DNA of 64,000 nt from the NCBI RefSeq assembly GCF_000321415.2, contig NC_019902.2:2294001-2358000 (forward strand), read 5' to 3'. Position 1 is the stretch's first letter. Each line of letters begins with the position of its first letter. The position numbers and the translations under genes are program-made. The notes under the pieces were generated by a model, which saw only the letters and a program-made list of their open reading frames with translations, had not been told where the DNA came from and ran no database searches. Shown in pieces: positions 1 to 64,000 of the stretch. This DNA is from Thioalkalivibrio nitratireducens DSM 14787. Its GTDB lineage: Bacteria; Pseudomonadota; Gammaproteobacteria; Ectothiorhodospirales; Ectothiorhodospiraceae.

Positions 1-205
1 GCAGACCGCCGTTGGTCACGATCTCGTCGCCCTTCGACAGGGCCTCGACCATCGCCCGGTGCTCTTTCGCCCGCTTGCTCTGCGGGCGGATGATCAGAAA
101 GTACATGATCGCGAAAAAGATCGCGATCATGATCAGGAACTCGATCATGCCGCCACCGGCGGCGGCGCCCTCCTGCGCATGGGCCGCGGAAATGAGAAAG
201 TCCAT
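1..205 (-). CDS. yajC: Preprotein translocase subunit YajC (C-terminus outside window)
   Basis: YajC is the small inner-membrane partner of the SecDF-YidC complex that assists Sec-dependent export. The visible N-terminus begins MDFLISAAHAQ, followed by a Gly/Ala stretch, one hydrophobic membrane segment (about residues 20-40, IEFLIMIAIFFAIMYFLII), then the typical RPQSKRAKEH and GDEIVTNGG motifs of the family. ATG at 205 is preceded by GGAG at normal spacing. The gene runs off the left edge after about 68 of the usual ~110 residues. It lies downstream of queA and tgt on the same strand, the usual gammaproteobacterial order queA-tgt-yajC-secD-secF, so secD and secF are expected just outside the window. 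Confidence 0.95.
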   Translation of the reverse strand, partial: MDFLISAAHAQEGAAAGGGMIEFLIMIAIFFAIMYFLIIRPQSKRAKEHRAMVEALSKGDEIVTNGGL

Positions 206-374
206 CTGGTTGCTCCGTTCGAAAGGGTCGGGATTGGTTTCGCGCCACCGGCCGAACCGCGCGCCACGCGCTGTTCAGATCCCGGCCCGAGAGACGCCGC
301 TGCAGGGACACCGCAAGGGCCTCGCCGGGCTCGGGCAGGCCCTCTGGGCCGGCAGCGATTCAAGACGGGCCGGA

Positions 375-2547
<2,173 letters not shown>

Positions 2548-2714
2548 GGCGCGCGATGCTATCACGGCCCCGCGGTCCATACGCCCGTCCATACGCACCT
2601 GGGGCCGAGTTCGGCGATCGGCCGCATCCGGCAACCCGAACCGGCCAGCCGCGGCCGATGGCCACCGCCCCGGTTCGGGTCGCCGGCCGGCAGCGCTCAG
2701 CCGCGATGGCCGGA

Positions 2715-2744
2715 TCACTGCAGCGCCCGATTTTGCGGTACACT
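2715..2744 (+). promoter_or_regulatory. Candidate sigma-70 promoter for the tRNA pair
   Basis: A -10-like TACACT at 2739-2744 lies 11 bases before the tRNA-Leu 5' end. A weak -35-like TCACTG lies at 2715-2720 with 18-bp spacing. This is inferred from position and a partial consensus only. Confidence 0.3.
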
Positions 2745-2755
2745 TCCCGGCCCGC

Positions 2756-2843
2756 GCCGGGATGGCGGAACTGGTAGACGCGCCGGACTCAAAATCCGGT
2801 TCTGGCAACAGAGTGCGAGTTCGATTCTCGCTCCCGGCACCAT
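2756..2843 (+). tRNA. tRNA-Leu (anticodon CAA)
   Basis: Acceptor stem GCCGGGA pairs with TCCCGGC. The anticodon stem CCGGA/TCCGG encloses loop CTCAAAA, giving anticodon CAA (reads UUG). A long class II variable arm and a TTCGATTCTC T-arm follow, and the 3' CCA is encoded. The total is 88 bases with CCA. The tRNA-Thr gene follows 51 bases downstream and is probably co-transcribed. Confidence 0.96.
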
Positions 2844-2894
2844 CGTTGACCGGCCCGGCGGTTTGGCACCGTGGGCATGGGGAAGGTCTGTCCG

Positions 2895-2970
2895 GCCGGT
2901 GTAGCTCAGCTGGTAGAGCATCTGATTTGTAATCAGAGGGTCGCGGGTTCGAATCCTGTCGCCGGCTCCA
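2895..2970 (+). tRNA. tRNA-Thr (anticodon TGT)
   Basis: 76-base cloverleaf with encoded CCA. The acceptor stem is GCCGGTG/CGCCGGC (one U-G pair), the D-arm contains AGCTCAGCTGGTAGAGC, the anticodon stem TCTGA/TCAGA encloses TTTGTAA (anticodon TGT, reads ACA), and the T-arm contains GGTTCGAATCC. Confidence 0.97.
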
Positions 2971-3366
2971 AACACTTGATCGGACATGGACAGCTCCGAT
3001 CGCGACCGGTCGCTGAAGGCAGCGGCCGCACAGCGCCAGGGACCGACCCGGGACCGCGTGGACGGTCTCGCCGGCACCCAGGTTACGGGCCACGGACAGC
3101 CCAAGCGTAGAAGATCACGACCGGCCACGTGAAGCGCAATGCGTTCCTGAACCGCGGAAGCTTATCCGCCGAACCCCGGATGCGTGAAATGGCCTCTGTG
3201 CCGTCCAGCCTGCGGCCACGTCCTGGAAGCCACGCAACAGTCATTGTTCAGCTGAGCACGCGAAGCGATTGGATTGGGACAGTCCGTTCAGATTGCCGAA
3301 TGAAAGCGGCCAGACGGATGGCGTAAGAGCCTCGCCGCAGGCAGCGTTCAACAAGGCGACACTTAA
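2971..3366. other. Non-coding stretch after the tRNA pair
   Basis: About 400 bases in which I see no convincing gene, RNA or repeat. Short open frames here have no recognisable product. A MITE target site begins at its right edge. Confidence 0.5.
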
Positions 3367-3374
3367 TTTTCACG

Positions 3375-3532
3375 GGGAGCATTACACTTTTGTCCCGACC
3401 CTGTGACAGTGCGGTTTTTGGCCTAGCGCCATCACATGGATACGGCGCAAAAATATCAACATGTTACGGCGCGCACGCTGAAATATCAGCCACTTGCACG
3501 GATTTCGTCTGGGACAAAAGTGTAATGCTCCC
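3375..3532 (+). mobile_element. MITE copy A, perfect terminal inverted repeats, 8-bp target duplication
   Basis: 158-bp element without coding capacity. It begins GGGAGCATTACAC and ends with the exact complement GTGTAATGCTCCC; the perfect inverted repeat spans 22 bp on each side (3375-3396 and 3511-3532). It is flanked by the direct repeat TTTTCACG (3367-3374 and 3533-3540), a clear 8-bp target duplication. A second copy in opposite orientation lies at 62551-62709, and the same terminal sequence, with one change, opens the DUF4338 element at 60031. Confidence 0.9.
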
Positions 3533-3570
3533 TTTTCACGAAGCCTCCGCCGCGAGCAGGCCACCGTTCT

Positions 3571-3808
3571 GCGTCGGTCGTCATTGCGAGCGAAGCGCGG
3601 CACTAATGCGCGCAGCGCATTGAACAGCCGAAGGCTGGCCCGCAGGGTGAGCGCAGCGAATAATCCAGGCGGCGTTGGGAGAACTGATGCCGTCTGGATC
3701 GCCACGTCCTGCCACGCTGCGCTCGCGGCTTAAGGCCTCGCTTCTCGCGATGACGTTGGTAACGAAGACGGCCCGTTCCAATTCGCGGAGCTTCCGTGAT
3801 AATCAGGA
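3571..3808 (+). repeat. Long intergenic repeat, copy A (inverted relative to 39318-39530)
   Basis: Block starting GCGTCGGTCGTCATTGCGAG, containing hairpin-forming GCGCGCAGCGC and CGATGACG elements, and ending CTTCCGTGATAATCAGGA. The reverse complement of essentially the whole block, with small indels, recurs at 39318-39530. It is non-coding and ends just beyond the 3' end of the SF1 helicase. Confidence 0.8.
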
Positions 3809-3827
3809 GGCGACATGTCTTCGATAC

Positions 3828-5972
3828 TCACGACAAAGACCTTGATCGCGGCCCGACCAAAAACGCGCTGCCCTGTCCGAAATAGCTGATGAACACACGA
3901 CTCATGGCACGCGTGACGGCGACGTGGAACAGCGCCCGCTCGGTGAGTTCACCGGCCCTGCGTTCGGTCGGATCCTCGGAGCTTTCGATGGCCTGCCGGA
4001 GCGGGATCACACCCTCATTCACGGCCGCCAGCATCACGTGGCGGAACTCCAGCCCCTTGATCCGGTGCATGGTTGCAAGCCGCACGCCCTCCTGCGCACG
4101 GTTGTCGGCCAGCTTGCGGCTCAGTCGAATGCAGCCGGAGCCACGTGTCCTGAGTCCCCTCTCGTAGCTCTCCACCAGTGCGTTGGTTCGGGCAACCACG
4201 CAGATGTCCTTCAGCTCCGCGCCTTCCTGTTGCAAACCCCTCACCTGCTCGGCGAGCCAGTCCAGCTCCTCCTCCTGGCCGGCAAACCCGCGGACGGTCG
4301 GCGGCACCCCATGCACTAACGACCGGTAATCGCTGGTGGAATCCTCGCCTCCATCGAGGTCATCGATGGGCTCTCCTTCCAATACCGCGACCGCGAACCG
4401 CCGGGTTTCCTCGGTGGTGCGGTAATTGATCTTCAGCTTCCGGCTGCGGCCGCGCACCTCGATTCCGCAGGCCCTGAGCGTGTAGCGGCGGCGATAAATT
4501 CGCTGATGACCATCCCCCACGATGAAGATGTCGTTCGCTCCCGGCGGGACCAACAGTCGGATCAGGCGCATCACCTGCGGCCCCATGTCCTGGGCCTCAT
4601 CGACGACCACGGCGTCATACGGCAGGTAGGCCTTGCCGCTCGCCAGCAGGTCGGCCGCATCCTGGGTGGCGTCCTCGCTGCATTTCAGGCCACGCTGATG
4701 CAGTTGGATCCGGAGTTCCTCGAACACGCTCCAAAGCGCGGCGCGCTGTGCACGGGTGAGCGGCACCCCGCGTCCGACGCGTTTCGCACGGAAATACTGG
4801 GCGCGATCCGTGACCCGCTGCGGCAGAATCACCCGATCCCACTCCTCGCGGTAAAAACTCTCGGGGAGCGGTGGATCGGCAGGGCGTGCATCCAGCGCGG
4901 CACGCCAGCAGGCCTCGTACTGCGGATTGCCGTCGTAAACGATCTGATGCGGGTAGTTCTGCCGCTTGAGGAAACGGCTCACCCACGCATCGATGTGGAC
5001 GACCTCGATCCGTTCCAGCTCTTCCAGCGAGCAGATCTTGCGCAGGTTCTCGGCGATATCGGTGGCCAGGTTCGCGGTGAACGTGGTGAACAGCACCTTG
5101 CGGTCCGGTGCGCTCAGCGCGTGGCGCACGAGCCAGCGCGCGCGGTGCATCGCGACCACCGTCTTGCCGGTGCCCGCGCCGCCGAGCACCCGGATCGGAC
5201 CGTTGACACGCCAATGCACGAGCCGACGCTGGGACGGGTGCAGAAAGACCCGCCACTTCTCGAGCGGAGCCACGAGCATCGCTTCGAGTTCCTGGTCGTT
5301 CTCGACGACGTGGAAGCTACGCTGGCTCTGCTCACGCGTCAGTGCGGTCGCGAAGTCTTCCGTGTCCACCGCCTCCGCCTTGGCCGCGTACTCCTGGATG
5401 ATCTCCTGCGGATCGCTGCCCGCCGCGATCAGATACAGCGCCTCGAAGGCTTCCTTCGGAAGCAGCGTCTCGAGGCGTTCGAGCTCCTCTTCGGTCTTCA
5501 CTTCCTTCACCCGTGCCAGCCGATCGTGCGGCACCCCGATGCGCAGGAGTTCGCGCTCCCGCAGGCTGAACAGGGGCGGCTGCGCAACTTCAACCGCCGG
5601 GGCCCTCTCCGGAGTCAGGACCTCAGAGTCCGCTTCGAACAACTGGAGGCTTCCGGTTTCCGGGTGAACCCCGCAGGTGTGGCGGCGGGCCCAAGCGTAG
5701 GCATCATCGTGCTTGTCCACCCACAGCAGCACGTACACGTCGCCCTTTTCAGGGCTCAGTACAATCCCGCGGTAGTCCTGGTCGATGCGAACCGACCGGA
5801 AGTTCGCGTCCCGCGCATCGTTGATCCTCTCGTAGTTGATACCCGAACTGAACGGATCGTTGCGGAACTTCGTAACGAAGTTCATCACCTTTTTCTGCTG
5901 GGCCTTCGGGATCGTCGCGTAGGCCTGCAGGAAATCCGTCGAGATGGCAACGGTGGGTCTCATTTCGCTCAC
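3828..5972 (-). CDS. SF1 (UvrD/Rep-type) DNA helicase with RelE/ParE-like N-terminal domain
   Basis: 714-residue predicted ATP-dependent helicase. Residues 1 to about 100 resemble the RelE/ParE fold (FLQAYATIPKAQQKKVMNF, DANFRSVRIDQDYRGIV, VYVLLWVDKHDDAYAWA). After a linker come SF1 motifs: Walker A GGAGTGKT (264-271), Walker B VVVDEAQD, motif III-like IVGDGHQRIY, motif IV INYRTTEETR, MHRIKGLEF and the C-terminal VAVTRA. The likely start is GTG at 5972, with GGAGA a few bases upstream; an in-frame ATG lies nine bases on. It lies downstream of the 2141-residue helicase on the same strand, separated by a REP array, and the two are probably one functional unit. No antitoxin gene is adjacent, so the RelE-like part more likely binds nucleic acid or a partner than acts as a free toxin (inference). 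Confidence 0.85.
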   Translation of the reverse strand: MSEMRPTVAISTDFLQAYATIPKAQQKKVMNFVTKFRNDPFSSGINYERINDARDANFRSVRIDQDYRGIVLSPEKGDVYVLLWVDKHDDAYAWARRHTCGVHPETGSLQLFEADSEVLTPERAPAVEVAQPPLFSLRERELLRIGVPHDRLARVKEVKTEEELERLETLLPKEAFEALYLIAAGSDPQEIIQEYAAKAEAVDTEDFATALTREQSQRSFHVVENDQELEAMLVAPLEKWRVFLHPSQRRLVHWRVNGPIRVLGGAGTGKTVVAMHRARWLVRHALSAPDRKVLFTTFTANLATDIAENLRKICSLEELERIEVVHIDAWVSRFLKRQNYPHQIVYDGNPQYEACWRAALDARPADPPLPESFYREEWDRVILPQRVTDRAQYFRAKRVGRGVPLTRAQRAALWSVFEELRIQLHQRGLKCSEDATQDAADLLASGKAYLPYDAVVVDEAQDMGPQVMRLIRLLVPPGANDIFIVGDGHQRIYRRRYTLRACGIEVRGRSRKLKINYRTTEETRRFAVAVLEGEPIDDLDGGEDSTSDYRSLVHGVPPTVRGFAGQEEELDWLAEQVRGLQQEGAELKDICVVARTNALVESYERGLRTRGSGCIRLSRKLADNRAQEGVRLATMHRIKGLEFRHVMLAAVNEGVIPLRQAIESSEDPTERRAGELTERALFHVAVTRAMSRVFISYFGQGSAFLVGPRSRSLS

Positions 5973-6035
5973 ATCGGTCTCCGGTCGATCATGGTGGCCG
6001 AATCGCAGGCGTGCCGGTCAGCGGTGTCGAATGGC

Positions 6036-6297
6036 GGATGACGGGCTTCGCCCTCTTCCGCCCTACAGGGGGGCGTCGCCGCGCCGGGGGCCGGCGGATG
6101 ACGGGCTGCGCCCTGTTCCGCCCTACAGGGGGCCATTGCCGCGCTGGGGGCCGGCGGATGACGGGCTGCGCCCTCTTCCGCCCTACAGGGGGCCATTGCC
6201 GCGCCGGGGGCCGGCGGATGACGGGCTGCGCCCTGTTCCGCCCTACGGTGGCGAGGGTGGTCGTGTAGGGTGGAAGAGCGAAGCGTCATCCGCCATG
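6036..6297. repeat. Tandem REP array, four units of 60 bp
   Basis: Units begin GCGGATGACGGGCT at 6036, 6096, 6156 and 6216, each containing TTCCGCCCTAC and GC-rich spacers with an exact 60-bp period. The last unit is followed by an inverted GTAGGGTGGAA...TCATCCGCC half-site, as in a BIME-type pair. The array occupies the gap between the two helicase genes. Confidence 0.92.
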
Positions 6298-6312
6298 CTG
6301 AGTTTGTCAGGT

Positions 6313-9300
6313 TCACGGCGTAAGCCTGCCCGTCAATTCGGCGATCACCGCATCGTCCAGACCGTCCAACACGGTCCAGCCCAGCCGCTCCAGGCCCGCG
6401 CGCCCCGATTCGTCCACATCCGCCACCACCGCAATCCGCTGGTCCCGCCACAGGAGTTCGACCTCGGGCAGCACCGCGCCCGCCTCGTCGACCAGCTCGA
6501 TCCCGACCTCCGGTGGCGGCACCCCGGCATCGCGCAGCCGAAGCACACGTTCCCCAAACAACGAATTCTGGGCGATCTCCTGCCATTGCAACGCATCGCC
6601 GTCGTCGGCCTCGGACCCCTCCCCGGACGGTTCAGCCGCCCGAAACACCACGCCGTACAGCCCCTGCTGGATGCCCCGAGCAGAAGCGAGCGTCAGCCGC
6701 GGCAGGAACTGAAGCAGGTTCGCCGCACCCCAGAACATGCCCCAAAGGGTCTCGAAATCCTTGTCCTGCCGGGCCTGCTCATCGTCCATCCCGAGGTGCA
6801 CTCGGATGTCCGCTTGCAACCCCTGCAAATCGCCCCCGGCGGCCGCCTGCATCGCACTGCGTGGAAGGCAGACGCCGACATCGATCCCCGCCATCGGTGT
6901 GTCGTCACCGCCGGTTGCAGGCAGCAATCCACCCAGGATTCTCGGGTCCTGCTGCGTGCCACTCCAACCGGCGTGCACCGCCTCCGGGAACCGCGACTGC
7001 ACGTCCTCAAGCAAGGCATTCCGAAACGCGGGGTCCTGCACGCTGCGCGAATCCAGCCACCCCAATGCCCGGGACAACGCGGCAAACCGCAGCCTGTCCA
7101 GGTTCTCCGTGTCGCCCGCCAAATAAGCCAACAACCAGCCAAATGGTCCCTTGTCGATGAAGCCGCCATAGGCCAAATAGGGATCCCAGCCACCGCTGGG
7201 CGCGAGTCGGGTGAACAGCGTCTGCATCGTCGCCTGCTGCCCCGTCTTCAACAGCTGTGCCGCCGGGTTGACCTGCTTCATGCCCGGCATCGGCAGCGTG
7301 TGCCAGCTCAGACTCCACACCCGGAAGCGGCCGCTGTCGAGCAAGGCCTGACGCTTCAGGGTGTCGTCGTCCGCCTTGTTCCAGTGATACTGGAACCCGT
7401 CCATGAAGACGGCCACCGACAGCAGACCCGGCGCCTCGCGTACCGGCCACAGCACGAAATCGGGCTTCGTCTTCACCGCAGCAACACCCTGCCCCGGCCC
7501 GAGCTGCACCTGCGGTTCCACTTTCCAGGCCGCGGCGCGCTGCCCGGCACGCTGGGGCAGCACCGACAGAAAGAACCCGGATTTGCCGTGCACGAGTTGG
7601 GGCGAGAGCGTCACCCCGGGCGCGTTGGCCAGCGCGTCCACGAAACGCTGCTCGAGCTCGCTCTCCAGCAGCGCATTGATGTCCACCGACGCGAGCCCGT
7701 CGATCGGCTGGAGGGTGTCGGCGGCGGCCAGGATCTTGCCCAGGATCTCCTCGGCCGCCTTGCGCGAGATTTCGTCCATCCGGCGGCTCTCGCGGTAGGC
7801 GAGCAGGCAGCGGTAGCAGCCATCGCTGGTTTCGTCTTCGCGACACTCGCAGCGACTGACCACCTCAAAGGCCGCCCGCAGCAAGTTCATCAGGTTATCC
7901 GGCTGGCGCAGCAGCTCCTTCAGATAACCGGTACCGCCCGGCACGCTGTCGAACAGCACCAGAAAGTGCTTGCGGCTCTCGCCGCCCGCGGGCTCGGACT
8001 GGTGCGCCACCTGGATATGACCGACATCGCCGCGGAAGAAGCGGCGCAGGCCCAGGTTCAGTGCCGCAATCAGGGAGTGCAGCCGTGTTCCCGACGACCC
8101 CACCTCGGCCAGCGGCAACAGGATCCGCACCGCCTCGGACTCCAGCTCCCGAAACAGGTACAGGCTGTCGAAATAGTCGGCTTCGCTCTCCTCGGCACCC
8201 GGCTTGCGCAGCTTGCAGTCGTAGGCATGCTGGAAGGATGCGCGCTCGCGCCCGCCTTTGCGCCGCACCTTGCCGCAGTGCCGGCACAACTGGAATCCGG
8301 GCCGCGAGGCCAGTTCGCCGGCCACCGCAAACTCGTGGGATTCCACACCCGGCTGGCCGAAGTTCACCTCGCGCAGCTTCACCCGCGGCAGGTATTCGAA
8401 ACCGAACGGCAGTTCCTCCGATGCCAGCCGGTAGGCCTTGCCCACACTGGACAGGGGCACGTCCACCAGCATCTGGCGCTGGAAGAACGCCGGCGTGCGC
8501 TGGTCGCTGTCATCGCCGATGCGGCTGCCTCGGTCATCCGCGGTGGCAAACACCTGGCGCAATTTCAGCAGCGTGCGTTTGCGCCCGGCATCGGCCCATT
8601 GCGGGCTCCCGCAGCGCGGACAGACCGTGTGCGCATCTCCGCTCTCGGTCACGTTCTCCATGTAGTGGCAGCGGTCGCAGAGCCGCCACTCCTGCGCGCT
8701 GCTCACCGAGAGATCCACCTGATCGATCTCCACCCGCCGGCCAACCGCGTAAAAGCGGTTCATCGGTGCCAACTCACTCAGCGCAGCCACCGCCGGGCGC
8801 TGCATTTCAAAGTTGATGCGCTCGTAGCGACGTCCCGACTCACCCTCGTCCCGCTCCGCCTGAGTCACGCGCCGCAGGATCACCGAGTGGATGGTGACTC
8901 CCTCTTCCGGGAACGCGTAGTTCGGCAACAGGCCCTCGTCGGTAAAGAAATTCAACGTGGGCTTGCCATTCATTCGCCGACGCAGCGCCATCAGCGCGCC
9001 GCGTTCGGCCAGCACGGCCTCGAGTTCCTCCCGGACCCGATCGTCCTGGGGTTGTGACTCCAGACGTTCCTTCTGTTTCTTCAGACGATCGATCCGGGCC
9101 GTAAGACTCTTGCGCTCCTGCACCAGTTGGTGCAGCCGGTTCACCAGCCGGACCGCCATCCCGGAGGTTCCGCCGCCGCCAAACAGGAAGGTGCCCAAGT
9201 GCTCGCGCGACTCGTCCGGAAGATCCGGGAAGAAACCGAGAAAGCTGCGCAGGATCTCGGCACGGTGGCGTTCCACGAACTCAAGCAGTGACAACGGGAA

Positions 9301-12300
9301 GCGACCGCCGGCCTCCGCTTCGACCCCGTTCAGGGTTTCCTGCAAGTTACCGGGAATCGCGGAATCGTCGATCCCGGATGCGGCCCAGCGATCGAAACAG
9401 TAGGCGATGAGCTGCCGCTCAAGGACCGCGGTCGCCTGAAGGAACACGCCCGGCGGACGCACCTCGCCCGCCAGCATCGCGAGCGGATCGGCGTAGAAAT
9501 AGAGATCGTGTTTGTGTGCGTTCGCCAGGGTCACGGTCAGCGCATTGCCGTCCCGCCTTCCGGCGCGGCCGATCCGCTGGAGGTAGTTCGCCTGCCCCGG
9601 AGGCACGGAACACAGCAGCACCGCAGAAAGATCGCCGATATCGATCCCCATTTCGAGCGTCGGGGTGGCGGAGAGCAGGTTCACGTCCCAGGGCGCGTCG
9701 CCATCGATGAAGGAATGCTCCACCATGTGACGCGTCTCGCTGTCGAGCAGCGCAGTGTGCTCCGCCGCGACCAACCGGTGCAGCGCCCCGCTCGTGCCGC
9801 CGGAGGCTGGCAATGCAACCGTGGACGGCTGGTAGATGCCCGCGCAAGGGCTGCGCAAGCAGGGCATCTCGGTCCAGTCGCTGAGCTCCTGTCGTGGCAC
9901 CTGGATCTGATGACCGCAGCGTTCGCAGGTCAGCGCCGCCACCGCCGTCGTGCAGATCCAGCGCTCCGGGTCCAGACCCCAGACCGAGTCACCACCCACC
10001 TCTTGTTCGATCAGGAAACCATCCTGCGTGAGCTGCCCGAGCACCCGCTGGATCACCTGGCGGTATTCGGCAGAGGCCAGCACCGCATCGCCCACCGCGA
10101 GCGTCTTGTCGAACCAGTCCGCATAGCCCGAGCGCCCATCGGCCGCGAGTGCGGTGAACGACCGCCCCACCCGGCCCAATGTCACGAGCGCCGGCGGAGC
10201 GGCCGCACCCCCGTAATTCGGCATGTGCGGGGTGCGGTAGAGCGCGTAGGGTTTGCCGCGATCCTGGATGTAGCCATCCAGCATCGGGTGATAAAAGGCA
10301 CCGCCCACGCGCATGCGCCAGAGGAACCCCAGCAGGTAGCGCAGCACGGGCGTCTCACCGATCCCGCGCAAGGAGCCGATCTCCTCCGAAAGCCGCTGGG
10401 CCAGGCGCGTTGCGGACTCCCGGAGCGCCCCCGGATCCGGCCCGACGGCCGCGACACGGGAACGTTCCAGCGTGCGCCCGATCCGGGCACGCAGGCCGAA
10501 CGCCTGCAACACCTCCCAGGTCAGGCGCTGTTCCACCCACCCGGGAACGGCGCTGTGCGGCGGGAGCTGACCCTGGACTTTCAGATATTCGTAGTCCCGA
10601 AGCCACTCCATGTTCGGTGCGATGAAGGTGCCGACGAAGCGCGCCTCACTACCGGTGCGGTTGCGCCAATAGCGCGGCATCTCGCTCGCGACCACCGACA
10701 GCGGCAGGCCCTCCCCCTGCGCCGTCACGAAACGCGCGATCGCCCCGCGGATCAGCGTGCTGTAGGTTCGGGCTCCGAAGAATCCTGCCCGATGCGCGGC
10801 GTCCTGCACCGCGTCGGAGAATGCGATCAGCTTGCGGTGGTCGTTGTATGGGCTGGCAAACAGCCGTCCGATCAGCACGCTCGACAACGACGCCGCGCGC
10901 GAGCCGATCAGGCTCAGCCCCTCGTGCGCGCCGCAGAACGGGCAGTCGTGGTGGCTGCGCTGGACGTTCAGCTCGCCCCGCGCCTGCGTGCGGCGCATGT
11001 TGGGCTCCCAGACCGGCACGACCGGGGCATCGCCCTTGCAGTGCGGGCACTGCGTCGCGCCAGCCTTGGGAAGCAGTTGCCCGCACTGCGGGCAGATCGC
11101 CCCCTCGATGCCCTTCGGCTCGGCCGGCGGTGTCCCCTCCAGCGGGAACAGCAGGCACATTTCCGGGTGATTGCCGAAATAGGTCCGGTAGATCGCTTGC
11201 AGGTCGGTCTCGAGCCGCCCTTCGTCCGCCTTGCGCACCGATAGCCAGCCAGTCGCATGACATTCGCGGCAGTGCACCACCGGCAAGTGCAGCGGCGATG
11301 CGAGGTCCGTCAGGTCGTCGGCGAAACGGAGCATCGGGCGGACTCCGACGTTCGCGACCAACCGGCTCAGCTCGCGCAGCCAGAGCTGCAGGCGCAGGGT
11401 CACGAAGGGCTGGCCCGGATCGTCGGTGCTCGTCGCGTGGGGATCGTTCGGACGGCGAGCCCACGAAACCAGTGCCAGGAGGCTGTCGAGCATTTGCCGC
11501 GCCTGTGCCGGCTCGATTCGGAACCGCTGCGCCCAGTCGGCCACCACGGCATTCACATCCAGCAACCCCGGTGCGTGCTCCAGCAACTCGCGGAACGCGC
11601 GGCACTCGCGCAGCCGCTCAGCGAGCTGAAAGCGGGCCTGCATCGCCACGGCCGGATCGCGTGCATCCAGCGCCGGGGCGTCACCCCCAAACCAGCGCAT
11701 CGCCAGCTTGCGCAGGTTGTCCACTGCGGCGTCCTGCACCTGCGCATAGCCGCCACCGTAGGTGCCGGTGGTGGGCCAGTTCGTGAAGCGGACCTCGGCG
11801 CCTGCCAGGAACTCCTCCGGGGTTTCCCGATCCTCCATCACCACCGCATCGGCATCGAAGGGGCTCGCGAACACCTGGGAGGCGTAGTCGATCAGTTCCT
11901 GGCCCGCCGACTCGCCACCCAGGGTCGCCGACGTCCCGACACAGGCAAGCCCTTCGCCCGGCAGCAGTCGATCGCGCAGGCGGCGGACCAGACAGGCGAG
12001 ATCGGTACCCTGGGCACCGTCGAAGGTATGCAGCTCGTCGACGACGAGATAGCGCAAGCGGCCCGGTTCGTTATGGCGCCACAGACGCTGGTCCCGCGGA
12101 CGCAGCAGCAGGAAGTCCAGCATCTTGTAGTTGGTGAGCAGGATGTCCGGCGGGTATTCGCGCAAGGTCTCGCGGCAGGTGATCACGCTGTCGCGGCTCA
12201 TCACCTTGTGCACCGAGGGTCCGCTGTCACCCACGTAGAGACCGACGCTGACCCGCCCGCGCAAGCTCTCCCGATCCCGGTGGATGTCGCGGGCAAAACG

Positions 12301-12738
12301 CCGGGCCTGATCGGCCGCCAACGCGTTCATCGGGTACACGATGACCGCCTTCACGCCCGGCTCCGGGCGCCCGGCGCAATAGTCGAGGATGGGCAGCGAG
12401 AAGCACTCGGTCTTGCCCGAACCGGTTCCGGTTGCGACCAGCGTGGAACGGGGGTTCGGACCGCAGAGGCGTTGGAAGGCCTTGACCTGGTGGCGATACG
12501 GGGTGAACGCCAGCTCGATCCGCTCGAATGGCAGCGTCGCGCCGGGCTCCATGCGCCGGAACGGTAGCCCCAAGCCCAAGTACGGACCCTTGAAGATGGC
12601 CTCCGGCTCGGCGAGGAGATCGTCGAGCATGGTGCCGCCGTCGTCGCGCCGGAACCCAGGCGTAGTCATCGGGAAGCTTGCGTACAGGAAGCGACGGATC
12701 GCCTCCTGCAACTCGCTCGCGACGATCGAGGGGATCAT
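6313..12738 (-). CDS. Giant DEAD/DEAH helicase with DUF1998 and C-terminal nuclease-like domain (DruE-like)
   Basis: 2141 residues. The SF2 helicase core has Walker A GTGSGKT near residues 104-110, DELH Walker B near 233, SAT-type motif LLSATPTLEMGID and motif VI QRIGRAGR near 1054. Several zinc-ribbon-like cysteine pairs are scattered through the middle (CPQCGQ, CPHCKG, CPFCGAH, CERCGH, CPRCGS). A DUF1998-type four-cysteine module (CECRED...CYRC, about 1628-1650) follows. Near 1756-1784, KPDFVLWP plus VAVFMDGFQYH fits a PD-(D/E)XK or Vsr-like nuclease core. Length and domain order match DruE-type proteins of Druantia defence systems and related DUF1998 helicases. No other Druantia gene is adjacent; the only close neighbour on the strand is the SF1 helicase. 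The family assignment is firm; the anti-phage role is inferred. Confidence 0.85.
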   Translation of the reverse strand: MIPSIVASELQEAIRRFLYASFPMTTPGFRRDDGGTMLDDLLAEPEAIFKGPYLGLGLPFRRMEPGATLPFERIELAFTPYRHQVKAFQRLCGPNPRSTLVATGTGSGKTECFSLPILDYCAGRPEPGVKAVIVYPMNALAADQARRFARDIHRDRESLRGRVSVGLYVGDSGPSVHKVMSRDSVITCRETLREYPPDILLTNYKMLDFLLLRPRDQRLWRHNEPGRLRYLVVDELHTFDGAQGTDLACLVRRLRDRLLPGEGLACVGTSATLGGESAGQELIDYASQVFASPFDADAVVMEDRETPEEFLAGAEVRFTNWPTTGTYGGGYAQVQDAAVDNLRKLAMRWFGGDAPALDARDPAVAMQARFQLAERLRECRAFRELLEHAPGLLDVNAVVADWAQRFRIEPAQARQMLDSLLALVSWARRPNDPHATSTDDPGQPFVTLRLQLWLRELSRLVANVGVRPMLRFADDLTDLASPLHLPVVHCRECHATGWLSVRKADEGRLETDLQAIYRTYFGNHPEMCLLFPLEGTPPAEPKGIEGAICPQCGQLLPKAGATQCPHCKGDAPVVPVWEPNMRRTQARGELNVQRSHHDCPFCGAHEGLSLIGSRAASLSSVLIGRLFASPYNDHRKLIAFSDAVQDAAHRAGFFGARTYSTLIRGAIARFVTAQGEGLPLSVVASEMPRYWRNRTGSEARFVGTFIAPNMEWLRDYEYLKVQGQLPPHSAVPGWVEQRLTWEVLQAFGLRARIGRTLERSRVAAVGPDPGALRESATRLAQRLSEEIGSLRGIGETPVLRYLLGFLWRMRVGGAFYHPMLDGYIQDRGKPYALYRTPHMPNYGGAAAPPALVTLGRVGRSFTALAADGRSGYADWFDKTLAVGDAVLASAEYRQVIQRVLGQLTQDGFLIEQEVGGDSVWGLDPERWICTTAVAALTCERCGHQIQVPRQELSDWTEMPCLRSPCAGIYQPSTVALPASGGTSGALHRLVAAEHTALLDSETRHMVEHSFIDGDAPWDVNLLSATPTLEMGIDIGDLSAVLLCSVPPGQANYLQRIGRAGRRDGNALTVTLANAHKHDLYFYADPLAMLAGEVRPPGVFLQATAVLERQLIAYCFDRWAASGIDDSAIPGNLQETLNGVEAEAGGRFPLSLLEFVERHRAEILRSFLGFFPDLPDESREHLGTFLFGGGGTSGMAVRLVNRLHQLVQERKSLTARIDRLKKQKERLESQPQDDRVREELEAVLAERGALMALRRRMNGKPTLNFFTDEGLLPNYAFPEEGVTIHSVILRRVTQAERDEGESGRRYERINFEMQRPAVAALSELAPMNRFYAVGRRVEIDQVDLSVSSAQEWRLCDRCHYMENVTESGDAHTVCPRCGSPQWADAGRKRTLLKLRQVFATADDRGSRIGDDSDQRTPAFFQRQMLVDVPLSSVGKAYRLASEELPFGFEYLPRVKLREVNFGQPGVESHEFAVAGELASRPGFQLCRHCGKVRRKGGRERASFQHAYDCKLRKPGAEESEADYFDSLYLFRELESEAVRILLPLAEVGSSGTRLHSLIAALNLGLRRFFRGDVGHIQVAHQSEPAGGESRKHFLVLFDSVPGGTGYLKELLRQPDNLMNLLRAAFEVVSRCECREDETSDGCYRCLLAYRESRRMDEISRKAAEEILGKILAAADTLQPIDGLASVDINALLESELEQRFVDALANAPGVTLSPQLVHGKSGFFLSVLPQRAGQRAAAWKVEPQVQLGPGQGVAAVKTKPDFVLWPVREAPGLLSVAVFMDGFQYHWNKADDDTLKRQALLDSGRFRVWSLSWHTLPMPGMKQVNPAAQLLKTGQQATMQTLFTRLAPSGGWDPYLAYGGFIDKGPFGWLLAYLAGDTENLDRLRFAALSRALGWLDSRSVQDPAFRNALLEDVQSRFPEAVHAGWSGTQQDPRILGGLLPATGGDDTPMAGIDVGVCLPRSAMQAAAGGDLQGLQADIRVHLGMDDEQARQDKDFETLWGMFWGAANLLQFLPRLTLASARGIQQGLYGVVFRAAEPSGEGSEADDGDALQWQEIAQNSLFGERVLRLRDAGVPPPEVGIELVDEAGAVLPEVELLWRDQRIAVVADVDESGRAGLERLGWTVLDGLDDAVIAELTGRLTP

Positions 12739-12765
12739 GCCACCGCATCCCGCCGCGCGTGGGAA

Positions 12766-12928
12766 TGGCGGATGACGGCCTTCGGCCTCTTCCGCCCTAC
12801 CGAGACCCGCGTAGGGCGGAAAAGCGCAGCGTCATCCGCCATGCACCGCCGGGCGAAGCCGTAAGCCTCCGGGTAACCCGAAATCCCGAAACGGCGGATG
12901 ACGGCCTTCGGCCTCTTCCGCCCTACCT
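12766..12928. repeat. REP hairpins upstream of the giant helicase
   Basis: Three REP units: GGCGGATGACGGCCTTCGGC...CCCTAC, then an inverted GTAGGGCGGAAAAGCGCAGCGTCATCCGCC, then another forward unit ending at 12928. They sit between the helicase start and the 3' end of the Fic gene. Confidence 0.9.
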
Positions 12929-12959
12929 CTTGGCCTACCTCTTGGCTAACGATGGCCAT

Positions 12960-14132
12960 TCAAAGAGGCTCTGTTCCGCGGTTCAGGATATCGAGATAAC
13001 CGCCGTACACGAACAACCGCCCGCGCTGCTTGCCCGTGATTTCCCGGACAATCCCGAGGTCTGCAAGATGCTGTATGGACTTCGCGATGGTCGGCGCGGA
13101 GAGGCCGAGCCTCTGTGCGGCGTCGGGGATTCCGACGAGCGGCTTCTGCTGAAGAAGTTGGTGCACACGGAGCGCGGATGCGGCCGGACGACCGAGGCCC
13201 TCGATCCGCTCGCGGTCGGCCTCGAACAGACCCAGAATCTCGCGCGCTGCCTCGGCCGCCTGCAGCGAGGTCTCCGCGATGCCGTCCAGGAAGAACTCGA
13301 TCCAGGCCTCCCACGCGCCGCGTTCCCGAACCTGCTGGAGCAGATCGTAGTACTGCCTGCGATGCGCCTTGAAGTAGAGACTGAGGTACAGAACGGGTTC
13401 CTGCAGGATACCCTGCGCGCAAAGCAGCAAGGTGATCAGGAGCCTGCCGACGCGCCCGTTCCCGTCCAGAAACGGGTGTATGGTTTCGAACTGCACATGA
13501 ACCAGACCAGCCTTGACCAGAGCCGGAATCTCCGGCGTGTCGGCATGAATGAAGGCTTCGAGGTCAGACATCAGGTCCAGCACACGGTCGGGTGGAGGCG
13601 GGACGAACAGCGCGTTTCCCGGCCGCGTACCGCCGATCCAGTTCTGCGAGCGGCGAAATTCCCCCGGCTGCTTCGTGCTGCCGCGCCCCCGGGCAAGCAG
13701 CGTCTCGTGGATTTCCCGGATCAGCCGCAGCGATACCGGAAACCCGTCTCGAATCCGTACAAGACCATGGTCCATTGCCGCGACATAGTTCGAGACCTCC
13801 TGAACATCGTCCAGAGGAACGCCGGGGGCCTCTTCGCTCTCGAAGAACAGGAGGTCCGAAAGAGACGATTGCGTCCCCTCGATCTGGGACGACAGAATCG
13901 CTTCCTTGCGGACATACATGTAGAGGAACAGCGGCGTGTCCGGCAGGATGGACGTGACCCCGTCGAGACGTCCGAGCGCGCGGTTGGCGTTTTCAAGCGG
14001 TCGATAGAGGCGATCCATCCGAATGGCTGGATCCGGCGGCAATGCAGGCGGCACAAAGGCCTCCACCCGCTCACCCGCGGTCGAGACCGTCACCCGTTGC
14101 CCGAGGCGGGACCGTTCTGGTGCTGAGATCAT
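12960..14132 (-). CDS. Fic family protein, self-inhibited class II, with C-terminal winged helix
   Basis: 390-residue predicted AMP-transferase of the Fic fold. The catalytic motif HPFLDGNGRVGR (residues 219-230) is canonical. The inhibitory helix motif SSQIEG (81-86) lies N-terminal to it, which defines class II Fic enzymes, and sequence around residues 176-183 fits the flap. Residues ~315-375 (RVHQLLQQKPLVGIPDAAQRLGLSAPTIAKSIQHL) form a winged helix-turn-helix. The architecture is that of Shewanella SO_4266 (SoFic). The ATG at 14132 has AAGGAG upstream at a rather long spacing. It may regulate itself through the winged helix (inference). It is probably a separate unit from the helicase pair because REP hairpins intervene. 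Confidence 0.92.
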   Translation of the reverse strand: MISAPERSRLGQRVTVSTAGERVEAFVPPALPPDPAIRMDRLYRPLENANRALGRLDGVTSILPDTPLFLYMYVRKEAILSSQIEGTQSSLSDLLFFESEEAPGVPLDDVQEVSNYVAAMDHGLVRIRDGFPVSLRLIREIHETLLARGRGSTKQPGEFRRSQNWIGGTRPGNALFVPPPPDRVLDLMSDLEAFIHADTPEIPALVKAGLVHVQFETIHPFLDGNGRVGRLLITLLLCAQGILQEPVLYLSLYFKAHRRQYYDLLQQVRERGAWEAWIEFFLDGIAETSLQAAEAAREILGLFEADRERIEGLGRPAASALRVHQLLQQKPLVGIPDAAQRLGLSAPTIAKSIQHLADLGIVREITGKQRGRLFVYGGYLDILNRGTEPL

Positions 14133-14224
14133 GGCCGGAAAACACTCCTTTTCCCGAGCATGCCCTAACGAAGGGATAGGAGCAAATCCTTTCTCTAGAT
14201 CAGCTCTAACGAAAGCTTCCTTCC

Positions 14225-14448
14225 GTAGGGCGGAAAAGGCCGAAGGCCGTCATCCGCCGTCCGGCGGTGTGCGTGTCCCCGGCTGGGTGGCCATTCGAAC
14301 GCCGCGATGGCGGATGACGCTGCGCTCTTCCGCCCTACCGAGGCCCGCGTAGGGCGGAAAAGGCCGAAGGCCGTCATCCGCCGACCGGCGGTGTGCGCGT
14401 CCCCGGCTGGGTGCCCATTCGAACGTCGCAATGGCGGATGACGCTGCG
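14225..14448. repeat. REP cluster, interrupted at its right end by IS1182
   Basis: Alternating GTAGGGCGGAAAAGGCCGAA and reverse-orientation REP units separated by near-identical ~50-bp spacers containing CCGGCGGTGTGCG and CCCCGGCTGGGT. The final unit breaks after GACGCTGCG at 14448 and resumes as CTATTCCGCCCTAC at 16334 beyond the inserted IS. Confidence 0.92.
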
Positions 14449-16328
14449 AGACTGTGAAAGTATTCGCCCCGAGTCTCGGTTCGGGGGTGGGGGCTTGGTA
14501 GAATTGGCGCACGCTGTGATGCCCCCCCCACGTGCATGGGGCGATTGAGGAAAGCCGATGCTGAGCGAGCCTGAGTCTGCACCACCGGAAGCGTTGACCC
14601 TGTGGCCGTCCCCGGAGGACGGTGGACCCCCGGCGGCGGCCGGTCCGGAGCCGCGCCCGCCGTTGCCCCGGTCGCGGCGGTACAAGGAAGGGCCGTCGGG
14701 AGAGCAGCCGCTGCTGCTGCCGGCGTGCGTGGACGACTACGTGGCGGCGAACCATCCGGTGCGGGCGATCGCGGCCTACGTGGAGATGCTGGACCTGGAG
14801 CGGTTGGGCTTTCGGCATGCCGGGGGTGCGCTCACGGTGGGGCAGCCGGCGTACGCGCCCGGCGATCTGCTGAAGTTGTATCTCTATGGCTATCAGGAGC
14901 GGGTGCATTCCAGCCGGCGTCTGGAGGCCGAGTGCCGCCGCAACCTCGAGGTGATGTGGTTGCTGAACGGGCTGCGCCCAAACTATCACACGATCGCTGA
15001 TTTTCGTAAGAACAACGCCGCGGCACTGAAGGCGGCGAACCGGGAGTTTGTGCTGCTGTGCCGGGAGCTGGGGCTGATCAGCGGGACCCGGGTGGGGGTG
15101 GACGGGAGCTTCTTCCACGGCAATGCGAGTGCCGCCAGCGTCAAGACCAAGAAGCAGTTGGAAGCGGAGCTGGCCGCACTGGAACAGGACATCGACGGCT
15201 ACTTGGCAGCGCTGGAGCGAGGGGACGCCGACGCAGCGGCGGCCGAAGCGACAACGGTCAGCGCGCAGCAGCTTGCGGATCTGCAGGCGCGCGCGCAGCG
15301 CCGGCGAGAGCAACTCGAGGAGTTGGCCCGGACCGGCGAGACCCAGATCTCGCGGACCGATCCGGACGCCCGGCGCCTGAGCAAGAACGGGCAGAAAGTG
15401 ACCGGCTACAACGTGCAGAGCGTGGTCGATGACCAGCACCACCTGATCCTGACCCACGAGGTCACCAACGCCGGAAACGACCTGGGCCAACTGGTGCCGA
15501 TGGCGGAACAGGCCCGGCAGATGCTGCTCGATGGGCAGACCACGGAAGCCGCACAGCCGCTCGAGGTGTTGGCGGATGCCGGTTATTTCACCGAGTCCGA
15601 CATCGCGGCCTGCGCGTCGCGGGGCATCGTGCCGTATGTGCCGGTTCCGGAGAAGACCGGTGCGGCCGAGCGGGCCGGCCGTCTGAGCGCCCGGGAGTTT
15701 GTCTACGACGCCGAGCAGGACCGGTACCGCTGTCCGGGTGGGGAAGCCCTGCATCCGTACGGCCAGCCGGATACCCGTAACGGCGTGAACTACCGGCGCT
15801 ATCGCAGCCGCGCGTCGGTCTGCCAGTCCTGTCCTCTGAAGGCGCAGTGCCTGCCGCCGGCCGGCAAGCGTCGGGAGATTCTCCGCTCCGAGCACGCCGA
15901 GGCGGTGGAGCGGCATCGGGAACGGATGGCGGCGGCGCCGCAGGTGATGCGCCAGCGCGCGGCGCTCTGCGAACACCCGTTCGGAACCCTGAAGCGCTGG
16001 CTGGGGTGGGACCACTTCCTGGTACGGGGTTTGACAAGGTGCGCGGTGAGATGGCGATGATCGTGCACAGTTACAACTTCCGCCGCGTGCTCAGCATCCT
16101 GGGGGTTGCGGCCTTCATCGCCTACTGCCAGGCGCGGGGCGTTGCGCGCGGCTTTCTTGCGGCTTGGTACGGGCTCCTCGAGCGCCTCTGCCAGCCGTTC
16201 TGGGGTCGCGATGACCCGTGGCCCATGGCCGGGACCGTTAGCGGCTCGCACCGTCCACGCGCGGCTCCGTTCGTCCCAGTGCGTTTCACGCCTGCTCCCT
16301 AGCATCGGTGCCCATTCTTTCACGGTCT
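14449..16328 (+). mobile_element. IS1182-family insertion sequence
   Basis: 1,880-bp element. Terminal inverted repeats are AGACTGTGAAAG (14449-14460) and CTTTCACGGTCT (16317-16328), 11 of 12 matching. The flanking direct repeat CTGCG (14444-14448 and 16329-16333) is the probable target duplication. Removing the element and one CTGCG restores a REP unit GACGCTGCGCTATTCCGCC that differs at a single base from other copies. The element carries one transposase gene, which is frameshifted. Confidence 0.88.
14558..16302 (+). pseudogene. IS1182-family DDE transposase, frameshifted near its C-terminus
   Basis: The frame from ATG at 14558 (preceded by GAGGAAA) encodes about 500 residues: PACVDDYVAANHPVRAI, YAPGDLLKLYLYGYQ, NYHTIADFRK, VGVDGSFFHGNAS, KVTGYNVQSVVDD, VLADAGYFTE, the Cys cluster SVCQSCPLKAQCL and HPFGTLKRWLGWDHFLVRG. 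It then terminates early at 16060. The expected continuation FDKVRGEMAMIVHSYNFRRVLSILG is present in the next frame (to 16302), so one base appears lost near 16025-16032. The catalytic core is intact. No programmed slippage signal is evident, so this is a mutation or an assembly error. Confidence 0.85.
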
Positions 16329-16329
16329 C

Positions 16330-16602
16330 TGCGCTATTCCGCCCTACCAGGGCCCGCGTAGGGCGGAAAAGGCCGAAGGCCGTCATCCGCCGACCGGCGG
16401 TGGGCGAGTCCCCGGCTGGGTGCCCATTCGAACGCCGCAATGGCGGATGACGCTGCGCTCTTCCGCCCTACCAGGGCCCGCGTAGGGCGGAAAAGGCCGC
16501 AGGCCGTCATCCGCCGTCCGGCGGTGTGCGGGTCCCCGGCCGGGTGGCCATTCGAACCCCGCAATGGCGGATGACGCTGCGCTCTTCCGCCCTACAAACT
16601 CT
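16330..16602. repeat. REP cluster downstream of IS1182
   Basis: Four to five alternating REP units with the same spacers as the cluster left of the IS. The first unit is the right half of the interrupted hairpin. Confidence 0.9.
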
Positions 16603-16621
16603 CGTCCGCCTTACGCTGTAG

Positions 16622-17026
16622 CTACTGGGCGGCTGAGCCAATGCTGGGCGCGATGTCCGTGCGGGCGAAATCGTCACCCTTGAAGAGCAGCGGCTGTCCA
16701 TTCGTGCGCGCCAGCGCATAAGCGAAACAGTCACCATAGTTCAGGCCGGCCGGGTGTCGCCCCTTGCCGTACTGGCTGAAGGCGCGGCGCGCCTCCTTTG
16801 CTTGCCGAAGATCCACCGGCACGCAGTCGATCGCCGCGCGATCGAGGAAACGGTCGAGCAGATGCAGCCCCGCCGTGCCGTAGCGCACCTCGATCACGAT
16901 GGACGTCTCGACCCAGTTGGCTACCGAAAGCAAGCGCGACTCCGCAGCCTCGATGGCTTCGTTGAAAGCGTGCCGTTCCGGCTCGTCCTGGAGAATGGCA
17001 ACCAGCGCCGATGTATCGATGACCAT
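16622..17026 (-). CDS. vapC: PIN-domain toxin, VapC family
   Basis: 134-residue PIN-domain ribonuclease, the toxin of a type II toxin-antitoxin pair. The N-terminal [12 protein letters not shown] carries the first acidic metal ligand (Asp4). Further motifs are the conserved Glu in VRYGTAG-flanking sequence and NYGDCFAYALA with the second acidic cluster, ending PLLFKGDDFARTDI. Its ATG overlaps the vapB stop by one base (TGATG), so translation is coupled to the antitoxin. VapC enzymes cut specific tRNAs or rRNA; the target here is unknown. Confidence 0.93.
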   Translation of the reverse strand: MVIDTSALVAILQDEPERHAFNEAIEAAESRLLSVANWVETSIVIEVRYGTAGLHLLDRFLDRAAIDCVPVDLRQAKEARRAFSQYGKGRHPAGLNYGDCFAYALARTNGQPLLFKGDDFARTDIAPSIGSAAQ

Positions 17027-17280
17027 CAGCGCGGGAGACCATGCTCGTCGTAACCGAGGATCTCCTCCGCACTGCGGCGATCGCGAACCGGCAATGCCGC
17101 GCAGGCACGCGCGATCTCGTCCAGCTCGTCCGCCAGCCGCGTTCCCCCACGCTCACGGCGCACCCGGTCCAGGCGATCCCGCATCGCTTGAATCACCGCC
17201 TCGGTTTTGGTTTCGCCCGTGGCCTGGGCCAGCTCTGCTGCCAGCCGATCCGCTTCTGGATTTCGGATATTCAGCGCCAT
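17026..17280 (-). CDS. vapB: VapB-type antitoxin (transcription factor family)
   Basis: 84-residue antitoxin. [37 protein letters not shown] is a typical PSK/VapB ribbon-helix-helix N-terminus for DNA binding, followed by a C-terminal tail ending [11 protein letters not shown] that would wrap the toxin. The start at 17280 is preferred over an in-frame start 33 bases upstream because MALNI matches the family. It likely autorepresses the vapBC operon with VapC. Confidence 0.9.
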
Positions 17281-17352
17281 GTTTTCCCTACACGCGTGCA
17301 GACAGCTACACACTAAGTCGCGACAGCAATTGCCGTCAACCTGCGCGCCGGT

Positions 17353-17386
17353 CGGCGGATGACGGCCTGCGGCCTTTTCCGCCCTA
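17353..17386. repeat. Single REP hairpin
   Basis: GGCGGATGACGGCCTGCGGCCTTTTCCGCCCTAC between the vapB start and the MNT gene. It occupies the place where a HEPN partner of the nucleotidyltransferase would be expected. Confidence 0.9.
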
Positions 17387-17400
17387 CCGGGGCTGTCGAA

Positions 17401-17691
17401 TCAGACATGGATCGCATCCCGCTCAACGTAGGGGCGCAATTCGTTGCGCAGCGCCTTCTCGGTGACCAGGTCCACCCGCGCCCCCAACAAATCCTCCAGG
17501 TAGAACTGAACGCCGAAGTAGCGCCTGGATGTCGCAGGCCCGTCAAAAGCGACGAGAATATCCAGATCGCTGTCCTCCAGCGCTTCACCTCGGGCCATGG
17601 AACCGAACAGTGCGAGGTCAGTCACTCCAAAGCGTTCTGCAAGGGTCGCTTTATGGCTGCTCAGCAGCCGGACGGCTTCCTCGCGTGTCAT
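17401..17691 (-). CDS. Minimal nucleotidyltransferase (MntA-like), without HEPN partner
   Basis: 96-residue polymerase-beta-type nucleotidyltransferase. The active-site signature LFGSMARGEALEDSDLDILVAF (GS at 30-31, Asp42 and Asp44) is intact. ATG at 17691 is chosen because GGAGG lies five bases upstream; an in-frame ATG at 17703 has no spacing for a ribosome site. Proteins of this family act as antitoxins by adenylylating a HEPN RNase toxin (HepT). A hepT normally follows directly, but here only a REP hairpin and vapBC follow, so this looks like an orphan antitoxin. Confidence 0.85.
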   Translation of the reverse strand: MTREEAVRLLSSHKATLAERFGVTDLALFGSMARGEALEDSDLDILVAFDGPATSRRYFGVQFYLEDLLGARVDLVTEKALRNELRPYVERDAIHV

Positions 17692-17864
17692 CGCGTCCTC
17701 CATCTCCCTCGTAAAGAGGCCCCATTGGCTACAGCGACAGTTAAACATACTGCCACCGGCGCCGGTTACTCCAACCACGGTTCGTCAGCATTACCTGGGT
17801 CAGAAATGCTGCTTCGACGACCTACAGACCCGTCCTACAGCGCTGCCCCGCGCCCCAAGAACTT

Positions 17865-18101
17865 GTAGGGCGGAAAAGGCCGAAGGCCGTCATCCGCCGA
17901 CCTGGGGTGGGCGGCCCCCCGGCCGAATGGCCGTTCGAACGCCGCAATGGCGGATGACGCTGCGCTCTTCCGCCCTACCAGGGCCCGCGTAGGGCGGAAG
18001 AGGCCGAAGGCCGTCATCCGCCATCCGGCGCCAGGATTGCCGCAGGCGCCGGGGATGCGCGAACGCCGAGCGGCGGATGACGCTGCGCTCTTCCGCCCTA
18101 C
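17865..18101. repeat. REP cluster (four units)
   Basis: Alternating GTAGGGCGGAA and TTCCGCCCTAC units from 17865 to 18101, replacing the 5' end of a ParE-like toxin remnant. Confidence 0.9.
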
Positions 18102-18120
18102 GGGTCGCCCGGGACGCGGG

Positions 18121-18309
18121 CCCGCGTTCTTTTACGCCAATCCACCCGGTTACCGACTGCGGCCAGAACTGGGCGACGACATCCGCTCCTCCGCCTACGG
18201 AAACTACGTAATCTTCTTTGTGGCGTTGCCGGAGGAAATCACGATCATCCGTATCCTCCACGGCGCCCGGGATATTCCAGCGATCTTGACGCCCGGCGAT
18301 AGCCTGTGA
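18121..18309 (+). pseudogene. C-terminal remnant of a ParE/RelE-family toxin
   Basis: The frame reads GYRLRPELGDDIRSSAYGNYVIFFVALPEEITIIRILHGARDIPAIL before its stop, the characteristic C-terminal half of ParE toxins. The N-terminal half and any antitoxin are absent; upstream sequence is a REP hairpin. It is on the opposite strand to the intact ParE-like gene nearby and not a tandem copy of it. Confidence 0.75.
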
Positions 18310-18354
18310 ATCCCACCTTCACACCGCGATCGTCTGCCGACTCTCTGGCGGGAT

Positions 18355-18535
18355 CAACGGTGTCGACGCCGTGCCAGCCAACACCTGCATCCAGCGCCGC
18401 GGAACTTCCTCGGCATCCCAGCCCTGAACCCGCATCGGCGTCGATGCAGACCACGAAATGTAAATGATTCGACATGACGGCTTAGGCCGCGAGGTCCACC
18501 GCGAACACTCCGGCCCACTGCTGCTTGCATTCAAG
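18355..18535 (-). pseudogene. Decayed fragment of a REP-associated tyrosine transposase
   Basis: The minus strand reads WAGVFAVDLAA, a stop, AVMSNHLHFVVCIDA, a frameshift, then VQGWDAEEVPRRWMQVLAG. This matches residues of the intact RAYT at 19231-20370 (GVFAVDVAAYAVMSNHAHLVV, VQGWDAEEVLRRWTQVFSG), with one stop and one frameshift. Confidence 0.8.
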
Positions 18536-18537
18536 GC

Positions 18538-18834
18538 TTATGGAAAATACCGGTCGATATCAAGTGCCCCGTGGAACACGCCCAAGATATCGATACTGCA
18601 TGGCGACTTGAGAAGATAAGCAATCCGATAATGCCCGTAGAGAAGGATCCTGATTTCCCCTTCGGCTTCGGCACGATACCTGTGTCCGATTTCCGGGAAA
18701 CTCCTCAACATCTGAGCTTTGTCATAGATCCCGGACACGACTTTTTGTGCTGCGGCAGGATTGTCGGCTGCGATGTAGTCATGGATATCGCGGAGCCAAC
18801 GATGCGCCTCCTCGGTCCACCTTATTTCTGCCAC
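18538..18834 (-). CDS. ParE/RelE-family toxin
   Basis: 98-residue member of the RelE/ParE superfamily: MAEIRWTEEAHRWLRDIHDYIAADNP, MLRSFPEIGHRYR and a C-terminal IRILLYGHYRIAYLL...ILGVFHGALDIDRYF. ParE members poison gyrase and RelE members cut mRNA on ribosomes; the sequence (HRWLRDIHDYIA, FHGALD) is closer to ParE. It overlaps the upstream antitoxin by 13 bp. Confidence 0.9.
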   Translation of the reverse strand: MAEIRWTEEAHRWLRDIHDYIAADNPAAAQKVVSGIYDKAQMLRSFPEIGHRYRAEAEGEIRILLYGHYRIAYLLKSPCSIDILGVFHGALDIDRYFP

Positions 18835-19007
18835 GATCGAATCCGATGCTCCATATCTTCGTTCGATATTAGGCGCCCACGGCGAGAATCGTCGAGACCG
18901 CGCTCGACCATGCGCTCAAAAGCAAGTTCCCGCATGATTTCTTCATAGCTCGCATCTTCCGGCTGCGAACGGATTACCTCAGTCATCTTTTCTTTCACGC
19001 TCGACAT
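18822..19007 (-). CDS. Antitoxin partner of the ParE-like toxin
   Basis: 61-residue acidic protein, MSSVKEKMTEVIRSQPEDASYEEIMRELAFERMVERGL and so on, typical of small antitoxins that precede RelE/ParE toxins. ATG at 19007 has GGAG six bases upstream and is preferred over an in-frame ATG at 19025. The 13-bp overlap with the toxin and gene order support a toxin-antitoxin operon. The DNA-binding fold is not obvious from sequence. Confidence 0.82.
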   Translation of the reverse strand: MSSVKEKMTEVIRSQPEDASYEEIMRELAFERMVERGLDDSRRGRLISNEDMEHRIRSWQK

Positions 19008-19230
19008 ATCACACTCCATGCGCAAAACCTGAACCCGCGACGACCAAAAAGCGATCGCCCAGGCAGTGGTTCATAACCGATGGCTTGGATGCGCTCAAGT
19101 CGCAAACGTCCCAGACCAGTGTAACGAATGCCGATGCGCCGTAAACCCCTGCGCCAGAAACGGTCCCAGTGCCGGCTCTTTGCCGCCAATGCCGTGCCAG
19201 CCCAGGGGGGCTGGTGCCTACCCATCGAGA

Positions 19231-20370
19231 TCATTCCGGGAAGCGAGAGGCGCACCGATCGAACAGCACCCGCGCGGCCCGGATCCCCCGCAGGTAGGCC
19301 ACATTTCTGGCAACACAGCGCTCGGTCAGGCGCTCAGGCGTACCGATCGCGCTGCCGAAGCGGTGCAGGGTGCGGCCGGCGGTCTGAATGAACTGCTCCG
19401 GGTCGATGTTGAGCCGTTCGAGGATTGCCGGCGTCTCGCCGGGAATGAACCCACGCTTGTCCTCGCGGATCACCCGACCGGTGCCATCCACCAGCTCCAG
19501 GTAGTCCTCCAACGCGAACGGCACCGCGGTGGCCAGGCGTCCAGTGGCATCGAAGGGCATCAGCGGGGCGCACGGTAATCCGGCCAGACGCGGCTCCTTC
19601 TGCAACCTGGGGCGTTCGTTGCCCAGATCGGGAGACTCCGGCGACTTCGCGGTCTCGTCCGCCTCGCCGGTCCGGTCTGCACCGCTCGGGCTGGCGCTTC
19701 CCGCCACGTGAGGCCGTGGTAGCCTGCCCTGCAACTCTGCCAAGCGTTCGGCGATCGCGGTGTACTCCGAGGTTTCCGGCGTCTCAGCCAGTTTCGCCCG
19801 GATCGGGTTCAGGTCGACATACGCCATCGCAGTCAGCACCGCCGCATCGTCCAGCAGCGCCTGGCTCTTGAAGCGACCTTCCCAGAACCGGCCCGTCACG
19901 CCGTCCTCGGCATTCGCCATGCGGGCGATGGACTCGTTCAGCACGCGCATATACCAGGACAGATCCGCCAACCGGCTGCGGTAGGTCTCCACCCAGTCGA
20001 ATACTGCGGCGGTTTCGGCCTCTCCCAATGATGCCGGATCCGCCAGATAGCGCTGCACCAGCAACGGCCCGGAAAACACCTGCGTCCAGCGCCGCAGGAC
20101 TTCCTCGGCGTCCCAGCCCTGCACTCGCTCGGCGTCAATGCGGACCACCAGGTGAGCATGGTTCGACATCACCGCATAGGCCGCGACGTCCACCGCGAAC
20201 ACCCCGGCCAACTGCTCCAGACGCTCCACGATCCAGCCCCTTCGGTGCTCGAAACTTCGCCCGGAATGGGCATCCTCCCCGCACAAATACGCCCGCCGCA
20301 CACAGCGCGAGACGACGTGGTACCAGGGGGTATCGCTCAGACTGACCAGACTGGAACGCGGCTGCGGCAT
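19231..20370 (-). CDS. REP-associated tyrosine transposase (RAYT), long form
   Basis: 379-residue single-strand transposase of the IS200-related Y1 family that mobilises or maintains REP hairpins. Motifs: WYHVVSRCVRRAYLCG, the HUH metal-binding pair in MSNHAHLVV, the catalytic-region helix containing VETYRSRLADLSWYMRVLNESIARMAN, and GRFWEGRFKSQALLDD. A C-terminal extension of ~130 residues (RADKRGFIPGETPAIL type) is typical of gammaproteobacterial transposases of this size. The start MPQPRSSL at 20370 matches the repeated leader; an in-frame start ten codons upstream is possible. The window's REPs begin with GTAG, the tetranucleotide recognised by the E. coli RAYT, so this enzyme is a plausible driver of them. 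Confidence 0.9.
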   Translation of the reverse strand: MPQPRSSLVSLSDTPWYHVVSRCVRRAYLCGEDAHSGRSFEHRRGWIVERLEQLAGVFAVDVAAYAVMSNHAHLVVRIDAERVQGWDAEEVLRRWTQVFSGPLLVQRYLADPASLGEAETAAVFDWVETYRSRLADLSWYMRVLNESIARMANAEDGVTGRFWEGRFKSQALLDDAAVLTAMAYVDLNPIRAKLAETPETSEYTAIAERLAELQGRLPRPHVAGSASPSGADRTGEADETAKSPESPDLGNERPRLQKEPRLAGLPCAPLMPFDATGRLATAVPFALEDYLELVDGTGRVIREDKRGFIPGETPAILERLNIDPEQFIQTAGRTLHRFGSAIGTPERLTERCVARNVAYLRGIRAARVLFDRCASRFPE

Positions 20371-20461
20371 CTCCCTGCCTCCTTCTCGGTTCGACTCCAT
20401 GCGAACACCGATACCGAAAGCCTACGACCCCGCCGCGGCGATGGTCAACAAAGTGGGTGTC

Positions 20462-20950
20462 TTACAGTATGCGTGTTCGGCGAATTTTCTTCCGTCTTTC
20501 GAGTAGCTGTTTTACGAACGCGCTTTGCCTAAGATACAACCACTCAAAGACGTATGTTGGTGTCGAAACGATCATCATGGTTACTCCAAATTCATGCCGC
20601 TTTTCCCCCAAAGTTCCGGCTACCTGATCCACATTTAACAAAGCCCCAAGAAACGTTGCAAAGAAAATCAAGGCTGACAGAAGAAACAGCATGAGAAAAA
20701 CATAGCTTTTAACGATTTCTCGAATCGCCAACACGCCATCTAGACGCGCGTTCTTTATCCGACGAAGCCTCCTCAGTCGACAACCCCGAACGAACAGACG
20801 TGCAAAATAGGGGACCCGCGTGGCAAGACCACCCACACCAGGCACAACCCACCTTCGGCTAAATCCCGCGATCATCAGTCCAATAACGATAAAGAACAAC
20901 CCCGTAAACCACCACGAGGGGTCTCTAAGGTTCTCCAATATTCCCTCCAT
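20462..20950 (-). CDS. Small membrane protein of unknown function
   Basis: 162 residues starting MEGILENLRDPSWWFTGLFFIVIGLMIAGF, with one N-terminal transmembrane helix (about 14-30) and a second long hydrophobic stretch (SYVFLMLFLLSALIFFATFLGALL, about 85-110), separated by a basic segment. The tail is strongly basic (LLERRKKIRRTRIL). ATG at 20950 has GAGGAT a few bases upstream; earlier in-frame starts lie in repeated leader DNA. AT content is higher than the neighbouring core genes. It lies between a RAYT and copies of the RAYT leader, so it may be a passenger. I do not recognise the family. Confidence 0.65.
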   Translation of the reverse strand: MEGILENLRDPSWWFTGLFFIVIGLMIAGFSRRWVVPGVGGLATRVPYFARLFVRGCRLRRLRRIKNARLDGVLAIREIVKSYVFLMLFLLSALIFFATFLGALLNVDQVAGTLGEKRHEFGVTMMIVSTPTYVFEWLYLRQSAFVKQLLERRKKIRRTRIL

Positions 20951-21462
20951 ATATCCTCGCCCCCTTTCCCCGGTCAACCAACCGTGTTTTCTATTCATGT
21001 TCCCAGACCGAAACGCGGTTCCGGCATCTCCCTCCCTCCTTCCCGATTCGATTCCATGCAAACGCCATCGGCGAAAGCCTACGCCCCCGCAGCGACGGTC
21101 AACAAAGTGGGTGTCCTACAGTGTTCGCCCGCCGCACACAGCGCGACACGACGTGGTACCAGGGGGTATCGCTCAGACTGACCAGACTGAAACGCGGCTA
21201 CGGCATCTCCCTGCCTCGTTCTCGGTTCGATTCCATGCGAACGGCAACGCCGACAGCCTACGACCGCGCCGCGGCGACGGTCAACAAATTGGGTGTCTCG
21301 TAGGACGCGACCTGGTACCAGGGGGTATCGCTCGGACTGACCAGACTGGAACGCGGCTGCGGCATCTCCCTGCCTCCTCCTCGGTTCGATTCCATGCGAA
21401 CGGAAACACCTAAAGCCTACGGCTCCGCCACGGCGACGGTCAACAAAGTGGGTGTCTCACAA
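20935..21462. repeat. Tandem partial copies of the RAYT 5' region
   Basis: Three blocks (about 21001-21118, 21123-21299 and 21301-21462) repeat the first ~30 codons and upstream ~100 bases of the RAYT at 20285-20466, including CGTGGTACCAGGGGGTATCG, CGGCATCTCCCTGCCTC, TTCGATTCCATGCGAAC and the closing GGTCAACAAAGTGGGTGTC. All have the RAYT gene orientation and none encodes a complete protein. Confidence 0.88.
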
Positions 21463-21557
21463 TGTTCCGATTCATAACGCCTGGGCTCACCGGCAGCAAA
21501 AAAGTGAAGAGCGAGGCACGAGCGACGCAGCTTTTGGATGTCCGGTGCGGCCCATTG

Positions 21558-22328
21558 TTAGAACAATTTTTGCTGGCACGGCGAGACCTCTATTCTATAA
21601 ATTATCGCTTTACCTTTCGATTCGAGATCATCATTAAGTTCTGCCAGCCGTAGTTCTTCTTGCTCATCGTCTAAAGCATCTACGGCCGCTTCAATATTAG
21701 AAACCATGGCCTCTAGAATTACGAACAACTGTTGAAAAGACGCGCTTGTAATTACATGATATCGATTCGCGTGCGGCGAAGAGTTGGCCTCTGCCACGAA
21801 TTCCCGTCCGGCGTTTGTTATTTCTCCGGTTGTCATAAATATCCCCGTTGCGGTCTTTGATGTCATTACACCAAAGAAATCGCGCAACTCGCTCGTGGGG
21901 ACAATACCCCTATATAGTTTGCATTGAATAACAATATGCCCATAGGCATCCCATGTTGGATCGACCAGTTCTGAATACGTAAGATCTATTCCACCATCAT
22001 GCGACACCGGTGTTAGAGAAAAATGTCGGCGATCAATAACCGCGAACATTACCTGTATTAATTTTTCAAAATCATGCGCTCCAAAAAGTGAGATATTGGG
22101 GCAGAACTCTTGTATATACCGCTCTGCGTTTACGCTTTTAAACCAAAGTTGACGATATTTCTCTATCAACCAACGCGCATCTAATAGAGCCAGGTCGCCC
22201 GAGTCAAATACGCCCTCTTTCTCCGCGCGCAGTCTTGCATCAGATGCAATCTTCTTCAGACCTTCCACATAGTTGTGACTGGCGGATAGAAGAGCAACAT
22301 TCTTCTCGTCTATAGCGCCTTGACCCAT
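21558..22328 (-). CDS. Mrr-like restriction endonuclease domain protein
   Basis: 256 residues. The C-terminal half contains an Mrr-type PD-(D/E)XK core: FEKLIQVMF, HDGGIDLTYSE (near residue 109), the catalytic IVIQCKLYRG (near 131) and VPTSELRDFFGVM, GIFMTTGEITNAGREF. The N-terminal half is alpha-helical and unassigned. Mrr-type proteins typically cleave modified or foreign DNA. ATG at 22328 follows GGAGG by ten bases. The gene is clearly AT-richer than its surroundings and uses many AAA and ATA codons, a sign of transfer from a lower-GC source. No methyltransferase is adjacent. Confidence 0.85.
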   Translation of the reverse strand: MGQGAIDEKNVALLSASHNYVEGLKKIASDARLRAEKEGVFDSGDLALLDARWLIEKYRQLWFKSVNAERYIQEFCPNISLFGAHDFEKLIQVMFAVIDRRHFSLTPVSHDGGIDLTYSELVDPTWDAYGHIVIQCKLYRGIVPTSELRDFFGVMTSKTATGIFMTTGEITNAGREFVAEANSSPHANRYHVITSASFQQLFVILEAMVSNIEAAVDALDDEQEELRLAELNDDLESKGKAIIYRIEVSPCQQKLF

Positions 22329-22372
22329 TTCTTCGATACCTCCAATACCGGAATTGTGCTTGACCGTTATTG

Positions 22373-22431
22373 CTCTAACAGATTAGCGTTTATCCGGCGT
22401 GCGCAGCATGGCGGATAAACGTCTGTTGGAC
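22373..22431. other. attC-like palindrome upstream of the Mrr-like gene
   Basis: A 59-bp imperfect palindrome: CTCTAAC at the left, inner arms GCGTTTATCCG (22386-22396) and CGGATAAACG (22412-22421), and GTTGGAC at the right, which fits the integron core GTTRRRY. Length and layout resemble an integron cassette recombination site, but the left box deviates from RYYYAAC and no integrase is visible. It could equally be a terminator-like hairpin or a repeat. Confidence 0.35.
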
Positions 22432-22699
22432 TGGGCCGCCCATGGGCTGAGACACAGGTTCATGCAAAGGGGATTGTATTCAGCGCGCACCGGGCCGGCA
22501 GGTCAAAGGAACCCGGGATTGGGCGTAGCGGCGGTCCTTGCGTCTGGTCGGGATCATGATCGGGCTCCCTGAAGGCTCCAATGTCTTGTACAGTAGCCCC
22601 GTTTTCTGCTGAGATCCAGTCGCATGCACAGGCGGACCCACCCCCCCTTTTTTCAAGGGCGACACAAGGGATCCGGCGGTTCATACTCGTCAGGCCGAG

Positions 22700-23270
22700 G
22701 TCATCGTCGGTGCTCCGGGATGTCGGTTCGGTTCGGTCGCGGGCACAGTACCGTGATCACGCACGCGCGACCGACCCGGCATCGGGGACATGAATAGGTC
22801 GCGGGCGCGGAACGGCCTTCCGGGGAAGCGGTTGTGTCGGGTGGCGGTGCGTTCAACGCGCTGCAGATGCGCGGGAGCTTGGTCCGCCGGCAGCGATTGG
22901 CCACGAAGCCGTAGTGCCGCATCAGGCCCTTGGGCAGGATGTGCAGCAGGAATCGGCGCACGAACTCCTCGCCTGCCAAACGCATCACATTGGTCGGTCG
23001 TGGTCGCGGTAGTCGGTGTAGCGCAGCGAGACGTCCTTGGCATCGATGTCCAGGATACGCGCGTTGTCGATCGCGATTCGGTGGGTATAGCGCGCCAGGT
23101 AGTCGATCACAGTGGGGGGGTGTTTTCGTGAGAGTCCTTGGCGTAGGCCACCCACTCGGTGGCCATGAGTCGATCCAGCACCGCGTCGATCTCGCCTGGG
23201 CGCGTGACCCGATGCAGTTCACCCTCGGTGGCCGCCCGGCGCAGGGCCGCGGCGCCCTGGGTGTCTCACA
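22700..23270 (-). pseudogene. C-terminal remnant of an IS91-family transposase
   Basis: In changing frames the minus strand reads LRRAATEGELHRVTRPGE, then VIDYLARYTHRIAIDNARI, VSLRYTDYRDHD, VMRLAGEEFVRRFLLHILPKG and finally YSCPRCRVGRACV. These are the Y2-transposase C-terminal blocks of IS91-type elements. The N-terminal half with the catalytic tyrosines is missing; the break at 23270 coincides with a GTGTCTCACAGTG repeat. Confidence 0.8.
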
Positions 23271-23271
23271 G

Positions 23272-23480
23272 TGCCGCCATATATCCTCGACCCCCTCTCC
23301 CCGGTCAATTAGCCGTGTTTCTAATCATGTTCCCAGACGGAAACGTGGTTCCGGCATCCCCTTCCTTCTCGGTTCGAATCCATACGAACGCCATCGGCGA
23401 AAGCCTACGGCCCCGCCTCAGCGACGGCCAACAACGTGCGTGTTTACACGTGTGATCACCACAAAGCGTTAAGTGGGTGT
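23272..23480. repeat. Dispersed copy of the 20.9-21.1 kb leader block
   Basis: CCATATATCCTCGACCCCCT, CGTGTTTCTAATCATGTTCC and GGTTCCGGCATCCC correspond to 20945-21118 (start of the membrane protein plus RAYT leader). The copy ends in AAGTGGGTGTCTCACC at 23472. Confidence 0.82.
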
Positions 23481-23543
23481 CTCACCGCAAAGCGTTCTCA
23501 CCACACTAATCGTCTCATATCTGTGCGCGGTCCTTCATAGGCA

Positions 23544-24908
23544 TCAAATTTCGACTTGGTAGTCCTCGCCGTCTCTTACCTTTTTGAGCAATTCCACAGC
23601 AGCTTGCGAATACTTGTGGGCTTGCATTGTGTTCCCGGCAAGTATCGCAATATGGTACCGATTGTCTGCGGCCTTAATATCCGTTCCTTGCTCGCTCTTT
23701 ATTTGATTAATCAACTGGTTTGCTTGATGCCAGCCCGGGTAGCCAAGCTTTTGGCCCACATGCGTCAAAGAAAACGGATACATTGCATTGACGGCGGACG
23801 GATCGTCAAGCGTAGTAATACCATAGAGCTTTGCCAATTCCTGCTCGCTTGAAACTGCATGCTCCAACGTGTCGTAATCTACCTCCACAATTCTTTTCGG
23901 AATGTCGTGGCGAACCAGCGAGTATGTGCGCGCCATCAGGGCACGAAGGATCTTGGGGCTCACAGATGGCAATGCTTCATTTGAACCAAGAGCATCAAAG
24001 ACCCACCCAAATCCATCGGCGACAATACTCTTTACTCTGACGCTACGCTCGGCATCAATGGCAACGAGCCTCTCGGAGGCAAATGACATCTGCTGCTGCG
24101 CTTTGTTACTCCATTCAACTAAGTAAATGTTGGGTATGAGCTGGCCATGAGGCGACAGTATTTCGTCAATATCCGCAAGTATGGACCGAATATTTGGATC
24201 CTCTGCACTGTATCCCAAGAAGAAGAGCGGGTGCTCGGCAAAATAGGTGAGGAGCTTCGCGCTCAGGTACTTTTTCTTTGCATGAAACTCCTTATAGTCA
24301 TTTCGCACGAATACAAGGCTTTCAGGCTCGGACGAGCACCCATGAATCTTGAGGATCTCTCCAATCTGGGCAAAGTTCCCGTTTAATATTTTTTGGCCGA
24401 TGATAGGGCTGTACTCAGGGAACAGTTTCTCAAGAAAACGATCATAGTTCGTCGTAATAATGGCATGAGGCCTCACTTTTTGGAGAGACTCAAGTTCTTC
24501 CTTATGTGTTTCTTCTGTGCTCTCTGCGTCAGACGATAGCAACAGCTCCTCGAAATATCTTGCGACTTTGTACTTTATGTATATTTCGGCAGGTTGTGAC
24601 GGCCCAAAGAGCTCAGGAGGAAAGACGCCTTTCCCGTCGCCCCAAGCCCACTCACGGTAGATGTCAGCAAATGCACTCCCTATGTCAATCGGGGAGTGGA
24701 ACTTCTGCTTGTAGTAGCCGTAGTCCTTATCGATGAGGGGGCACGCATCGACCAATCTTTGAAGCAAACCTTCCCAAGAAGGAGCAAGAAAGTATCTCCG
24801 CGAGAGTCCAGACCCGACAAACAGAATCGGTTGAACGCCCATTGTGTCCATGCACGTGGCAATGTCATCGCGAATTCTCTCCTGGTACTGCTCAAACTCT
24901 TTGGTCAT
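23544..24908 (-). CDS. SIR2-domain protein, probable NADase-type defence effector
   Basis: 454 residues. The N-terminal half is SIR2-like: FVGSGLSRRY (31-39), AIITTNYDRFLEKL (about 155), IHGCSSEPES, and GYSAEDPNIRSIL after a PLFFLGYS strand. These correspond to the NAD-binding GxG, TTNYD and GYS-type motifs of the SIR2 defence clade found in Thoeris, DSR and related systems, where the enzyme depletes NAD+ during infection. The C-terminal ~180 residues are helical without a recognised domain, possibly a sensor (inference). It is AT-rich compared with core genes. It is downstream of the methyltransferase on the same strand, with a 176-bp gap. Confidence 0.85.
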   Translation of the reverse strand: MTKEFEQYQERIRDDIATCMDTMGVQPILFVGSGLSRRYFLAPSWEGLLQRLVDACPLIDKDYGYYKQKFHSPIDIGSAFADIYREWAWGDGKGVFPPELFGPSQPAEIYIKYKVARYFEELLLSSDAESTEETHKEELESLQKVRPHAIITTNYDRFLEKLFPEYSPIIGQKILNGNFAQIGEILKIHGCSSEPESLVFVRNDYKEFHAKKKYLSAKLLTYFAEHPLFFLGYSAEDPNIRSILADIDEILSPHGQLIPNIYLVEWSNKAQQQMSFASERLVAIDAERSVRVKSIVADGFGWVFDALGSNEALPSVSPKILRALMARTYSLVRHDIPKRIVEVDYDTLEHAVSSEQELAKLYGITTLDDPSAVNAMYPFSLTHVGQKLGYPGWHQANQLINQIKSEQGTDIKAADNRYHIAILAGNTMQAHKYSQAAVELLKKVRDGEDYQVEI

Positions 24909-25084
24909 AGAAGCTTACCTCGCTCAGAATTGCTTGAAATGTCGTGTCCTAAATCTGGACAAAAAATAACAGATTAGAATATTGGCGATAGACAGATTCT
25001 GAGATATCCGGCATTTGCGGGCTCCAGAACACACGTCCGGGTACCCGTATCGCACTCACCGGCTCAGCTGCCCGGCAATCTGCG

Positions 25085-28000
25085 CTAGCGAGCCGAATAG
25101 TTCGAGCGTGTCAATCGCTCTGAATTCCTTTCTCTGCCCCGGTGCTCGAAGATAGCCCATGCGGTGCGGTAATCCTCTTCGCGGTCGGGTTTGTGGAAAG
25201 GGGCGTGGTATTCGATGGTGCGCTCGGTCGGGCCGCCAGGGAGGGTGTCGTCGAGGAAGGTCTTGGTGACGGTGCCTTCCTGGATGTCGCGAATGTCTTC
25301 CCAGCCGAGGGCGATGTTCTGCTCGCTGCGGGTTGGGCTGCGGATGCCGTAGCGGGTGCCTTCGTCGAGGTCGGCCTTGCGTGCCTTGCGTGGGAGGCCG
25401 ACGCCGACGAGGCCTTTGCTGGGGGTGAAGACGATTCGGCCGCGGGCGTCGTACCAGGTGTCGGCTTCGTACTGGCGCATGACGGGGAACTGGACGCGGT
25501 AGATGGTGAGCAGTTCTTCGAGGGTTAAGCCGAGGGCTTGGGCGACGAGGACGTCGATTTCGAGCAGGGCTTGGCGGCGGGCAAAGTCCGCGCGTAGGGC
25601 GCAATTTCGCTGCAAGTCGGGGGTGAGGTTCGCAAAGAACGCTTGGGGGAGAATGCCGACCCTATCGCCTTCCGGAAAAACCGTCCATCGTTCCGAACGG
25701 AAGTCGGATCGCCATGCGGCTCGCCAGAGACTGCTATACAGCTTCGTCAAGCAATTTAGCGCAAGACTTCGGACAACGATGCCGCGACGGATAGTTTGCG
25801 CGGAATCTGGGAGGGGAAGCAACGACGCTATGTCGTTTCGGAAATGCCCTTTACCCGTCGACTTCACGAAAAAGTCAAAAACTACCGATGCGAACAGGCC
25901 CGCGAGATACGCAGTCTGCGACGTATCTTTGAGGCCTATCGAGAAGCCAAGATCGATGTGACCTACTTCCATCGGTGCAATGGCCGACTGAAGTGTCCTT
26001 TCTGAGGCGGAACCGATCATCGTACGGGAGATCACGCGGTAATAATCCGTCACACGCAAAGGTCGGGTTTCGCCCAAGTCAGTCCAGGGGACTTTCGGGG
26101 TCCGCGCGCGGTATTCGTCCGGGGTACAGGCTGGGACGTAGTTGGTGCGCGGGAGGTAGTCGTCGGGGAGGCTCTCGAGGTCGAGGACGTCGTAGTCTTT
26201 GTTGCTCTTACACCCGGTGCGTGGAGTTTTAAAGCACGGGTTACCGACGAAGAAGTGGGGACCAGAGAGGATCCATTCGCGGGGACTCGTAGGAAATCGG
26301 GTTTGGCGGCGTATAGTACCGTCCTGCTGGGCATTAACCTCGTTCCAGTGCTGAGTCGAATAGTACTCTCCCTTCAAATCGCTAAGACGGCGCGGCTGCG
26401 CGGCAAACTTTTCCAGAACCGATAACAGCGGTTGGGCATGCAGGGCCGGCAGCCGCGCTTCGGGTGGCGGAGTTCCCGCATCGTCGTAGAGCTGGGCAAA
26501 CAACGCCAGTTGTTGCTCGCCAAGCTCGAGAATCCGCTCGGCGTGTCCTTGGGTGCCCCAGCGAACGCGGCTCCGCCCATCATCTCCCTCAATTTCCTCC
26601 TTGATACCCGGCACTGGGCCTTCGCCACGGTGGGAAAAGCAGGCGTCGATAGTGCGCGGGACGAAGAGATTCGAGATGTGTGCGATGCGTGGTGGCGCAG
26701 ATTGCGGACCGTAAACGTTCACACTGTACCGCGTATGGTTGTCGACGTCCGCGAAGAGCTTCACCTCGTTGACAAACTGAAAATGCGCCCGCAGCCGTGG
26801 ATACACCTCCCGCCGCAGCGGCCCACCGTTCGGATCGTCATAGATCCCCTCCGGATGCAGAAATCCGGCTACCCCATGCTCATTCCCGAGCTTCCACGCC
26901 ATCGGCAAAAAGCACTTGTAGAGATTCGCCTTCTGCCCCGTCAGCGCCGGATAGTTCGCAGCCGCATTCAGAAAATTCTGCGTCCCCTCCGCCTCCTCAT
27001 ACTCGCTCCGCCACGCAGCCTCCAGCCCGGCATTCTCATGAAACGCCCGTTCCCGTAGCTGGGTGAGCTGGCTCGCACTGTACTTGCGCAGCATGAATAG
27101 CGGCTCGTGGTCGCCGAGGATGCCGGCTTCCTGCCATTCGACTTTGATCCAGGGGGGATTGCCGAGGATGAGGTCGAACCCTGGGGACCTAACCTCTCCC
27201 GCTTGCGGGAGAGGCGAGAAAACGTCGGCGAACTCGAGTTCCCAGTGGAACACGCGGCGCTGGTCGGCGATGCGCTGGGCGAGCTCTAGCCGCGGGAAGC
27301 TGTGGAACAGGATTTTGAGGTCGACGACGCCGAAGCGGTTGATGAAGCGTTTGCCGTCTTCGGGGTTTTCGGTGGGGGCGAAGAGGTCGCGCACTTCGTA
27401 TTTCGGGCCGGCGCGGAGCGTGTCGCCGAGCAGCAGGTTTTCGAGGTCGAACAGGAACTCCTCGCGGTCGGGCAGGCTAGCGTGTTCGGCAATGGGCCAG
27501 AACCACAGCGCACACCAGTAGTCCATCACCAGCTTCAGGCGGCGGTAGGCGGTGGCGTTTTTCTGGTACTCGGCGAAGAGTTCGCCGGCGAGCGCCTGGT
27601 CCTTGTAGCGCAGCGGCGAGCGTTCGCCCTTCGCGTCGCGGCCGTAGATGGGGTACGGGTCGGTGGTGCGGCGGCGCAGGTCGGCGAGGCTGTTTGCGTG
27701 CTCGTGCCAGAGGTCGTCGATGCGCGCGCTCAGGCGTTCGAGGCGCTCGCGCTGTTCGCGGTCGAACGGGCGGGTGAAGGCCTTGCGCCAGGCGTTGATC
27801 GCCTGGATCTCCTCGCGGTAGAGGGTTTTCGCGACCTTGTCGGAGTAGTTGGCCATGCCGGCGTCGGGCAGCAGGAAGTGCCAGATGCGGCCCTCGGGGC
27901 GCGGCTGGCCGAGCGGCGTGCGGTCCGGGGCGCGGTTCAGCCAGCAGGCGTCTTCGTTCGGCTTCAGCGCGAGGCTGCTGCTGGGGTAGGTCTCGCGGCG

Positions 28001-30106
28001 CGCGCCGATCAGCGAGTTGCCGGCGCGCAGCTGCAGACCGAACCAGGGCACGTGGCGGTCGTCGGAGAGCGCGCCCAGCCACAGCGAGACCTCGGCCAGT
28101 TCGACCGCGACCGGGTTCAGGTCGACGCCGAAGACGTTGTGGTCGGCGATGTACATCTTCACGCGCTGCTTCTCGCGCGCGTAGTCGGCCTGGGGGATGC
28201 GCTCGCCGCGGGCGCTCTGCGCGAGTTCGAGGTACTTGTCGGCGAGCTGGTCGATGGCCTCGTTGATGAACGCCGCGGAGCCCATCGCCGGTTCGCAGAT
28301 GCGCAGGCCGAGCACGCGCTCGGCGCGGGCGGCGTCGTTCGGCAGCGGGTCGAGCTGTTCGGCGTAGAGTTCCTTCAGCGCGTACTTGACCAGGCTGCGG
28401 GTGAGCACTTCCGGGGTGTAGTACGACGCGGATTTCTCGCGGTCGCGCCCGGCCAGGCGGTAGAGGAAGCGGCCCTTCGGGTGACGGCGCAACACGCGGT
28501 GACCGTGTTCGTCGCGGTCGTACACGCGTTCGTCGTCCTTGTACTGCTCGAGCGCGTCGGCGCTTACGAAGTAGCCGGTATCGAGCGGGTCCGGGTTGTC
28601 GTCCCCTGCCCTTTTCACTTCGTACAGGTCTTCCTGCGCGAAGAAGCCGCGGTAGGAGAGCAGCGCCTCGTACACCGCGCCGAGCTGGTTGATGCCGAGC
28701 CGTGAGTAGGAGATGCGGCCGCGCCGGCGCCGGCCCCCGCGTCCACCTTGGGCCGGGCGCGAGAGCGACATCAGGCGGATCACCTGTTGCAGTGTCTGGT
28801 TGGTGAACACCACGCGGTTCAGCAGCCGGGTGCGCTCCGGGTCGAACAGGTGCGATTGCAGCGGCGCCATGTCGAAGGCGTCGGCGCCGGTGTTCGTCGC
28901 GAGCAGGTCCTGCTGGCGGTTCGCGTGCGGCTGGTAGCCTTCCTGCACCAGGCGGAACAGCGTGTTCAGGCTGTCGTGGAAGTAGCGGCCCTGCTGCTCG
29001 GCGCTGCTGGTGAGCGGGACGAGTTCGAGTTCGCGCAGGTGTTCAAGGCTGTAGCCGTGCAGGTAGGTGGCCGCGTTCATCGGCGCGTAGCCGAGTTCCG
29101 GGCGGGCCTCGATGTAGAACAGGAACAGCAGCCGGTACATGTAGCGCAGGCATTGCAGCGAGAGCTGCGCGGCGTCGAGCTGGCCGGAGAAGATGCCTTC
29201 CTTGCGCGCGCGGGCCTGCTCGATGAGCTGCGCGGCGGCCTCGTTGCCGAGCAGCTCGATGGCCTCGCGCAGCGCGTATTTCAGGTCCTCGGAGACGCCA
29301 TAGGCGTGCTTGTGGGCGTTCTCTTCCAGCGTGTCGAGCAGCGGCTGGCCACCGGGTTCGACCAGGGACTCGCGGTGCAGCAGCGCGGCGGCGACCTTCA
29401 GGCTCTCGGTCTCGCGGCGCGAGAAGAGTTCGACCCAATCGAGACGCAGCACACGGCCCTGCGCGAACTTGGCGCGGTCGACCAGTACCCACTGGCGCGG
29501 GCTCGCGAGCAATACCCAGCGCGGCGGGCGCGGCTGCGCGAGCACGAAGCGGCCGAGCGCAGTCTGCCATTCGATCAGGCCGCCGCCTTCGGCGTGCAGG
29601 GCTTTCGGCACCGGGGTCGCGGAGAGCGAGAGGTACTGCGCGGCGCGCAGCGGCACCGCGAGGGGGTCGAGGTCGGGTTCTTCCAGTGGGACGGCCTGCA
29701 CGACCCAGAGCAGCGGCGCGCCGTCGGAGCCGAGGTATTCGGAGAGCACGGGGAATTCGGCGTCGTCGCCGGCGGGGAGGCGGCGCGGCTGGTAGTGGTA
29801 GCCGAGGGCTTCGAGCAGGGTGCGGACGAGTTCGCGCTGGGCCTCGACGCGGCGCTCGATCTGGCGTTCGCGTTCGAGGATGGAGAGGTCCTGGAGGTAG
29901 CTGTGCGCGAGGCGGTTCAGGCGGTTCCAGGGGGTGAGGTGGTGGTCGGGGAGCGGGCCCTGGTCGGCTTTGCTGGCGGCCTCCCGGGCAGCGGTTTCGG
30001 CCTGCTGCCAGCGTTCGAGCGCATCGCCGATGTCGTTCAGGAAAAGTTCGCTGAGGTAGTGCTCCGAGTAGAACTCGTTGTCGTTGACGATGCCGGCCCA
30101 GGTCAT
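25085..30106 (-). CDS. Large N6-adenine DNA methyltransferase (DISARM DrmMI-like / PglX-like)
   Basis: 1673 residues. The methyltransferase core has SAM motif I LRICEPAMGSAAFINEAI (near residue 605), FGVDLNPVAVELAEVSLWLGAL and catalytic motif IV FDLILGNPPWIKVEW (near 984), all of the gamma-class Eco57I/PglX type. A helical N-terminal ~550 residues and a target-recognition-like C-terminal half surround it. It starts at ATG 30106 with GGAG eight bases upstream. In class 1 DISARM systems such a gene follows the SNF2 helicase drmD; here the DrmD-like gene lies upstream on the same strand with a RAYT and REPs in between. DrmA, DrmB and DrmC are not seen, so this may be a partial DISARM or an independent modification system. 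Confidence 0.82.
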   Translation of the reverse strand: MTWAGIVNDNEFYSEHYLSELFLNDIGDALERWQQAETAAREAASKADQGPLPDHHLTPWNRLNRLAHSYLQDLSILERERQIERRVEAQRELVRTLLEALGYHYQPRRLPAGDDAEFPVLSEYLGSDGAPLLWVVQAVPLEEPDLDPLAVPLRAAQYLSLSATPVPKALHAEGGGLIEWQTALGRFVLAQPRPPRWVLLASPRQWVLVDRAKFAQGRVLRLDWVELFSRRETESLKVAAALLHRESLVEPGGQPLLDTLEENAHKHAYGVSEDLKYALREAIELLGNEAAAQLIEQARARKEGIFSGQLDAAQLSLQCLRYMYRLLFLFYIEARPELGYAPMNAATYLHGYSLEHLRELELVPLTSSAEQQGRYFHDSLNTLFRLVQEGYQPHANRQQDLLATNTGADAFDMAPLQSHLFDPERTRLLNRVVFTNQTLQQVIRLMSLSRPAQGGRGGRRRRGRISYSRLGINQLGAVYEALLSYRGFFAQEDLYEVKRAGDDNPDPLDTGYFVSADALEQYKDDERVYDRDEHGHRVLRRHPKGRFLYRLAGRDREKSASYYTPEVLTRSLVKYALKELYAEQLDPLPNDAARAERVLGLRICEPAMGSAAFINEAIDQLADKYLELAQSARGERIPQADYAREKQRVKMYIADHNVFGVDLNPVAVELAEVSLWLGALSDDRHVPWFGLQLRAGNSLIGARRETYPSSSLALKPNEDACWLNRAPDRTPLGQPRPEGRIWHFLLPDAGMANYSDKVAKTLYREEIQAINAWRKAFTRPFDREQRERLERLSARIDDLWHEHANSLADLRRRTTDPYPIYGRDAKGERSPLRYKDQALAGELFAEYQKNATAYRRLKLVMDYWCALWFWPIAEHASLPDREEFLFDLENLLLGDTLRAGPKYEVRDLFAPTENPEDGKRFINRFGVVDLKILFHSFPRLELAQRIADQRRVFHWELEFADVFSPLPQAGEVRSPGFDLILGNPPWIKVEWQEAGILGDHEPLFMLRKYSASQLTQLRERAFHENAGLEAAWRSEYEEAEGTQNFLNAAANYPALTGQKANLYKCFLPMAWKLGNEHGVAGFLHPEGIYDDPNGGPLRREVYPRLRAHFQFVNEVKLFADVDNHTRYSVNVYGPQSAPPRIAHISNLFVPRTIDACFSHRGEGPVPGIKEEIEGDDGRSRVRWGTQGHAERILELGEQQLALFAQLYDDAGTPPPEARLPALHAQPLLSVLEKFAAQPRRLSDLKGEYYSTQHWNEVNAQQDGTIRRQTRFPTSPREWILSGPHFFVGNPCFKTPRTGCKSNKDYDVLDLESLPDDYLPRTNYVPACTPDEYRARTPKVPWTDLGETRPLRVTDYYRVISRTMIGSASERTLQSAIAPMEVGHIDLGFSIGLKDTSQTAYLAGLFASVVFDFFVKSTGKGHFRNDIASLLPLPDSAQTIRRGIVVRSLALNCLTKLYSSLWRAAWRSDFRSERWTVFPEGDRVGILPQAFFANLTPDLQRNCALRADFARRQALLEIDVLVAQALGLTLEELLTIYRVQFPVMRQYEADTWYDARGRIVFTPSKGLVGVGLPRKARKADLDEGTRYGIRSPTRSEQNIALGWEDIRDIQEGTVTKTFLDDTLPGGPTERTIEYHAPFHKPDREEDYRTAWAIFEHRGRERNSERLTRSNYSAR

Positions 30107-30176
30107 GGGTTAGAGCTCCGGGGCCAGATGGGGGGTGGGGTGGGTTTGAGGTGTGCGGGCGTTGGCGGGCGCCGGA

Positions 30177-30379
30177 TGGCGGATGACGCTGCGCTCTTCC
30201 GCCCTACGGGTCGGGGCTTCGAGGGGCGCCGTGCGGCGGATGACGCTTCGCTTTTCCGCCCTACGGGTCGGAGCCGGGTATGCGTAGGGCGGAAAAGGCC
30301 GCAGGCCGTCATCCGCCATTCCCACCCCGGCCGCGGCCCATGCGTAGGGCGGAAAAGGCCGCAGGCCGTCATCCGCCGT
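30177..30379. repeat. REP cluster
   Basis: Four REP units, two in each orientation, between the methyltransferase start and the second RAYT. Confidence 0.9.
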
Positions 30380-30410
30380 CTCGGCGTCGGGCATTCGCTC
30401 GGCGTGTTGC

Positions 30411-30947
30411 TTAACGTTCACCGGAGCCTCCTTGCACCCGGTCTTCCAGGCCGCCGCCCCAATCGGGCGGATACACGCCTTCGCGCACGTACCGGTGGAA
30501 GGTTGAATACGGCCAATCGGCGACGGCGTTAACCCATCCGTGTTTGATCGGGTTGATGTGGACATAGTCGATGTGCGCAGCGTAATCCTCGTCGGAGAGG
30601 ATGGTGTGTTCCCAGAACCGGCGCTGCCAGATGCCGCGCTCGCCGGGACGGGTGGTGCGAGGGCGCGCTGCCGCAGGCCGGGGCACCCTTTTGGCGAAAG
30701 CGGTTTTGAGGGCGCGCCAGCGGCCGGAGTAGTCGTGGTCGCCGGGCGGCAGGGTCCAGACGCAGTGCATGTGCTCGGGCAGCACGACCCAGGCGTCGAT
30801 ATGGAATGGACGGGCGCGCAGGACGTGGCGCACGGCTTCGCGCAGGGTGTCGATATGCTCGACGAGATAGCCGCTTTGGCGATCCGCAAGGTTGGCCGTG
30901 AAAAAGTAGGTTCCTCCCGGAACGCGATTCCGTAGATAGTTCGGCAT
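30411..30947 (-). CDS. REP-associated tyrosine transposase, short form
   Basis: 178-residue Y1-type transposase: MPNYLRNRVPGGTYFFTANL, the HUH motif in AWVVLPEHMHCVWTLP, RALKTAFAKR, GIWQRRFWEHTI, DYVHINPIKHGWV and ADWPYSTFHRYVREGVYPPDWGG, all diagnostic of RAYTs of the common proteobacterial group. It differs strongly from the long RAYT at 19231. It is embedded between REP clusters on both sides, inside the DISARM-like pair. ATG at 30947 gives the family N-terminus; the ribosome site is weak. Confidence 0.93.
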   Translation of the reverse strand: MPNYLRNRVPGGTYFFTANLADRQSGYLVEHIDTLREAVRHVLRARPFHIDAWVVLPEHMHCVWTLPPGDHDYSGRWRALKTAFAKRVPRPAAARPRTTRPGERGIWQRRFWEHTILSDEDYAAHIDYVHINPIKHGWVNAVADWPYSTFHRYVREGVYPPDWGGGLEDRVQGGSGER

Positions 30948-31002
30948 GATTCCAGTCCATTGGAATGATGGGTTGATCGATACACGTACGGTAAACCGGA
31001 AA

Positions 31003-31440
31003 GCGTAGGGTGGAAAAGGCCACAGGCCGTCATCCACCGTTCGGGCGTGCGTTATGGTGCAACCGTCCGGGGCTTCGGCGCACGCCGTTTGGCGGATGAC
31101 GGGCTTCGCCCTTTTCCGCCCTACAGGGGGCGTGGGGCAGACCCGTAGGGCGGAAGAGCGCAGCGTCATCCCGCCATCGCGGCGGTGGGCTTGGTACCGG
31201 CGCATGAGGCTTCGGCGCACGCCGTTTGGCGGATGACGGGCTTCGCCCTTTTCCGCCCTACGCGGGGCCGGGGCAGACCCGTAGGGCGGAAGAGCGCAGC
31301 GTCATCCGCCATCGCGGCGGTGGCCACGGTACCGGCGCATGGGGTTTCGGCACAGCCTCCTCGGCGGATGACGGGCTTCGCCCTTTTCCGCCCTACGCGG
31401 GGCTGGGGGGGGGGAAGCGCGCAGCGTCATCCGCCGTTGC
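31003..31440. repeat. REP cluster
   Basis: At least six REP units in alternating orientation with duplicated ~100-bp spacers (GGCTTCGGCGCACGCCGTTT occurs at 31072 and 31208). They separate the second RAYT from the DrmD-like helicase gene. Confidence 0.9.
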
Positions 31441-31475
31441 CATGCCAGGGCGGCCTGCGTGGGCTGGGGTGGCGA

Positions 31476-34340
31476 TCATGCTGGCCGGCCGGTGAAGGCG
31501 GCGATGACCTGGACGTAGGGGTCGGGTTCGGTCATTTGGGTCTCTTCGAGCCAGCTTTCGTAGTCGCGGAAGATGCGGTCGATGTGGGCGAGGCGTTCGT
31601 CGCGGCGGCGGGTCTTGAACACTTCGGGTTGGTTGCTGCGGGCGAGTTCGAGTTCGAGCTGTTGCACGTGACGCTGCTTCAGCGCGTCCATCGCAGCCAT
31701 CTGGGTGTTCAGGCGCTGGTCGAGCACGGTCTCCACATCGTGTTTGTGCGCGCGCAGACGCTGGATGGCGAGGTCGACCACCCGCGGGAGCTGGGCCTGA
31801 AGGAACGTGGTGTCGCCGGGCACGCCGGGGTTCGGCACCTGCCCGGGTTCCAGACCCAGCCGGGCGAAGAAACGCGCCGGGTCCAGCTCCTCGGCCACTT
31901 CGCCGTTACGCAGCACGAAACCGACCCAGCGCTGGATCAGCAGGTAGCCGCGGCGGTTCGGGAAGCCTCCCTGGAGGAGGAACGCGGCCTCGTCGGGTTG
32001 CAGCCGTCCCGGCAGACGCAGTACCGGGGCGGTGTGGCGGCCGAAGGCGCCGAGCGCGCGGTCGGCCAGCCATTCCATCACCGGGTGCAGCGGCCACAGG
32101 TACTGGCGCTGCGCCCAGGGGCTGTCCTCGTCGCGGCGCCGGCGCAGTTCTTCCTGGATCTCGGCAACTTCCGGCGTGAGGATGAAGCGGTCGCCGTCGG
32201 GGCGGGACTCGGGCGGTAGATGGCGCAGGCGCTGTTTCAGGTCCGGCGGCGCAGTCAGCGTCAGCCGGCGCGCGGCGCGATCGGTTTCGGCCTGCATCGG
32301 CACGCCGCTTGCCCGCAGCCATTGCACCGCGTCGGCGGCGTAATGGAAGTCGTCGCGGTACAGGCTGAACGGTTGGTCGGCCACTTCGGCGAGTGTGTCG
32401 CTGGGCGCACGGTCGGGCAGGAAGGGCTCCAGCGGCGTGGCACTGGATTCGTGCTGGACGTCGAGGAACTCGGCGAACAGCGCGGCAAGATCGGCCTCCT
32501 CCCGCTCCAGGAACTCCGCCACCCGTTCTTCTTCCTGTTCCACCGAGTACTCGCCGAGAAATTCCGACGGATCGCCGATGTTGCGCTGCGCCTGTTCGTC
32601 CTTCTCGATCAGCACTTCGAGCACGCGCTGCTCGTCCTGGATGCGGGGATTGCGCGACTCGGTGATCAAGTAGCGGATCTGCGGCCGGCGCGTCTGTCCG
32701 TAGCGGTCGATGCGGCCGTTGCGCTGCTGGAAGACCATCAGCGACCAGGGCACGTCGAAGTGGATCAGCCGATACGCGAGGTGGTGCAGGTTGATCCCTT
32801 CGGCGGCGACATCCGAGCACAGCAGCAGGCGGACCGGGCTCTCACGGCGGCCGAAGTCCTCGACGATCTGCATCAGTTCCCGGTCCGGTCGATCGCCGCG
32901 CAGGATCGCGAGCTGCTTCGCACGCAGGCCGAGATCCTTGGCCAAGTGTTCTTCGAGAAACTCGAGGGTCCTCAGGCTTTCGGTGAAGATCACCAGTCGG
33001 TCGTCGGCATCTCCTGGATTCCAGCCCAGTGACTCCGGACCGGTACGCAGCAGCGCGAGCAGGCGCTGGTATTTGCTGAAGGCATCGGGGGTGATGGCGC
33101 ACACGGCCAGATGCAGGCCGTTGAGCTTGTCGAGGTCGGCGGCCACCTCCTGCGCTGACTCCCGTTTCTCAAGACGACGGATGCGATTCTCGATGGTGCT
33201 CAGGCAGGCGGCGGGGCTGGAGTACAGCGCCTTCTTGAGCGTGGTCCGGAAGAGCTGGCTGCCACCCGCGTTGCGGCGTCCGTCGAGGCTATGGAAGCTC
33301 AGCGCCTCGAGCATCGCGTAGGCCTCTTCTTCCGGGTCGGAGGCGGTGTTGCGCTCAATCCCGATCTCGCGCTCCGGCAGGTGCTGCGCGAGTTGGGATT
33401 GCACGTCCTTCTTGAAGCGGCGAATCACCAGGCCCTTGTCGCGGAAGTCCTCGTGCGCGTAGTTGTCCGGGTCCGGGATCGCGGTGGGGTCCAGCATGTT
33501 CACCAGGCTCGCGAAGCTGCGCGCCTTGCCGTCATGCGGCGTGGCCGACAGCATGATCAGCGTGTCGGATCGGGTGGCGAGCAGCCGGGCGAGACGGGAA
33601 CGCTGCGAGTGCGTGCTGCGCTCGGCAACATTGTGGCCCTCATCGATGATGATGATGTCCCAGTAGGCCTGTTCGAGGTAGTGCCGGTACTCGATATCCT
33701 GCTTCAGCGTGTCGATCGAGATGATCGCCCGGTCGAAGTAATGAAACGGGTTGTGGTTGCCGGGGATCTGGTTGCGCACCCGCTGGAGACCGAGCGAGTC
33801 CAGACGCGTGAGGCCGATGGTGAAGCGGTTCCAGAACTCCTGCTGGAACTGCGCGAGCATCGACTTCACCACCAGCACCAGGATGCGTTTGCCGCGCCCG
33901 CGGGCGATCAATTCGGAGACGAGGATGCCGGCCTCCAGCGTCTTGCCGAGACCGACCGCGTCCGCCACGAGAATGCGCGTACGTGGCTGGCGCAGGGCCT
34001 GTACCGCCGGATCGAGCTGGAACGGCAACGGGTCCAGCGCGGCGCGGTGGCCCAGAAACACCTTCTCGCCCGCGACCGGGGTCTTGCGGAACGCGGTTTC
34101 CAGGTACAGCAGGCTGGCCTGAAAGCCGCTGGATGTGTCGTCGGTGAGCAGCGTCTCGCGCGGATCGAGGATGCGGATGTTGCCTTCGAGCCTGGTCAGA
34201 AATCGCGCCCCGCGCCCGCGCACCAGTTCCGACAACCCCTCGCAACCGAGCAGGTAGCCCCCATCGGTCGCGCGATCCACGTGGCGAACCCGCCACTCCG
34301 CATCGCGGATCTCCACCCGCATCCCTGGCGTGTAATTCAT
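31476..34340 (-). CDS. SNF2-family helicase, DISARM DrmD-like
   Basis: 954 residues. SF2/SNF2 motifs: ADAVGLGKTLEAGIL (Walker A near 127), IIIIDEGHNVAER (DEGH near 232), LSATPHDGKARSF, LLLCSDVAAEGINLH and QQRNGRIDRYGQ (motif VI near 540). The N-terminal ~90 residues and the helical C-terminus match the DrmD layout rather than RapA. In DISARM, DrmD and the methyltransferase act with DrmABC against phage. The ATG at 34340 has AGGA immediately upstream and overlaps by four bases the end of a short frame ending LRETAEIGGQPQE, which may be a degraded coupled gene. It is divergent from the SNF2 ATPase at 34714. Confidence 0.85.
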   Translation of the reverse strand: MNYTPGMRVEIRDAEWRVRHVDRATDGGYLLGCEGLSELVRGRGARFLTRLEGNIRILDPRETLLTDDTSSGFQASLLYLETAFRKTPVAGEKVFLGHRAALDPLPFQLDPAVQALRQPRTRILVADAVGLGKTLEAGILVSELIARGRGKRILVLVVKSMLAQFQQEFWNRFTIGLTRLDSLGLQRVRNQIPGNHNPFHYFDRAIISIDTLKQDIEYRHYLEQAYWDIIIIDEGHNVAERSTHSQRSRLARLLATRSDTLIMLSATPHDGKARSFASLVNMLDPTAIPDPDNYAHEDFRDKGLVIRRFKKDVQSQLAQHLPEREIGIERNTASDPEEEAYAMLEALSFHSLDGRRNAGGSQLFRTTLKKALYSSPAACLSTIENRIRRLEKRESAQEVAADLDKLNGLHLAVCAITPDAFSKYQRLLALLRTGPESLGWNPGDADDRLVIFTESLRTLEFLEEHLAKDLGLRAKQLAILRGDRPDRELMQIVEDFGRRESPVRLLLCSDVAAEGINLHHLAYRLIHFDVPWSLMVFQQRNGRIDRYGQTRRPQIRYLITESRNPRIQDEQRVLEVLIEKDEQAQRNIGDPSEFLGEYSVEQEEERVAEFLEREEADLAALFAEFLDVQHESSATPLEPFLPDRAPSDTLAEVADQPFSLYRDDFHYAADAVQWLRASGVPMQAETDRAARRLTLTAPPDLKQRLRHLPPESRPDGDRFILTPEVAEIQEELRRRRDEDSPWAQRQYLWPLHPVMEWLADRALGAFGRHTAPVLRLPGRLQPDEAAFLLQGGFPNRRGYLLIQRWVGFVLRNGEVAEELDPARFFARLGLEPGQVPNPGVPGDTTFLQAQLPRVVDLAIQRLRAHKHDVETVLDQRLNTQMAAMDALKQRHVQQLELELARSNQPEVFKTRRRDERLAHIDRIFRDYESWLEETQMTEPDPYVQVIAAFTGRPA

Positions 34341-34713
34341 TCCTGCGGCTGCCCCCCGATCTCCGCTGTCTCACGCAGCATGGTCACCGACAGAACCCTA
34401 TCACGACCGTGGAATTGCAGGCTGATCGTGCGTGAGCATGCCCCCCGCGGCACGCAAGACGTCGCGAGAGGTGGCGACCACCTCCGGCACAACAGCATCA
34501 GCCGGCTGTTCAGAAGATGCCTTGCACCGCTACCTGATCCCGCACCTACTCCTCCTGAGGCCGGTTCTCGACTGTTCCAGCCCGCGCGCGAAACACACTC
34601 GCCAAGGTCGGGCACCCGCAGCTGAACCGCCCCGCGTTTTCCGGACGCGGGTTGAGGAGCGGCGCACCGGTGTCTGCTAGACTTCGGCCGGCATCCGACC
34701 CTCCGCGTGGACG
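34341..34713. other. Intergenic region between divergent helicase genes
   Basis: 373 bases separating two divergent SNF2-type genes. Apart from the short minus-strand frame ending at 34337 (VLSVTMLRETAEIGG), I see no gene. It must contain both start regions, but no clear promoter motifs can be named. Confidence 0.45.
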
Positions 34714-37611
34714 ATGGCCAGCCGATTCATCGAACAGCTTCGTCGTTCCCAGACGCATGCCGCCAGTAGCCTGCGCTCCACGCAGCAGTTGCGATACCAA
34801 CTCGACGCGGGCGCCGAGGCGCTGCACTTGAGCTTGCACGTCGCCACCGTGGCGCCGAATGGCAGCATCGAAGCCACCGTCCCCTACCGGCTTCAGCCCG
34901 CGCATCTGCGCCATCCGCCCCCGTTTCTGAGCCCCGACGACCGGCGATTGCTGAACGCGCTCTCGGTGCATGCTCCCGGCTGGGTGCAGTCGAGTGCCGG
35001 GCCACTGCCCGACTCGCTGGACCTCGACTGGCTCCGGCAACTTCTCGACACCCGACGGGTCCAGGATGGCGAAGGAAACCCGATGTGCTGGGGCACGCCG
35101 GTCGCTGCCGGCTGTGGCTGGCGCGTCGACCCCGACGACGGTTGCCAGCGGCTCGTCTGGGAGCTTCCTGAACCGCTGCGGCCCCTGCCGACACGCCCGC
35201 CGGGCTATTGGGATCCGACGACGGGGCAATGCGGGGAAATCCGGTCGGAATATCCGCCGGCGGCTGTTGCCTGGCTCGCCAATGCGCCAGCGCTGCCACC
35301 CGATGCGGTGGCCGCGTTCCTGCGCGACCAGGGTACGCGACTCGCCTCCTGGGGCCTGCCGCAACCGAGACCACTGCCGCGGCGACGGCTGCGGCCGGCA
35401 CCAGGGGGCATGCTTCGGCTGTTCAGCTTGCCCGAGGGCACTCCGGGTACACGCGACCGCATGCGGCTCGGGTTTCGTTACACCGACGAGGGACAGGAGG
35501 CCGTGTTCGAAGCCGGCGACGCCCAAAGCGACTGCACCGTGGTGGCGCCCGATGCCGGGGAACGGCTGGTCTTCCAGCGCGACCCGGTTCGCGAAGACGG
35601 GCTTCGCCTGCAGCTGCACGCCGCGCTCTCCTCCTGCGCCCCCCGGGTGCAGGACGTCAGGGACATCGCGTTCGCGGAGCCCCGGGGCTGGGTCGAGGCG
35701 ATGACGCGGGTGCTGCCCGCGCTGCGCGCCGAGGGCTGGCGGATCGAGATCGAACCCGGCTTTCGCCAGTACTGGGTACGGCCGGATTCGGTCGCTGTGG
35801 ACACCCGGTGGCTGGATCGGGACTGGTTCGAACTGGCGTTGCGGATCGAACTCGATGGGAAACCGGTCGCGCTACTCCCGCTGCTGGCACGTCTGCACGA
35901 CAGATACCCTGTATCGGAACTGCGGAACATGCCCGCGGACCGGGAGATCGCGTTGTCCATGGACGACGGTCGCCAGGTGCTGATGCCCGTGGGCCGCGTG
36001 CTGCACTGGATCCAGATCTTCGGAGAACTGCTCGATGGGGAGACGATCCAGGGCCATCTGCGCCTGCCGGCGTCCCAGGCGACACGGCTCGCGGAGCTCG
36101 ACGATGGCGCGACCGTATTCGGCGCGGACAACACCGGCCTGCTCGAGCAAGCCCGGACGCTGCGCCGCGGAGTCACCACCGAGGATTTCCGGACGCCGCC
36201 CGGGCTGCACGCGCAGCTGCGCGGCTACCAGCGGCTCGGGATCGCCTGGCTGCAGCAGCGGCAACGCCTGGAACTGGGAGGCATTCTGGCCGACGACATG
36301 GGCCTCGGAAAGACGTTGCAGGTCCTCGCGCATCTGATGCTGGAGCGCGCCGAGGGGCGCCTGCACCGTCCGGCATTGGTGGTCGCTCCCACCAGCGTGC
36401 TCGGCAACTGGATCGCCGAGGCTCGCCGCTTCTGCCCCGAGTTGCGGGTTCTGTTGCTGCACGGAGCAGCCCGGCAGCCGCTATGGGCCGCCGTCGACCG
36501 CCATGAACTGCTGGTTACTTCGTACGCGGTGCTGGCCAACGATCTCGACCAATGGCGGGGACAGGAACTTTCGGCGGTGTTTCTGGATGAGGCGCAGGCG
36601 ATCCGCAACCCGCGGACCCGTATCCACCGCGCGGTCCGCGAGTTGCGCGCATCGGCGCGGTTCTGTCTCACCGGAACGCCGTTGCAGAACCATCTGGGTG
36701 ATCTCTGGGCACTGCTCGATTTCGTGCTCCCGGGCTGCCTCGACAGCGAGGCCGCGTTCCGCCGGCGCTATCGCCGCCCGATCGAGGACGACGGCGACAC
36801 CCTGCGCGCGCAGGCGCTGTTCGATCGCATCGCCCCGTTCCTGCTGCGCCGGACCAAGGCCGAGGTCGCGACCGATCTGCCCGCCAAGACCGAGGTCACC
36901 CTGCGGCTGCCGCTGGAAGGCGCGCAACGCGAGCTGTACGAGCTGTTGCGCCAGCGCAGCCTTGCCGAGTTGCGCGCGACCCCCGGCGATCATGGCCCGG
37001 AACCACTGAACGTGCTCAACGCCCTGCTGCAATTGCGCCAGCTTTGCTGCGACCCGCGCCTGCTCGATGCCGAACGCTACCGCGATACCGGGTCGGCGAA
37101 ACGCGAGCACCTGCGCGCGATGGTGCGCGAACTGGTCGAGGAAGGCCGGGTCCTTCTGGTGTTCTCGCAGTTTCGCCGCATGCTGGACTGGATCTCCGAG
37201 GATCTGACCGAATCCGGAATCGAGCACCAGATGCTGACCGGGCGCACGCAGAACCGCCAGGCGGTCATCGATGCCTTTCGGCAAGGCGCGGGACAGGTCT
37301 TTCTGATCAGCCTGAAGGCCGGCGGCACCGGGCTGAACCTGACCCGGGCCGACACCGTGATCCACTACGACCCCTGGTGGAACGACGCGGCGGAGCGCCA
37401 GGCCACCGACCGCGCCTACCGCATCGGACAAACCCAGCCGGTGTTCGTGTACCGGCTACTGGCCGAGGACACGGTGGAAGAGCGGGTCCATGCGCTGCAG
37501 ATCCACAAGCGCAGGCAACTCGAGGGCGTGTACGCCGCGGCGGAAAGCGAGGGCGAACGCCTCAGGCTCACGCACTCCGAACTCCTGGATCTGCTGGAGC
37601 AAGGCGGGTAA
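34714..37611 (+). CDS. SNF2/HepA-type ATPase
   Basis: 965 residues. The N-terminal ~450 residues are the accessory region often found in bacterial Swi2/Snf2 ATPases (family with SNF2_N and helicase C). Then LGGILADDMGLGKTLQVLAHL (Walker A near 529), FLDEAQAIRNPRT (DEAQ near 625), LTGTPLQNHLGDLW, LISLKAGGTGLNLTRA and ATDRAYRIGQTQPVFVYRL. Such ATPases remodel nucleoprotein and are common in chromosomes, so a housekeeping or repair role is as likely as defence. The downstream gene starts 122 bases after the stop. The ribosome site before ATG 34714 is weak. Confidence 0.88.
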   Translation: MASRFIEQLRRSQTHAASSLRSTQQLRYQLDAGAEALHLSLHVATVAPNGSIEATVPYRLQPAHLRHPPPFLSPDDRRLLNALSVHAPGWVQSSAGPLPDSLDLDWLRQLLDTRRVQDGEGNPMCWGTPVAAGCGWRVDPDDGCQRLVWELPEPLRPLPTRPPGYWDPTTGQCGEIRSEYPPAAVAWLANAPALPPDAVAAFLRDQGTRLASWGLPQPRPLPRRRLRPAPGGMLRLFSLPEGTPGTRDRMRLGFRYTDEGQEAVFEAGDAQSDCTVVAPDAGERLVFQRDPVREDGLRLQLHAALSSCAPRVQDVRDIAFAEPRGWVEAMTRVLPALRAEGWRIEIEPGFRQYWVRPDSVAVDTRWLDRDWFELALRIELDGKPVALLPLLARLHDRYPVSELRNMPADREIALSMDDGRQVLMPVGRVLHWIQIFGELLDGETIQGHLRLPASQATRLAELDDGATVFGADNTGLLEQARTLRRGVTTEDFRTPPGLHAQLRGYQRLGIAWLQQRQRLELGGILADDMGLGKTLQVLAHLMLERAEGRLHRPALVVAPTSVLGNWIAEARRFCPELRVLLLHGAARQPLWAAVDRHELLVTSYAVLANDLDQWRGQELSAVFLDEAQAIRNPRTRIHRAVRELRASARFCLTGTPLQNHLGDLWALLDFVLPGCLDSEAAFRRRYRRPIEDDGDTLRAQALFDRIAPFLLRRTKAEVATDLPAKTEVTLRLPLEGAQRELYELLRQRSLAELRATPGDHGPEPLNVLNALLQLRQLCCDPRLLDAERYRDTGSAKREHLRAMVRELVEEGRVLLVFSQFRRMLDWISEDLTESGIEHQMLTGRTQNRQAVIDAFRQGAGQVFLISLKAGGTGLNLTRADTVIHYDPWWNDAAERQATDRAYRIGQTQPVFVYRLLAEDTVEERVHALQIHKRRQLEGVYAAAESEGERLRLTHSELLDLLEQGG

Positions 37612-37733
37612 CCCTGCGCCGCAGGACACCCCCGGCGGCTCGTTCCGGCTGCCTTCGCGCCGCTTGCGCGAAAGCGCGCATCCGTGGCGAACTGCCTATC
37701 GCGATGGAGCATTGGAGGTCAGCAGGTCTCGCC

Positions 37734-38963
37734 ATGAGCATCGATGACAACGGATTGCCGGGCCCCGAACTGCCGCGGCTGGACCTCGCCACCGTGGAGC
37801 GGCAGGTGCAGCAGACGGGTGCCTACTCGGCGCTGGAGTGGCTGCTCGAATCGGCATTGCTGCCGTATCCAGCCTACGAACGCTGGCGCCTCGGAGAGAT
37901 TCCGCACCTGGAAAAGGCGATCGAGGCCGCGCCGGAAGACTGGACCCGGCGACTCCGGGAGGGCGAGGCGCACGCACAGGCGCTGCAGCTCGTCCATGAA
38001 GCGCAGACCTACCAAGGCTGGCAGCCGGGGCGGGGCGAACAGACACTGGCGCTGAGCCCGATTCCGGCCCGCCAGGTCTTGCTGGCACGGCGTTGGGTAC
38101 GCCCCGCCGATCTGCCCCAGCTCGATCTGTTTCTGGACAACGGGGCCAGCGCGGCGGAGAACGACCTGCACCGCGCACTGGCGGCCCGGAACGCGTCCGA
38201 CGCCGACGCCAGCTACGAACGCCTGTGCCGGATCGCCCCGAATCACGCCGGGCTCGGCGAATACGAGATCCTGGTGCTGTACGCGCGCCACACCGAACAG
38301 GCCGCGCCAGTCGCCCCCGAGGCCTGCGCCGAGCTGGCGGCCCTGCGGGAGGAGATCGCGCCCTTGTGCTCTTCCGATCTGCGCGCTCAGGCGCGGGACT
38401 ATCTGGCGCCGGCCTGGCGACGCCTCGCCGCGGCGCTGCCCCGCGCGGATTTCGACCCCGGCGATCCCGACCTGCACGCAAGCTACGCCGAGACGCAAAT
38501 CCCCGACTGGGACGCCGTGATCGCTTCGGTGCAGGCGGTTGCGGATCATGCGCAGCACCCTGCTTTGCTGGCACGCCTGGCGCAGGCCTTCCAGCACCGC
38601 CAGAGACCGGAGGCCGCCACGCTGGCCTGGGCACGCTGCAGCGAACGGGCCCCGGACCTGTCTCCGGCCGATCTCCTGCGCGCAGCGTCGCCGCGCCTGT
38701 ACCGCCGCGCGCTCATGTTCGAGGAGCTCGACGAGCCGTTGGAGCCGACGGACTTCCCGGCCTGGCTGCTGCTGCGGGAACCGGGCCTGGTGCATCACCT
38801 GGACCGTGCCGATTCACCGGCTCCGGTCGGCGCCGTGTTCACAGCGATGGCCGAACTGCTGCGCACCCACCTGCGCGGGGCCGACGAGGTCGAGGCCCGG
38901 CAGCGCCTGCAGGCGCTGCGACCGCCGCTGCTGCGCGCGTATCTGCAGCACGGCCCCGGGTAG
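37734..38963 (+). CDS. Hypothetical protein, helical-repeat-like, duplicated in the window
   Basis: 409 residues starting MSIDDNGLPGPELPRLDLATVERQVQQTG. The composition is Ala/Leu/Arg/Glu rich with repeated helix pairs (ALEWLLESALLPYPAYERW, ADADASYERLCRIAPNHAGLGEYEILVLYARH, WDAVIASVQAVADHAQHPALLARLAQAF), suggesting a TPR-like scaffold; no enzyme motif is seen. The start at 37734 is preferred to an in-frame ATG at 37704 because the duplicated copy lacks one base between the two, which would break the longer form. It follows the SNF2 ATPase by 122 bp and may be co-transcribed with it. Codons for CSSDL (residues ~212-216) coincide with an adapter-like 16-mer and read AHTRL in the duplicate. Confidence 0.75.
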   Translation: MSIDDNGLPGPELPRLDLATVERQVQQTGAYSALEWLLESALLPYPAYERWRLGEIPHLEKAIEAAPEDWTRRLREGEAHAQALQLVHEAQTYQGWQPGRGEQTLALSPIPARQVLLARRWVRPADLPQLDLFLDNGASAAENDLHRALAARNASDADASYERLCRIAPNHAGLGEYEILVLYARHTEQAAPVAPEACAELAALREEIAPLCSSDLRAQARDYLAPAWRRLAAALPRADFDPGDPDLHASYAETQIPDWDAVIASVQAVADHAQHPALLARLAQAFQHRQRPEAATLAWARCSERAPDLSPADLLRAASPRLYRRALMFEELDEPLEPTDFPAWLLLREPGLVHHLDRADSPAPVGAVFTAMAELLRTHLRGADEVEARQRLQALRPPLLRAYLQHGPG

Positions 38964-39162
38964 GACGCGTCGCTTCCGAACGGGTCGCGGACGGCCGTCC
39001 TCGGCCAGCGGCATCGTTGCGGTAGCTACCCCAGGACAGGAAGATCCGCATGCCACCACGAACGGGTGGCAACGCATCCGCCGGCCCGCGGCGCCTCGAA
39101 CGCCTGGAGTCAGCCTGGGTTTAACGTGAAAGTCACGGCCTGTCTCGGGTCCCGGGCGACCC

Positions 39163-39275
39163 GTAGGGCGGAAAAGCGCAGCGTCATCCGCCATACGGCG
39201 TTCGCAGTGCCCAGGCGCCCGCGGCAATCCGGGCACCAGCTGGCGGATGACGGCCTTCGGCCTTTTCCGCCCTAC
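39163..39275. repeat. REP pair within duplication copy 1
   Basis: GTAGGGCGGAAAAGCGCAGC unit followed by a reverse unit ending TTCCGCCCTAC, with a ~45-bp spacer. Confidence 0.92.
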
Positions 39276-39317
39276 GCCTCTTTCATCATCGGTGGTGGCC
39301 ACATAGGCCATGGAAGT

Positions 39318-39530
39318 TCCTGATTATCACGGAAGCTCCGCAAGCTGGAACGGGCCATCCTTGAAACCAGCGTCATCGCGAGGAGCGAAGCGACGTGGCG
39401 ATCCAGACGGCGATGGTCTACCCCGCGCCGCCTGGATTACTCGCTGCGCTCGCCCTTCGGGCCAGCCTGCGGCTGTTCAATGCGCTATGCGCATTAGTGC
39501 CGCGCTACGCTCGCAATGACGACCGACGCA
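39318..39530 (-). repeat. Long intergenic repeat, copy B
   Basis: Reverse complement of the block at 3571-3808: TCCTGATTATCACGGAAGCT at the left end, CGCAATGACGACCGACGC at the right. It lies just downstream of the Fic gene's stop, as copy A lies downstream of the SF1 helicase. Confidence 0.8.
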
Positions 39531-39597
39531 GAGCAGTGTCGCACTGGCTGAGGAGATTTCGTGATACTCAGGTGGAAGTTAGCTTGAGCTCTTGCCG

Positions 39598-40848
39598 TTA
39601 GCCGGTTTGCTCCGGGAAAAGCCCTGGCATCCATCTTCCCGCCAGCCTAGCGGGGAACGCGAGGCGCAGGGGGGCGCGGGTGCTCTCGGAGGTCAGCACC
39701 TCATGGTCGATCAGGGCCGAGGTGACGCGACGGGCCTGACGGTCGCCGACATTCAGCAGTTTGGCGACGTCGCCTCGTGGCAGTTCTCCCCGAAAGAGAA
39801 CGGCTTCGAGCACTGCGCCTGAGTTCGAGGGCAGCGTGTCGGCGCGGATTTCCTCTTCGGCCCAGATCAGGATGCGATCACGCAGGCGTTCCGGCTGGAC
39901 CAGCTTTTCCATGAAATCGACCTGATCAATGCAGGTGGTGAGGAAGAACCGCGTGAATTCCGCCAACGCCTCTTCGGACAAGTGGCCCCTGCCGTCGAGA
40001 TCGTTGTGGCGCTCGGCATCGCAGGCCATCAGTCGTTTCTTGTACCCGTTCTCGTTTCGGGCGAGGCCGCGGGCGATCGACCAGATGCCGCCGGTATCGA
40101 GCGTGTCCAGCAGCATCGCGTAGGACATCAGCCGGGCGACGCGGCCGTTGCCGTGAAGGAACGGGTGAATCCACAGCAGGCGATGGTGTGCCGTCGCTGC
40201 GGCGAAAATGGCGTCGGTGCGGCCCAGCTTGGTGTAGGCGGCGGCGAACCGGTCCATGAAACGCGGCAGAGCGCCGGGGCTGACGGGGACGTGGTGGCCG
40301 ACCTTCACATCGCGGTGGCGAAGTGCGCCGGGCGTGACTTTGATTTTCTCGCCGGTGTCCGGGTCCGTGATCCAAAGCAACTCTTCGGGCAGCAGCTCGC
40401 AAAAGCGGCGGTGGATTTCGAGGGTGGCATCCGGCGCGGTGGCGTCCCCGGCAAGCCCGCCTTCATCGATCCATTGCTGGACCGTGATGTGGGCTTTGGC
40501 TTCGAGCTGGAGGTTCCGCTTTTCGGGGTTTGCGCTGTAATCGTTCTTGAGCGCGCGCTCGATATCGACCGGATGGGTGTCGTGACCCTCGATGAGGTTG
40601 CTGTAGTAGCAGTTCATCGCCCGTACGAGATCGGCCAGCGCCGTCAGCACCCCCGGCGGCAGGCTGCGGCGGAAGCCGGCCGAGCGGGCGGCGAGTTCGA
40701 CGGCAAGGTCGGTGAGCGCCCTGCGGTGCCTCGAGCTCTCGCTGATGAGCAGCGGCTCCATCAGGCCGATGCTCTCGCCGCGATCCGCAGGGACCGTGTC
40801 TTTGGCCGGACTTTTGTCCGCTTTTATGTCCGGTTTGGAATCACTCAT
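39598..40848 (-). CDS. Fic family protein with altered catalytic motif
   Basis: 416 residues. The Fic motif reads HPFLHGNGRVAR (228-239): the catalytic His228, the GNGR loop and Arg are present, but the acidic residue that normally binds the metal is His232. A class II inhibitory motif SNLIEG (83-88) precedes it (Ser83, Glu87). The C-terminal region (LEAVLFRGELPRGDVAKLLNVGDRQARRVTSALIDHEVL) is a winged helix. This variant is seen in a subgroup of long Fic proteins; its substrate is unknown and it may not use ATP in the classical way (inference). ATG at 40848. It is flanked by a repeat downstream and a helicase remnant upstream, so it has no operon partner. Confidence 0.88.
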   Translation of the reverse strand: MSDSKPDIKADKSPAKDTVPADRGESIGLMEPLLISESSRHRRALTDLAVELAARSAGFRRSLPPGVLTALADLVRAMNCYYSNLIEGHDTHPVDIERALKNDYSANPEKRNLQLEAKAHITVQQWIDEGGLAGDATAPDATLEIHRRFCELLPEELLWITDPDTGEKIKVTPGALRHRDVKVGHHVPVSPGALPRFMDRFAAAYTKLGRTDAIFAAATAHHRLLWIHPFLHGNGRVARLMSYAMLLDTLDTGGIWSIARGLARNENGYKKRLMACDAERHNDLDGRGHLSEEALAEFTRFFLTTCIDQVDFMEKLVQPERLRDRILIWAEEEIRADTLPSNSGAVLEAVLFRGELPRGDVAKLLNVGDRQARRVTSALIDHEVLTSESTRAPLRLAFPARLAGRWMPGLFPEQTG

Positions 40849-40939
40849 AAATCCAATTCTATCATCCGCTTATGACCCATCCCAGCTTCACGTTAGCCTT
40901 TCCCATGTCCGGTTGTACTGCCGGATCATCCGGGCAGGT

Positions 40940-41404
40940 TCAGCCGCTCGCAATCACCTCAAGCGGCATTGAGGACGTCCCCTGAAGGAAGGTTTCGGTC
41001 CCCCGAGCACTTCGAGGGCGGCCGGCGCGATCTTCGCTTTGGACAGGCCCGGCTGCACGATCACGCCCCGGTAGGCGAAGCTCAGTTCGCGGCAGGCATT
41101 GGGCAAGCTGCTGGACATCGCGCCGGGAGCCGCGCTCGAAACGCGACGCGCCGCTGGCTTTCAGGCGCAGGTCCTCCTGATGGAGCAAGTGCTTGAGTAG
41201 GCGGCGGGGCTTTTCGCGCCAATGAACCGATTCTTGCGCCTGGCTGCAGGCGGTATAGAAATCGTCAATGCCGGCACCCGGCTTGTCCGAGGCGGAATGC
41301 TTGCCTTGCACGACCCGCACGCGCAGTTCCTGCCCTTTGCGTTTCAACGCCACGACATCGGCCACCTCGCCGGCGCATGCCGAACAGAGGTGGTTGGCGT
41401 ACAA
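40940..41404 (-). pseudogene. C-terminal remnant of a large helicase-like protein
   Basis: Minus-strand frames read LCSACAGEVADVVALKRKGQELRVRVVQGKHSAS, PGAGIDDFYTACSQAQESVHWREKPRRLLKHLL and SRFERGSRRDVQQLAQCLPRTEL. After a frameshift near 41090 they continue YRGVIVQPGLSKAKIAPAALEVLG, and after a further shift ETFLQGTSSMPLEVIASG. I associate this with the C-termini of defence-type helicases, but only from memory of the pattern. The ATPase part is absent. Confidence 0.5.
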
Positions 41405-41768
41405 CAGGCAGGTGTGGGCCCGGATCCACCAAACGCCAATCGCCTCGGGCGCCGAGACCAGAGCTCTGCTACTGGGACTGCTGCGCCACGAGACCCGGCA
41501 GTGGCAGGGCTCGGCCCGGAGCCGCCACTCCGAAAACGTGCACGAATGACCACGAGTGACCGGCTGCCTACGCGCTACGGTCTTCTCCCGGACGCGATGA
41601 CCCGGGGTGGCGCTGCAACGGAGGCAAGGTCTGCGATTGTCTACCTGCCGGTGGACGGGTGGAGTACGGCCAGATGATCCAACTGGCTGCGTTGGCCCCG
41701 CGGGTAGCAGCGGCTGAATGCGCGACGGGAACGCAATCCGCCGGGATGACTCCGGAGGCTCCTGGCGA
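41405..41768. other. Non-coding stretch, probably more of the degraded gene
   Basis: About 360 bases between the helicase remnant and vapC. No intact frame is convincing and no repeat was recognised. Confidence 0.4.
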
Positions 41769-42188
41769 TCAAGTCTCGGTGGATGCCGCCCAGTCCTCGA
41801 TTCTCAGGCCGCCGATGCGGCTAAACTCGCGGGTATTGTGGGTTACGAGAGTGGCGTCTTCCGCCAGCGCGTGGCACGCGATCCATAGATCGTTGGCGCC
41901 GATGGGGGTACCGCTGTCTTTGAGACGCGTGGCCTGCTCTGCATAGTGACGGCAGATGCCCGGTCCGGCCGGGTAACGCACCGGCACCTGCCGCGCGAGG
42001 GCTTCAAGCCGGCGAACGACCTCGGCTTTGCGCGTGCTTCGCTCGGCCCCTTTGAGCAATTCGGCCCATGTGACAAAGGACATGCACAGTTCATCGGCGT
42101 CGGGTAACTCATCGATGCGCTGTCCAATGCCGGGCGGCCGATTCTTGATCAAGTAGATCAGGATGTTGGTGTCAAGCAGGTAGGTCAC
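41769..42188 (-). CDS. vapC: PIN-domain toxin, VapC family (second locus)
   Basis: 139-residue PIN ribonuclease: MTYLLDTNILIYLIKN (Asp6), FVTWAELLKGAERS (conserved Glu), IGANDLWIACHALAEDATLVTHNTREFSRI (C-terminal Asp cluster), LRIEDW. The start is GTG at 42188, overlapping the vapB stop by four bases (GTGA). This sequence is of the tRNA-fMet-cleaving MvpT/VapC type (NDLWIA, LVTHNTREF), clearly different from the VapC at 16622. Confidence 0.94.
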   Translation of the reverse strand: MTYLLDTNILIYLIKNRPPGIGQRIDELPDADELCMSFVTWAELLKGAERSTRKAEVVRRLEALARQVPVRYPAGPGICRHYAEQATRLKDSGTPIGANDLWIACHALAEDATLVTHNTREFSRIGGLRIEDWAASTET

Positions 42189-42448
42189 AGGACCTCACGC
42201 TCCTGCACCGGCAAGGAAGAACGCTGTTCGGCCTCCAGCGCGGCAACGAAGGCGTCATCGACCTCGCTCAGCGCCTGTAGCGTCCGCATCAGTGCCGTGC
42301 CGCGCTGCGCGGGTAGTGGATGAATCACGAGATCGCCGTCCTCTTTGCGGGATATGCTCACACGATCGGTGTCCAGCCGGAACTCGGCGGGAATGCGAAC
42401 CGCCTGACTGTTGCCGTTGTTGAAGACGCGGGTGGTCAGTGTCCCCAT
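42185..42448 (-). CDS. vapB: VapB antitoxin with AbrB-type DNA-binding domain
   Basis: 87 residues. MGTLTTRVFNNGNSQAVRIPAEFRLDTDRVSISRKEDGDLVIHP is the swapped-hairpin AbrB fold of VapB/MvpA antitoxins; the C-terminal helix would neutralise VapC. ATG at 42448 with GGAGG upstream (reverse complement of cacctcc at 42455-42461). It likely autoregulates the vapBC operon. Confidence 0.93.
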   Translation of the reverse strand: MGTLTTRVFNNGNSQAVRIPAEFRLDTDRVSISRKEDGDLVIHPLPAQRGTALMRTLQALSEVDDAFVAALEAEQRSSLPVQEREVL

Positions 42449-43151
42449 GAGGCACCTCCGAATGTGTACTTGCGTGTGTGTATTCTGGCTTGTGTTGCCG
42501 GGACTCGCAAGCCGCGAAGTACCGGCGCCTTCCGGGCAGGCCCGTCACGGCGTGGATGCCTATCTTTCGGGGCAGGCGTGTTCGCTTCCCCGGCGGTCCG
42601 TGTGGCACACCGGCACCCTCTTTTCTACTCGCCGGACGTAACCGTCCGTTGTCGGCCAGCTTGCGGGCACGACGATTCCCGATGCGGGTGGCTGGTTCGG
42701 GTCGGCAAGAGCCCCCCGATCGGCCAGCGTCGCGGCGGCCGACTCGAAGCGCCAAACCCTCCGTTCAAGACGGGGGCATCGCCGTCCCTTTTGCCGAAGA
42801 CACCGCGCGCCTGGTCGGGGCTTCCAGCATTCTCGCCAGCGAGAGCTTCAGCGCCGATGCTCCAAGAGGCAGAGGCCGGACGCTGCTGCGAGTGGATCGA
42901 AGAAAACCTCGGGCGGGGAACGAGGGTCCACCGTCCTCTTGCTATTCCGGGACATCGTGACCTTCATTCCAGGGCAACGTGACCGGTGATTCCGTTGGGA
43001 CGTGACTGATCAGGTCTTGGCGAGGAGTCGTCGGTCACCGTCGCCGGAATGTGCAGCCGCGCGAGGGAATAAGCGGTTCGCAGCATCGCGCGCGGGAATC
43101 GACGGAGAGTGCGGCTAGACTTCAACCGTCACCATTCGGAATCCGAAGCCT
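42449..43151. other. Long non-coding stretch
   Basis: About 700 bases with no gene I can support. Near its right part three similar words occur: GGGACATCGTGACC (42949), GGGCAACGTGACC (42971) and GGGACGTGAC (42997). They resemble the multiple end repeats of some insertion sequences, but no transposase is next to them. Confidence 0.4.
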
Positions 43152-44447
43152 GTGAACCGTATTCTGCGCTACCTCCTGCCGGCTGGCGTCCTGGCCTTGC
43201 TGGCACCACTGACTCTTTGGTGGATGTTGCCTGCACCGGTGACGGGCAAGCTGGTGGAATATCACGAAGAGACGCCGGTCGCCGGTGCGACCATCACTAT
43301 CCGCCGCCAGGGCTGGGGCCGTAGCGATCATCATGGGCAGCTGATCTGGGACAAGGGCTATGTGGCCACCGCCACCACGGATGCCGAGGGGCACTTCCGC
43401 GTGCCCATGCCTGGCCCAGTATGGCTCGTGGGCAGCGGCGGTGGCCGACTAACGGCAGAGGCGGAAGGCTTTCACACCCTCAACGTGGGCTACGTCGCGC
43501 CGGGAGCGAAGCTGCATCTGCAGACGGTGGCAAACCACCCCGAGCGGCTACCCGGCGGCACGGCAGTCCTCGGCTGGGATGAGGCCAGCGAGTCCTTCGG
43601 CTGGTCGTTCATTGACCACGCGCCGACCCGCGATCTGGCGCTAGCGGATCTTTATCCCCTGAAATTGAGCCGCAAACCCTTTGAGGTCATCCTGGCGGTA
43701 CCCGATGGGGGAGGCTTGCACTTCGTGACGGCCGAGGCGCAGGAGGTGACCACACCTTCCGAGGACTACCTTCTGCGCTATCTGGATGCCTCTCCCGAAC
43801 CGCCCACGGCGGAGCGTCTGTCCCTGAGCGACACGCCCGGCACGATCTTCCTGCGTACCGCGCAGGGACGACACGCCAAGCTGGCCTGGGAGCCCAGCAC
43901 GGTGATGTCGATGTCCGGAAGCGTGCCCGGTCTCGAGGCCTCGAGCCAGCAGATGCTCTCGCTGCGCTTCCTATATCGCCCTGGGCCGGGGTATATGCTG
44001 CCTTTTCAACCGCCGCTGCTCCGGGTCGATCCCGTGCGCGCGGCGCTGTTCGCCACCCTGCCGGAGGAAGGGCCGCCGGAGACAGGACCTCGCAACTATC
44101 GGTTGGTGGTGACGGACGGCGCCGGCAGAGAGCTGGAACGCCAGCACTTCGAACTTGCGCCGGGTATCCCGTTGAACCTGAGGACCTGCGCTGAGGGCGC
44201 ACCAGTGGTCTGGCGCTTCGAGGCCTTGCGACTGGAGTACGACGAAGACGATCTGCCGCGGTTGGCAATGACGTTGAAGGCCGAGCGCTCGGTGCACCAT
44301 ACGGTGCCTCAACTGGTCGGCCCGAGGCACGATACCCTGTTCGAGGTGCGTGCCTTCGACACCAACTACAGGGGCCACGACCTACAGGTCAGAATCCGCG
44401 AGTTCCCCGGGGGAACCGGCCCAACCGGTTGTGTGGCACCGCCCTGA
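43152..44447 (+). CDS. Membrane-anchored hypothetical protein with carboxypeptidase-regulatory-like domain
   Basis: 431 residues. An N-terminal signal anchor (LRYLLPAGVLALLAPLTLWWML) is followed by TGKLVEYHEETPVAGATITIRRQ, ATTDAEGHFRVPMP and LTAEAEGFHTLNVGYVAPG (about 30-110), the beta-sandwich pattern of carboxypeptidase-regulatory-like domains found in envelope proteins. The remaining ~320 residues are beta-rich and unassigned. The start is GTG at 43152 because MNRILRYLLPAG gives a clean signal segment. It is probably periplasmic and anchored to the inner membrane. No operon partner is seen. Confidence 0.75.
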   Translation: MNRILRYLLPAGVLALLAPLTLWWMLPAPVTGKLVEYHEETPVAGATITIRRQGWGRSDHHGQLIWDKGYVATATTDAEGHFRVPMPGPVWLVGSGGGRLTAEAEGFHTLNVGYVAPGAKLHLQTVANHPERLPGGTAVLGWDEASESFGWSFIDHAPTRDLALADLYPLKLSRKPFEVILAVPDGGGLHFVTAEAQEVTTPSEDYLLRYLDASPEPPTAERLSLSDTPGTIFLRTAQGRHAKLAWEPSTVMSMSGSVPGLEASSQQMLSLRFLYRPGPGYMLPFQPPLLRVDPVRAALFATLPEEGPPETGPRNYRLVVTDGAGRELERQHFELAPGIPLNLRTCAEGAPVVWRFEALRLEYDEDDLPRLAMTLKAERSVHHTVPQLVGPRHDTLFEVRAFDTNYRGHDLQVRIREFPGGTGPTGCVAPP

Positions 44448-44567
44448 GACCAGAAACACCCCGGCACGGAATCGTCACCTCCGTCCGTCCTCCCGCTGCG
44501 AGCAGGGTGCGATCAAGCAGCGCGGGTCAAGGCTGCTGGGACCCGCTCGAACTCCAGGTTGCGGCAT

Positions 44568-44897
44568 TTACCGTGACACGTTGAGCCTTTCTGCGTCCCC
44601 TGCACCGCACGGAGATGCTGGCAATTCGCCGGCCAGCATTCGTTGACAAACCACGGCGGCGTCCCTCGAACTGAATGTCCCCTGCAGCCTTCCGCTCGGG
44701 ATCGGCGCCGTGATTCTCGCTGCCATGAACTCGCGATCACCGAGAACAATGCGAATCACTCTGCCCCGGGTCTCCTCCGTGAAGTCCTCAAAACTCGCGG
44801 AACCCGATTCTGTCGATTTAATGAATACCGGCCGGCCTTCAGCATGTGGCGGCAGAAGCCGATGCCCTGGCAGCTCGATGTCTGCACGGGATCGCAC
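44568..44897 (-). CDS. Possible small protein of unknown function
   Basis: Up to 109 residues with protein-like composition in the middle: RPVFIKSTESGSASFEDFTEETRGRVIRIVLGDREFMAARITAPIPSGRLQG. The only in-frame start is GTG at 44897 without a clear ribosome site. The frame is not antisense to another gene, which favours it being real or recently lost. I do not recognise it. Confidence 0.35.
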   Translation of the reverse strand: MRSRADIELPGHRLLPPHAEGRPVFIKSTESGSASFEDFTEETRGRVIRIVLGDREFMAARITAPIPSGRLQGTFSSRDAAVVCQRMLAGELPASPCGAGDAERLNVSR

Positions 44898-44982
44898 GCC
44901 TTTGTTGTGACTTATTCGGTAGACTCAACCTGGGTCCGGGGCATGCCGTCCGACCCATACTGCTATTTGCAAGGAGACCGAG

Positions 44983-45342
44983 ATGCGATCGCTGCTCTTG
45001 AGTGTTTGGCTCGCCCTTGCCGCCGTAATCGCGAGCGCGGCACAGGCGGAGCCGGTCGTCCGCGTTAACTTGGCCGCCGAAGAGATCAGCGCAGTGGCGA
45101 TGGACGGACAGCAGGTCTGGCTCCGACTCCGACCCACGGCGGTGAGCCGACTCCAAGCGATCACCCAGCAACATCAGGGCGAGTTACTGGAACTGACGGT
45201 GGCCGGGCACCAGGCGCTGAAGTCCCGGATCAACGAGCCCGTGAGCCCCGGCGTCATTCAGATCAATGACCCGGACCCGGTCCTGCGCCAGGAACTGCTT
45301 GCCCTGCAGCATCAGCTCCAGCAGGGCGACGGTTCGCGCTAA
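44983..45342 (+). CDS. Small periplasmic protein of unknown function
   Basis: 119 residues. MRSLLLSVWLALAAVIASAAQAEPVV is a clear Sec signal peptide with cleavage after AQA. The mature part VRVNLAAEEISAVAMDGQQVWLRLRP...LLELTVAGHQALKSRINEPVSPGVIQIND recalls the P1 head of SecD-like proteins but is too short for that gene. AAGGAGA stands at 44971-44977, strong support for ATG 44983. It is monocistronic as far as can be seen. Confidence 0.75.
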   Translation: MRSLLLSVWLALAAVIASAAQAEPVVRVNLAAEEISAVAMDGQQVWLRLRPTAVSRLQAITQQHQGELLELTVAGHQALKSRINEPVSPGVIQINDPDPVLRQELLALQHQLQQGDGSR

Positions 45343-45785
45343 GCCTCGCCTTCAGGTGCTCGATCCGGCCGCGGCCGGTTCCGTGCCCAGGGCACACACG
45401 CGCGTGCTGGGTTAGGTGTTGCCCCCCCAACCAATGGCCTGCCGGTCACAGTTTCCCGGATGAACATGGGGCCTCAGCCGAAATGACTTGAAGATGCCGG
45501 CATTTGGACAATGGGCTGAGCAGTTCCGGATTCCTATTTTCTGTCTCGGGTCGAGGACCTTTTCCAGGCTTCGGAAGCCTTGATGCAGGAGGTGATCAGA
45601 TGTCGGCTGCACCAGCAACAGCGGTCCGGAATTAGTACCCGCTGACTGCCCGTTCTGGGTCGGCTCGAGACACCGTATGACCAATCGTGGCAGTGGTCGG
45701 CCCGAAGCCTTCGTTCCCGTATCATCCATCAACGCCGGCTGAGCTTGTTGTTGGGCGACAACGAGGAACAAATCTGCGTGCCGTA
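45343..45785. other. Non-coding stretch
   Basis: About 440 bases between convergent genes. I see no supportable gene or known repeat. Frames crossing it have no recognisable product. Confidence 0.45.
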
Positions 45786-46229
45786 TCAAATGTGAAACGT
45801 GACGCCGTGGTCGCCAGCTACCTGGACCACTTTTTGAACGTCCGGTGGACCCGGTGGAATCTCGCGATCCAGGGCAGTGAACATTTGAATTGCTTTGCTT
45901 CCCGTTCCGGTGATTTCCAGCATTTCGCCGCCACCGGGACCATAGTTGAAAGCGTGAACGACACCGGCTGGAACGTGGACAAATGTGCCTGCCACGCACA
46001 TCGTACTCTTGCCAGCACAAGTAAACTGAACTTGGCCCTGAGTTACATAAAACGACTCGTCCCAGTCGTGGCTGTGCGGCGGCGGTCCGGTTCCCTCGTC
46101 GCCTGACTGGAGCGTAACTTGCTGGCTTTTCCCTTCAGCAGCCGAAACAAGGACCGTTACGCTAGTACCGATGACGCTGAGGGCAGCGCTGCGATCACCC
46201 GGCTGCACGACGAATTGCTTTGGACTCAT
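45786..46229 (-). CDS. Cupin-domain protein
   Basis: 147 residues forming a single cupin barrel. Motif 1: GPPPHSHDWDESFYVTQGQVQF with His, His and Glu metal ligands; motif 2: VHVPAGVVHAFNYGPG with the last His. Small cupins bind a divalent metal and act as dioxygenases, isomerases or sensors; which one cannot be told. ATG at 46229 (MSPKQFVVQ) has GAGGAGG eight bases upstream and is preferred to a longer in-frame form. No operon partner. Confidence 0.88.
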   Translation of the reverse strand: MSPKQFVVQPGDRSAALSVIGTSVTVLVSAAEGKSQQVTLQSGDEGTGPPPHSHDWDESFYVTQGQVQFTCAGKSTMCVAGTFVHVPAGVVHAFNYGPGGGEMLEITGTGSKAIQMFTALDREIPPGPPDVQKVVQVAGDHGVTFHI

Positions 46230-46735
46230 GGCTCTGACCTCCTCTGTGTAACGATAGCGGGTACTTCCGCTAGCCGTATTTCTCTTGCCCAAAGTTCAAT
46301 AACGAGAACCGGCTATATCCTCGATAGCCAGATTCTGTATAGCACGGCCCAGCTTCCGTGTCGCGCAGTCCGGATCGGTCCGTGAGCATGCCGTGCCCGA
46401 CCGTCACCGCACTGGGGTGGCTTGGGGCGAGAGGAGATTGTGGCGCTGCTTCAGCCACATCGGGCGTCAGCAATGAGGTGATTTGGAGACTTCCGGGCAG
46501 GTTTCGTCACCGGCCGCTCCGGGTCGAAAACGGGCTTACCGCCGGTGCGATTCGCGGAGCGCTGGAACAGGTGAGACAGAGCTCGAAGGCTGAACCTGGT
46601 TCGGACTTTCAAAACCCTGCGCCGCAGGACACCCACGCCGGCTCATTCCGGCTGCCTTCGCGCCGCTTGCGCGAAAGCGCGCATCCGTGGCGAACTGCCT
46701 ATCGCGATGGAGCATTGGAGGTCACAGGTCTCGCC

Positions 46736-47969
46736 ATGAGCATCGATGACAACGGATTGCCGGGCCCCGAACTGCCGCGGCTGGACCTCGCCACCGTGGA
46801 GCGGCAGGTGCAGCAGACGGGTGCCTACTCGGCGCTGGAGTGGCTGCTGGAATCGGCATTGCTGCCGTATCCAGCCTACGAATGCTGGCGCCTCGGAGAG
46901 ATCCCGCAATTGGAAACGGCGATCGAGGCCGCGCCGGAAGACTGGACCCGGTGGCTCCGGGAGGGCGAGGCGCACGCACAGGCGCTGCAGCTCGTCCATG
47001 AAGCGCAGACCTACCAAAGCTGGCAGCCGGGGCGGGGCGAACAGACACTGGCGCTGAGCCCGATTCCGGCCCGCCAGGTCTTGCTGGCACGGCGTTGGGT
47101 ACGCCCCGCCGACCTGCCCCAGCTCGATCTGTTTTTGGACAACGGGGCCAGTGCGGCGGAAAACGACCTGCACCGCGCACTGGCGGCCCCGAAACGCGGC
47201 CGACGCCGACGCCAGCTTCGAACGCCTGTGCCGGATCGCCCCGAATCACGCCGGGCTCGGCGAATACGAGATCCTGGTGCTGTACGCGCGCCACATCGAA
47301 CAGGCCGCGCCAGTCGCCCCCGAGGCCTGCGCCGAGGAGCTGGCGGCCCTGCGGGAGGAGATCGCGCCCTTGGCGCACACGCGCCTGCGCGCTCAGGCGC
47401 GGGACTATCTGGCGCCGGCCTGGCGACGCCTCGCCGCGGCACTGCCCCGCGCGGATTTCGACCCCAACGATCCCGACCTGCACGCAAGCTACGCCGAGAC
47501 GCAAATCCCGGACTGGGACGCCGTGATCGCTTCGGTGCAGGCGGTTGCGGATCATGCGCAGCACCCTGCTTTGCTGGCACGCCTGGCGCAGGCCTTCCAG
47601 CACCGCCAGAGACCGGAGGCCGCCACGCTGGCCTGGGCACGCTGCAGCGAACGGGCCCCGGAAATGTCTCCGGCCGATCTCCTGCGCGCAGCGTCGCCGC
47701 GCCTGTACCGCCGCGCGCTCATGTTCGAGGAGCTCGACGAGCCGTTGGAGCCGACGGACTTCCCGGCCTGGCTGCTGCTGCGGGAACCGGGCCTGGTGCA
47801 TCACCTGGACCGTGCCGATTCACCGGCTCCGGTCGGCGCCGTGTTCACAGCGATGGCCGAACTGCTGCGCACCCACCTGCGCGGGGCCGACGAGGTCGAG
47901 GCCCGGCAGCGCCTGCAGGCGCTGCGACCGCCGCTGCTGCGCGCGTATCTGCAGCACGGCCCCGGGTAG
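46736..47969 (+). pseudogene. Frameshifted duplicate of the hypothetical gene at 37734
   Basis: Identical start (MSIDDNGLPGPELPRLDL) and near-identical sequence to copy 1, but an extra base near 47190 (GCGGCCCCGAAACGC against GCGGCCCGGAACGC) shifts the frame. The correct reading resumes in the next frame (NAADADASFERLCRIAPNHAG...) up to the same stop context at 47969. Substitutions are mostly conservative, so the damage looks recent or is a sequencing error. Confidence 0.88.
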
Positions 47970-48168
47970 GACGCGTCGCTTCCGAACGGGTCGCGGACGG
48001 CCGTCCTCGGCCAGCGGCATCGTTGCGGTAGCTACCCCAGGACAGGAAGATCCGCATGCCACCACGAACGGGTGGCAACGCATCCGCCGGCCCGCGGCGC
48101 CTCGAACGCCTGGAGTCAGCCTGGGTTTAACGTGAAAGTCACGGCCTGTCTCGTGTCCCGGGCGACCC

Positions 48169-48281
48169 GTAGGGCGGAAAAGCGCAGCGTCATCCGCCGT
48201 ACGGCGTTCGCAGTGCCCAGGCGCCCGCGGCAATCCGGGCACCAGCTGGCGGATGACGGCCTTCGGCCTTTTCCGCCCTAC
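48169..48281. repeat. REP pair within duplication copy 2
   Basis: Same as the pair at 39163-39275, differing at a few bases. Confidence 0.92.
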
Positions 48282-48426
48282 ATCTCTTTCATCATCGGGG
48301 GTGCTCCCCCCGAGGGCATGAAAGTTAGCGTGAAAGAACCTGACGTTGGGGCGAGCGAGATTCTGGCGTGACGCATCCCGGTGCGCAAATGCCTGCTTGC
48401 GGGACTCGAAGAGCCTGTGTGGCGGC

Positions 48427-49646
48427 TCAGGTGGCGGTGAGATAGCCGTGCTTTTCCAGCATCTTCAGCCAGCGCGGCGCGTTGCGCTGCACGACGAGAG
48501 CCCTCGTAATCGACGGTGCGATCCTGGTAGGGGGCCGCATGATTGAGCATGGCGTAGACGATGCGCAGGAGCTTGTGCGCCAGGGCCACGATGGAGCGCT
48601 TGTGTCCCTTGCGGATGGACAAGGCCGAAAACTTGTCCTTGAGCGCACAGCGGGTGCGGGAGGCGGCTTGCGCGAACTCGCACAGCAGGCGACGGACCCA
48701 GGCGTTGCCCTTGCGCGTGCGTCCGCTTTTGCGTTTGCCGGCGCTCTCGTCGGTTGCCGGGGCAGATGCCGACCCAGGACGCGAGGCGTTCGGCGCTGCC
48801 GAAGCTCGCCATGTCGGTACCGATTTCGACGAGCAGCATGGCGGCGCCAATGCGGTCGATGCCGGGCACGGTTTCCAGCAGGCACACCTGCGGCTCCCAG
48901 GGGGCCAGACCCGCAAGCAGTTCCTGTTCGAAGCGGGCGATCATGGCCTCGAGGTACTCGATGTGCGCCAGAACCTCGTTGAGCACGAAGCGGTGCCTGG
49001 TGCTCAGTTCCTCCGGTTGCAGGGCTTCGAACAGTTCTTCGCGGGAAGCCCGCAGGCGGCCGGCGAGGTCGAGGATTGCGTGCATGGGGCATCGGCGAGC
49101 AGGGCCTTGATCATGGCCCGTGCCGACGCGCCGTGTACGTCGGAGACCAGCACGTTCAGGCGAATCCCGGCATCGGTCAGCACCTTGTGCAGCCGGTTCT
49201 TCTCCGCGGCCAGCATCCCGACCAGCTTCTGGCGCTGCCGGGCGATCAGGCGCAGATGGCGGATCTCGGCCGGAGGAATGAACGAAGCCCGCAGCAGACC
49301 GGCACGGGCCAGCGTGGCCAGCCACTGGGCATCGGAGAGGTCGGTCTTGCGGCCAGGCACGTTTCGGGCGTGACGGGCATTGACCACCCAGGCCATGACG
49401 CCCACACGCTCAAGGGCCGCATAGGGGCTCTTCCAGTAGATCCCAGTCGCTCTCCATCACCACGACCTCGGGGTCAAACCCGCGAACCCACTCGGCCAAC
49501 GCCCGCCGATCGCGCTTGAAACCACCAAACTCCCGGTGCTCCACCGCCACACTGCCATCGGGCTGCTCGATCAGCGCACAGGCCGTGATCTTGCTCTGGT
49601 GCACATCCAGACCGACAACGCGCCGGTGAATCGGGGTAATGTCCAT
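48427..49646 (-). pseudogene. IS110-family transposase with several frameshifts
   Basis: Blocks in order: MDITPIHRRVVGLDVHQSKITACAL (DEDD domain start), GVMAWVVNARHARNVPGRKTDLSDAQWL, HLRLIARQRQKLVGMLAAEKNRLHKVL, ILDLAGRLRASREELFEALQPEELS, LETVPGIDRIGAAMLLVEIG, SAERLASWVGICPGN, ESAGKRKSGRTRKGNAWVRRLLCEFA and ALVVQRNAPRWLKMLEKHGYL. They lie in different frames with breaks near 49449, 49100, 48770 and 48503. All catalytic regions are present, so about four single-base changes would restore a full IS110 protein. ATG at 49646 has GAGGAGG upstream. Confidence 0.88.
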
Positions 49647-49925
49647 GCTGACCTCCTCGGGCAAACGCACTATCCTTCACGATGTGCTGTCGCCAAGGGC
49701 GCCGTCCTTCAACGGCCTGTCGGGACTCGACGGCTCTTTTTAGCGTGCGCTGTCCATGACCCTTCCAGGCCATGCCAGGCAATCCGGGGTACGAGTGAAG
49801 GGCAGCGGGTCGAGTTAGCGTGCGCGGTCAGGCGCCATCAAGAATTATCGCGACCTCAGCCCGACGCGACAGCACGCCCATTATCTTTCATCATCGGGGG
49901 TGCCGCGCGCCCGGCGGCATGACAG

Positions 49926-50703
49926 TTAGCGGCAATCCAGACGCTGGGCGTGGTCGCAGCCATCGGCATTGATGAAATGCTGGGTGCTCATGCGCTCCGG
50001 CGCCGGACGCATCAGCGGCTCGCCCGCCTCGGTCCGGGCGCGACATGGTTGACGAAGCTCTGCGCGTATTCGGCGAAGGTGTCACGCACGCGCCCTTCGG
50101 CACTGGCGCGGGCGAACACCTCGTATCCGTCCCCGCCCCCGGCGATGAACGAATTGGTAACCACCGCGCAGCGCGCCTCCGGATCGATGGGCAGCCAGTC
50201 GCCGGCCAACCGAGAATTGACCTCGACCGCGCCGATGCGCGCGCCCGGGGGCGCGGACAGATCCACCGCAAAGCGCAGACCGGCCGCGTACGGATACGCG
50301 CCCCCGACGCTGTCGGGGTCGGCGACCGCCTGTTCGAGCGTTTCGATGATTTCCGCCCCGGACAGATCCAGCACATGCAGGGTATTGGTGAAGGGCAGGA
50401 TGGTGAAGACATCGGCGATGGTGACTGGCCCCGCCGGGATGCTGGCGCGCACGCCGCCGGCGTTCTGGATGGCAAGGTCGGCGCTGCCCTCCCGCGCCAG
50501 GAAGGCCTTCGCCACCAGCGTGGTCACATGAGCGCCCTGGGCGTAGGTCTCCGCGCGCGAACACAGCGGCTCGGCACGCCCCTCGCCGGGCAGCCGGACC
50601 ATACAGAGGTTCCCGGCCGCCTTACCGATCACCGTCTCGCGCAACTCGCTCAACGCGGCCGTGAACCCGTCGAGCAGCGCGGTACTCTCCGGGTCGGGAA
50701 ATA
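49926..50703 (-). pseudogene. C-terminal domain of a 5'-nucleotidase (UshA type), truncated and frameshifted
   Basis: VFPDPESTALLDGFTAALSELRETVIGKAAGNL, ADLAIQNAGGVRASIPAGPVTIADVFTILPF, NTLHVLDLSGAEIIETLEQA and VVTNSFIAGGGDGYEVF are the 5_nucleotid_C substrate-binding domain. A frameshift near 50035 separates the last block GEPLMRPAPERMSTQHFINADGCDHAQRLDC, ending at 49926. The metallophosphatase N-terminal domain is missing; the break near 50705 adjoins two GTGGGTGTCTCACAG repeats. Confidence 0.88.
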
Positions 50704-50733
50704 CCGGGAGCGTGCGACTTCGTGTCGCATAAA

Positions 50734-50799
50734 GTGGGTGTCTCACAGTGGGTTGATGGTGGGTTGTGGCATGACGTGGGTGTCTCACAGTGGGTTGGC
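50734..50799. repeat. Two copies of the GTGGGTGTCTCACAGTGGG repeat
   Basis: GTGGGTGTCTCACAGTGGGT at 50734 and again at 50776. The same core occurs near 20454, 21108, 21450, 23264 and 23473 and marks edges of truncated genes. Here it separates the nucleotidase remnant from the Gly-rich gene. Confidence 0.85.
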
Positions 50800-50802
50800 A
50801 GG

Positions 50803-52836
50803 TCAGTCGTACTCGAACACGGCCGCCGCAACGCCCGGAAGCCCGTCTTCACCGCTGGCCGAGGAGCAGAGCCCCGTTTTCGCACCAGTGCCACCCGTGC
50901 CGCCCTCGCCTGCAGTACCCGCCGCCCCCTGGTAGAAAGGGGTGTCGGTGGTGTTGGCGACCGAGCCGTCAACCAGCGCCACGCCAACCGACGGGCCGGA
51001 GTTGCCGCCGGCGCCGCCCCCTGCGGCACCGCCGGCCTCGCCGTCTCCGCCCCTGCCACCGTGACCGCCGGATTCGTGTGTGCCGCCAGCCGCTCCACTG
51101 CCGCCGGCGGCGCCGTTGCCGCCACGTCCGCCGTTGCCGCCGTCACCGCTGCGGCCGCCGACGATACGTGAATCGGTGAAGGCGACCGTAGAGCCCACCA
51201 GGACCGCGGCGAACGCCGCCCCACCCTGCTGGCCGCCACCCCCGGCGGTGCCGGCGCAGCCGCCTGCGCCACCGCCACCGCCTTCATTGCCAGGGTCCTC
51301 GGTCTTCACCCAGAAGCAGGCACCGGCCTTGTAGCCGCCGGCACCGCCTCCCCCGCCGCCGCCACCGGTGCCGCCCGAGGTGCCCGCCGTGCCGCTCGAG
51401 CCGTCCCAGGAGGTTCCGGTGAAACCGCCTGCGGTGTCTGTGGAGCGGCTGCCGTTGTGGCCGCAGGCGCCGTTGCTGCCGGTGGCACCCTCGTGCCCCG
51501 TCTTGCCGCGGCTGCGCGGGCATTCTGTGCAGTTACCGCTCCCCCACTTCCCGCCGGCCGCCCAGTTGCCCGTGCTACCGGGTGCGCCAGCGTAGCCCCA
51601 GCAGCCGTGCTCACTGCACGAGGGCTTGCAGGTGAAGTCGACCGCACGGACATGGACGCTCACTTTCTGCTTTACTGCACCGGCGCCACCAGTGGTATTG
51701 GCACAGGCGGTGACACTGCCGCCGGCACGCCCGCTGCCGTCTCCGCCCCGGGTGCCATCGCGTCCGTCGTCGCCCCCGGCCCCGGCACCGCCGGTGCCGG
51801 CGACGATCTCCGATCTCACGATCGAGAGGCCGCCGCTCCCGGACACCGCCAGCGCGATCGTCGGCGCGCCGTCGGCCTCGGTCACCGCCGAGCCCACCAG
51901 CTGGAAGCCCTGCATGGTTGTCGCGGCGTTGACAGCGGAAGCGGTCACGGCAGGCTTCCCACCGGCCGGTGCCTGGATCACCGAAAAGTAGTCCGGATGG
52001 GACTGGCTCTCGGGCAGGCAACCGCCATAGATATCCACGCCCTCGCGCAACGCGACGCTTGCCCCCGGACTGTACTCGCCCCATTGCACCAGCACGCCGC
52101 AGCCGGAGGGCCCGCAGCGCTCGAGACCCCGGTCGATGGTCCTGCAAGCGCCCGCCGGCGTTGTGCCGCAGTCCGCGCCGTCGGTGCCGGCCGTCGAAAC
52201 GTAGATCCGGCTGGTGAGCTGCGACAAATCCGCCTTGCCACAGACCCAGGGTTCCTCCATGGCAAGCAGGTCGCGTGCGCTCGCGCGCGGGCCGAGAAGT
52301 GCGTGTCCCAGATCGACGTCCGCGAACAGGGCCCCCTTGGTGTCGGCATACTGGAGATCGGTGCGATCCATTGATGCGCCGGCGAGGCGCGCCCCCGCGA
52401 GATTGCTGCGCGAAAGGTCGGCCGGGCCCCTGTCCGACTCGTCGAGCCGTGCGTTGCTCAGGTCGGCCCCGGCAAGATTGGCGCCGGTCAGCGAAGCCCC
52501 GTTCAGGTTGCTGCCGCCCAGGTTCGCGTTGCTCAGGTCGGCCCCGGTCAGATTGGCGTCGGACAGATCACGCCCGGACAGGTCGGCCCCCTTCAGGTCG
52601 CAGTAGGGGCAGATATAGGGCGCTTCACCCGCCAGCACCCGGCGGGTGTCGTCGCCCAGCGGTACGGCCAGCGCCTCCGGCGCGGTGCCCGCCGATGGCG
52701 CCGGGTCCGTGCCCTGATCCGATGCCGGCGTTGCGCCCAGTGCCGTGGTCGGGCCCGTCAGCAGCAGCAACAGCAGCAGCAGCAGAAGCGGCAGCATGCC
52801 GCGCCGGCCGTCCGCTTTCCTCAGTGTCCGTCTCAT
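50803..52836 (-). CDS. Exported pentapeptide-repeat and glycine-rich protein
   Basis: 677 residues. The signal peptide has a long Leu core (MLPLLLLLLLLLLTGPTTALG). Pentapeptide repeats A(D/N)LxX span about 82-165 (LKGADLSGRDLSDANLTGADLSNANLGG), forming a right-handed quadrilateral helix. Residues ~205-300 (YVSTAGTDGADCGTTPAGACRTIDRGL) resemble the DUF1565/parallel-beta-helix start. From about 335 onward the sequence is extremely Gly-rich with scattered Cys pairs, like autotransporter passengers or PE-PGRS proteins, ending AAAVFEYD. GGAGG lies eight bases before the ATG. It is last of a three-gene minus-strand cassette, 86 bp after the 1111-residue gene. Predicted to be surface or extracellular; function unknown. 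Confidence 0.82.
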   Translation of the reverse strand: MRRTLRKADGRRGMLPLLLLLLLLLLTGPTTALGATPASDQGTDPAPSAGTAPEALAVPLGDDTRRVLAGEAPYICPYCDLKGADLSGRDLSDANLTGADLSNANLGGSNLNGASLTGANLAGADLSNARLDESDRGPADLSRSNLAGARLAGASMDRTDLQYADTKGALFADVDLGHALLGPRASARDLLAMEEPWVCGKADLSQLTSRIYVSTAGTDGADCGTTPAGACRTIDRGLERCGPSGCGVLVQWGEYSPGASVALREGVDIYGGCLPESQSHPDYFSVIQAPAGGKPAVTASAVNAATTMQGFQLVGSAVTEADGAPTIALAVSGSGGLSIVRSEIVAGTGGAGAGGDDGRDGTRGGDGSGRAGGSVTACANTTGGAGAVKQKVSVHVRAVDFTCKPSCSEHGCWGYAGAPGSTGNWAAGGKWGSGNCTECPRSRGKTGHEGATGSNGACGHNGSRSTDTAGGFTGTSWDGSSGTAGTSGGTGGGGGGGGAGGYKAGACFWVKTEDPGNEGGGGGAGGCAGTAGGGGQQGGAAFAAVLVGSTVAFTDSRIVGGRSGDGGNGGRGGNGAAGGSGAAGGTHESGGHGGRGGDGEAGGAAGGGAGGNSGPSVGVALVDGSVANTTDTPFYQGAAGTAGEGGTGGTGAKTGLCSSASGEDGLPGVAAAVFEYD

Positions 52837-52922
52837 ACTCGTGGCCTCCGTGGCTCATGGGTTGGATATATGCCCGCCCCGTGATCGCCGCCCGGGCGGG
52901 AGGGCACACCGGTCGGGAAGGA

Positions 52923-55900
52923 TCAGGTACCCGGCAGCGGCGGGATCCACTCGCTGACCGAGGGCACGGTCCGGCCCGCGGGACCGGTCGAGGCGTTGCC
53001 CGGTCCCGCATGGTGGCCGGCACCGTCCGTGGTCATGTCGAAGTTGAGCGTGTAGACGGTATGCCATAGGTCCACGACCAGCTTGGCCGCCGGGATATCG
53101 GGGGTGGTCACTAGCGGATTCACTTTCGGCGCCTCGGTGCCGTACTGGTAGACCGCCATGCTGTAGTCGGTCGCGGCGGCCCCATCGCCGGTGTAGTAGA
53201 GGACGTAGATGTACGTCTGCTTCTCGTTGCCGACCGCGGCGATGTCGAGATAGCTGTGCTCACCCGATTGGGACAACGGCAGAAACGGCGTCGGGTGGCC
53301 GCCCGCGTCGACGAAACGGCTGACCGGGTCACCGTGCAGATCGAACGCCTGGATGCGGGCGACGACATGGGTGCCCTGGCCTTCCGCCCGGGTGTCCTCC
53401 AGCACCAGGATGGTGCCGTCGTACGAGCAGGTCACCGCCACCGGGCGGAACAGCAGACCCGCCCGATCCGTTTCCAGCGCCTCGCCCGCATAGCTGCGCG
53501 CCACCGGCAGGGCGTCGTCTGCCGCGCCATCGATGGAAAGCGGCGCGATCTGGAGCTTGTTGATCCGGTTGTGGGCGGTGACCGCGATCACGTAGCCCGC
53601 GGGGTGCAGCGCGAACGAGGTCGGGAAGAAGGGGAAGCGCCCGTGGCTCGGCAGCTTGGCGCCGGTATCGAAGGGTGTCCTGGTATCGAGCACCACCCTT
53701 CGCAGGTGGTAGCCGCCGTCCTTGTCGAGACTGACATCCGACTTGCGCGGATCGATGTAGTAGGCGCCGAGCGCCACGTCGTTCGGGTCGGGGGACGGCT
53801 TGCCGTCGGGGCCCAGCACCCATTGTCCGTCCTTCATCTCGAACTTCGGCGGGTACGGGTCGTAGACGAGTTGCGTCGGCCCCTCAAAGCCGCACTGCGG
53901 AAACTTGGCGGCGGGAACGGCCATCCCGGGGATCGCGATGTTCTGGAAGGCGTTCAGCTGTCCTCCCTGACCGCTGACGCACGAGTCGATGCCCATGCCG
54001 GCCGCCTTCCAGGCAAAACCGATCATTCCCTGCCGCTGGCTGAGCGTGAGACCGTACCACTCGGAGATCGCGTTGCCGGTGCTGCTGGTGTTGCGGCTCG
54101 CGATCGTGGCGGTAGGAGCCTCTGCGGTTGGCTGCCACTGGTAGCGGCCTTCCCGGAAGGTGAGCAACGCCGAGTGCCGGTAGATGGATTTCTCCGTGAG
54201 CGGGATCGGATACTGGACCAGATACATCGTCACCTGCGCGACATCGGACTCGTCGTTCTCCAGCCAGCCGGTGGTCGCCTTGCCGGCCAGCCATCGGTCC
54301 AGGTAGAAGTCCGCCTCGAACTTCACCTGGCCGCCCAGCGTGTTGTTGGGGAAGCTGGCAGCCAGCGTGGCATCGGAAAAGCCCGCAGGCAGGTCGTGCT
54401 GCACCAGCCGCGCCGGACGGGCCTGGTCCCTGTAGATCATCTTCACGGTATACGACGCGCTACTCCCGGCCGGTCCCTGGGGCCAGGTGCCATGCCGCGG
54501 GTCCGGGTGCAGCGTCACCTGCGTGGTGATCGCGGTGGAAATCCGGTTCTCGATGTTCCACGGCGAGGTGGCGACTTCGACGATGGTTTCGGCCATCTGC
54601 GCGATCCCGGTCGCGATGTTGATCGCGATCATGATCCACCCCGCGAACGGGATCTCGTCGGCCGCCTCCTCGGCCGCCATCTGTGCCTCGACCCAGAGCA
54701 GCGCCTTGGTGGCCGCCTTGTTGAACAGCAGCTGCGCCAGGGTGGAAAAGGCGTGCCAGTTCATCTCCTTGTGCGCGGCGCTCACGCCGAACTGCGCACC
54801 GAAAAAGGCCACGCCGCCGCCCACCACTACGGTGACGAACTTCTTGTTCCCGGAAAGTTCGTCGACGATGTCGTAGAGCGGCTTGTAGGCCTGCACGGCG
54901 GTCGCCGCCGCCAGCATGAATGCCGGTACGCCGAGGTTGAAGACGCCGGTCATCACGCCGCCGACGATCGGTGTCTTCGGCCAGTGGTCGGCGCCCGTGC
55001 CGAGACCCGACCCGTAGATGCTGGCGCTGACCGCGTCGGGCGGAAAGGTCAGCGTCACCTCCAGCTTGCCCGGATCCGCGACGATCGGAATCGCCATCAC
55101 GTTGTTCACCGGGCCGATGTAGCCGATGAAGCGGAGATCCTCGTACTGGATGTCGAGCGCCTCGTTGATCACCTCTGTGATGATTCCGGCGTCCGCGCTC
55201 CAGTCGGGCACCTTCATCGCGTTGCCGTCCGCGTCGTAGAAGCGGATGTAGGCGCCCAGGTAGCGGATGTACTCGTTGGTGAGGGTGAGCTTCACCTTGC
55301 GCTTGTCGCGATCGAGCACTTCCATCGCCGCTTTCATGCCGTGCACGGTGCGGCTGTTCTGCAGTGTGGCGTTCCAGTCGTCGCCCGCCAGCGCGCGGAT
55401 GTCGGCGGCGAGCTGCAGGCTTTCGGATGCCGTCGCGACGTCGACGCTCTGCCCCGTCTGCTGCGTCCACTTCCCCTGCCATTGCCCGGTGCTGGCGTTC
55501 TCCCGAACTTTCAGGCGCGGGTCGTTCTTCGTGGCCTTCATCATCGAGGTCATCACCGCGCCCGCGGCGTCCATGCTCTGCGGCGTCGGTTGCGCGAAGT
55601 AGTAGGTCTTGTCCCCGGGGTATCCCGCGTCGGGGTTGTCCGGCGTAAACGGGACCAGCCGCGCCCAGCCGGAGTTCTCGGTCGGAGGGCCCATCCGGCG
55701 CATCTGTGCCGCCAGATCGTTGAACTGCGCGCTGATCTGGACGTTGTTGTCCATGTGATCGTGGATGATCCGGGTCGTCTCCGGATCCTTGTTGATCAGG
55801 TCCGCGTGGTGAAAGACGAGCGACTTCGCGGTAGAGACGTAGTCGATGGTCTGGTGCACCGCGCCGCCATTGGCCGTCAGCGCGGCCAGCCGTTCCGGCG

Positions 55901-56258
55901 GCGGCGGGCAGTGGATCGCGACATGGGAAACGCCGTGAACCGCCCTGGCCTCGGGAAACGACTTCAGCGTGTGCTTGAGATGAACGCGAACGACCGTACC
56001 GGCCGGAAGTTCCACCGGCCGTTCGGTGTAGTGCGTCAGCTGTCGGTCCGGCACCTGCGCCAGCTGCGGCGCCTGCTCGCGTAGCCGCGCGAGGCTCCGG
56101 GCCGTATGCGGCACCAGCGCATGTCGTGTCCCCACCGCATGCAGCCAGTACTCCTCGCCGGGGTGGGCATCGGACAGGTCAGCGTGAAACACCGTGGGCA
56201 CCGGTCCCGAGACTCCGGGAGCCTTGCCGGCGTCAATCCTTTCGACAGCTCCGGTCAT
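52923..56258 (-). CDS. 1111-residue protein of unknown function with internal hydrophobic segments
   Basis: No family recognised. The start MTGAVERIDAGKAPGVSGPVPTVFHADL at 56258 has AAGGAGA upstream. No N-terminal signal peptide is visible, unlike both neighbours. Residues ~429-456 (GGVMTGVFNLGVPAFMLAAATAV), ~471-493 (FVTVVVGGGVAFFGAQFGVSA) and ~536-558 (IPFAGWIMIAINIATGIAQM) are hydrophobic, suggesting membrane insertion or a pore-like domain. Residues ~780-1090 hold repeating beta motifs (GYVIAVTAHNRINKLQIAPL, CSYDGTILVLED, VARIQAFDLHGDPVSRF, TYIYVLYYTGDG) like a beta-propeller. It lies between two exported pentapeptide proteins with gaps of 124 and 86 bp, probably one operon. Possible roles are a large surface or toxin-like assembly component; this is speculation. 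Confidence 0.75.
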   Translation of the reverse strand: MTGAVERIDAGKAPGVSGPVPTVFHADLSDAHPGEEYWLHAVGTRHALVPHTARSLARLREQAPQLAQVPDRQLTHYTERPVELPAGTVVRVHLKHTLKSFPEARAVHGVSHVAIHCPPPPERLAALTANGGAVHQTIDYVSTAKSLVFHHADLINKDPETTRIIHDHMDNNVQISAQFNDLAAQMRRMGPPTENSGWARLVPFTPDNPDAGYPGDKTYYFAQPTPQSMDAAGAVMTSMMKATKNDPRLKVRENASTGQWQGKWTQQTGQSVDVATASESLQLAADIRALAGDDWNATLQNSRTVHGMKAAMEVLDRDKRKVKLTLTNEYIRYLGAYIRFYDADGNAMKVPDWSADAGIITEVINEALDIQYEDLRFIGYIGPVNNVMAIPIVADPGKLEVTLTFPPDAVSASIYGSGLGTGADHWPKTPIVGGVMTGVFNLGVPAFMLAAATAVQAYKPLYDIVDELSGNKKFVTVVVGGGVAFFGAQFGVSAAHKEMNWHAFSTLAQLLFNKAATKALLWVEAQMAAEEAADEIPFAGWIMIAINIATGIAQMAETIVEVATSPWNIENRISTAITTQVTLHPDPRHGTWPQGPAGSSASYTVKMIYRDQARPARLVQHDLPAGFSDATLAASFPNNTLGGQVKFEADFYLDRWLAGKATTGWLENDESDVAQVTMYLVQYPIPLTEKSIYRHSALLTFREGRYQWQPTAEAPTATIASRNTSSTGNAISEWYGLTLSQRQGMIGFAWKAAGMGIDSCVSGQGGQLNAFQNIAIPGMAVPAAKFPQCGFEGPTQLVYDPYPPKFEMKDGQWVLGPDGKPSPDPNDVALGAYYIDPRKSDVSLDKDGGYHLRRVVLDTRTPFDTGAKLPSHGRFPFFPTSFALHPAGYVIAVTAHNRINKLQIAPLSIDGAADDALPVARSYAGEALETDRAGLLFRPVAVTCSYDGTILVLEDTRAEGQGTHVVARIQAFDLHGDPVSRFVDAGGHPTPFLPLSQSGEHSYLDIAAVGNEKQTYIYVLYYTGDGAAATDYSMAVYQYGTEAPKVNPLVTTPDIPAAKLVVDLWHTVYTLNFDMTTDGAGHHAGPGNASTGPAGRTVPSVSEWIPPLPGT

Positions 56259-56382
56259 GACATCTCCTTGCACAATGCTTGATGGATGAATCCAGCCCGG
56301 CGGTCTCTCCCGCGTGGCGGTGTACGTGAAACTCCCGTAGGCGATGCGACACCGTCCGGGAAGCCGGCTGCCACGACGGCGC

Positions 56383-58794
56383 CTAACGCGTCGGGCACTT
56401 CGGGGTCTTGAGCACGACCCATTGGTTGTTCGCGGAGTTGAACTCCGCGCACTGGCTGGTCTGCAGCGCCCGATAGCTCCCGTCCAGCTGCAACGCCGCG
56501 CAGTCGAAGCCGGCATTGCACCCGACCTCGAGGAAGGCGAGCCGGCCATCGGGGTTTTGCTTGGCGCTGTTGGCGATCGCCGTCAGTGCCCCGACACTCG
56601 ACAGCGAGTTCCCGGAAAGGTCGAGATAGCTGAGCGAGGTGAGACGATCGAGAGTCGGGTTGTAGGCGTCGAGCACCGAGGCGAGCTGGTTGTCCGAGGC
56701 ATCGGCGTAGATCAGCGTGTCCTGGATGGCCAGGTCGAGCGCGGTGAGCGCATTGCCCGATACATCCAGCACCTCCAGCGCCTGCAGGATATCGAGGTGC
56801 TGAATCGACTTGAGCCGGTTGTTCGAGGCATCGAGCCGCACCAGCCCGGTGGTGTTCGACAGGTCGAGCAGCGTGAGCGCGTTGTTGGCAATCTTCAGGC
56901 TCTGCAGGTTCGGAAGCGGCAGCGCGTACTGCTCGATCCGGTTGGCGCTCAGGTCCAGGCTCAGCAGCGAAGTGAAGTGCTCGAGCCCGGTGAGATCCTC
57001 GATCTGCCGTCCAGGGCAGCGGACCTCGGGCAGCGCCTGGGCAGTCTGTACCGTCACCTCTGACGGGTGCCCCGGCAGCATCTCCAGAATGCAGGACTTC
57101 AGATTGTCATCCTTGAAGTGGACGATGTCGCCGGGAGGCGCATCACAGGGCGGTTTCGACCACACCGTCCGCAACGCGTGGTCGGGGGGCGGCGAACAGT
57201 CGCGCGTCTGCCAGCCGGGGATGATCCACTGCCGGCCGGTGCAGGGGGCGACCTCGCCGTTCGGACAGTACACGCTCGCGTTCAGCACCGGAAACGTAAC
57301 GGGCCCGTACGCCTCCTGGGTGATGTCGATGGTGCCGCACCAGGCGAATCCCGCCTTGGGCGGGCAGCACTCGCCGCCCGGCGGCATCACTGCGGCCTGG
57401 AAGTCGGCGGCGGTGATCGTGGCGTTGCTGAAATCGCTGCCACCCAGCTGCGTACAGGTGAAATCGACACCGGTGCCGCCGCTGTCCGGGGTGGTCTTCA
57501 TGGTCGTGCCGGTGAAGCGGGCCTGTTGCAGCACCGAGCCGTGAAAGCTGACGTTCTCCAGGATGGACCCATCGAAACTGACGTCCGGCATGATCACGCC
57601 GTTGAAGCTCGTTCCCTGCAGGGTCGCGTCGTTGAATCGGGCCCGGGTCAGGATGACGCTGTTGAACTGGACGAAGTTGACGGCTGCGCCGGAAAAGTAG
57701 GTGTCGGTCAGGTCGGCTCCGAGCACGGAAGCGGCCGGCAGCGTACCGCTGGGCGTGAGGTCCGCATGGATGAAGCTGGCGTTCCTGAGGGTCGCTCCCG
57801 ACAGGTTCGCGCCATGCAGCACCGCGAAATTCAGCGTGGCGTGCGAGAGATTGGCTCCCCTGAACACCGCCTGTGTGAGATCCGCTGCCTTGCGTGGATC
57901 CCGCGAATCCGGGGTGTCCGGGCAGGCCTTGCCGTTGGGATTGTCCTTGTCGTCGCCCTTGGCTCCATAGAACCGCGCGCAGGAGAGCCCGGCGCCGGTC
58001 AGGTCGGCGTGCACCAGGCTGACGCCGTTCAGGGCGGCGTCGTCGAGCTTCGCCGCGATCAGATTCGCCCCGCTGAAGTCCACGCCGGTGAGATTGGCGC
58101 CGGTCATGTCGATGCTGCTGAAGTTCGCGCCCACCAGGATCGCGCCCGTGATGTCCTTTCCCTTCAGGGAGAAGGTCGAGGGGCTCACGTTCTGAAAGTT
58201 CGTGCGGGTAAAGTCGATCTGCCCCCAGTGGTCGGTGGTGATCGCGTTCACGTCCAGCGTGGCATGGCTGAAATCCGTGCGGCAGCCGTCGCCGGCGGCG
58301 ATCTTCTGCAGCGGCCCGAACTCCGCGTGCATCAGCGACGTGCCCGAGAAGTCGGTGCAGCGGAACTCGGCGAAGGTGAAGCGGGTGGCGTTCAGGATCG
58401 CGTCGATGAAACAGGTCTCGTAGAGCACCGCGCCGGAGAAATTCACAGGCCCGAAACCGGAGGGGCCCAGGTCGGCTCCCCTGAAGCTGGCACCGGTCAG
58501 GTCCTGGCCGTCGAAGCGGGCCCCCTTCAGGATCGCGTTCTCGAAGTTGGCGCCCCGCAACGAGCCGGCCGGGCGGTCATGGAAGTTGCGGTTGGTGAGA
58601 TCCTGCCCCGAGTAGTCCGGGCCCGAGGGCGCAACAGGACAGGCCGAGCGATACTCGAGACTGGGCGGCTGGTGTGCGTCTCGTAACGGGGCGTCGGCTG
58701 CGAACGCCGCCGATCCACCTGCCAGCATGAGCACGAATCCAGCAGCGCGTACACTCGATCCGGGCCCGGCAACGGCCAGCAATGCTCTGAACAT
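56383..58794 (-). CDS. Exported pentapeptide-repeat plus leucine-rich-repeat protein
   Basis: 803 residues from ATG 58794. The signal peptide is AAGFVLMLAGGSAAFAADAP. Pentapeptide repeats run from about 55 to 470 in several blocks (LRGANFENAILKGARFDGQDLTGASFRGADL; LTGVDFSGANLIAAKLDDAALNG; VILTRARFNDATLQG). A cysteine-containing linker (GGECCPPKAGFAWCG, CTGRQW, CPGRQIEDLTG) leads to leucine-rich repeats at about 610-740 (LLSLDLSANRIEQYALPLPNLQSLKIANNALTLLDLSNTTGLVRLDASNNRL). First gene of the three-gene cassette. Both repeat types bind proteins; the partner is unknown. The ribosome site is weak. Confidence 0.83.
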   Translation of the reverse strand: MFRALLAVAGPGSSVRAAGFVLMLAGGSAAFAADAPLRDAHQPPSLEYRSACPVAPSGPDYSGQDLTNRNFHDRPAGSLRGANFENAILKGARFDGQDLTGASFRGADLGPSGFGPVNFSGAVLYETCFIDAILNATRFTFAEFRCTDFSGTSLMHAEFGPLQKIAAGDGCRTDFSHATLDVNAITTDHWGQIDFTRTNFQNVSPSTFSLKGKDITGAILVGANFSSIDMTGANLTGVDFSGANLIAAKLDDAALNGVSLVHADLTGAGLSCARFYGAKGDDKDNPNGKACPDTPDSRDPRKAADLTQAVFRGANLSHATLNFAVLHGANLSGATLRNASFIHADLTPSGTLPAASVLGADLTDTYFSGAAVNFVQFNSVILTRARFNDATLQGTSFNGVIMPDVSFDGSILENVSFHGSVLQQARFTGTTMKTTPDSGGTGVDFTCTQLGGSDFSNATITAADFQAAVMPPGGECCPPKAGFAWCGTIDITQEAYGPVTFPVLNASVYCPNGEVAPCTGRQWIIPGWQTRDCSPPPDHALRTVWSKPPCDAPPGDIVHFKDDNLKSCILEMLPGHPSEVTVQTAQALPEVRCPGRQIEDLTGLEHFTSLLSLDLSANRIEQYALPLPNLQSLKIANNALTLLDLSNTTGLVRLDASNNRLKSIQHLDILQALEVLDVSGNALTALDLAIQDTLIYADASDNQLASVLDAYNPTLDRLTSLSYLDLSGNSLSSVGALTAIANSAKQNPDGRLAFLEVGCNAGFDCAALQLDGSYRALQTSQCAEFNSANNQWVVLKTPKCPTR

Positions 58795-59273
58795 CCCTGG
58801 CACCCCGCGTACGGTTGGTTGGCAGGCACTCGGCTCCGTTGGCCGGAACCAGCCGCAGAATCGTTGCTAGCAACTCGCGCCGCCCGAACACCCCGCCTAC
58901 TTAGAACGCACGATCTACGACTTTCCGACTAGTGTAGTCAGCATCCGGCGTTTTTTCACCGGCAAGTCCCCAACGCGGCGCATGGGCGGATTCCCAGGCA
59001 GCAAGCGTGTGCCGTTTCCAGCGTCTGGACCGCGGCAAGGCCGTCGCCGGCAATGGCGTTCCCAAACGCAGCAGAGTTATCGCGGGCGACATCGATTTCC
59101 CCACGTCGAAACCGTGCCCAGTCGTGCGCACCCAGCGGGCCATGCCGCTGCCGATCCGTGGAACGAACCTTGCGGTCCAGCAGGCCCAGCGTAGCCCTCT
59201 GGGGTCACATCGGTGCGGGGCCGTCGCGCTCGACCTGCACAAGCCTCGACGCGAGGTAGTCTCCCTATGCCGG
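58795..59273. other. Non-coding stretch upstream of the exported-protein cassette
   Basis: About 480 bases that should hold the cassette promoter on the minus strand. I see no gene and cannot name promoter motifs with confidence. Confidence 0.4.
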
Positions 59274-59933
59274 TCAGCCGATCGATCCCATGGGTCCGGG
59301 GTAACTCACCTCCTCCAGCTCGCCGGTATCAACGTCGTAGATGAACCCACGCACCGTCACCGCGTCGGGCCCGCTGGCAGGAAGCCACGGGTGATTCTTG
59401 ATCGCCGAAATGCCCCGCCGAACGTCCCACGCCAGACGCTCCATGTTCTTGTCGTCGCGCGGCGAGTCCAGTGGCTCGATCGGGCCGCGGAAGGCATGGA
59501 AGGCAACCGGACTGCTCGAGGCCTTGCCGGTACTGACGAAGGTACGGCCAGTTGCCTGACCGAGCAGCTTCTCCGCGGCCGCATCGCCCTCGAGGCCGGC
59601 CTTGAGCAGATCGTCGGTGAATGCCAGCATGCCGCAGCGGGTGTGGTGGATGAGGATGATCTCGTTGGTGTTCAACAGGTGATGCGAGATAATCAGGCAG
59701 CGGATCGCATCCTCGGTGACGACGCCGCCGGCGTTGCGGATGATATGCGCCTCGCCGGTCTGCAGTCCCAGCAGGTCTTCGACGTCCAGGCGTGCATCCA
59801 TGCATGCGACGACCGCCACGCGCCGCGACGGCTGGATCGGCTGTTTGCCAGGGTAGCCCGGCATGTGTACCGGTTCGCCGCTGGCATATTGTTGGTTGTT
59901 TCGGAAAAGTTCGTCTGTATTCGAGGTCGCCAT
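59274..59933 (-). CDS. Beta-class carbonic anhydrase
   Basis: 219 residues. Zinc ligands are seen in [10 protein letters not shown] (Cys, plus the Asp-Arg dyad) and [12 protein letters not shown] (His, Cys). [24 protein letters not shown] is the conserved oligomer segment. The C-terminus [18 protein letters not shown] matches the family. The enzyme interconverts CO2 and bicarbonate in the cytoplasm. ATG at 59933 follows AGGGG by five bases. Long plus- and minus-strand frames over this gene are coding shadows. Confidence 0.95.
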
Positions 59934-60129
59934 GGTGTCCCCTCCAAGCCTGTCGTCTGATGGATGACGCGCATACTCTCCCGGTCGGCACGTTGCAGCG
60001 CGTTCGCGTAACCTCTCTTATAGTTGGGCGGGGAGCATTACGCTTTTGTCCCAGCCGAGTTCGGGCGCTGGACATCTGGGCCGGTGTTGAGTAGGGTGGC
60101 GCTGGAGACAACCGCCCACGGGAAACGCG

Positions 60130-61014
60130 ATGCCCCACTCCGCACCCCTGCCGCGCTTTTGCGGCCATGTCGTCGAGGAACCGCAACTGGATCTGATCCG
60201 GGGGCTGGTCGCCCGCTATCCCGGGCTCAGCCGCACGGAACTGGCCGCCACCGCCTGTGAATTGCTGGGATGGCTGCGCGCCAACGGCAAGCCGAAGACC
60301 GTCGAGTGCAGGGGCTTTCTCGACACCCTGGAGGAACAGCAACGGATCGTGCTGCCGGCGCGGCGGCAGAAGCGGGCCAAGCGGGTGGCGGTGGCGATCG
60401 CCTCCGAGGACCGGCCGGCGCCGGTGCCGATCCAGGGGCCGCTCGCGGCACTGGGTTCGCTGCAGCTGCAAGCGATCACCAGTGCCGAGCAGCGCCGCCA
60501 GTGGCGCGCGCTGGTCGAGCAGCATCACTACTTGGGGCATCGCATTCCCTTTGGCGCCCATCTGCGCTATCTCGCCGTGTCGGCGCAGGGGGTGGTCGGC
60601 TGCCTGCAATACTCGAGCCCCGCCTGGCGGCTGCAGGGCCGGGATCGCTGGATCGGCTGGAGCGACGCGCAGCGCCAGGAACGCTTGCAGCATGTGCTGT
60701 GCAACAGCCGGTTTCTGATCCTGCCCTGGGTGCAGGTCCCGAACCTGGCGAGCCACCTCCTGGCCCGGGGTGCCCGGCAGGTGGTGGCGGACTGGCCAGC
60801 GCAGTATGGTGTCACCCCCTGGCTGCTCGAAACGCTGGTGGACTCCCGCTTTCGCGGCGCCTGCTATCGGGCCGCCAACTGGATGGCGCTGGGTGAGACC
60901 ACCGGCCGCGGCCGCGACGACCGCCGCCACCGCCGTCATGGCGCCGCGCCCAAAAGCGTGTGGCTCTATCCCCTGCACCGGCACAGCCGGCGCTGGCTGC
61001 GCGGGGAAGGCTAG
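60130..61014 (+). CDS. DUF4338 (DruA-like) protein carried by a mobile element
   Basis: 294 residues: CELLGWLRANGKPKTVECRGFLDTLE, QHHYLGHRIPFGAHLRYLAVSAQGVVGCLQYSSPAWRLQGRDRWIGW, NSRFLILPWVQVPNLASHLLA, YGVTPWLLETLVDSRFRGACYRAANWMALGETTGRGRDDR, KSVWLYPLHRHSRRWL. This is the DUF4338 family, which includes DruA of Druantia but is frequent next to transposases. Conserved His and Arg residues suggest a nucleic-acid enzyme. ATG at 60130. The linked transposase and terminal repeat make an element-borne role most likely here. Confidence 0.85.
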   Translation: MPHSAPLPRFCGHVVEEPQLDLIRGLVARYPGLSRTELAATACELLGWLRANGKPKTVECRGFLDTLEEQQRIVLPARRQKRAKRVAVAIASEDRPAPVPIQGPLAALGSLQLQAITSAEQRRQWRALVEQHHYLGHRIPFGAHLRYLAVSAQGVVGCLQYSSPAWRLQGRDRWIGWSDAQRQERLQHVLCNSRFLILPWVQVPNLASHLLARGARQVVADWPAQYGVTPWLLETLVDSRFRGACYRAANWMALGETTGRGRDDRRHRRHGAAPKSVWLYPLHRHSRRWLRGEG

Positions 61015-61017
61015 GCG

Positions 61018-61535
61018 ATGGGCTGCGCCGCTCGGGTGCTGGAGCTCGACCCGCTGGAGGAGGTCCGCCGCATGGCCCACGAACAACTGGATCAATGGCT
61101 GGAGCAGATGCGGCCCCTGTTCGAACAGGAAAAGCCGCCCACGCTGCTGGAGCTGAGCCAGCATTTCACCCGCACCCGCCAGCAGCTGCTCGGTGGCGTG
61201 CTGCAATCGCTGGCCGATGCCCACTACGGTCACTGCGCCCGGGCCATCGATGGGTGGAAGCCACGCTGGCGCGGCTGGCCGCGAATCAGGTCGACGCGGT
61301 GATCTGGGGCCTGCACCGGCTCCAGGCCGATGCGTTCGCCAGAGCCGAGATCGACAAGCTCATCACCTACCTGCAGAACCACCGCCAGCGGATCGACGAC
61401 GACGCCTGCAAGGCCGAAGGCCTGCCGATCGGCAGCGGCGCGATCGAATCGGCCAACAAGTTCATCAGCCACGCCCGGCTGAAACGCTCCGGTGCCTGGT
61501 GGGTGGTGACAAACGGCAACGGCATGCTGCGACGC
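61018..61535 (+). pseudogene. ISKra4-like transposase, internally deleted and truncated
   Basis: The N-terminal part MGCAARVLELDPLEEVRRMAHEQLDQWLEQM...LQSLADAHYGHCARAIDGW stops matching near 61250. The next matching block, VEATLARLAANQVDAVIWGLHRLQADA...LPIGSGAIESANKFISHARLKRSGAWWVV, is the ISKra4-type C-terminus in a shifted frame. Several hundred bases that should encode the catalytic core are missing, and the last ~30 residues are lost at the GNAT junction. Confidence 0.75.
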
Positions 61536-61928
61536 CCGGTTGTCCAGTCGAGCGCACGCCATTACGAACGGCACCCTTGGGTCGGCCAATGCGTCCTGGG
61601 TAACCCGTCGTATGGCACTCGACCCGAATCCCGAGTTTAACGCAGTCGGCTCACCTATCATGATGTCGATATCGATCACGCTCGTCGGAATCTCCCAGAG
61701 GCCCGCTGCGTCCAGTTCGTCCCGAGAGGGGTGCTGCCACAGCACAACCCCGACGTCCCATCCATCCGCTTCGATGATGGCCCGCGATGCGCCATCAGCT
61801 GCTGGCTCGCTCAGCAGAACGAGATTGGAATTCGGATCACCCCATGCGGCACGGACATGATCCGCATGCAGCCACTGCTCAATGAGCGGCAAATCCTCGC
61901 GCGAGATCTCTCGAAGCCGCAGATTCAT
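61534..61928 (-). pseudogene. GNAT acetyltransferase, C-terminus lost
   Basis: MNLRLREISREDLPLIEQWLHADHVRAAWGDP...WEIPTSVIDIDIMIGEPTALNSGFGSSAIRRVTQDALADPRVPFVMACARLDNRAS is the N-terminal two thirds of an AAC(6')-like GNAT fold. The GSSAI loop stands where acetyl-CoA is bound. The expected tail is replaced by antisense DNA of the transposase remnant. ATG at 61928. Confidence 0.8.
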
Positions 61929-62133
61929 GGCCACCCACCTATCGATACGGTCAGCGTTGGCCGCGCTTCATTCCCTTCCTTTGGGATTCCCATGGCCGTC
62001 GCTCGCCCGCTCGGGTTAACCGGCCCCGCCACCCGATTCTCCCGCCTTGACCGAAATGGCGCCTACTGCCGTCCTGCGGTTTTCTCGGCGCCAAACTCCC
62101 GCAAAACGGCACGCCCGCCACTGCAGCCGACTG

Positions 62134-62496
62134 TCATCCGACGCTCTCAACCTTGTAGCGTTCTTGGACAAACCCATTATCGGACGCTGTCACCTCCAAT
62201 AGCGTCAACTTCTGCGCTGGAGAAGCACCCCCAAAGAGGGGAAGGCCGACACCGAGCAGCACGGGAATGCGGGTGATCGTGAGCTCATCAATCAGTTTCT
62301 CTTTCAGAAACCGCTGAATCGTAACCCCGCCGTCAATGTAAAGATGTTGCATACCCGCCCTGACTAACCGCCCAACAATCTCTTTCGGGTTCCCTGATTC
62401 ACGCCTGACCACATATCCAAGGTGCGCTGGGATTTCCAAATCAGAAGTGGAAAGAACCACCACCATGGGAACATCGAGTCCGACATTGTCCAGCCG
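62134..62496 (-). pseudogene. C-terminal half of a RibD/dihydrofolate-reductase-like protein
   Basis: VPMVVVLSTSDLEIPAHLGYVVRRESGNPKEIVGRLVRAGMQHLYIDGGVTIQRFLKEKLIDELTITRIPVLLGVGLPLFG matches the second half of RibD_C-domain reductases. The NADPH-binding N-terminal half is missing; the upstream sequence belongs to an unrelated frame. Confidence 0.8.
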
Positions 62497-62809
62497 GACC
62501 TCTGTCCGGGCCGGACAGGGTAAAGCACCCAGCGGCCCTCCGCATCGAGGGGGAGCATTACACTTTTGTCCCAGACCAAAATCCGTGCAAGTGACTGATA
62601 TTTCAGTGTTCGCTTCGTAACATGTTGATATATTGGTGCCGTATCCATGTGATGGCGCTGGGCCGAGAACCGCACTATCACAGGGTCGGGACAAAAGTGT
62701 AATGCTCCCCATCGAGGCGAAAGATCTCGATGCCCATCTCGTCGGGGTCCACAGCCCCAGCCATCGTTCCGTCCTTGCACGCGTGGAACTGCAGTATCCC
62801 GCCACACAT
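62497..62809 (-). pseudogene. Short unknown frame split by a MITE
   Basis: Before the MITE the minus strand reads MCGGILQFHACKDGTMAGAVDPDEMGIEIFRL. When the MITE and one copy of the 8-bp duplication are removed, it continues DAEGRWVLYPVRPG. The ribosome site is weak and the family is not recognised; it may not have been a gene. Confidence 0.3.
62551..62709 (-). mobile_element. MITE copy B, 8-bp target duplication
   Basis: 159-bp element with the same perfect terminal repeats as copy A (62551-62572 and 62688-62709). It is flanked by CATCGAGG (62543-62550 and 62710-62717). The interior, including CATCACATGGATACGGC and ATATCAACATGTTACG-like segments, matches copy A in opposite orientation. Confidence 0.92.
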
Positions 62810-63008
62810 TGGCGGGCATCAACAACCCTTCCCCGCGGGTGGTCTGGCAGCCGCAGGTGCTTGCGGGACAACAATGACCCCACGGGAATTCCGGGGACGG
62901 TACACCGCGATCACTGTCTGCCGGCGATGGCCGCGCTGTGCCACATGATGGGGGGCCACGAAATGAACCCGTGCGATCCTGCCGCGGCAACCCATTGGGT
63001 GCGTCATA

Positions 63009-63437
63009 ATGGCCAGCATGGCTCGCTCCCGATCACAAGCTCCCGATTCCGGCTGGATCACCTTCCTCGCCCACCTGCTTTTCGTGCTGGCCGCGTGGTC
63101 GGTGTTCATCAAGTACGTCTTTCCGATCACGTTCGCCCTGTTCACGGGCGAGGCCTGGACGGCGCATATCTTCTGGGACCTGTGGCCGGTCGCGCATGTC
63201 TGGCTGGGCTGGGCGCTGTTGACCCAGCCCTGGTACACGCGCTGGCTGGCTGTGGGCATGTCGGTCATCGAGATCGCGATCATCCTGACCCTGTTCTCCC
63301 TTTTTCTGGCCGAGCCGGACTGGACCCTCTGGAGGACCAACTGGTTCGTCAACAAGGTCTTTGTGCTCTCCGCCTTCGCACTGATTCTGGCTACGGTGGT
63401 CGTAAGACCTGAGCTTTTCCGGACGAGGTCGTCTTGA
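63009..63437 (+). CDS. Four-helix inner-membrane protein of unknown function
   Basis: 142 residues with four hydrophobic segments: WITFLAHLLFVLAAWSVFIKYVF, the HIFWDLWPVAHVWLGWALLTQP region, WLAVGMSVIEIAIILTLFSLFL and VFVLSAFALILATVVV. An Arg/Ser-rich cytoplasmic N-terminus precedes them. Its stop overlaps the next gene's start by one base (TGATG), implying translational coupling to the Tat-exported reductase, so it might be its membrane partner (inference). The true start could be the ATG nine bases further in. Confidence 0.75.
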   Translation: MASMARSRSQAPDSGWITFLAHLLFVLAAWSVFIKYVFPITFALFTGEAWTAHIFWDLWPVAHVWLGWALLTQPWYTRWLAVGMSVIEIAIILTLFSLFLAEPDWTLWRTNWFVNKVFVLSAFALILATVVVRPELFRTRSS

Positions 63438-64000
63438 TGGGTCATCGCCACTCGCGCCGAACCGCCCTGAAACTCCTCGGTGCCGGCATCGCCGCTGCCT
63501 GGTGGATGCCGCATCTGTCCCTTGCCCACTCCGGCACGCTGGTCCGCAAGTCCATCCCCGATGGCGGGCAGCTGCCGGTGATCGGCCTGGGTACCTGGCG
63601 GACGTTCAATGTCGGCCGCGATCCGCAACTGCTCGACGCCCGGACCGAGGTGGTGCGGGCCTTCTTCGAACACGGCGGCGGCCTGGTCGATTCTTCACCG
63701 ATGTACGGCTCCGCACCCGACGTGATGGGCTACGCACTCGACAAGCTGGGCAAGCCGGACTCGCTCTACACGGCCGAGAAGGTCTGGAGCCCGGCCGGCG
63801 GCAGCACGCGCGAGCAGATTGCCGATCTGTCCGAGCGCTGGGGTGTCGCCCGCTTCGACCTGGTCCAGGTCCACAACCTCACCGACTGGCGCGAGCACCT
63901 GGACGTTCTCCAGCGGATGAAGGCCGATGGCGAGATCGCTCACGTCGGCATCACCACCTCGCACGGTCGCCGGCACGACGAGATCGAGCGCATCATGCGG
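63437..64000 (+). CDS. Tat-exported aldo/keto reductase (C-terminus outside window)
   Basis: 188 residues visible. The N-terminus MGHRHSRRTALKLLGAGIAAAWWMPHLSLAHS is a twin-arginine signal (SRRTALKL). It is followed by the aldo/keto reductase barrel: LPVIGLGTWRTFNVG, the catalytic Asp and Tyr in VDSSPMYGSAPDVMGYAL, the Lys in LYTAEKVW, the His in DLVQVHNLTDW, and GEIAHVGITTSH. Periplasmic export of a folded cofactor enzyme suits the Tat route. It is translationally coupled to the upstream membrane protein. The gene continues past the right edge. Confidence 0.92.
   Translation, partial: MGHRHSRRTALKLLGAGIAAAWWMPHLSLAHSGTLVRKSIPDGGQLPVIGLGTWRTFNVGRDPQLLDARTEVVRAFFEHGGGLVDSSPMYGSAPDVMGYALDKLGKPDSLYTAEKVWSPAGGSTREQIADLSERWGVARFDLVQVHNLTDWREHLDVLQRMKADGEIAHVGITTSHGRRHDEIERIMR

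Follow-up and report, generated by a model that had tools for sequence, protein, structure and literature searches.

Identification of the arm genes

Sequence comparison identified the two adjacent helicase genes as armC and armD, the second half of a four-gene ARMADA type II locus, and not as a new two-gene system. The window, by which we mean the whole 64,000-nucleotide stretch analysed, also contains the first half (armA-armB, 25085-34340), located 12 kb upstream of armC-armD on the same strand. Judging from pairwise identities, gene order, motifs and purifying selection, the four genes very likely represent an ARMADA type II anti-phage system, in which armB and armC have been split by 12.3 kb of other genes. 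Filing an apparently new two-gene system under the newly described family avoids a false discovery. The features are as follows.

2895-2970, + strand: tRNA-Thr (tgt), its 3' end facing armD
3828-5972, - strand: armD, RelE/YoeB-like domain (residues ~1-115) fused to a GajB/UvrD-like SF1 helicase, 714 aa (identity, fold, residues)
5973-6312, no strand: C-D gap, mostly filled by a four-copy REP-like repeat with 60-bp spacing (repeat search)
6313-12738, - strand: armC, YprA/DruE-like SF2 helicase with MZB and putative C-terminal Vsr-like nuclease, 2141 aa (identity, Pfam, conserved residues)
25085-30106, - strand: armB, PglX-like N6-adenine methyltransferase, 1673 aa, NPPW at 983 (Eco57I Pfam, motif)
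25640-26082, - strand: armB hypervariable block, ~residues 1342-1489, putative target-recognition domain (comparison with G013 and G003)
30108-31485, - strand: A-B insert, 1.37 kb, REP-like repeats and a RAYT-like ORF (30411-30947, 178 aa)
31476-34340, - strand: armA, BrxHII/RapA-like Swi2/Snf2 helicase, 954 aa (identity to E. coli, DrmD/BrxHII models)

ARMADA type II (Bell et al., bioRxiv 2025, PMC12458937) comprises four genes in the strict order A-B-C-D on one strand, and this order was found in the window despite the 12.3 kb between B and C. All four ORFs are intact and co-directional and retain their catalytic motifs. The identities of ArmA, ArmB, ArmC and ArmD to their E. coli counterparts (locus L015) were 52, 53, 41 and 52% over 953, 1668, 2170 and 710 columns, near full length in each case; those to Nostoc (L017) were 46, 47, 39 and 47%, each protein matching its own counterpart. 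The arm genes are under purifying selection, with dN/dS of 0.07-0.10 against the sister species G013 (for armB, over the first 1040 codons only). The residues mutated according to the main text of PMC12458937 (ArmA K136, ArmC K110/D234, ArmD K266/D454 and ArmB N971) sit on the expected motifs in the E. coli locus; these motifs recur in the window. With ARMADA type II the window shares all four genes, their order and strand, the sizes of the proteins and their catalytic motifs, the RelE-UvrD fusion and the tRNA-adjacent position. The window differs in its 12.3 kb of cargo at B-C, its REP/RAYT insert at A-B and its REP-like repeats at C-D; in the E. coli operon, unlike the window, each arm gene either overlaps the next or is separated from it by 2 bp.

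Linkage of armC-armD with armA-armB

The earlier note had proposed that the two helicases form one defence system by themselves. They do form a unit, and its role is very likely defence, but the unit is the C-D half of four-gene ARMADA II. The same-strand proximity that the note suggested looking for in other genomes was found: in a survey of the best 80 of 561 confirmed stretches (83 loci), which is therefore not a random sample, armD followed armC at a distance of no more than 150 bp in 68 of the 72 loci where this could be measured, the tightest pair of the survey. This tightness, together with the 12.3 kb that part armA-armB from armC in the window, would fit a novel system of armC and armD only, with armA and armB as unrelated neighbours. 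We regard that as very unlikely: armA and armB are ~52% identical to the cognate genes of the E. coli operon and in the same order, and single deletion of any of the four genes abolished protection in E. coli, as reported in the main text of PMC12458937. Although 25 of the 83 survey loci (best 80 of 561) showed no armB, a genome-wide search of 13 of these plus L047 found an armB match somewhere in 11 of 14, the three misses being labelled as MAGs (L039, L040 and L103).

ArmA, ArmB and the A-B junction

Both DrmD and BrxHII models matched ArmA, which carries GLGKT at 130-134. The A-B insert is missing in G013, whose armA and armB matches are 11 bp apart. Its RAYT-like ORF gave a weak Y1_Tnp match under the Pfam cut-off (E=0.014). 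A 307-aa ORF at 30110-31033 was considered as a fifth gene; with a coding score of -69 and no plasmid match, it is probably not a gene.

ArmB, with an Eco57I Pfam match, is 92-100% identical to its G013 counterpart over residues 1-1050 and 36-48% identical at residues 1351-1500. At the DNA level the hypervariable block has no match in G013, and nearly the same stretch was unmatched in G003. By analogy, this block may be a target-recognition domain; between the ArmB proteins of E. coli and a K. pneumoniae plasmid there is no such deep drop in identity (78-100%). Separate histories of armB and armC, which the lower likeness of armB between the window and G013 might have indicated, were rejected on the same figures, the drop being C-terminal and coinciding with the hypervariable block.

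ArmC and its relation to Druantia

The large helicase had been read as a DUF1998 protein, and its intact ORF indeed gave DEAD, Helicase_C and MZB matches above the Pfam cut-off, PF09369 (MZB) being, we presume, the former DUF1998. The main text of PMC12458937 describes ArmC as a YprA-like helicase with a Zn-binding canopy and a C-terminal Vsr-type nuclease. Together with our reading of the sequence, this points to a Vsr-type C-terminus in the window protein. E1696, D1760, D1780, H1785, D1792 and R1796 were 100% conserved among 74 aligned ArmC sequences (after removal of those that contained a stop, had no placed start or were shorter than 1850 residues).

DruE models of PADLOC matched parts of ArmC, the best at E 1.4e-96, and this label would suit a Druantia variant in which DruE has an unusual partner. 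DruE and ArmC are both giant YprA-family helicases with a Zn-binding domain, in which the window resembles Druantia type III (DruH-DruE). We nevertheless judge such a variant extremely unlikely. At full length, ArmC is 41% identical to E. coli ArmC, whereas the DruE-like gene fragment next to the E. coli operon aligns to two parts of the window protein with 23-34% identity, a result that bears out the earlier view that the pair is distinct from Druantia. Neither DruH nor the other type-specific partners of DruE (DruA-D; DruM/F/G) were found among the eight window ORFs scanned with PADLOC, also as the note had it. The partner here is a RelE-UvrD protein, and the C-terminal residue set is Vsr-like, not that of PLD, for which Pfam listed no match in armC. 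Class 1 DISARM differs in that the YprA helicase of the window is one long protein including MZB, and no drmB/drmC-like product was found among the same eight ORFs.

ArmD and its N-terminal domain

The best GajB match of ArmD in PADLOC had an E value of 3e-28; Gabija was rejected, as no GajA lies beside this gene among the eight scanned ORFs. The defence HMM search advised in the earlier note returned DruE and GajB matches, and membership of Druantia or Gabija was rejected for missing partners among those ORFs. As this locus shows, DruE and GajB annotations of ARMADA genes are misleading.

The SF1 helicase, also an intact ORF, has UvrD-helicase and UvrD_C Pfam matches, and the main text of PMC12458937 describes ArmD as a GajB-like helicase with a RelE-like domain fused to its N-terminus. 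In the window protein the RelE part had no Pfam match at E <= 0.001, and the single domain gave no phmmer match against PDB sequences. An AlphaFold2 model of the N-terminal 120 residues (pLDDT 90.9) matched RelE/YoeB/YafQ toxins in the PDB, so that the earlier by-eye reading of a RelE-like N-terminus was right. ParE and HigB were also listed in the fold search with close scores; the fold alone therefore fails to separate YoeB-like from ParE-like proteins, and the residue pattern decides. To our knowledge, ParE is without the Glu/Arg/Arg/His pattern of YoeB-like enzymes. In 70 ArmD sequences E48, R62, R68 and H88 were each 98% conserved and Y92 92%. The best profile match among PDB sequences was YoeB, a weak one (E ~0.005, with unrelated chains next at E 0.036), and by profile the four residues align to the conserved Glu, Arg, Arg and His of S. 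aureus YoeB. Matched by order, they correspond to Glu46, Arg59/Arg65 and His83 of E. coli YoeB, for which the YoeB-ribosome paper names Glu46 as general base, Arg59 or Arg65 as transition-state Arg and His83 as general acid. Since a near-invariant Glu/Arg/Arg/His set occurs in a RelE/YoeB fold, the N-terminal domain of ArmD is predicted to be an active RNase. The point mutants in the results of PMC12458937 (ArmD Walker motifs) left RNA attack unaddressed, and the conserved residues allow a direct test of whether ARMADA attacks RNA. RelE-UvrD proteins were also found without armC.

Proposed mechanism

ArmB would mark self by methylating host DNA at a motif that its variable block determines, while ArmA, ArmC and ArmD would act on invading DNA that lacks this mark. 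ArmA and ArmC may be SF2 motors that engage and remodel this DNA, which ArmC would cut through its Vsr-like nuclease. The UvrD-type motor of ArmD would carry the RelE/YoeB-type ribonuclease, whose likely targets are phage transcripts or RNA close to the DNA being engaged; alternatively, it may act as a fail-safe. ARMADA defence was reported as non-abortive in the main text of PMC12458937, which speaks against cell killing by the RelE domain as its main effect. The B-C junction would divide the operon into a modification half (A-B) and a nuclease half (C-D), tolerate insertions and have accumulated other defence genes. The cargo probably acts on its own, sharing only position and perhaps expression.

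The armB-armC junction as a cargo slot

The B-C junction of the window contains the following features.

12739-25084, no strand: B-C slot with 12.3 kb of cargo (ORFs, repeats, families)
12960-14132, - strand: SoFic-type Fic adenylyltransferase (PADLOC SoFic, E=5.2e-123)
14558-16060, + strand: IS transposase (DDE_Tnp_1, DUF772), antisense, missing from the G013 slot (families)
16622-17026, - strand: PIN-domain toxin-like protein (PIN, E=7.8e-20)
19231-20400, - strand: RAYT-like Y1 transposase, 389 aa, read by eye (Y1_Tnp E=0.021, weak, under cut-off)
21558-22328, - strand: Mrr_cat restriction endonuclease, 256 aa, 44.6% GC (Pfam)
23544-24908, - strand: SIR2_2 protein (PADLOC PDC-S25), 454 aa, 48.6% GC (PADLOC, Pfam)

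A small ORF upstream of the PIN gene (17026-17280) may be its antitoxin. The RAYT-like gene matches DNA of the G013 slot at 88%, and the Fic gene is 99.5% identical in G013, with dS of 0.023 versus 0.11-0.20 for the arm genes.

The armB-armC junction is a recurrent cargo slot of ARMADA II. Among the 83 loci (best 80 of 561), it was longer than 0.7 kb in 30 of the 58 loci where it could be measured, versus 2 of 39 for A-B and 2 of 72 for C-D, and thus holds 30 of the 34 measured gaps above 700 bp (Fisher p = 6e-7 against A-B and 3e-11 against C-D, loci treated as independent). Spacings within 150 bp were found for 37/39 A-B and 25/58 B-C junctions in the same best 80 of 561. Locus flanks end at 10 kb or at contig ends, which makes the count of large B-C gaps too low; in several loaded loci, such as L037, L057, L095, L102 and L105, the locus edge cuts off all but the last part of armB. 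In L047, 9.9 kb follow armC with no armD there.

Cargo elsewhere (best 80 of 561) included Zorya II, Mokosh and Gabija gene sets, AbiE, PsyrT with a DprA-like gene, type IV nucleases and SIR2. Cargo genes were called with a home-made caller trained on arm genes, which in the window missed the low-GC Mrr ORF and shortened the SIR2 and Fic ORFs. Bulk scans covered 97 of 99 survey ORFs in the alignment (two of the shortest, both of L102, were left out), and single PADLOC scans covered 30 of the 99, mainly larger ones, with models that include broad families, e.g. methyltransferases and Fic.

We did not find the slot in the main text of PMC12458937, whose supplement may list slot genes. BREX is similar in having other defence genes inside a defence operon, BrxU lying between brxC and pglX in the text of PMC8565348 and auxiliary nucleases being treated in that of PMC12839542; its core system is other than that of ARMADA II, where one junction holds most large gaps. 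As with embedded BREX genes, the slot is a simple address at which to seek unknown defence genes. We raise tentatively, and somewhat doubt, that selection has made it a specific site for the loading of second-line defences, with A-B and C-D as fixed cassettes; the cargo, mostly in the same direction and between the modification and restriction halves, would then be co-expressed, or triggered when ARMADA is breached.

The IS element, two RAYT-like elements and REP-like repeats at three junctions could also mean that the locus is a decaying remnant and no longer a system. This is unlikely in view of the four intact ORFs, their low dN/dS and the frequency of enlarged B-C junctions in the survey; a maintained ARMADA type II locus carrying cargo remains our reading. 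The A-B (1.37 kb) and C-D (340 bp) junctions of the window are enlarged as well, so co-expression of the arm genes is not assured, and no sigma-70-like promoter was found in the scanned region 3000-13000, armA-armB lying outside it.

The tRNA-Thr gene is a possible island border. An att-like search of the window with its 3' end found no copy besides that of the tRNA. No integrase was found in the window, the nearest being ~17 kb past its right end. In G013, a tRNA-Thr gene (cgt) stands in the same relation to armD.

Identification of the ARMADA genes

The two helicase genes reported in the earlier note were confirmed as intact ORFs on the minus strand, at the coordinates it had given, in the window (G000:C1:2294001-2358000) of a 4.0 Mb, single-contig genome. 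Its proposal of a distinct two-gene system was not borne out, as matching armA and armB genes were found upstream on the same strand.

Genes of the ARMADA system in the window
31476-34340, minus strand: armA, upstream of armC-armD, BrxHII/DrmD-like helicase
25085-30106, minus strand: armB, upstream of armC-armD, PglX-like methylase
6313-12738, minus strand: armC, 2141 aa, Pfam DEAD, Helicase_C and MZB (PF09369)
3828-5972, minus strand: armD, 714 aa, Pfam UvrD-helicase and UvrD_C

ArmA, ArmB, ArmC and ArmD share 52, 53, 41 and 52% identity, in nearly full-length alignments, with the proteins of an E. coli operon (L015), and 46, 47, 39 and 47% with those of a Nostoc plasmid operon. L015 has the A-B-C-D gene order and differs from the strain tested in the main text of Bell et al. 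(PMC12458937); the residues mutated there correspond to the expected motifs of L015, which the window shares. Because armA and armB lie upstream on the same strand, the identities extend over nearly full lengths and the motifs are shared, the pair can be assigned by sequence to armC-armD of ARMADA type II, a system already known since 2025.

Compared with the sister species (G013), dN/dS was 0.082 for armA, 0.069 for armB (first 1040 codons only), 0.104 for armC and 0.092 for armD. The Walker lysine and the D, E and H of DELH in ArmC, together with its Vsr-like set (E1696, D1760, D1780, H1785, D1792 and R1796), were kept in all 74 sequences retained in the alignment. These ratios and the kept ArmC residues argue for a maintained system.

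Conserved and variable domains

Identity of ArmB to that of G013 was 92-100% over residues 1-1050, 64-80% over 1051-1350, 36-48% over 1351-1500 and 90-94% thereafter; the 1351-1500 block fell to 38% against another genome compared (G003). For the E. coli and Enterobacter proteins, identity falls to 30% around residues 1351-1450 and also dips, to 36%, near 1101-1150; between E. coli and a K. pneumoniae plasmid it was 78-100%, with no such deep drop. This variation looks like exchange of a putative target-recognition domain, which would fit ArmB as a self-marking methylase. The hypervariable block is new, as far as literature searches show.

Among 70 ArmD sequences, E48, R62, R68 and H88 were each conserved in 98%, Y92 in 92% and W94 in 97%. 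An AlphaFold2 model of the domain (pLDDT 90.9) matched RelE-family toxins, with YafQ, RelE, RelJK and YoeB first. In a profile search against PDB sequences the best match was YoeB (E 0.0048; unrelated chains next at 0.036), and E48, R62, R68 and H88 aligned on its Glu, Arg, Arg and His. ParE toxins are not known to have this set. Because of the conserved residues, the fold match, the YoeB alignment and the ParE difference, we predict that the domain is an active ribonuclease. Passages of an E. coli YoeB-ribosome study (PMC3814384) give Glu46 as general base and His83 as general acid; the transition-state stabiliser is named as Arg59 in one legend and as Arg65 in the running text. The mutants of ArmD that Bell et al. 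(PMC12458937) describe sat in Walker motifs, and the conserved RNase residues are new as far as literature searches show.

Spacing of the arm genes

Junctions were surveyed in 83 loci, the best 80 of 561 genome loci from an ArmC alignment scan and 3 viral-contig loci from an ArmD scan. In this set (best 80 of 561, plus 3 viral), gaps of at most 150 bp were found at 37 of 39 measurable A-B junctions, 68 of 72 C-D junctions and only 25 of 58 B-C junctions; gaps above 700 bp numbered 2, 2 and 30, respectively, and the remainder were of 150-700 bp. The C-D figure supports the two helicase genes as a unit. The largest B-C gap measured was 9.4 kb, bounded by the 10-kb flank.

Within the same 83 loci (best 80 of 561, plus 3 viral), armD was unseen in 11, nine of which have less than 400 bp of contig after the armC frame; of the other two, L084 lies on a contig of 4.4 kb and has a broken frame, and L047 has 9.9 kb after armC with armD absent. 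Likewise armB was unseen in 25, and a genome-wide search for it, covering 13 of these and L047, gave a match in 11 of 14. In a Longimicrobiales MAG (L101), armB appears not to precede armC but to lie in inverted orientation some 8 kb downstream of armD, if this locus is on contig C1 of G058.

The B-C junction of E. coli was mostly closed: in 486 of 518 records, a single place covered at least 80% of the 2-kb junction query. Among the 40 rows listed, three have partial query cover, and H38 extends over 3.3 kb and contains an IS3 element.

Cargo of the B-C junction

A simple ORF caller gave 125 cargo ORFs across the window, two relatives and 30 loaded survey loci; 104 (31,655 of 36,362 aa) run in the arm-gene direction. 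Single PADLOC scans covered thirty cargo ORFs, taken from 20 of the 30 loaded survey loci, and 22 of them, in 16 of the 20 loci, had a match at E <= 1e-15.

Examples of cargo with PADLOC matches
L030, Simplicispira: MkoA and MkoB
L067, Desulfobacula: GajA and GajB
L037, Amphritea: ZorA2 and ZorE2, OmpA-domain protein in between
L063, Stutzerimonas: LeoA and LeoB
L097:4484-9793, Pseudomonas dryadis: HEC-01A/DUF4276 pair, then PsyrT/DNA_processg_A (DprA-like) pair, both in a single slot
L056, L059: AbiEii
L088: AbiLi-like
L068, Thioalkalivibrio ALE14: type IV enzyme
L050: SIR2
L057: C5 methyltransferase (weaker as defence evidence)
L091, L102: Fic proteins, antisense in L102 (weaker as defence evidence)

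The singly scanned ORFs of L075, L077, L095 and L105 gave no PADLOC match; Pfam identified GmrSD_N in L075 and a Schlafen domain in L105. Of the 10 loaded loci beyond the 20 scanned singly, L026 carries a helicase (PbeA-like, E 2e-16), L060 and L099 a Peptidase_M78 domain, and L049, L106 and L070 cargo of no clear family. Cargo at L095:1130-5248, L106:2788-3642, L049:2289-3020 and L037:5106-7586 had no significant family match in the libraries tried, and these are candidate unknown defence genes; in L049 and L095 there is an overlap of a few bases with the armB stop.

The slot of the window carries SIR2_2 (48.6% GC) and Mrr (44.6% GC) genes, against 64-67% GC in the adjoining arm genes, as well as a PIN protein, an IS element, a RAYT-like gene and a Fic enzyme. 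Because its dS to G013 is 0.023 against 0.11-0.20 for the arm genes, the Fic gene has a more recent history than these. As far as literature searches show, a cargo slot at the B-C junction that is rich in defence genes is new; no account of it was found in the ARMADA main text (PMC12458937).

Repeats and possible island border

The A-B junction of the window holds a 1.37-kb insert of REP-like repeats and a RAYT-like gene, absent from G013, and the C-D gap a REP-like array.

Repeat features of the window
5973-6312, 12750-12930, 14224-14448, 16329-16595, 17865-18118, 21003-21468, 30108-30400, 31220-31440: REP-like intergenic repeats, abundant
19231-20400, 30411-30947: RAYT-like transposases

The two transposases may spread the repeats; G013 has matching repeats. 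In both species a tRNA-Thr gene, with a different anticodon in each, has its 3' end towards armD. An island that had inserted at tRNA genes would be expected to lie this way, but the window showed neither a second att copy nor an integrase. A further SNF2 helicase gene (34714-37611, plus strand) and a further Fic gene (39598-40848, minus strand) lie beyond armA; the island may extend rightward past the ARMADA system.

RelE-UvrD proteins outside ARMADA

Of 240 genomes of the class, 8 had an ArmD match at E <= 1e-80, counting that of the window. Five of the seven others have ArmC adjoining on the same strand, with about 35-85 bp between match ends, and four have armB: armB and armC lie 3.6 kb apart in G276 and 1.4 kb apart in G187, the junction is closed in G114, and armB is on a separate contig in G147. 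In G234, ArmC stands at the contig start and armB was not found in the genome.

RelE-UvrD proteins without ArmC were found in G161 (about 45-46% identity to armD), in G138 (35%) and as a second copy in G276 (36%); by these matches, such proteins exist outside ARMADA too. The G161 protein (L118:2461-9516) lies 58 bp downstream of a 1621-aa Sacsin/NOV_C protein, and a search of that genome for armB and armC gave no match; the two genes are possibly a separate two-gene defence unit. More distant RelE-UvrD proteins (33-35%) at L119:6216-8901 and L120:5542-10137 each follow a protein of 198-200 aa with no Pfam match. That of L120 matches the C-terminal part of a DruE-like protein at 28%, and the next gene there encodes a NERD-UvrD helicase.
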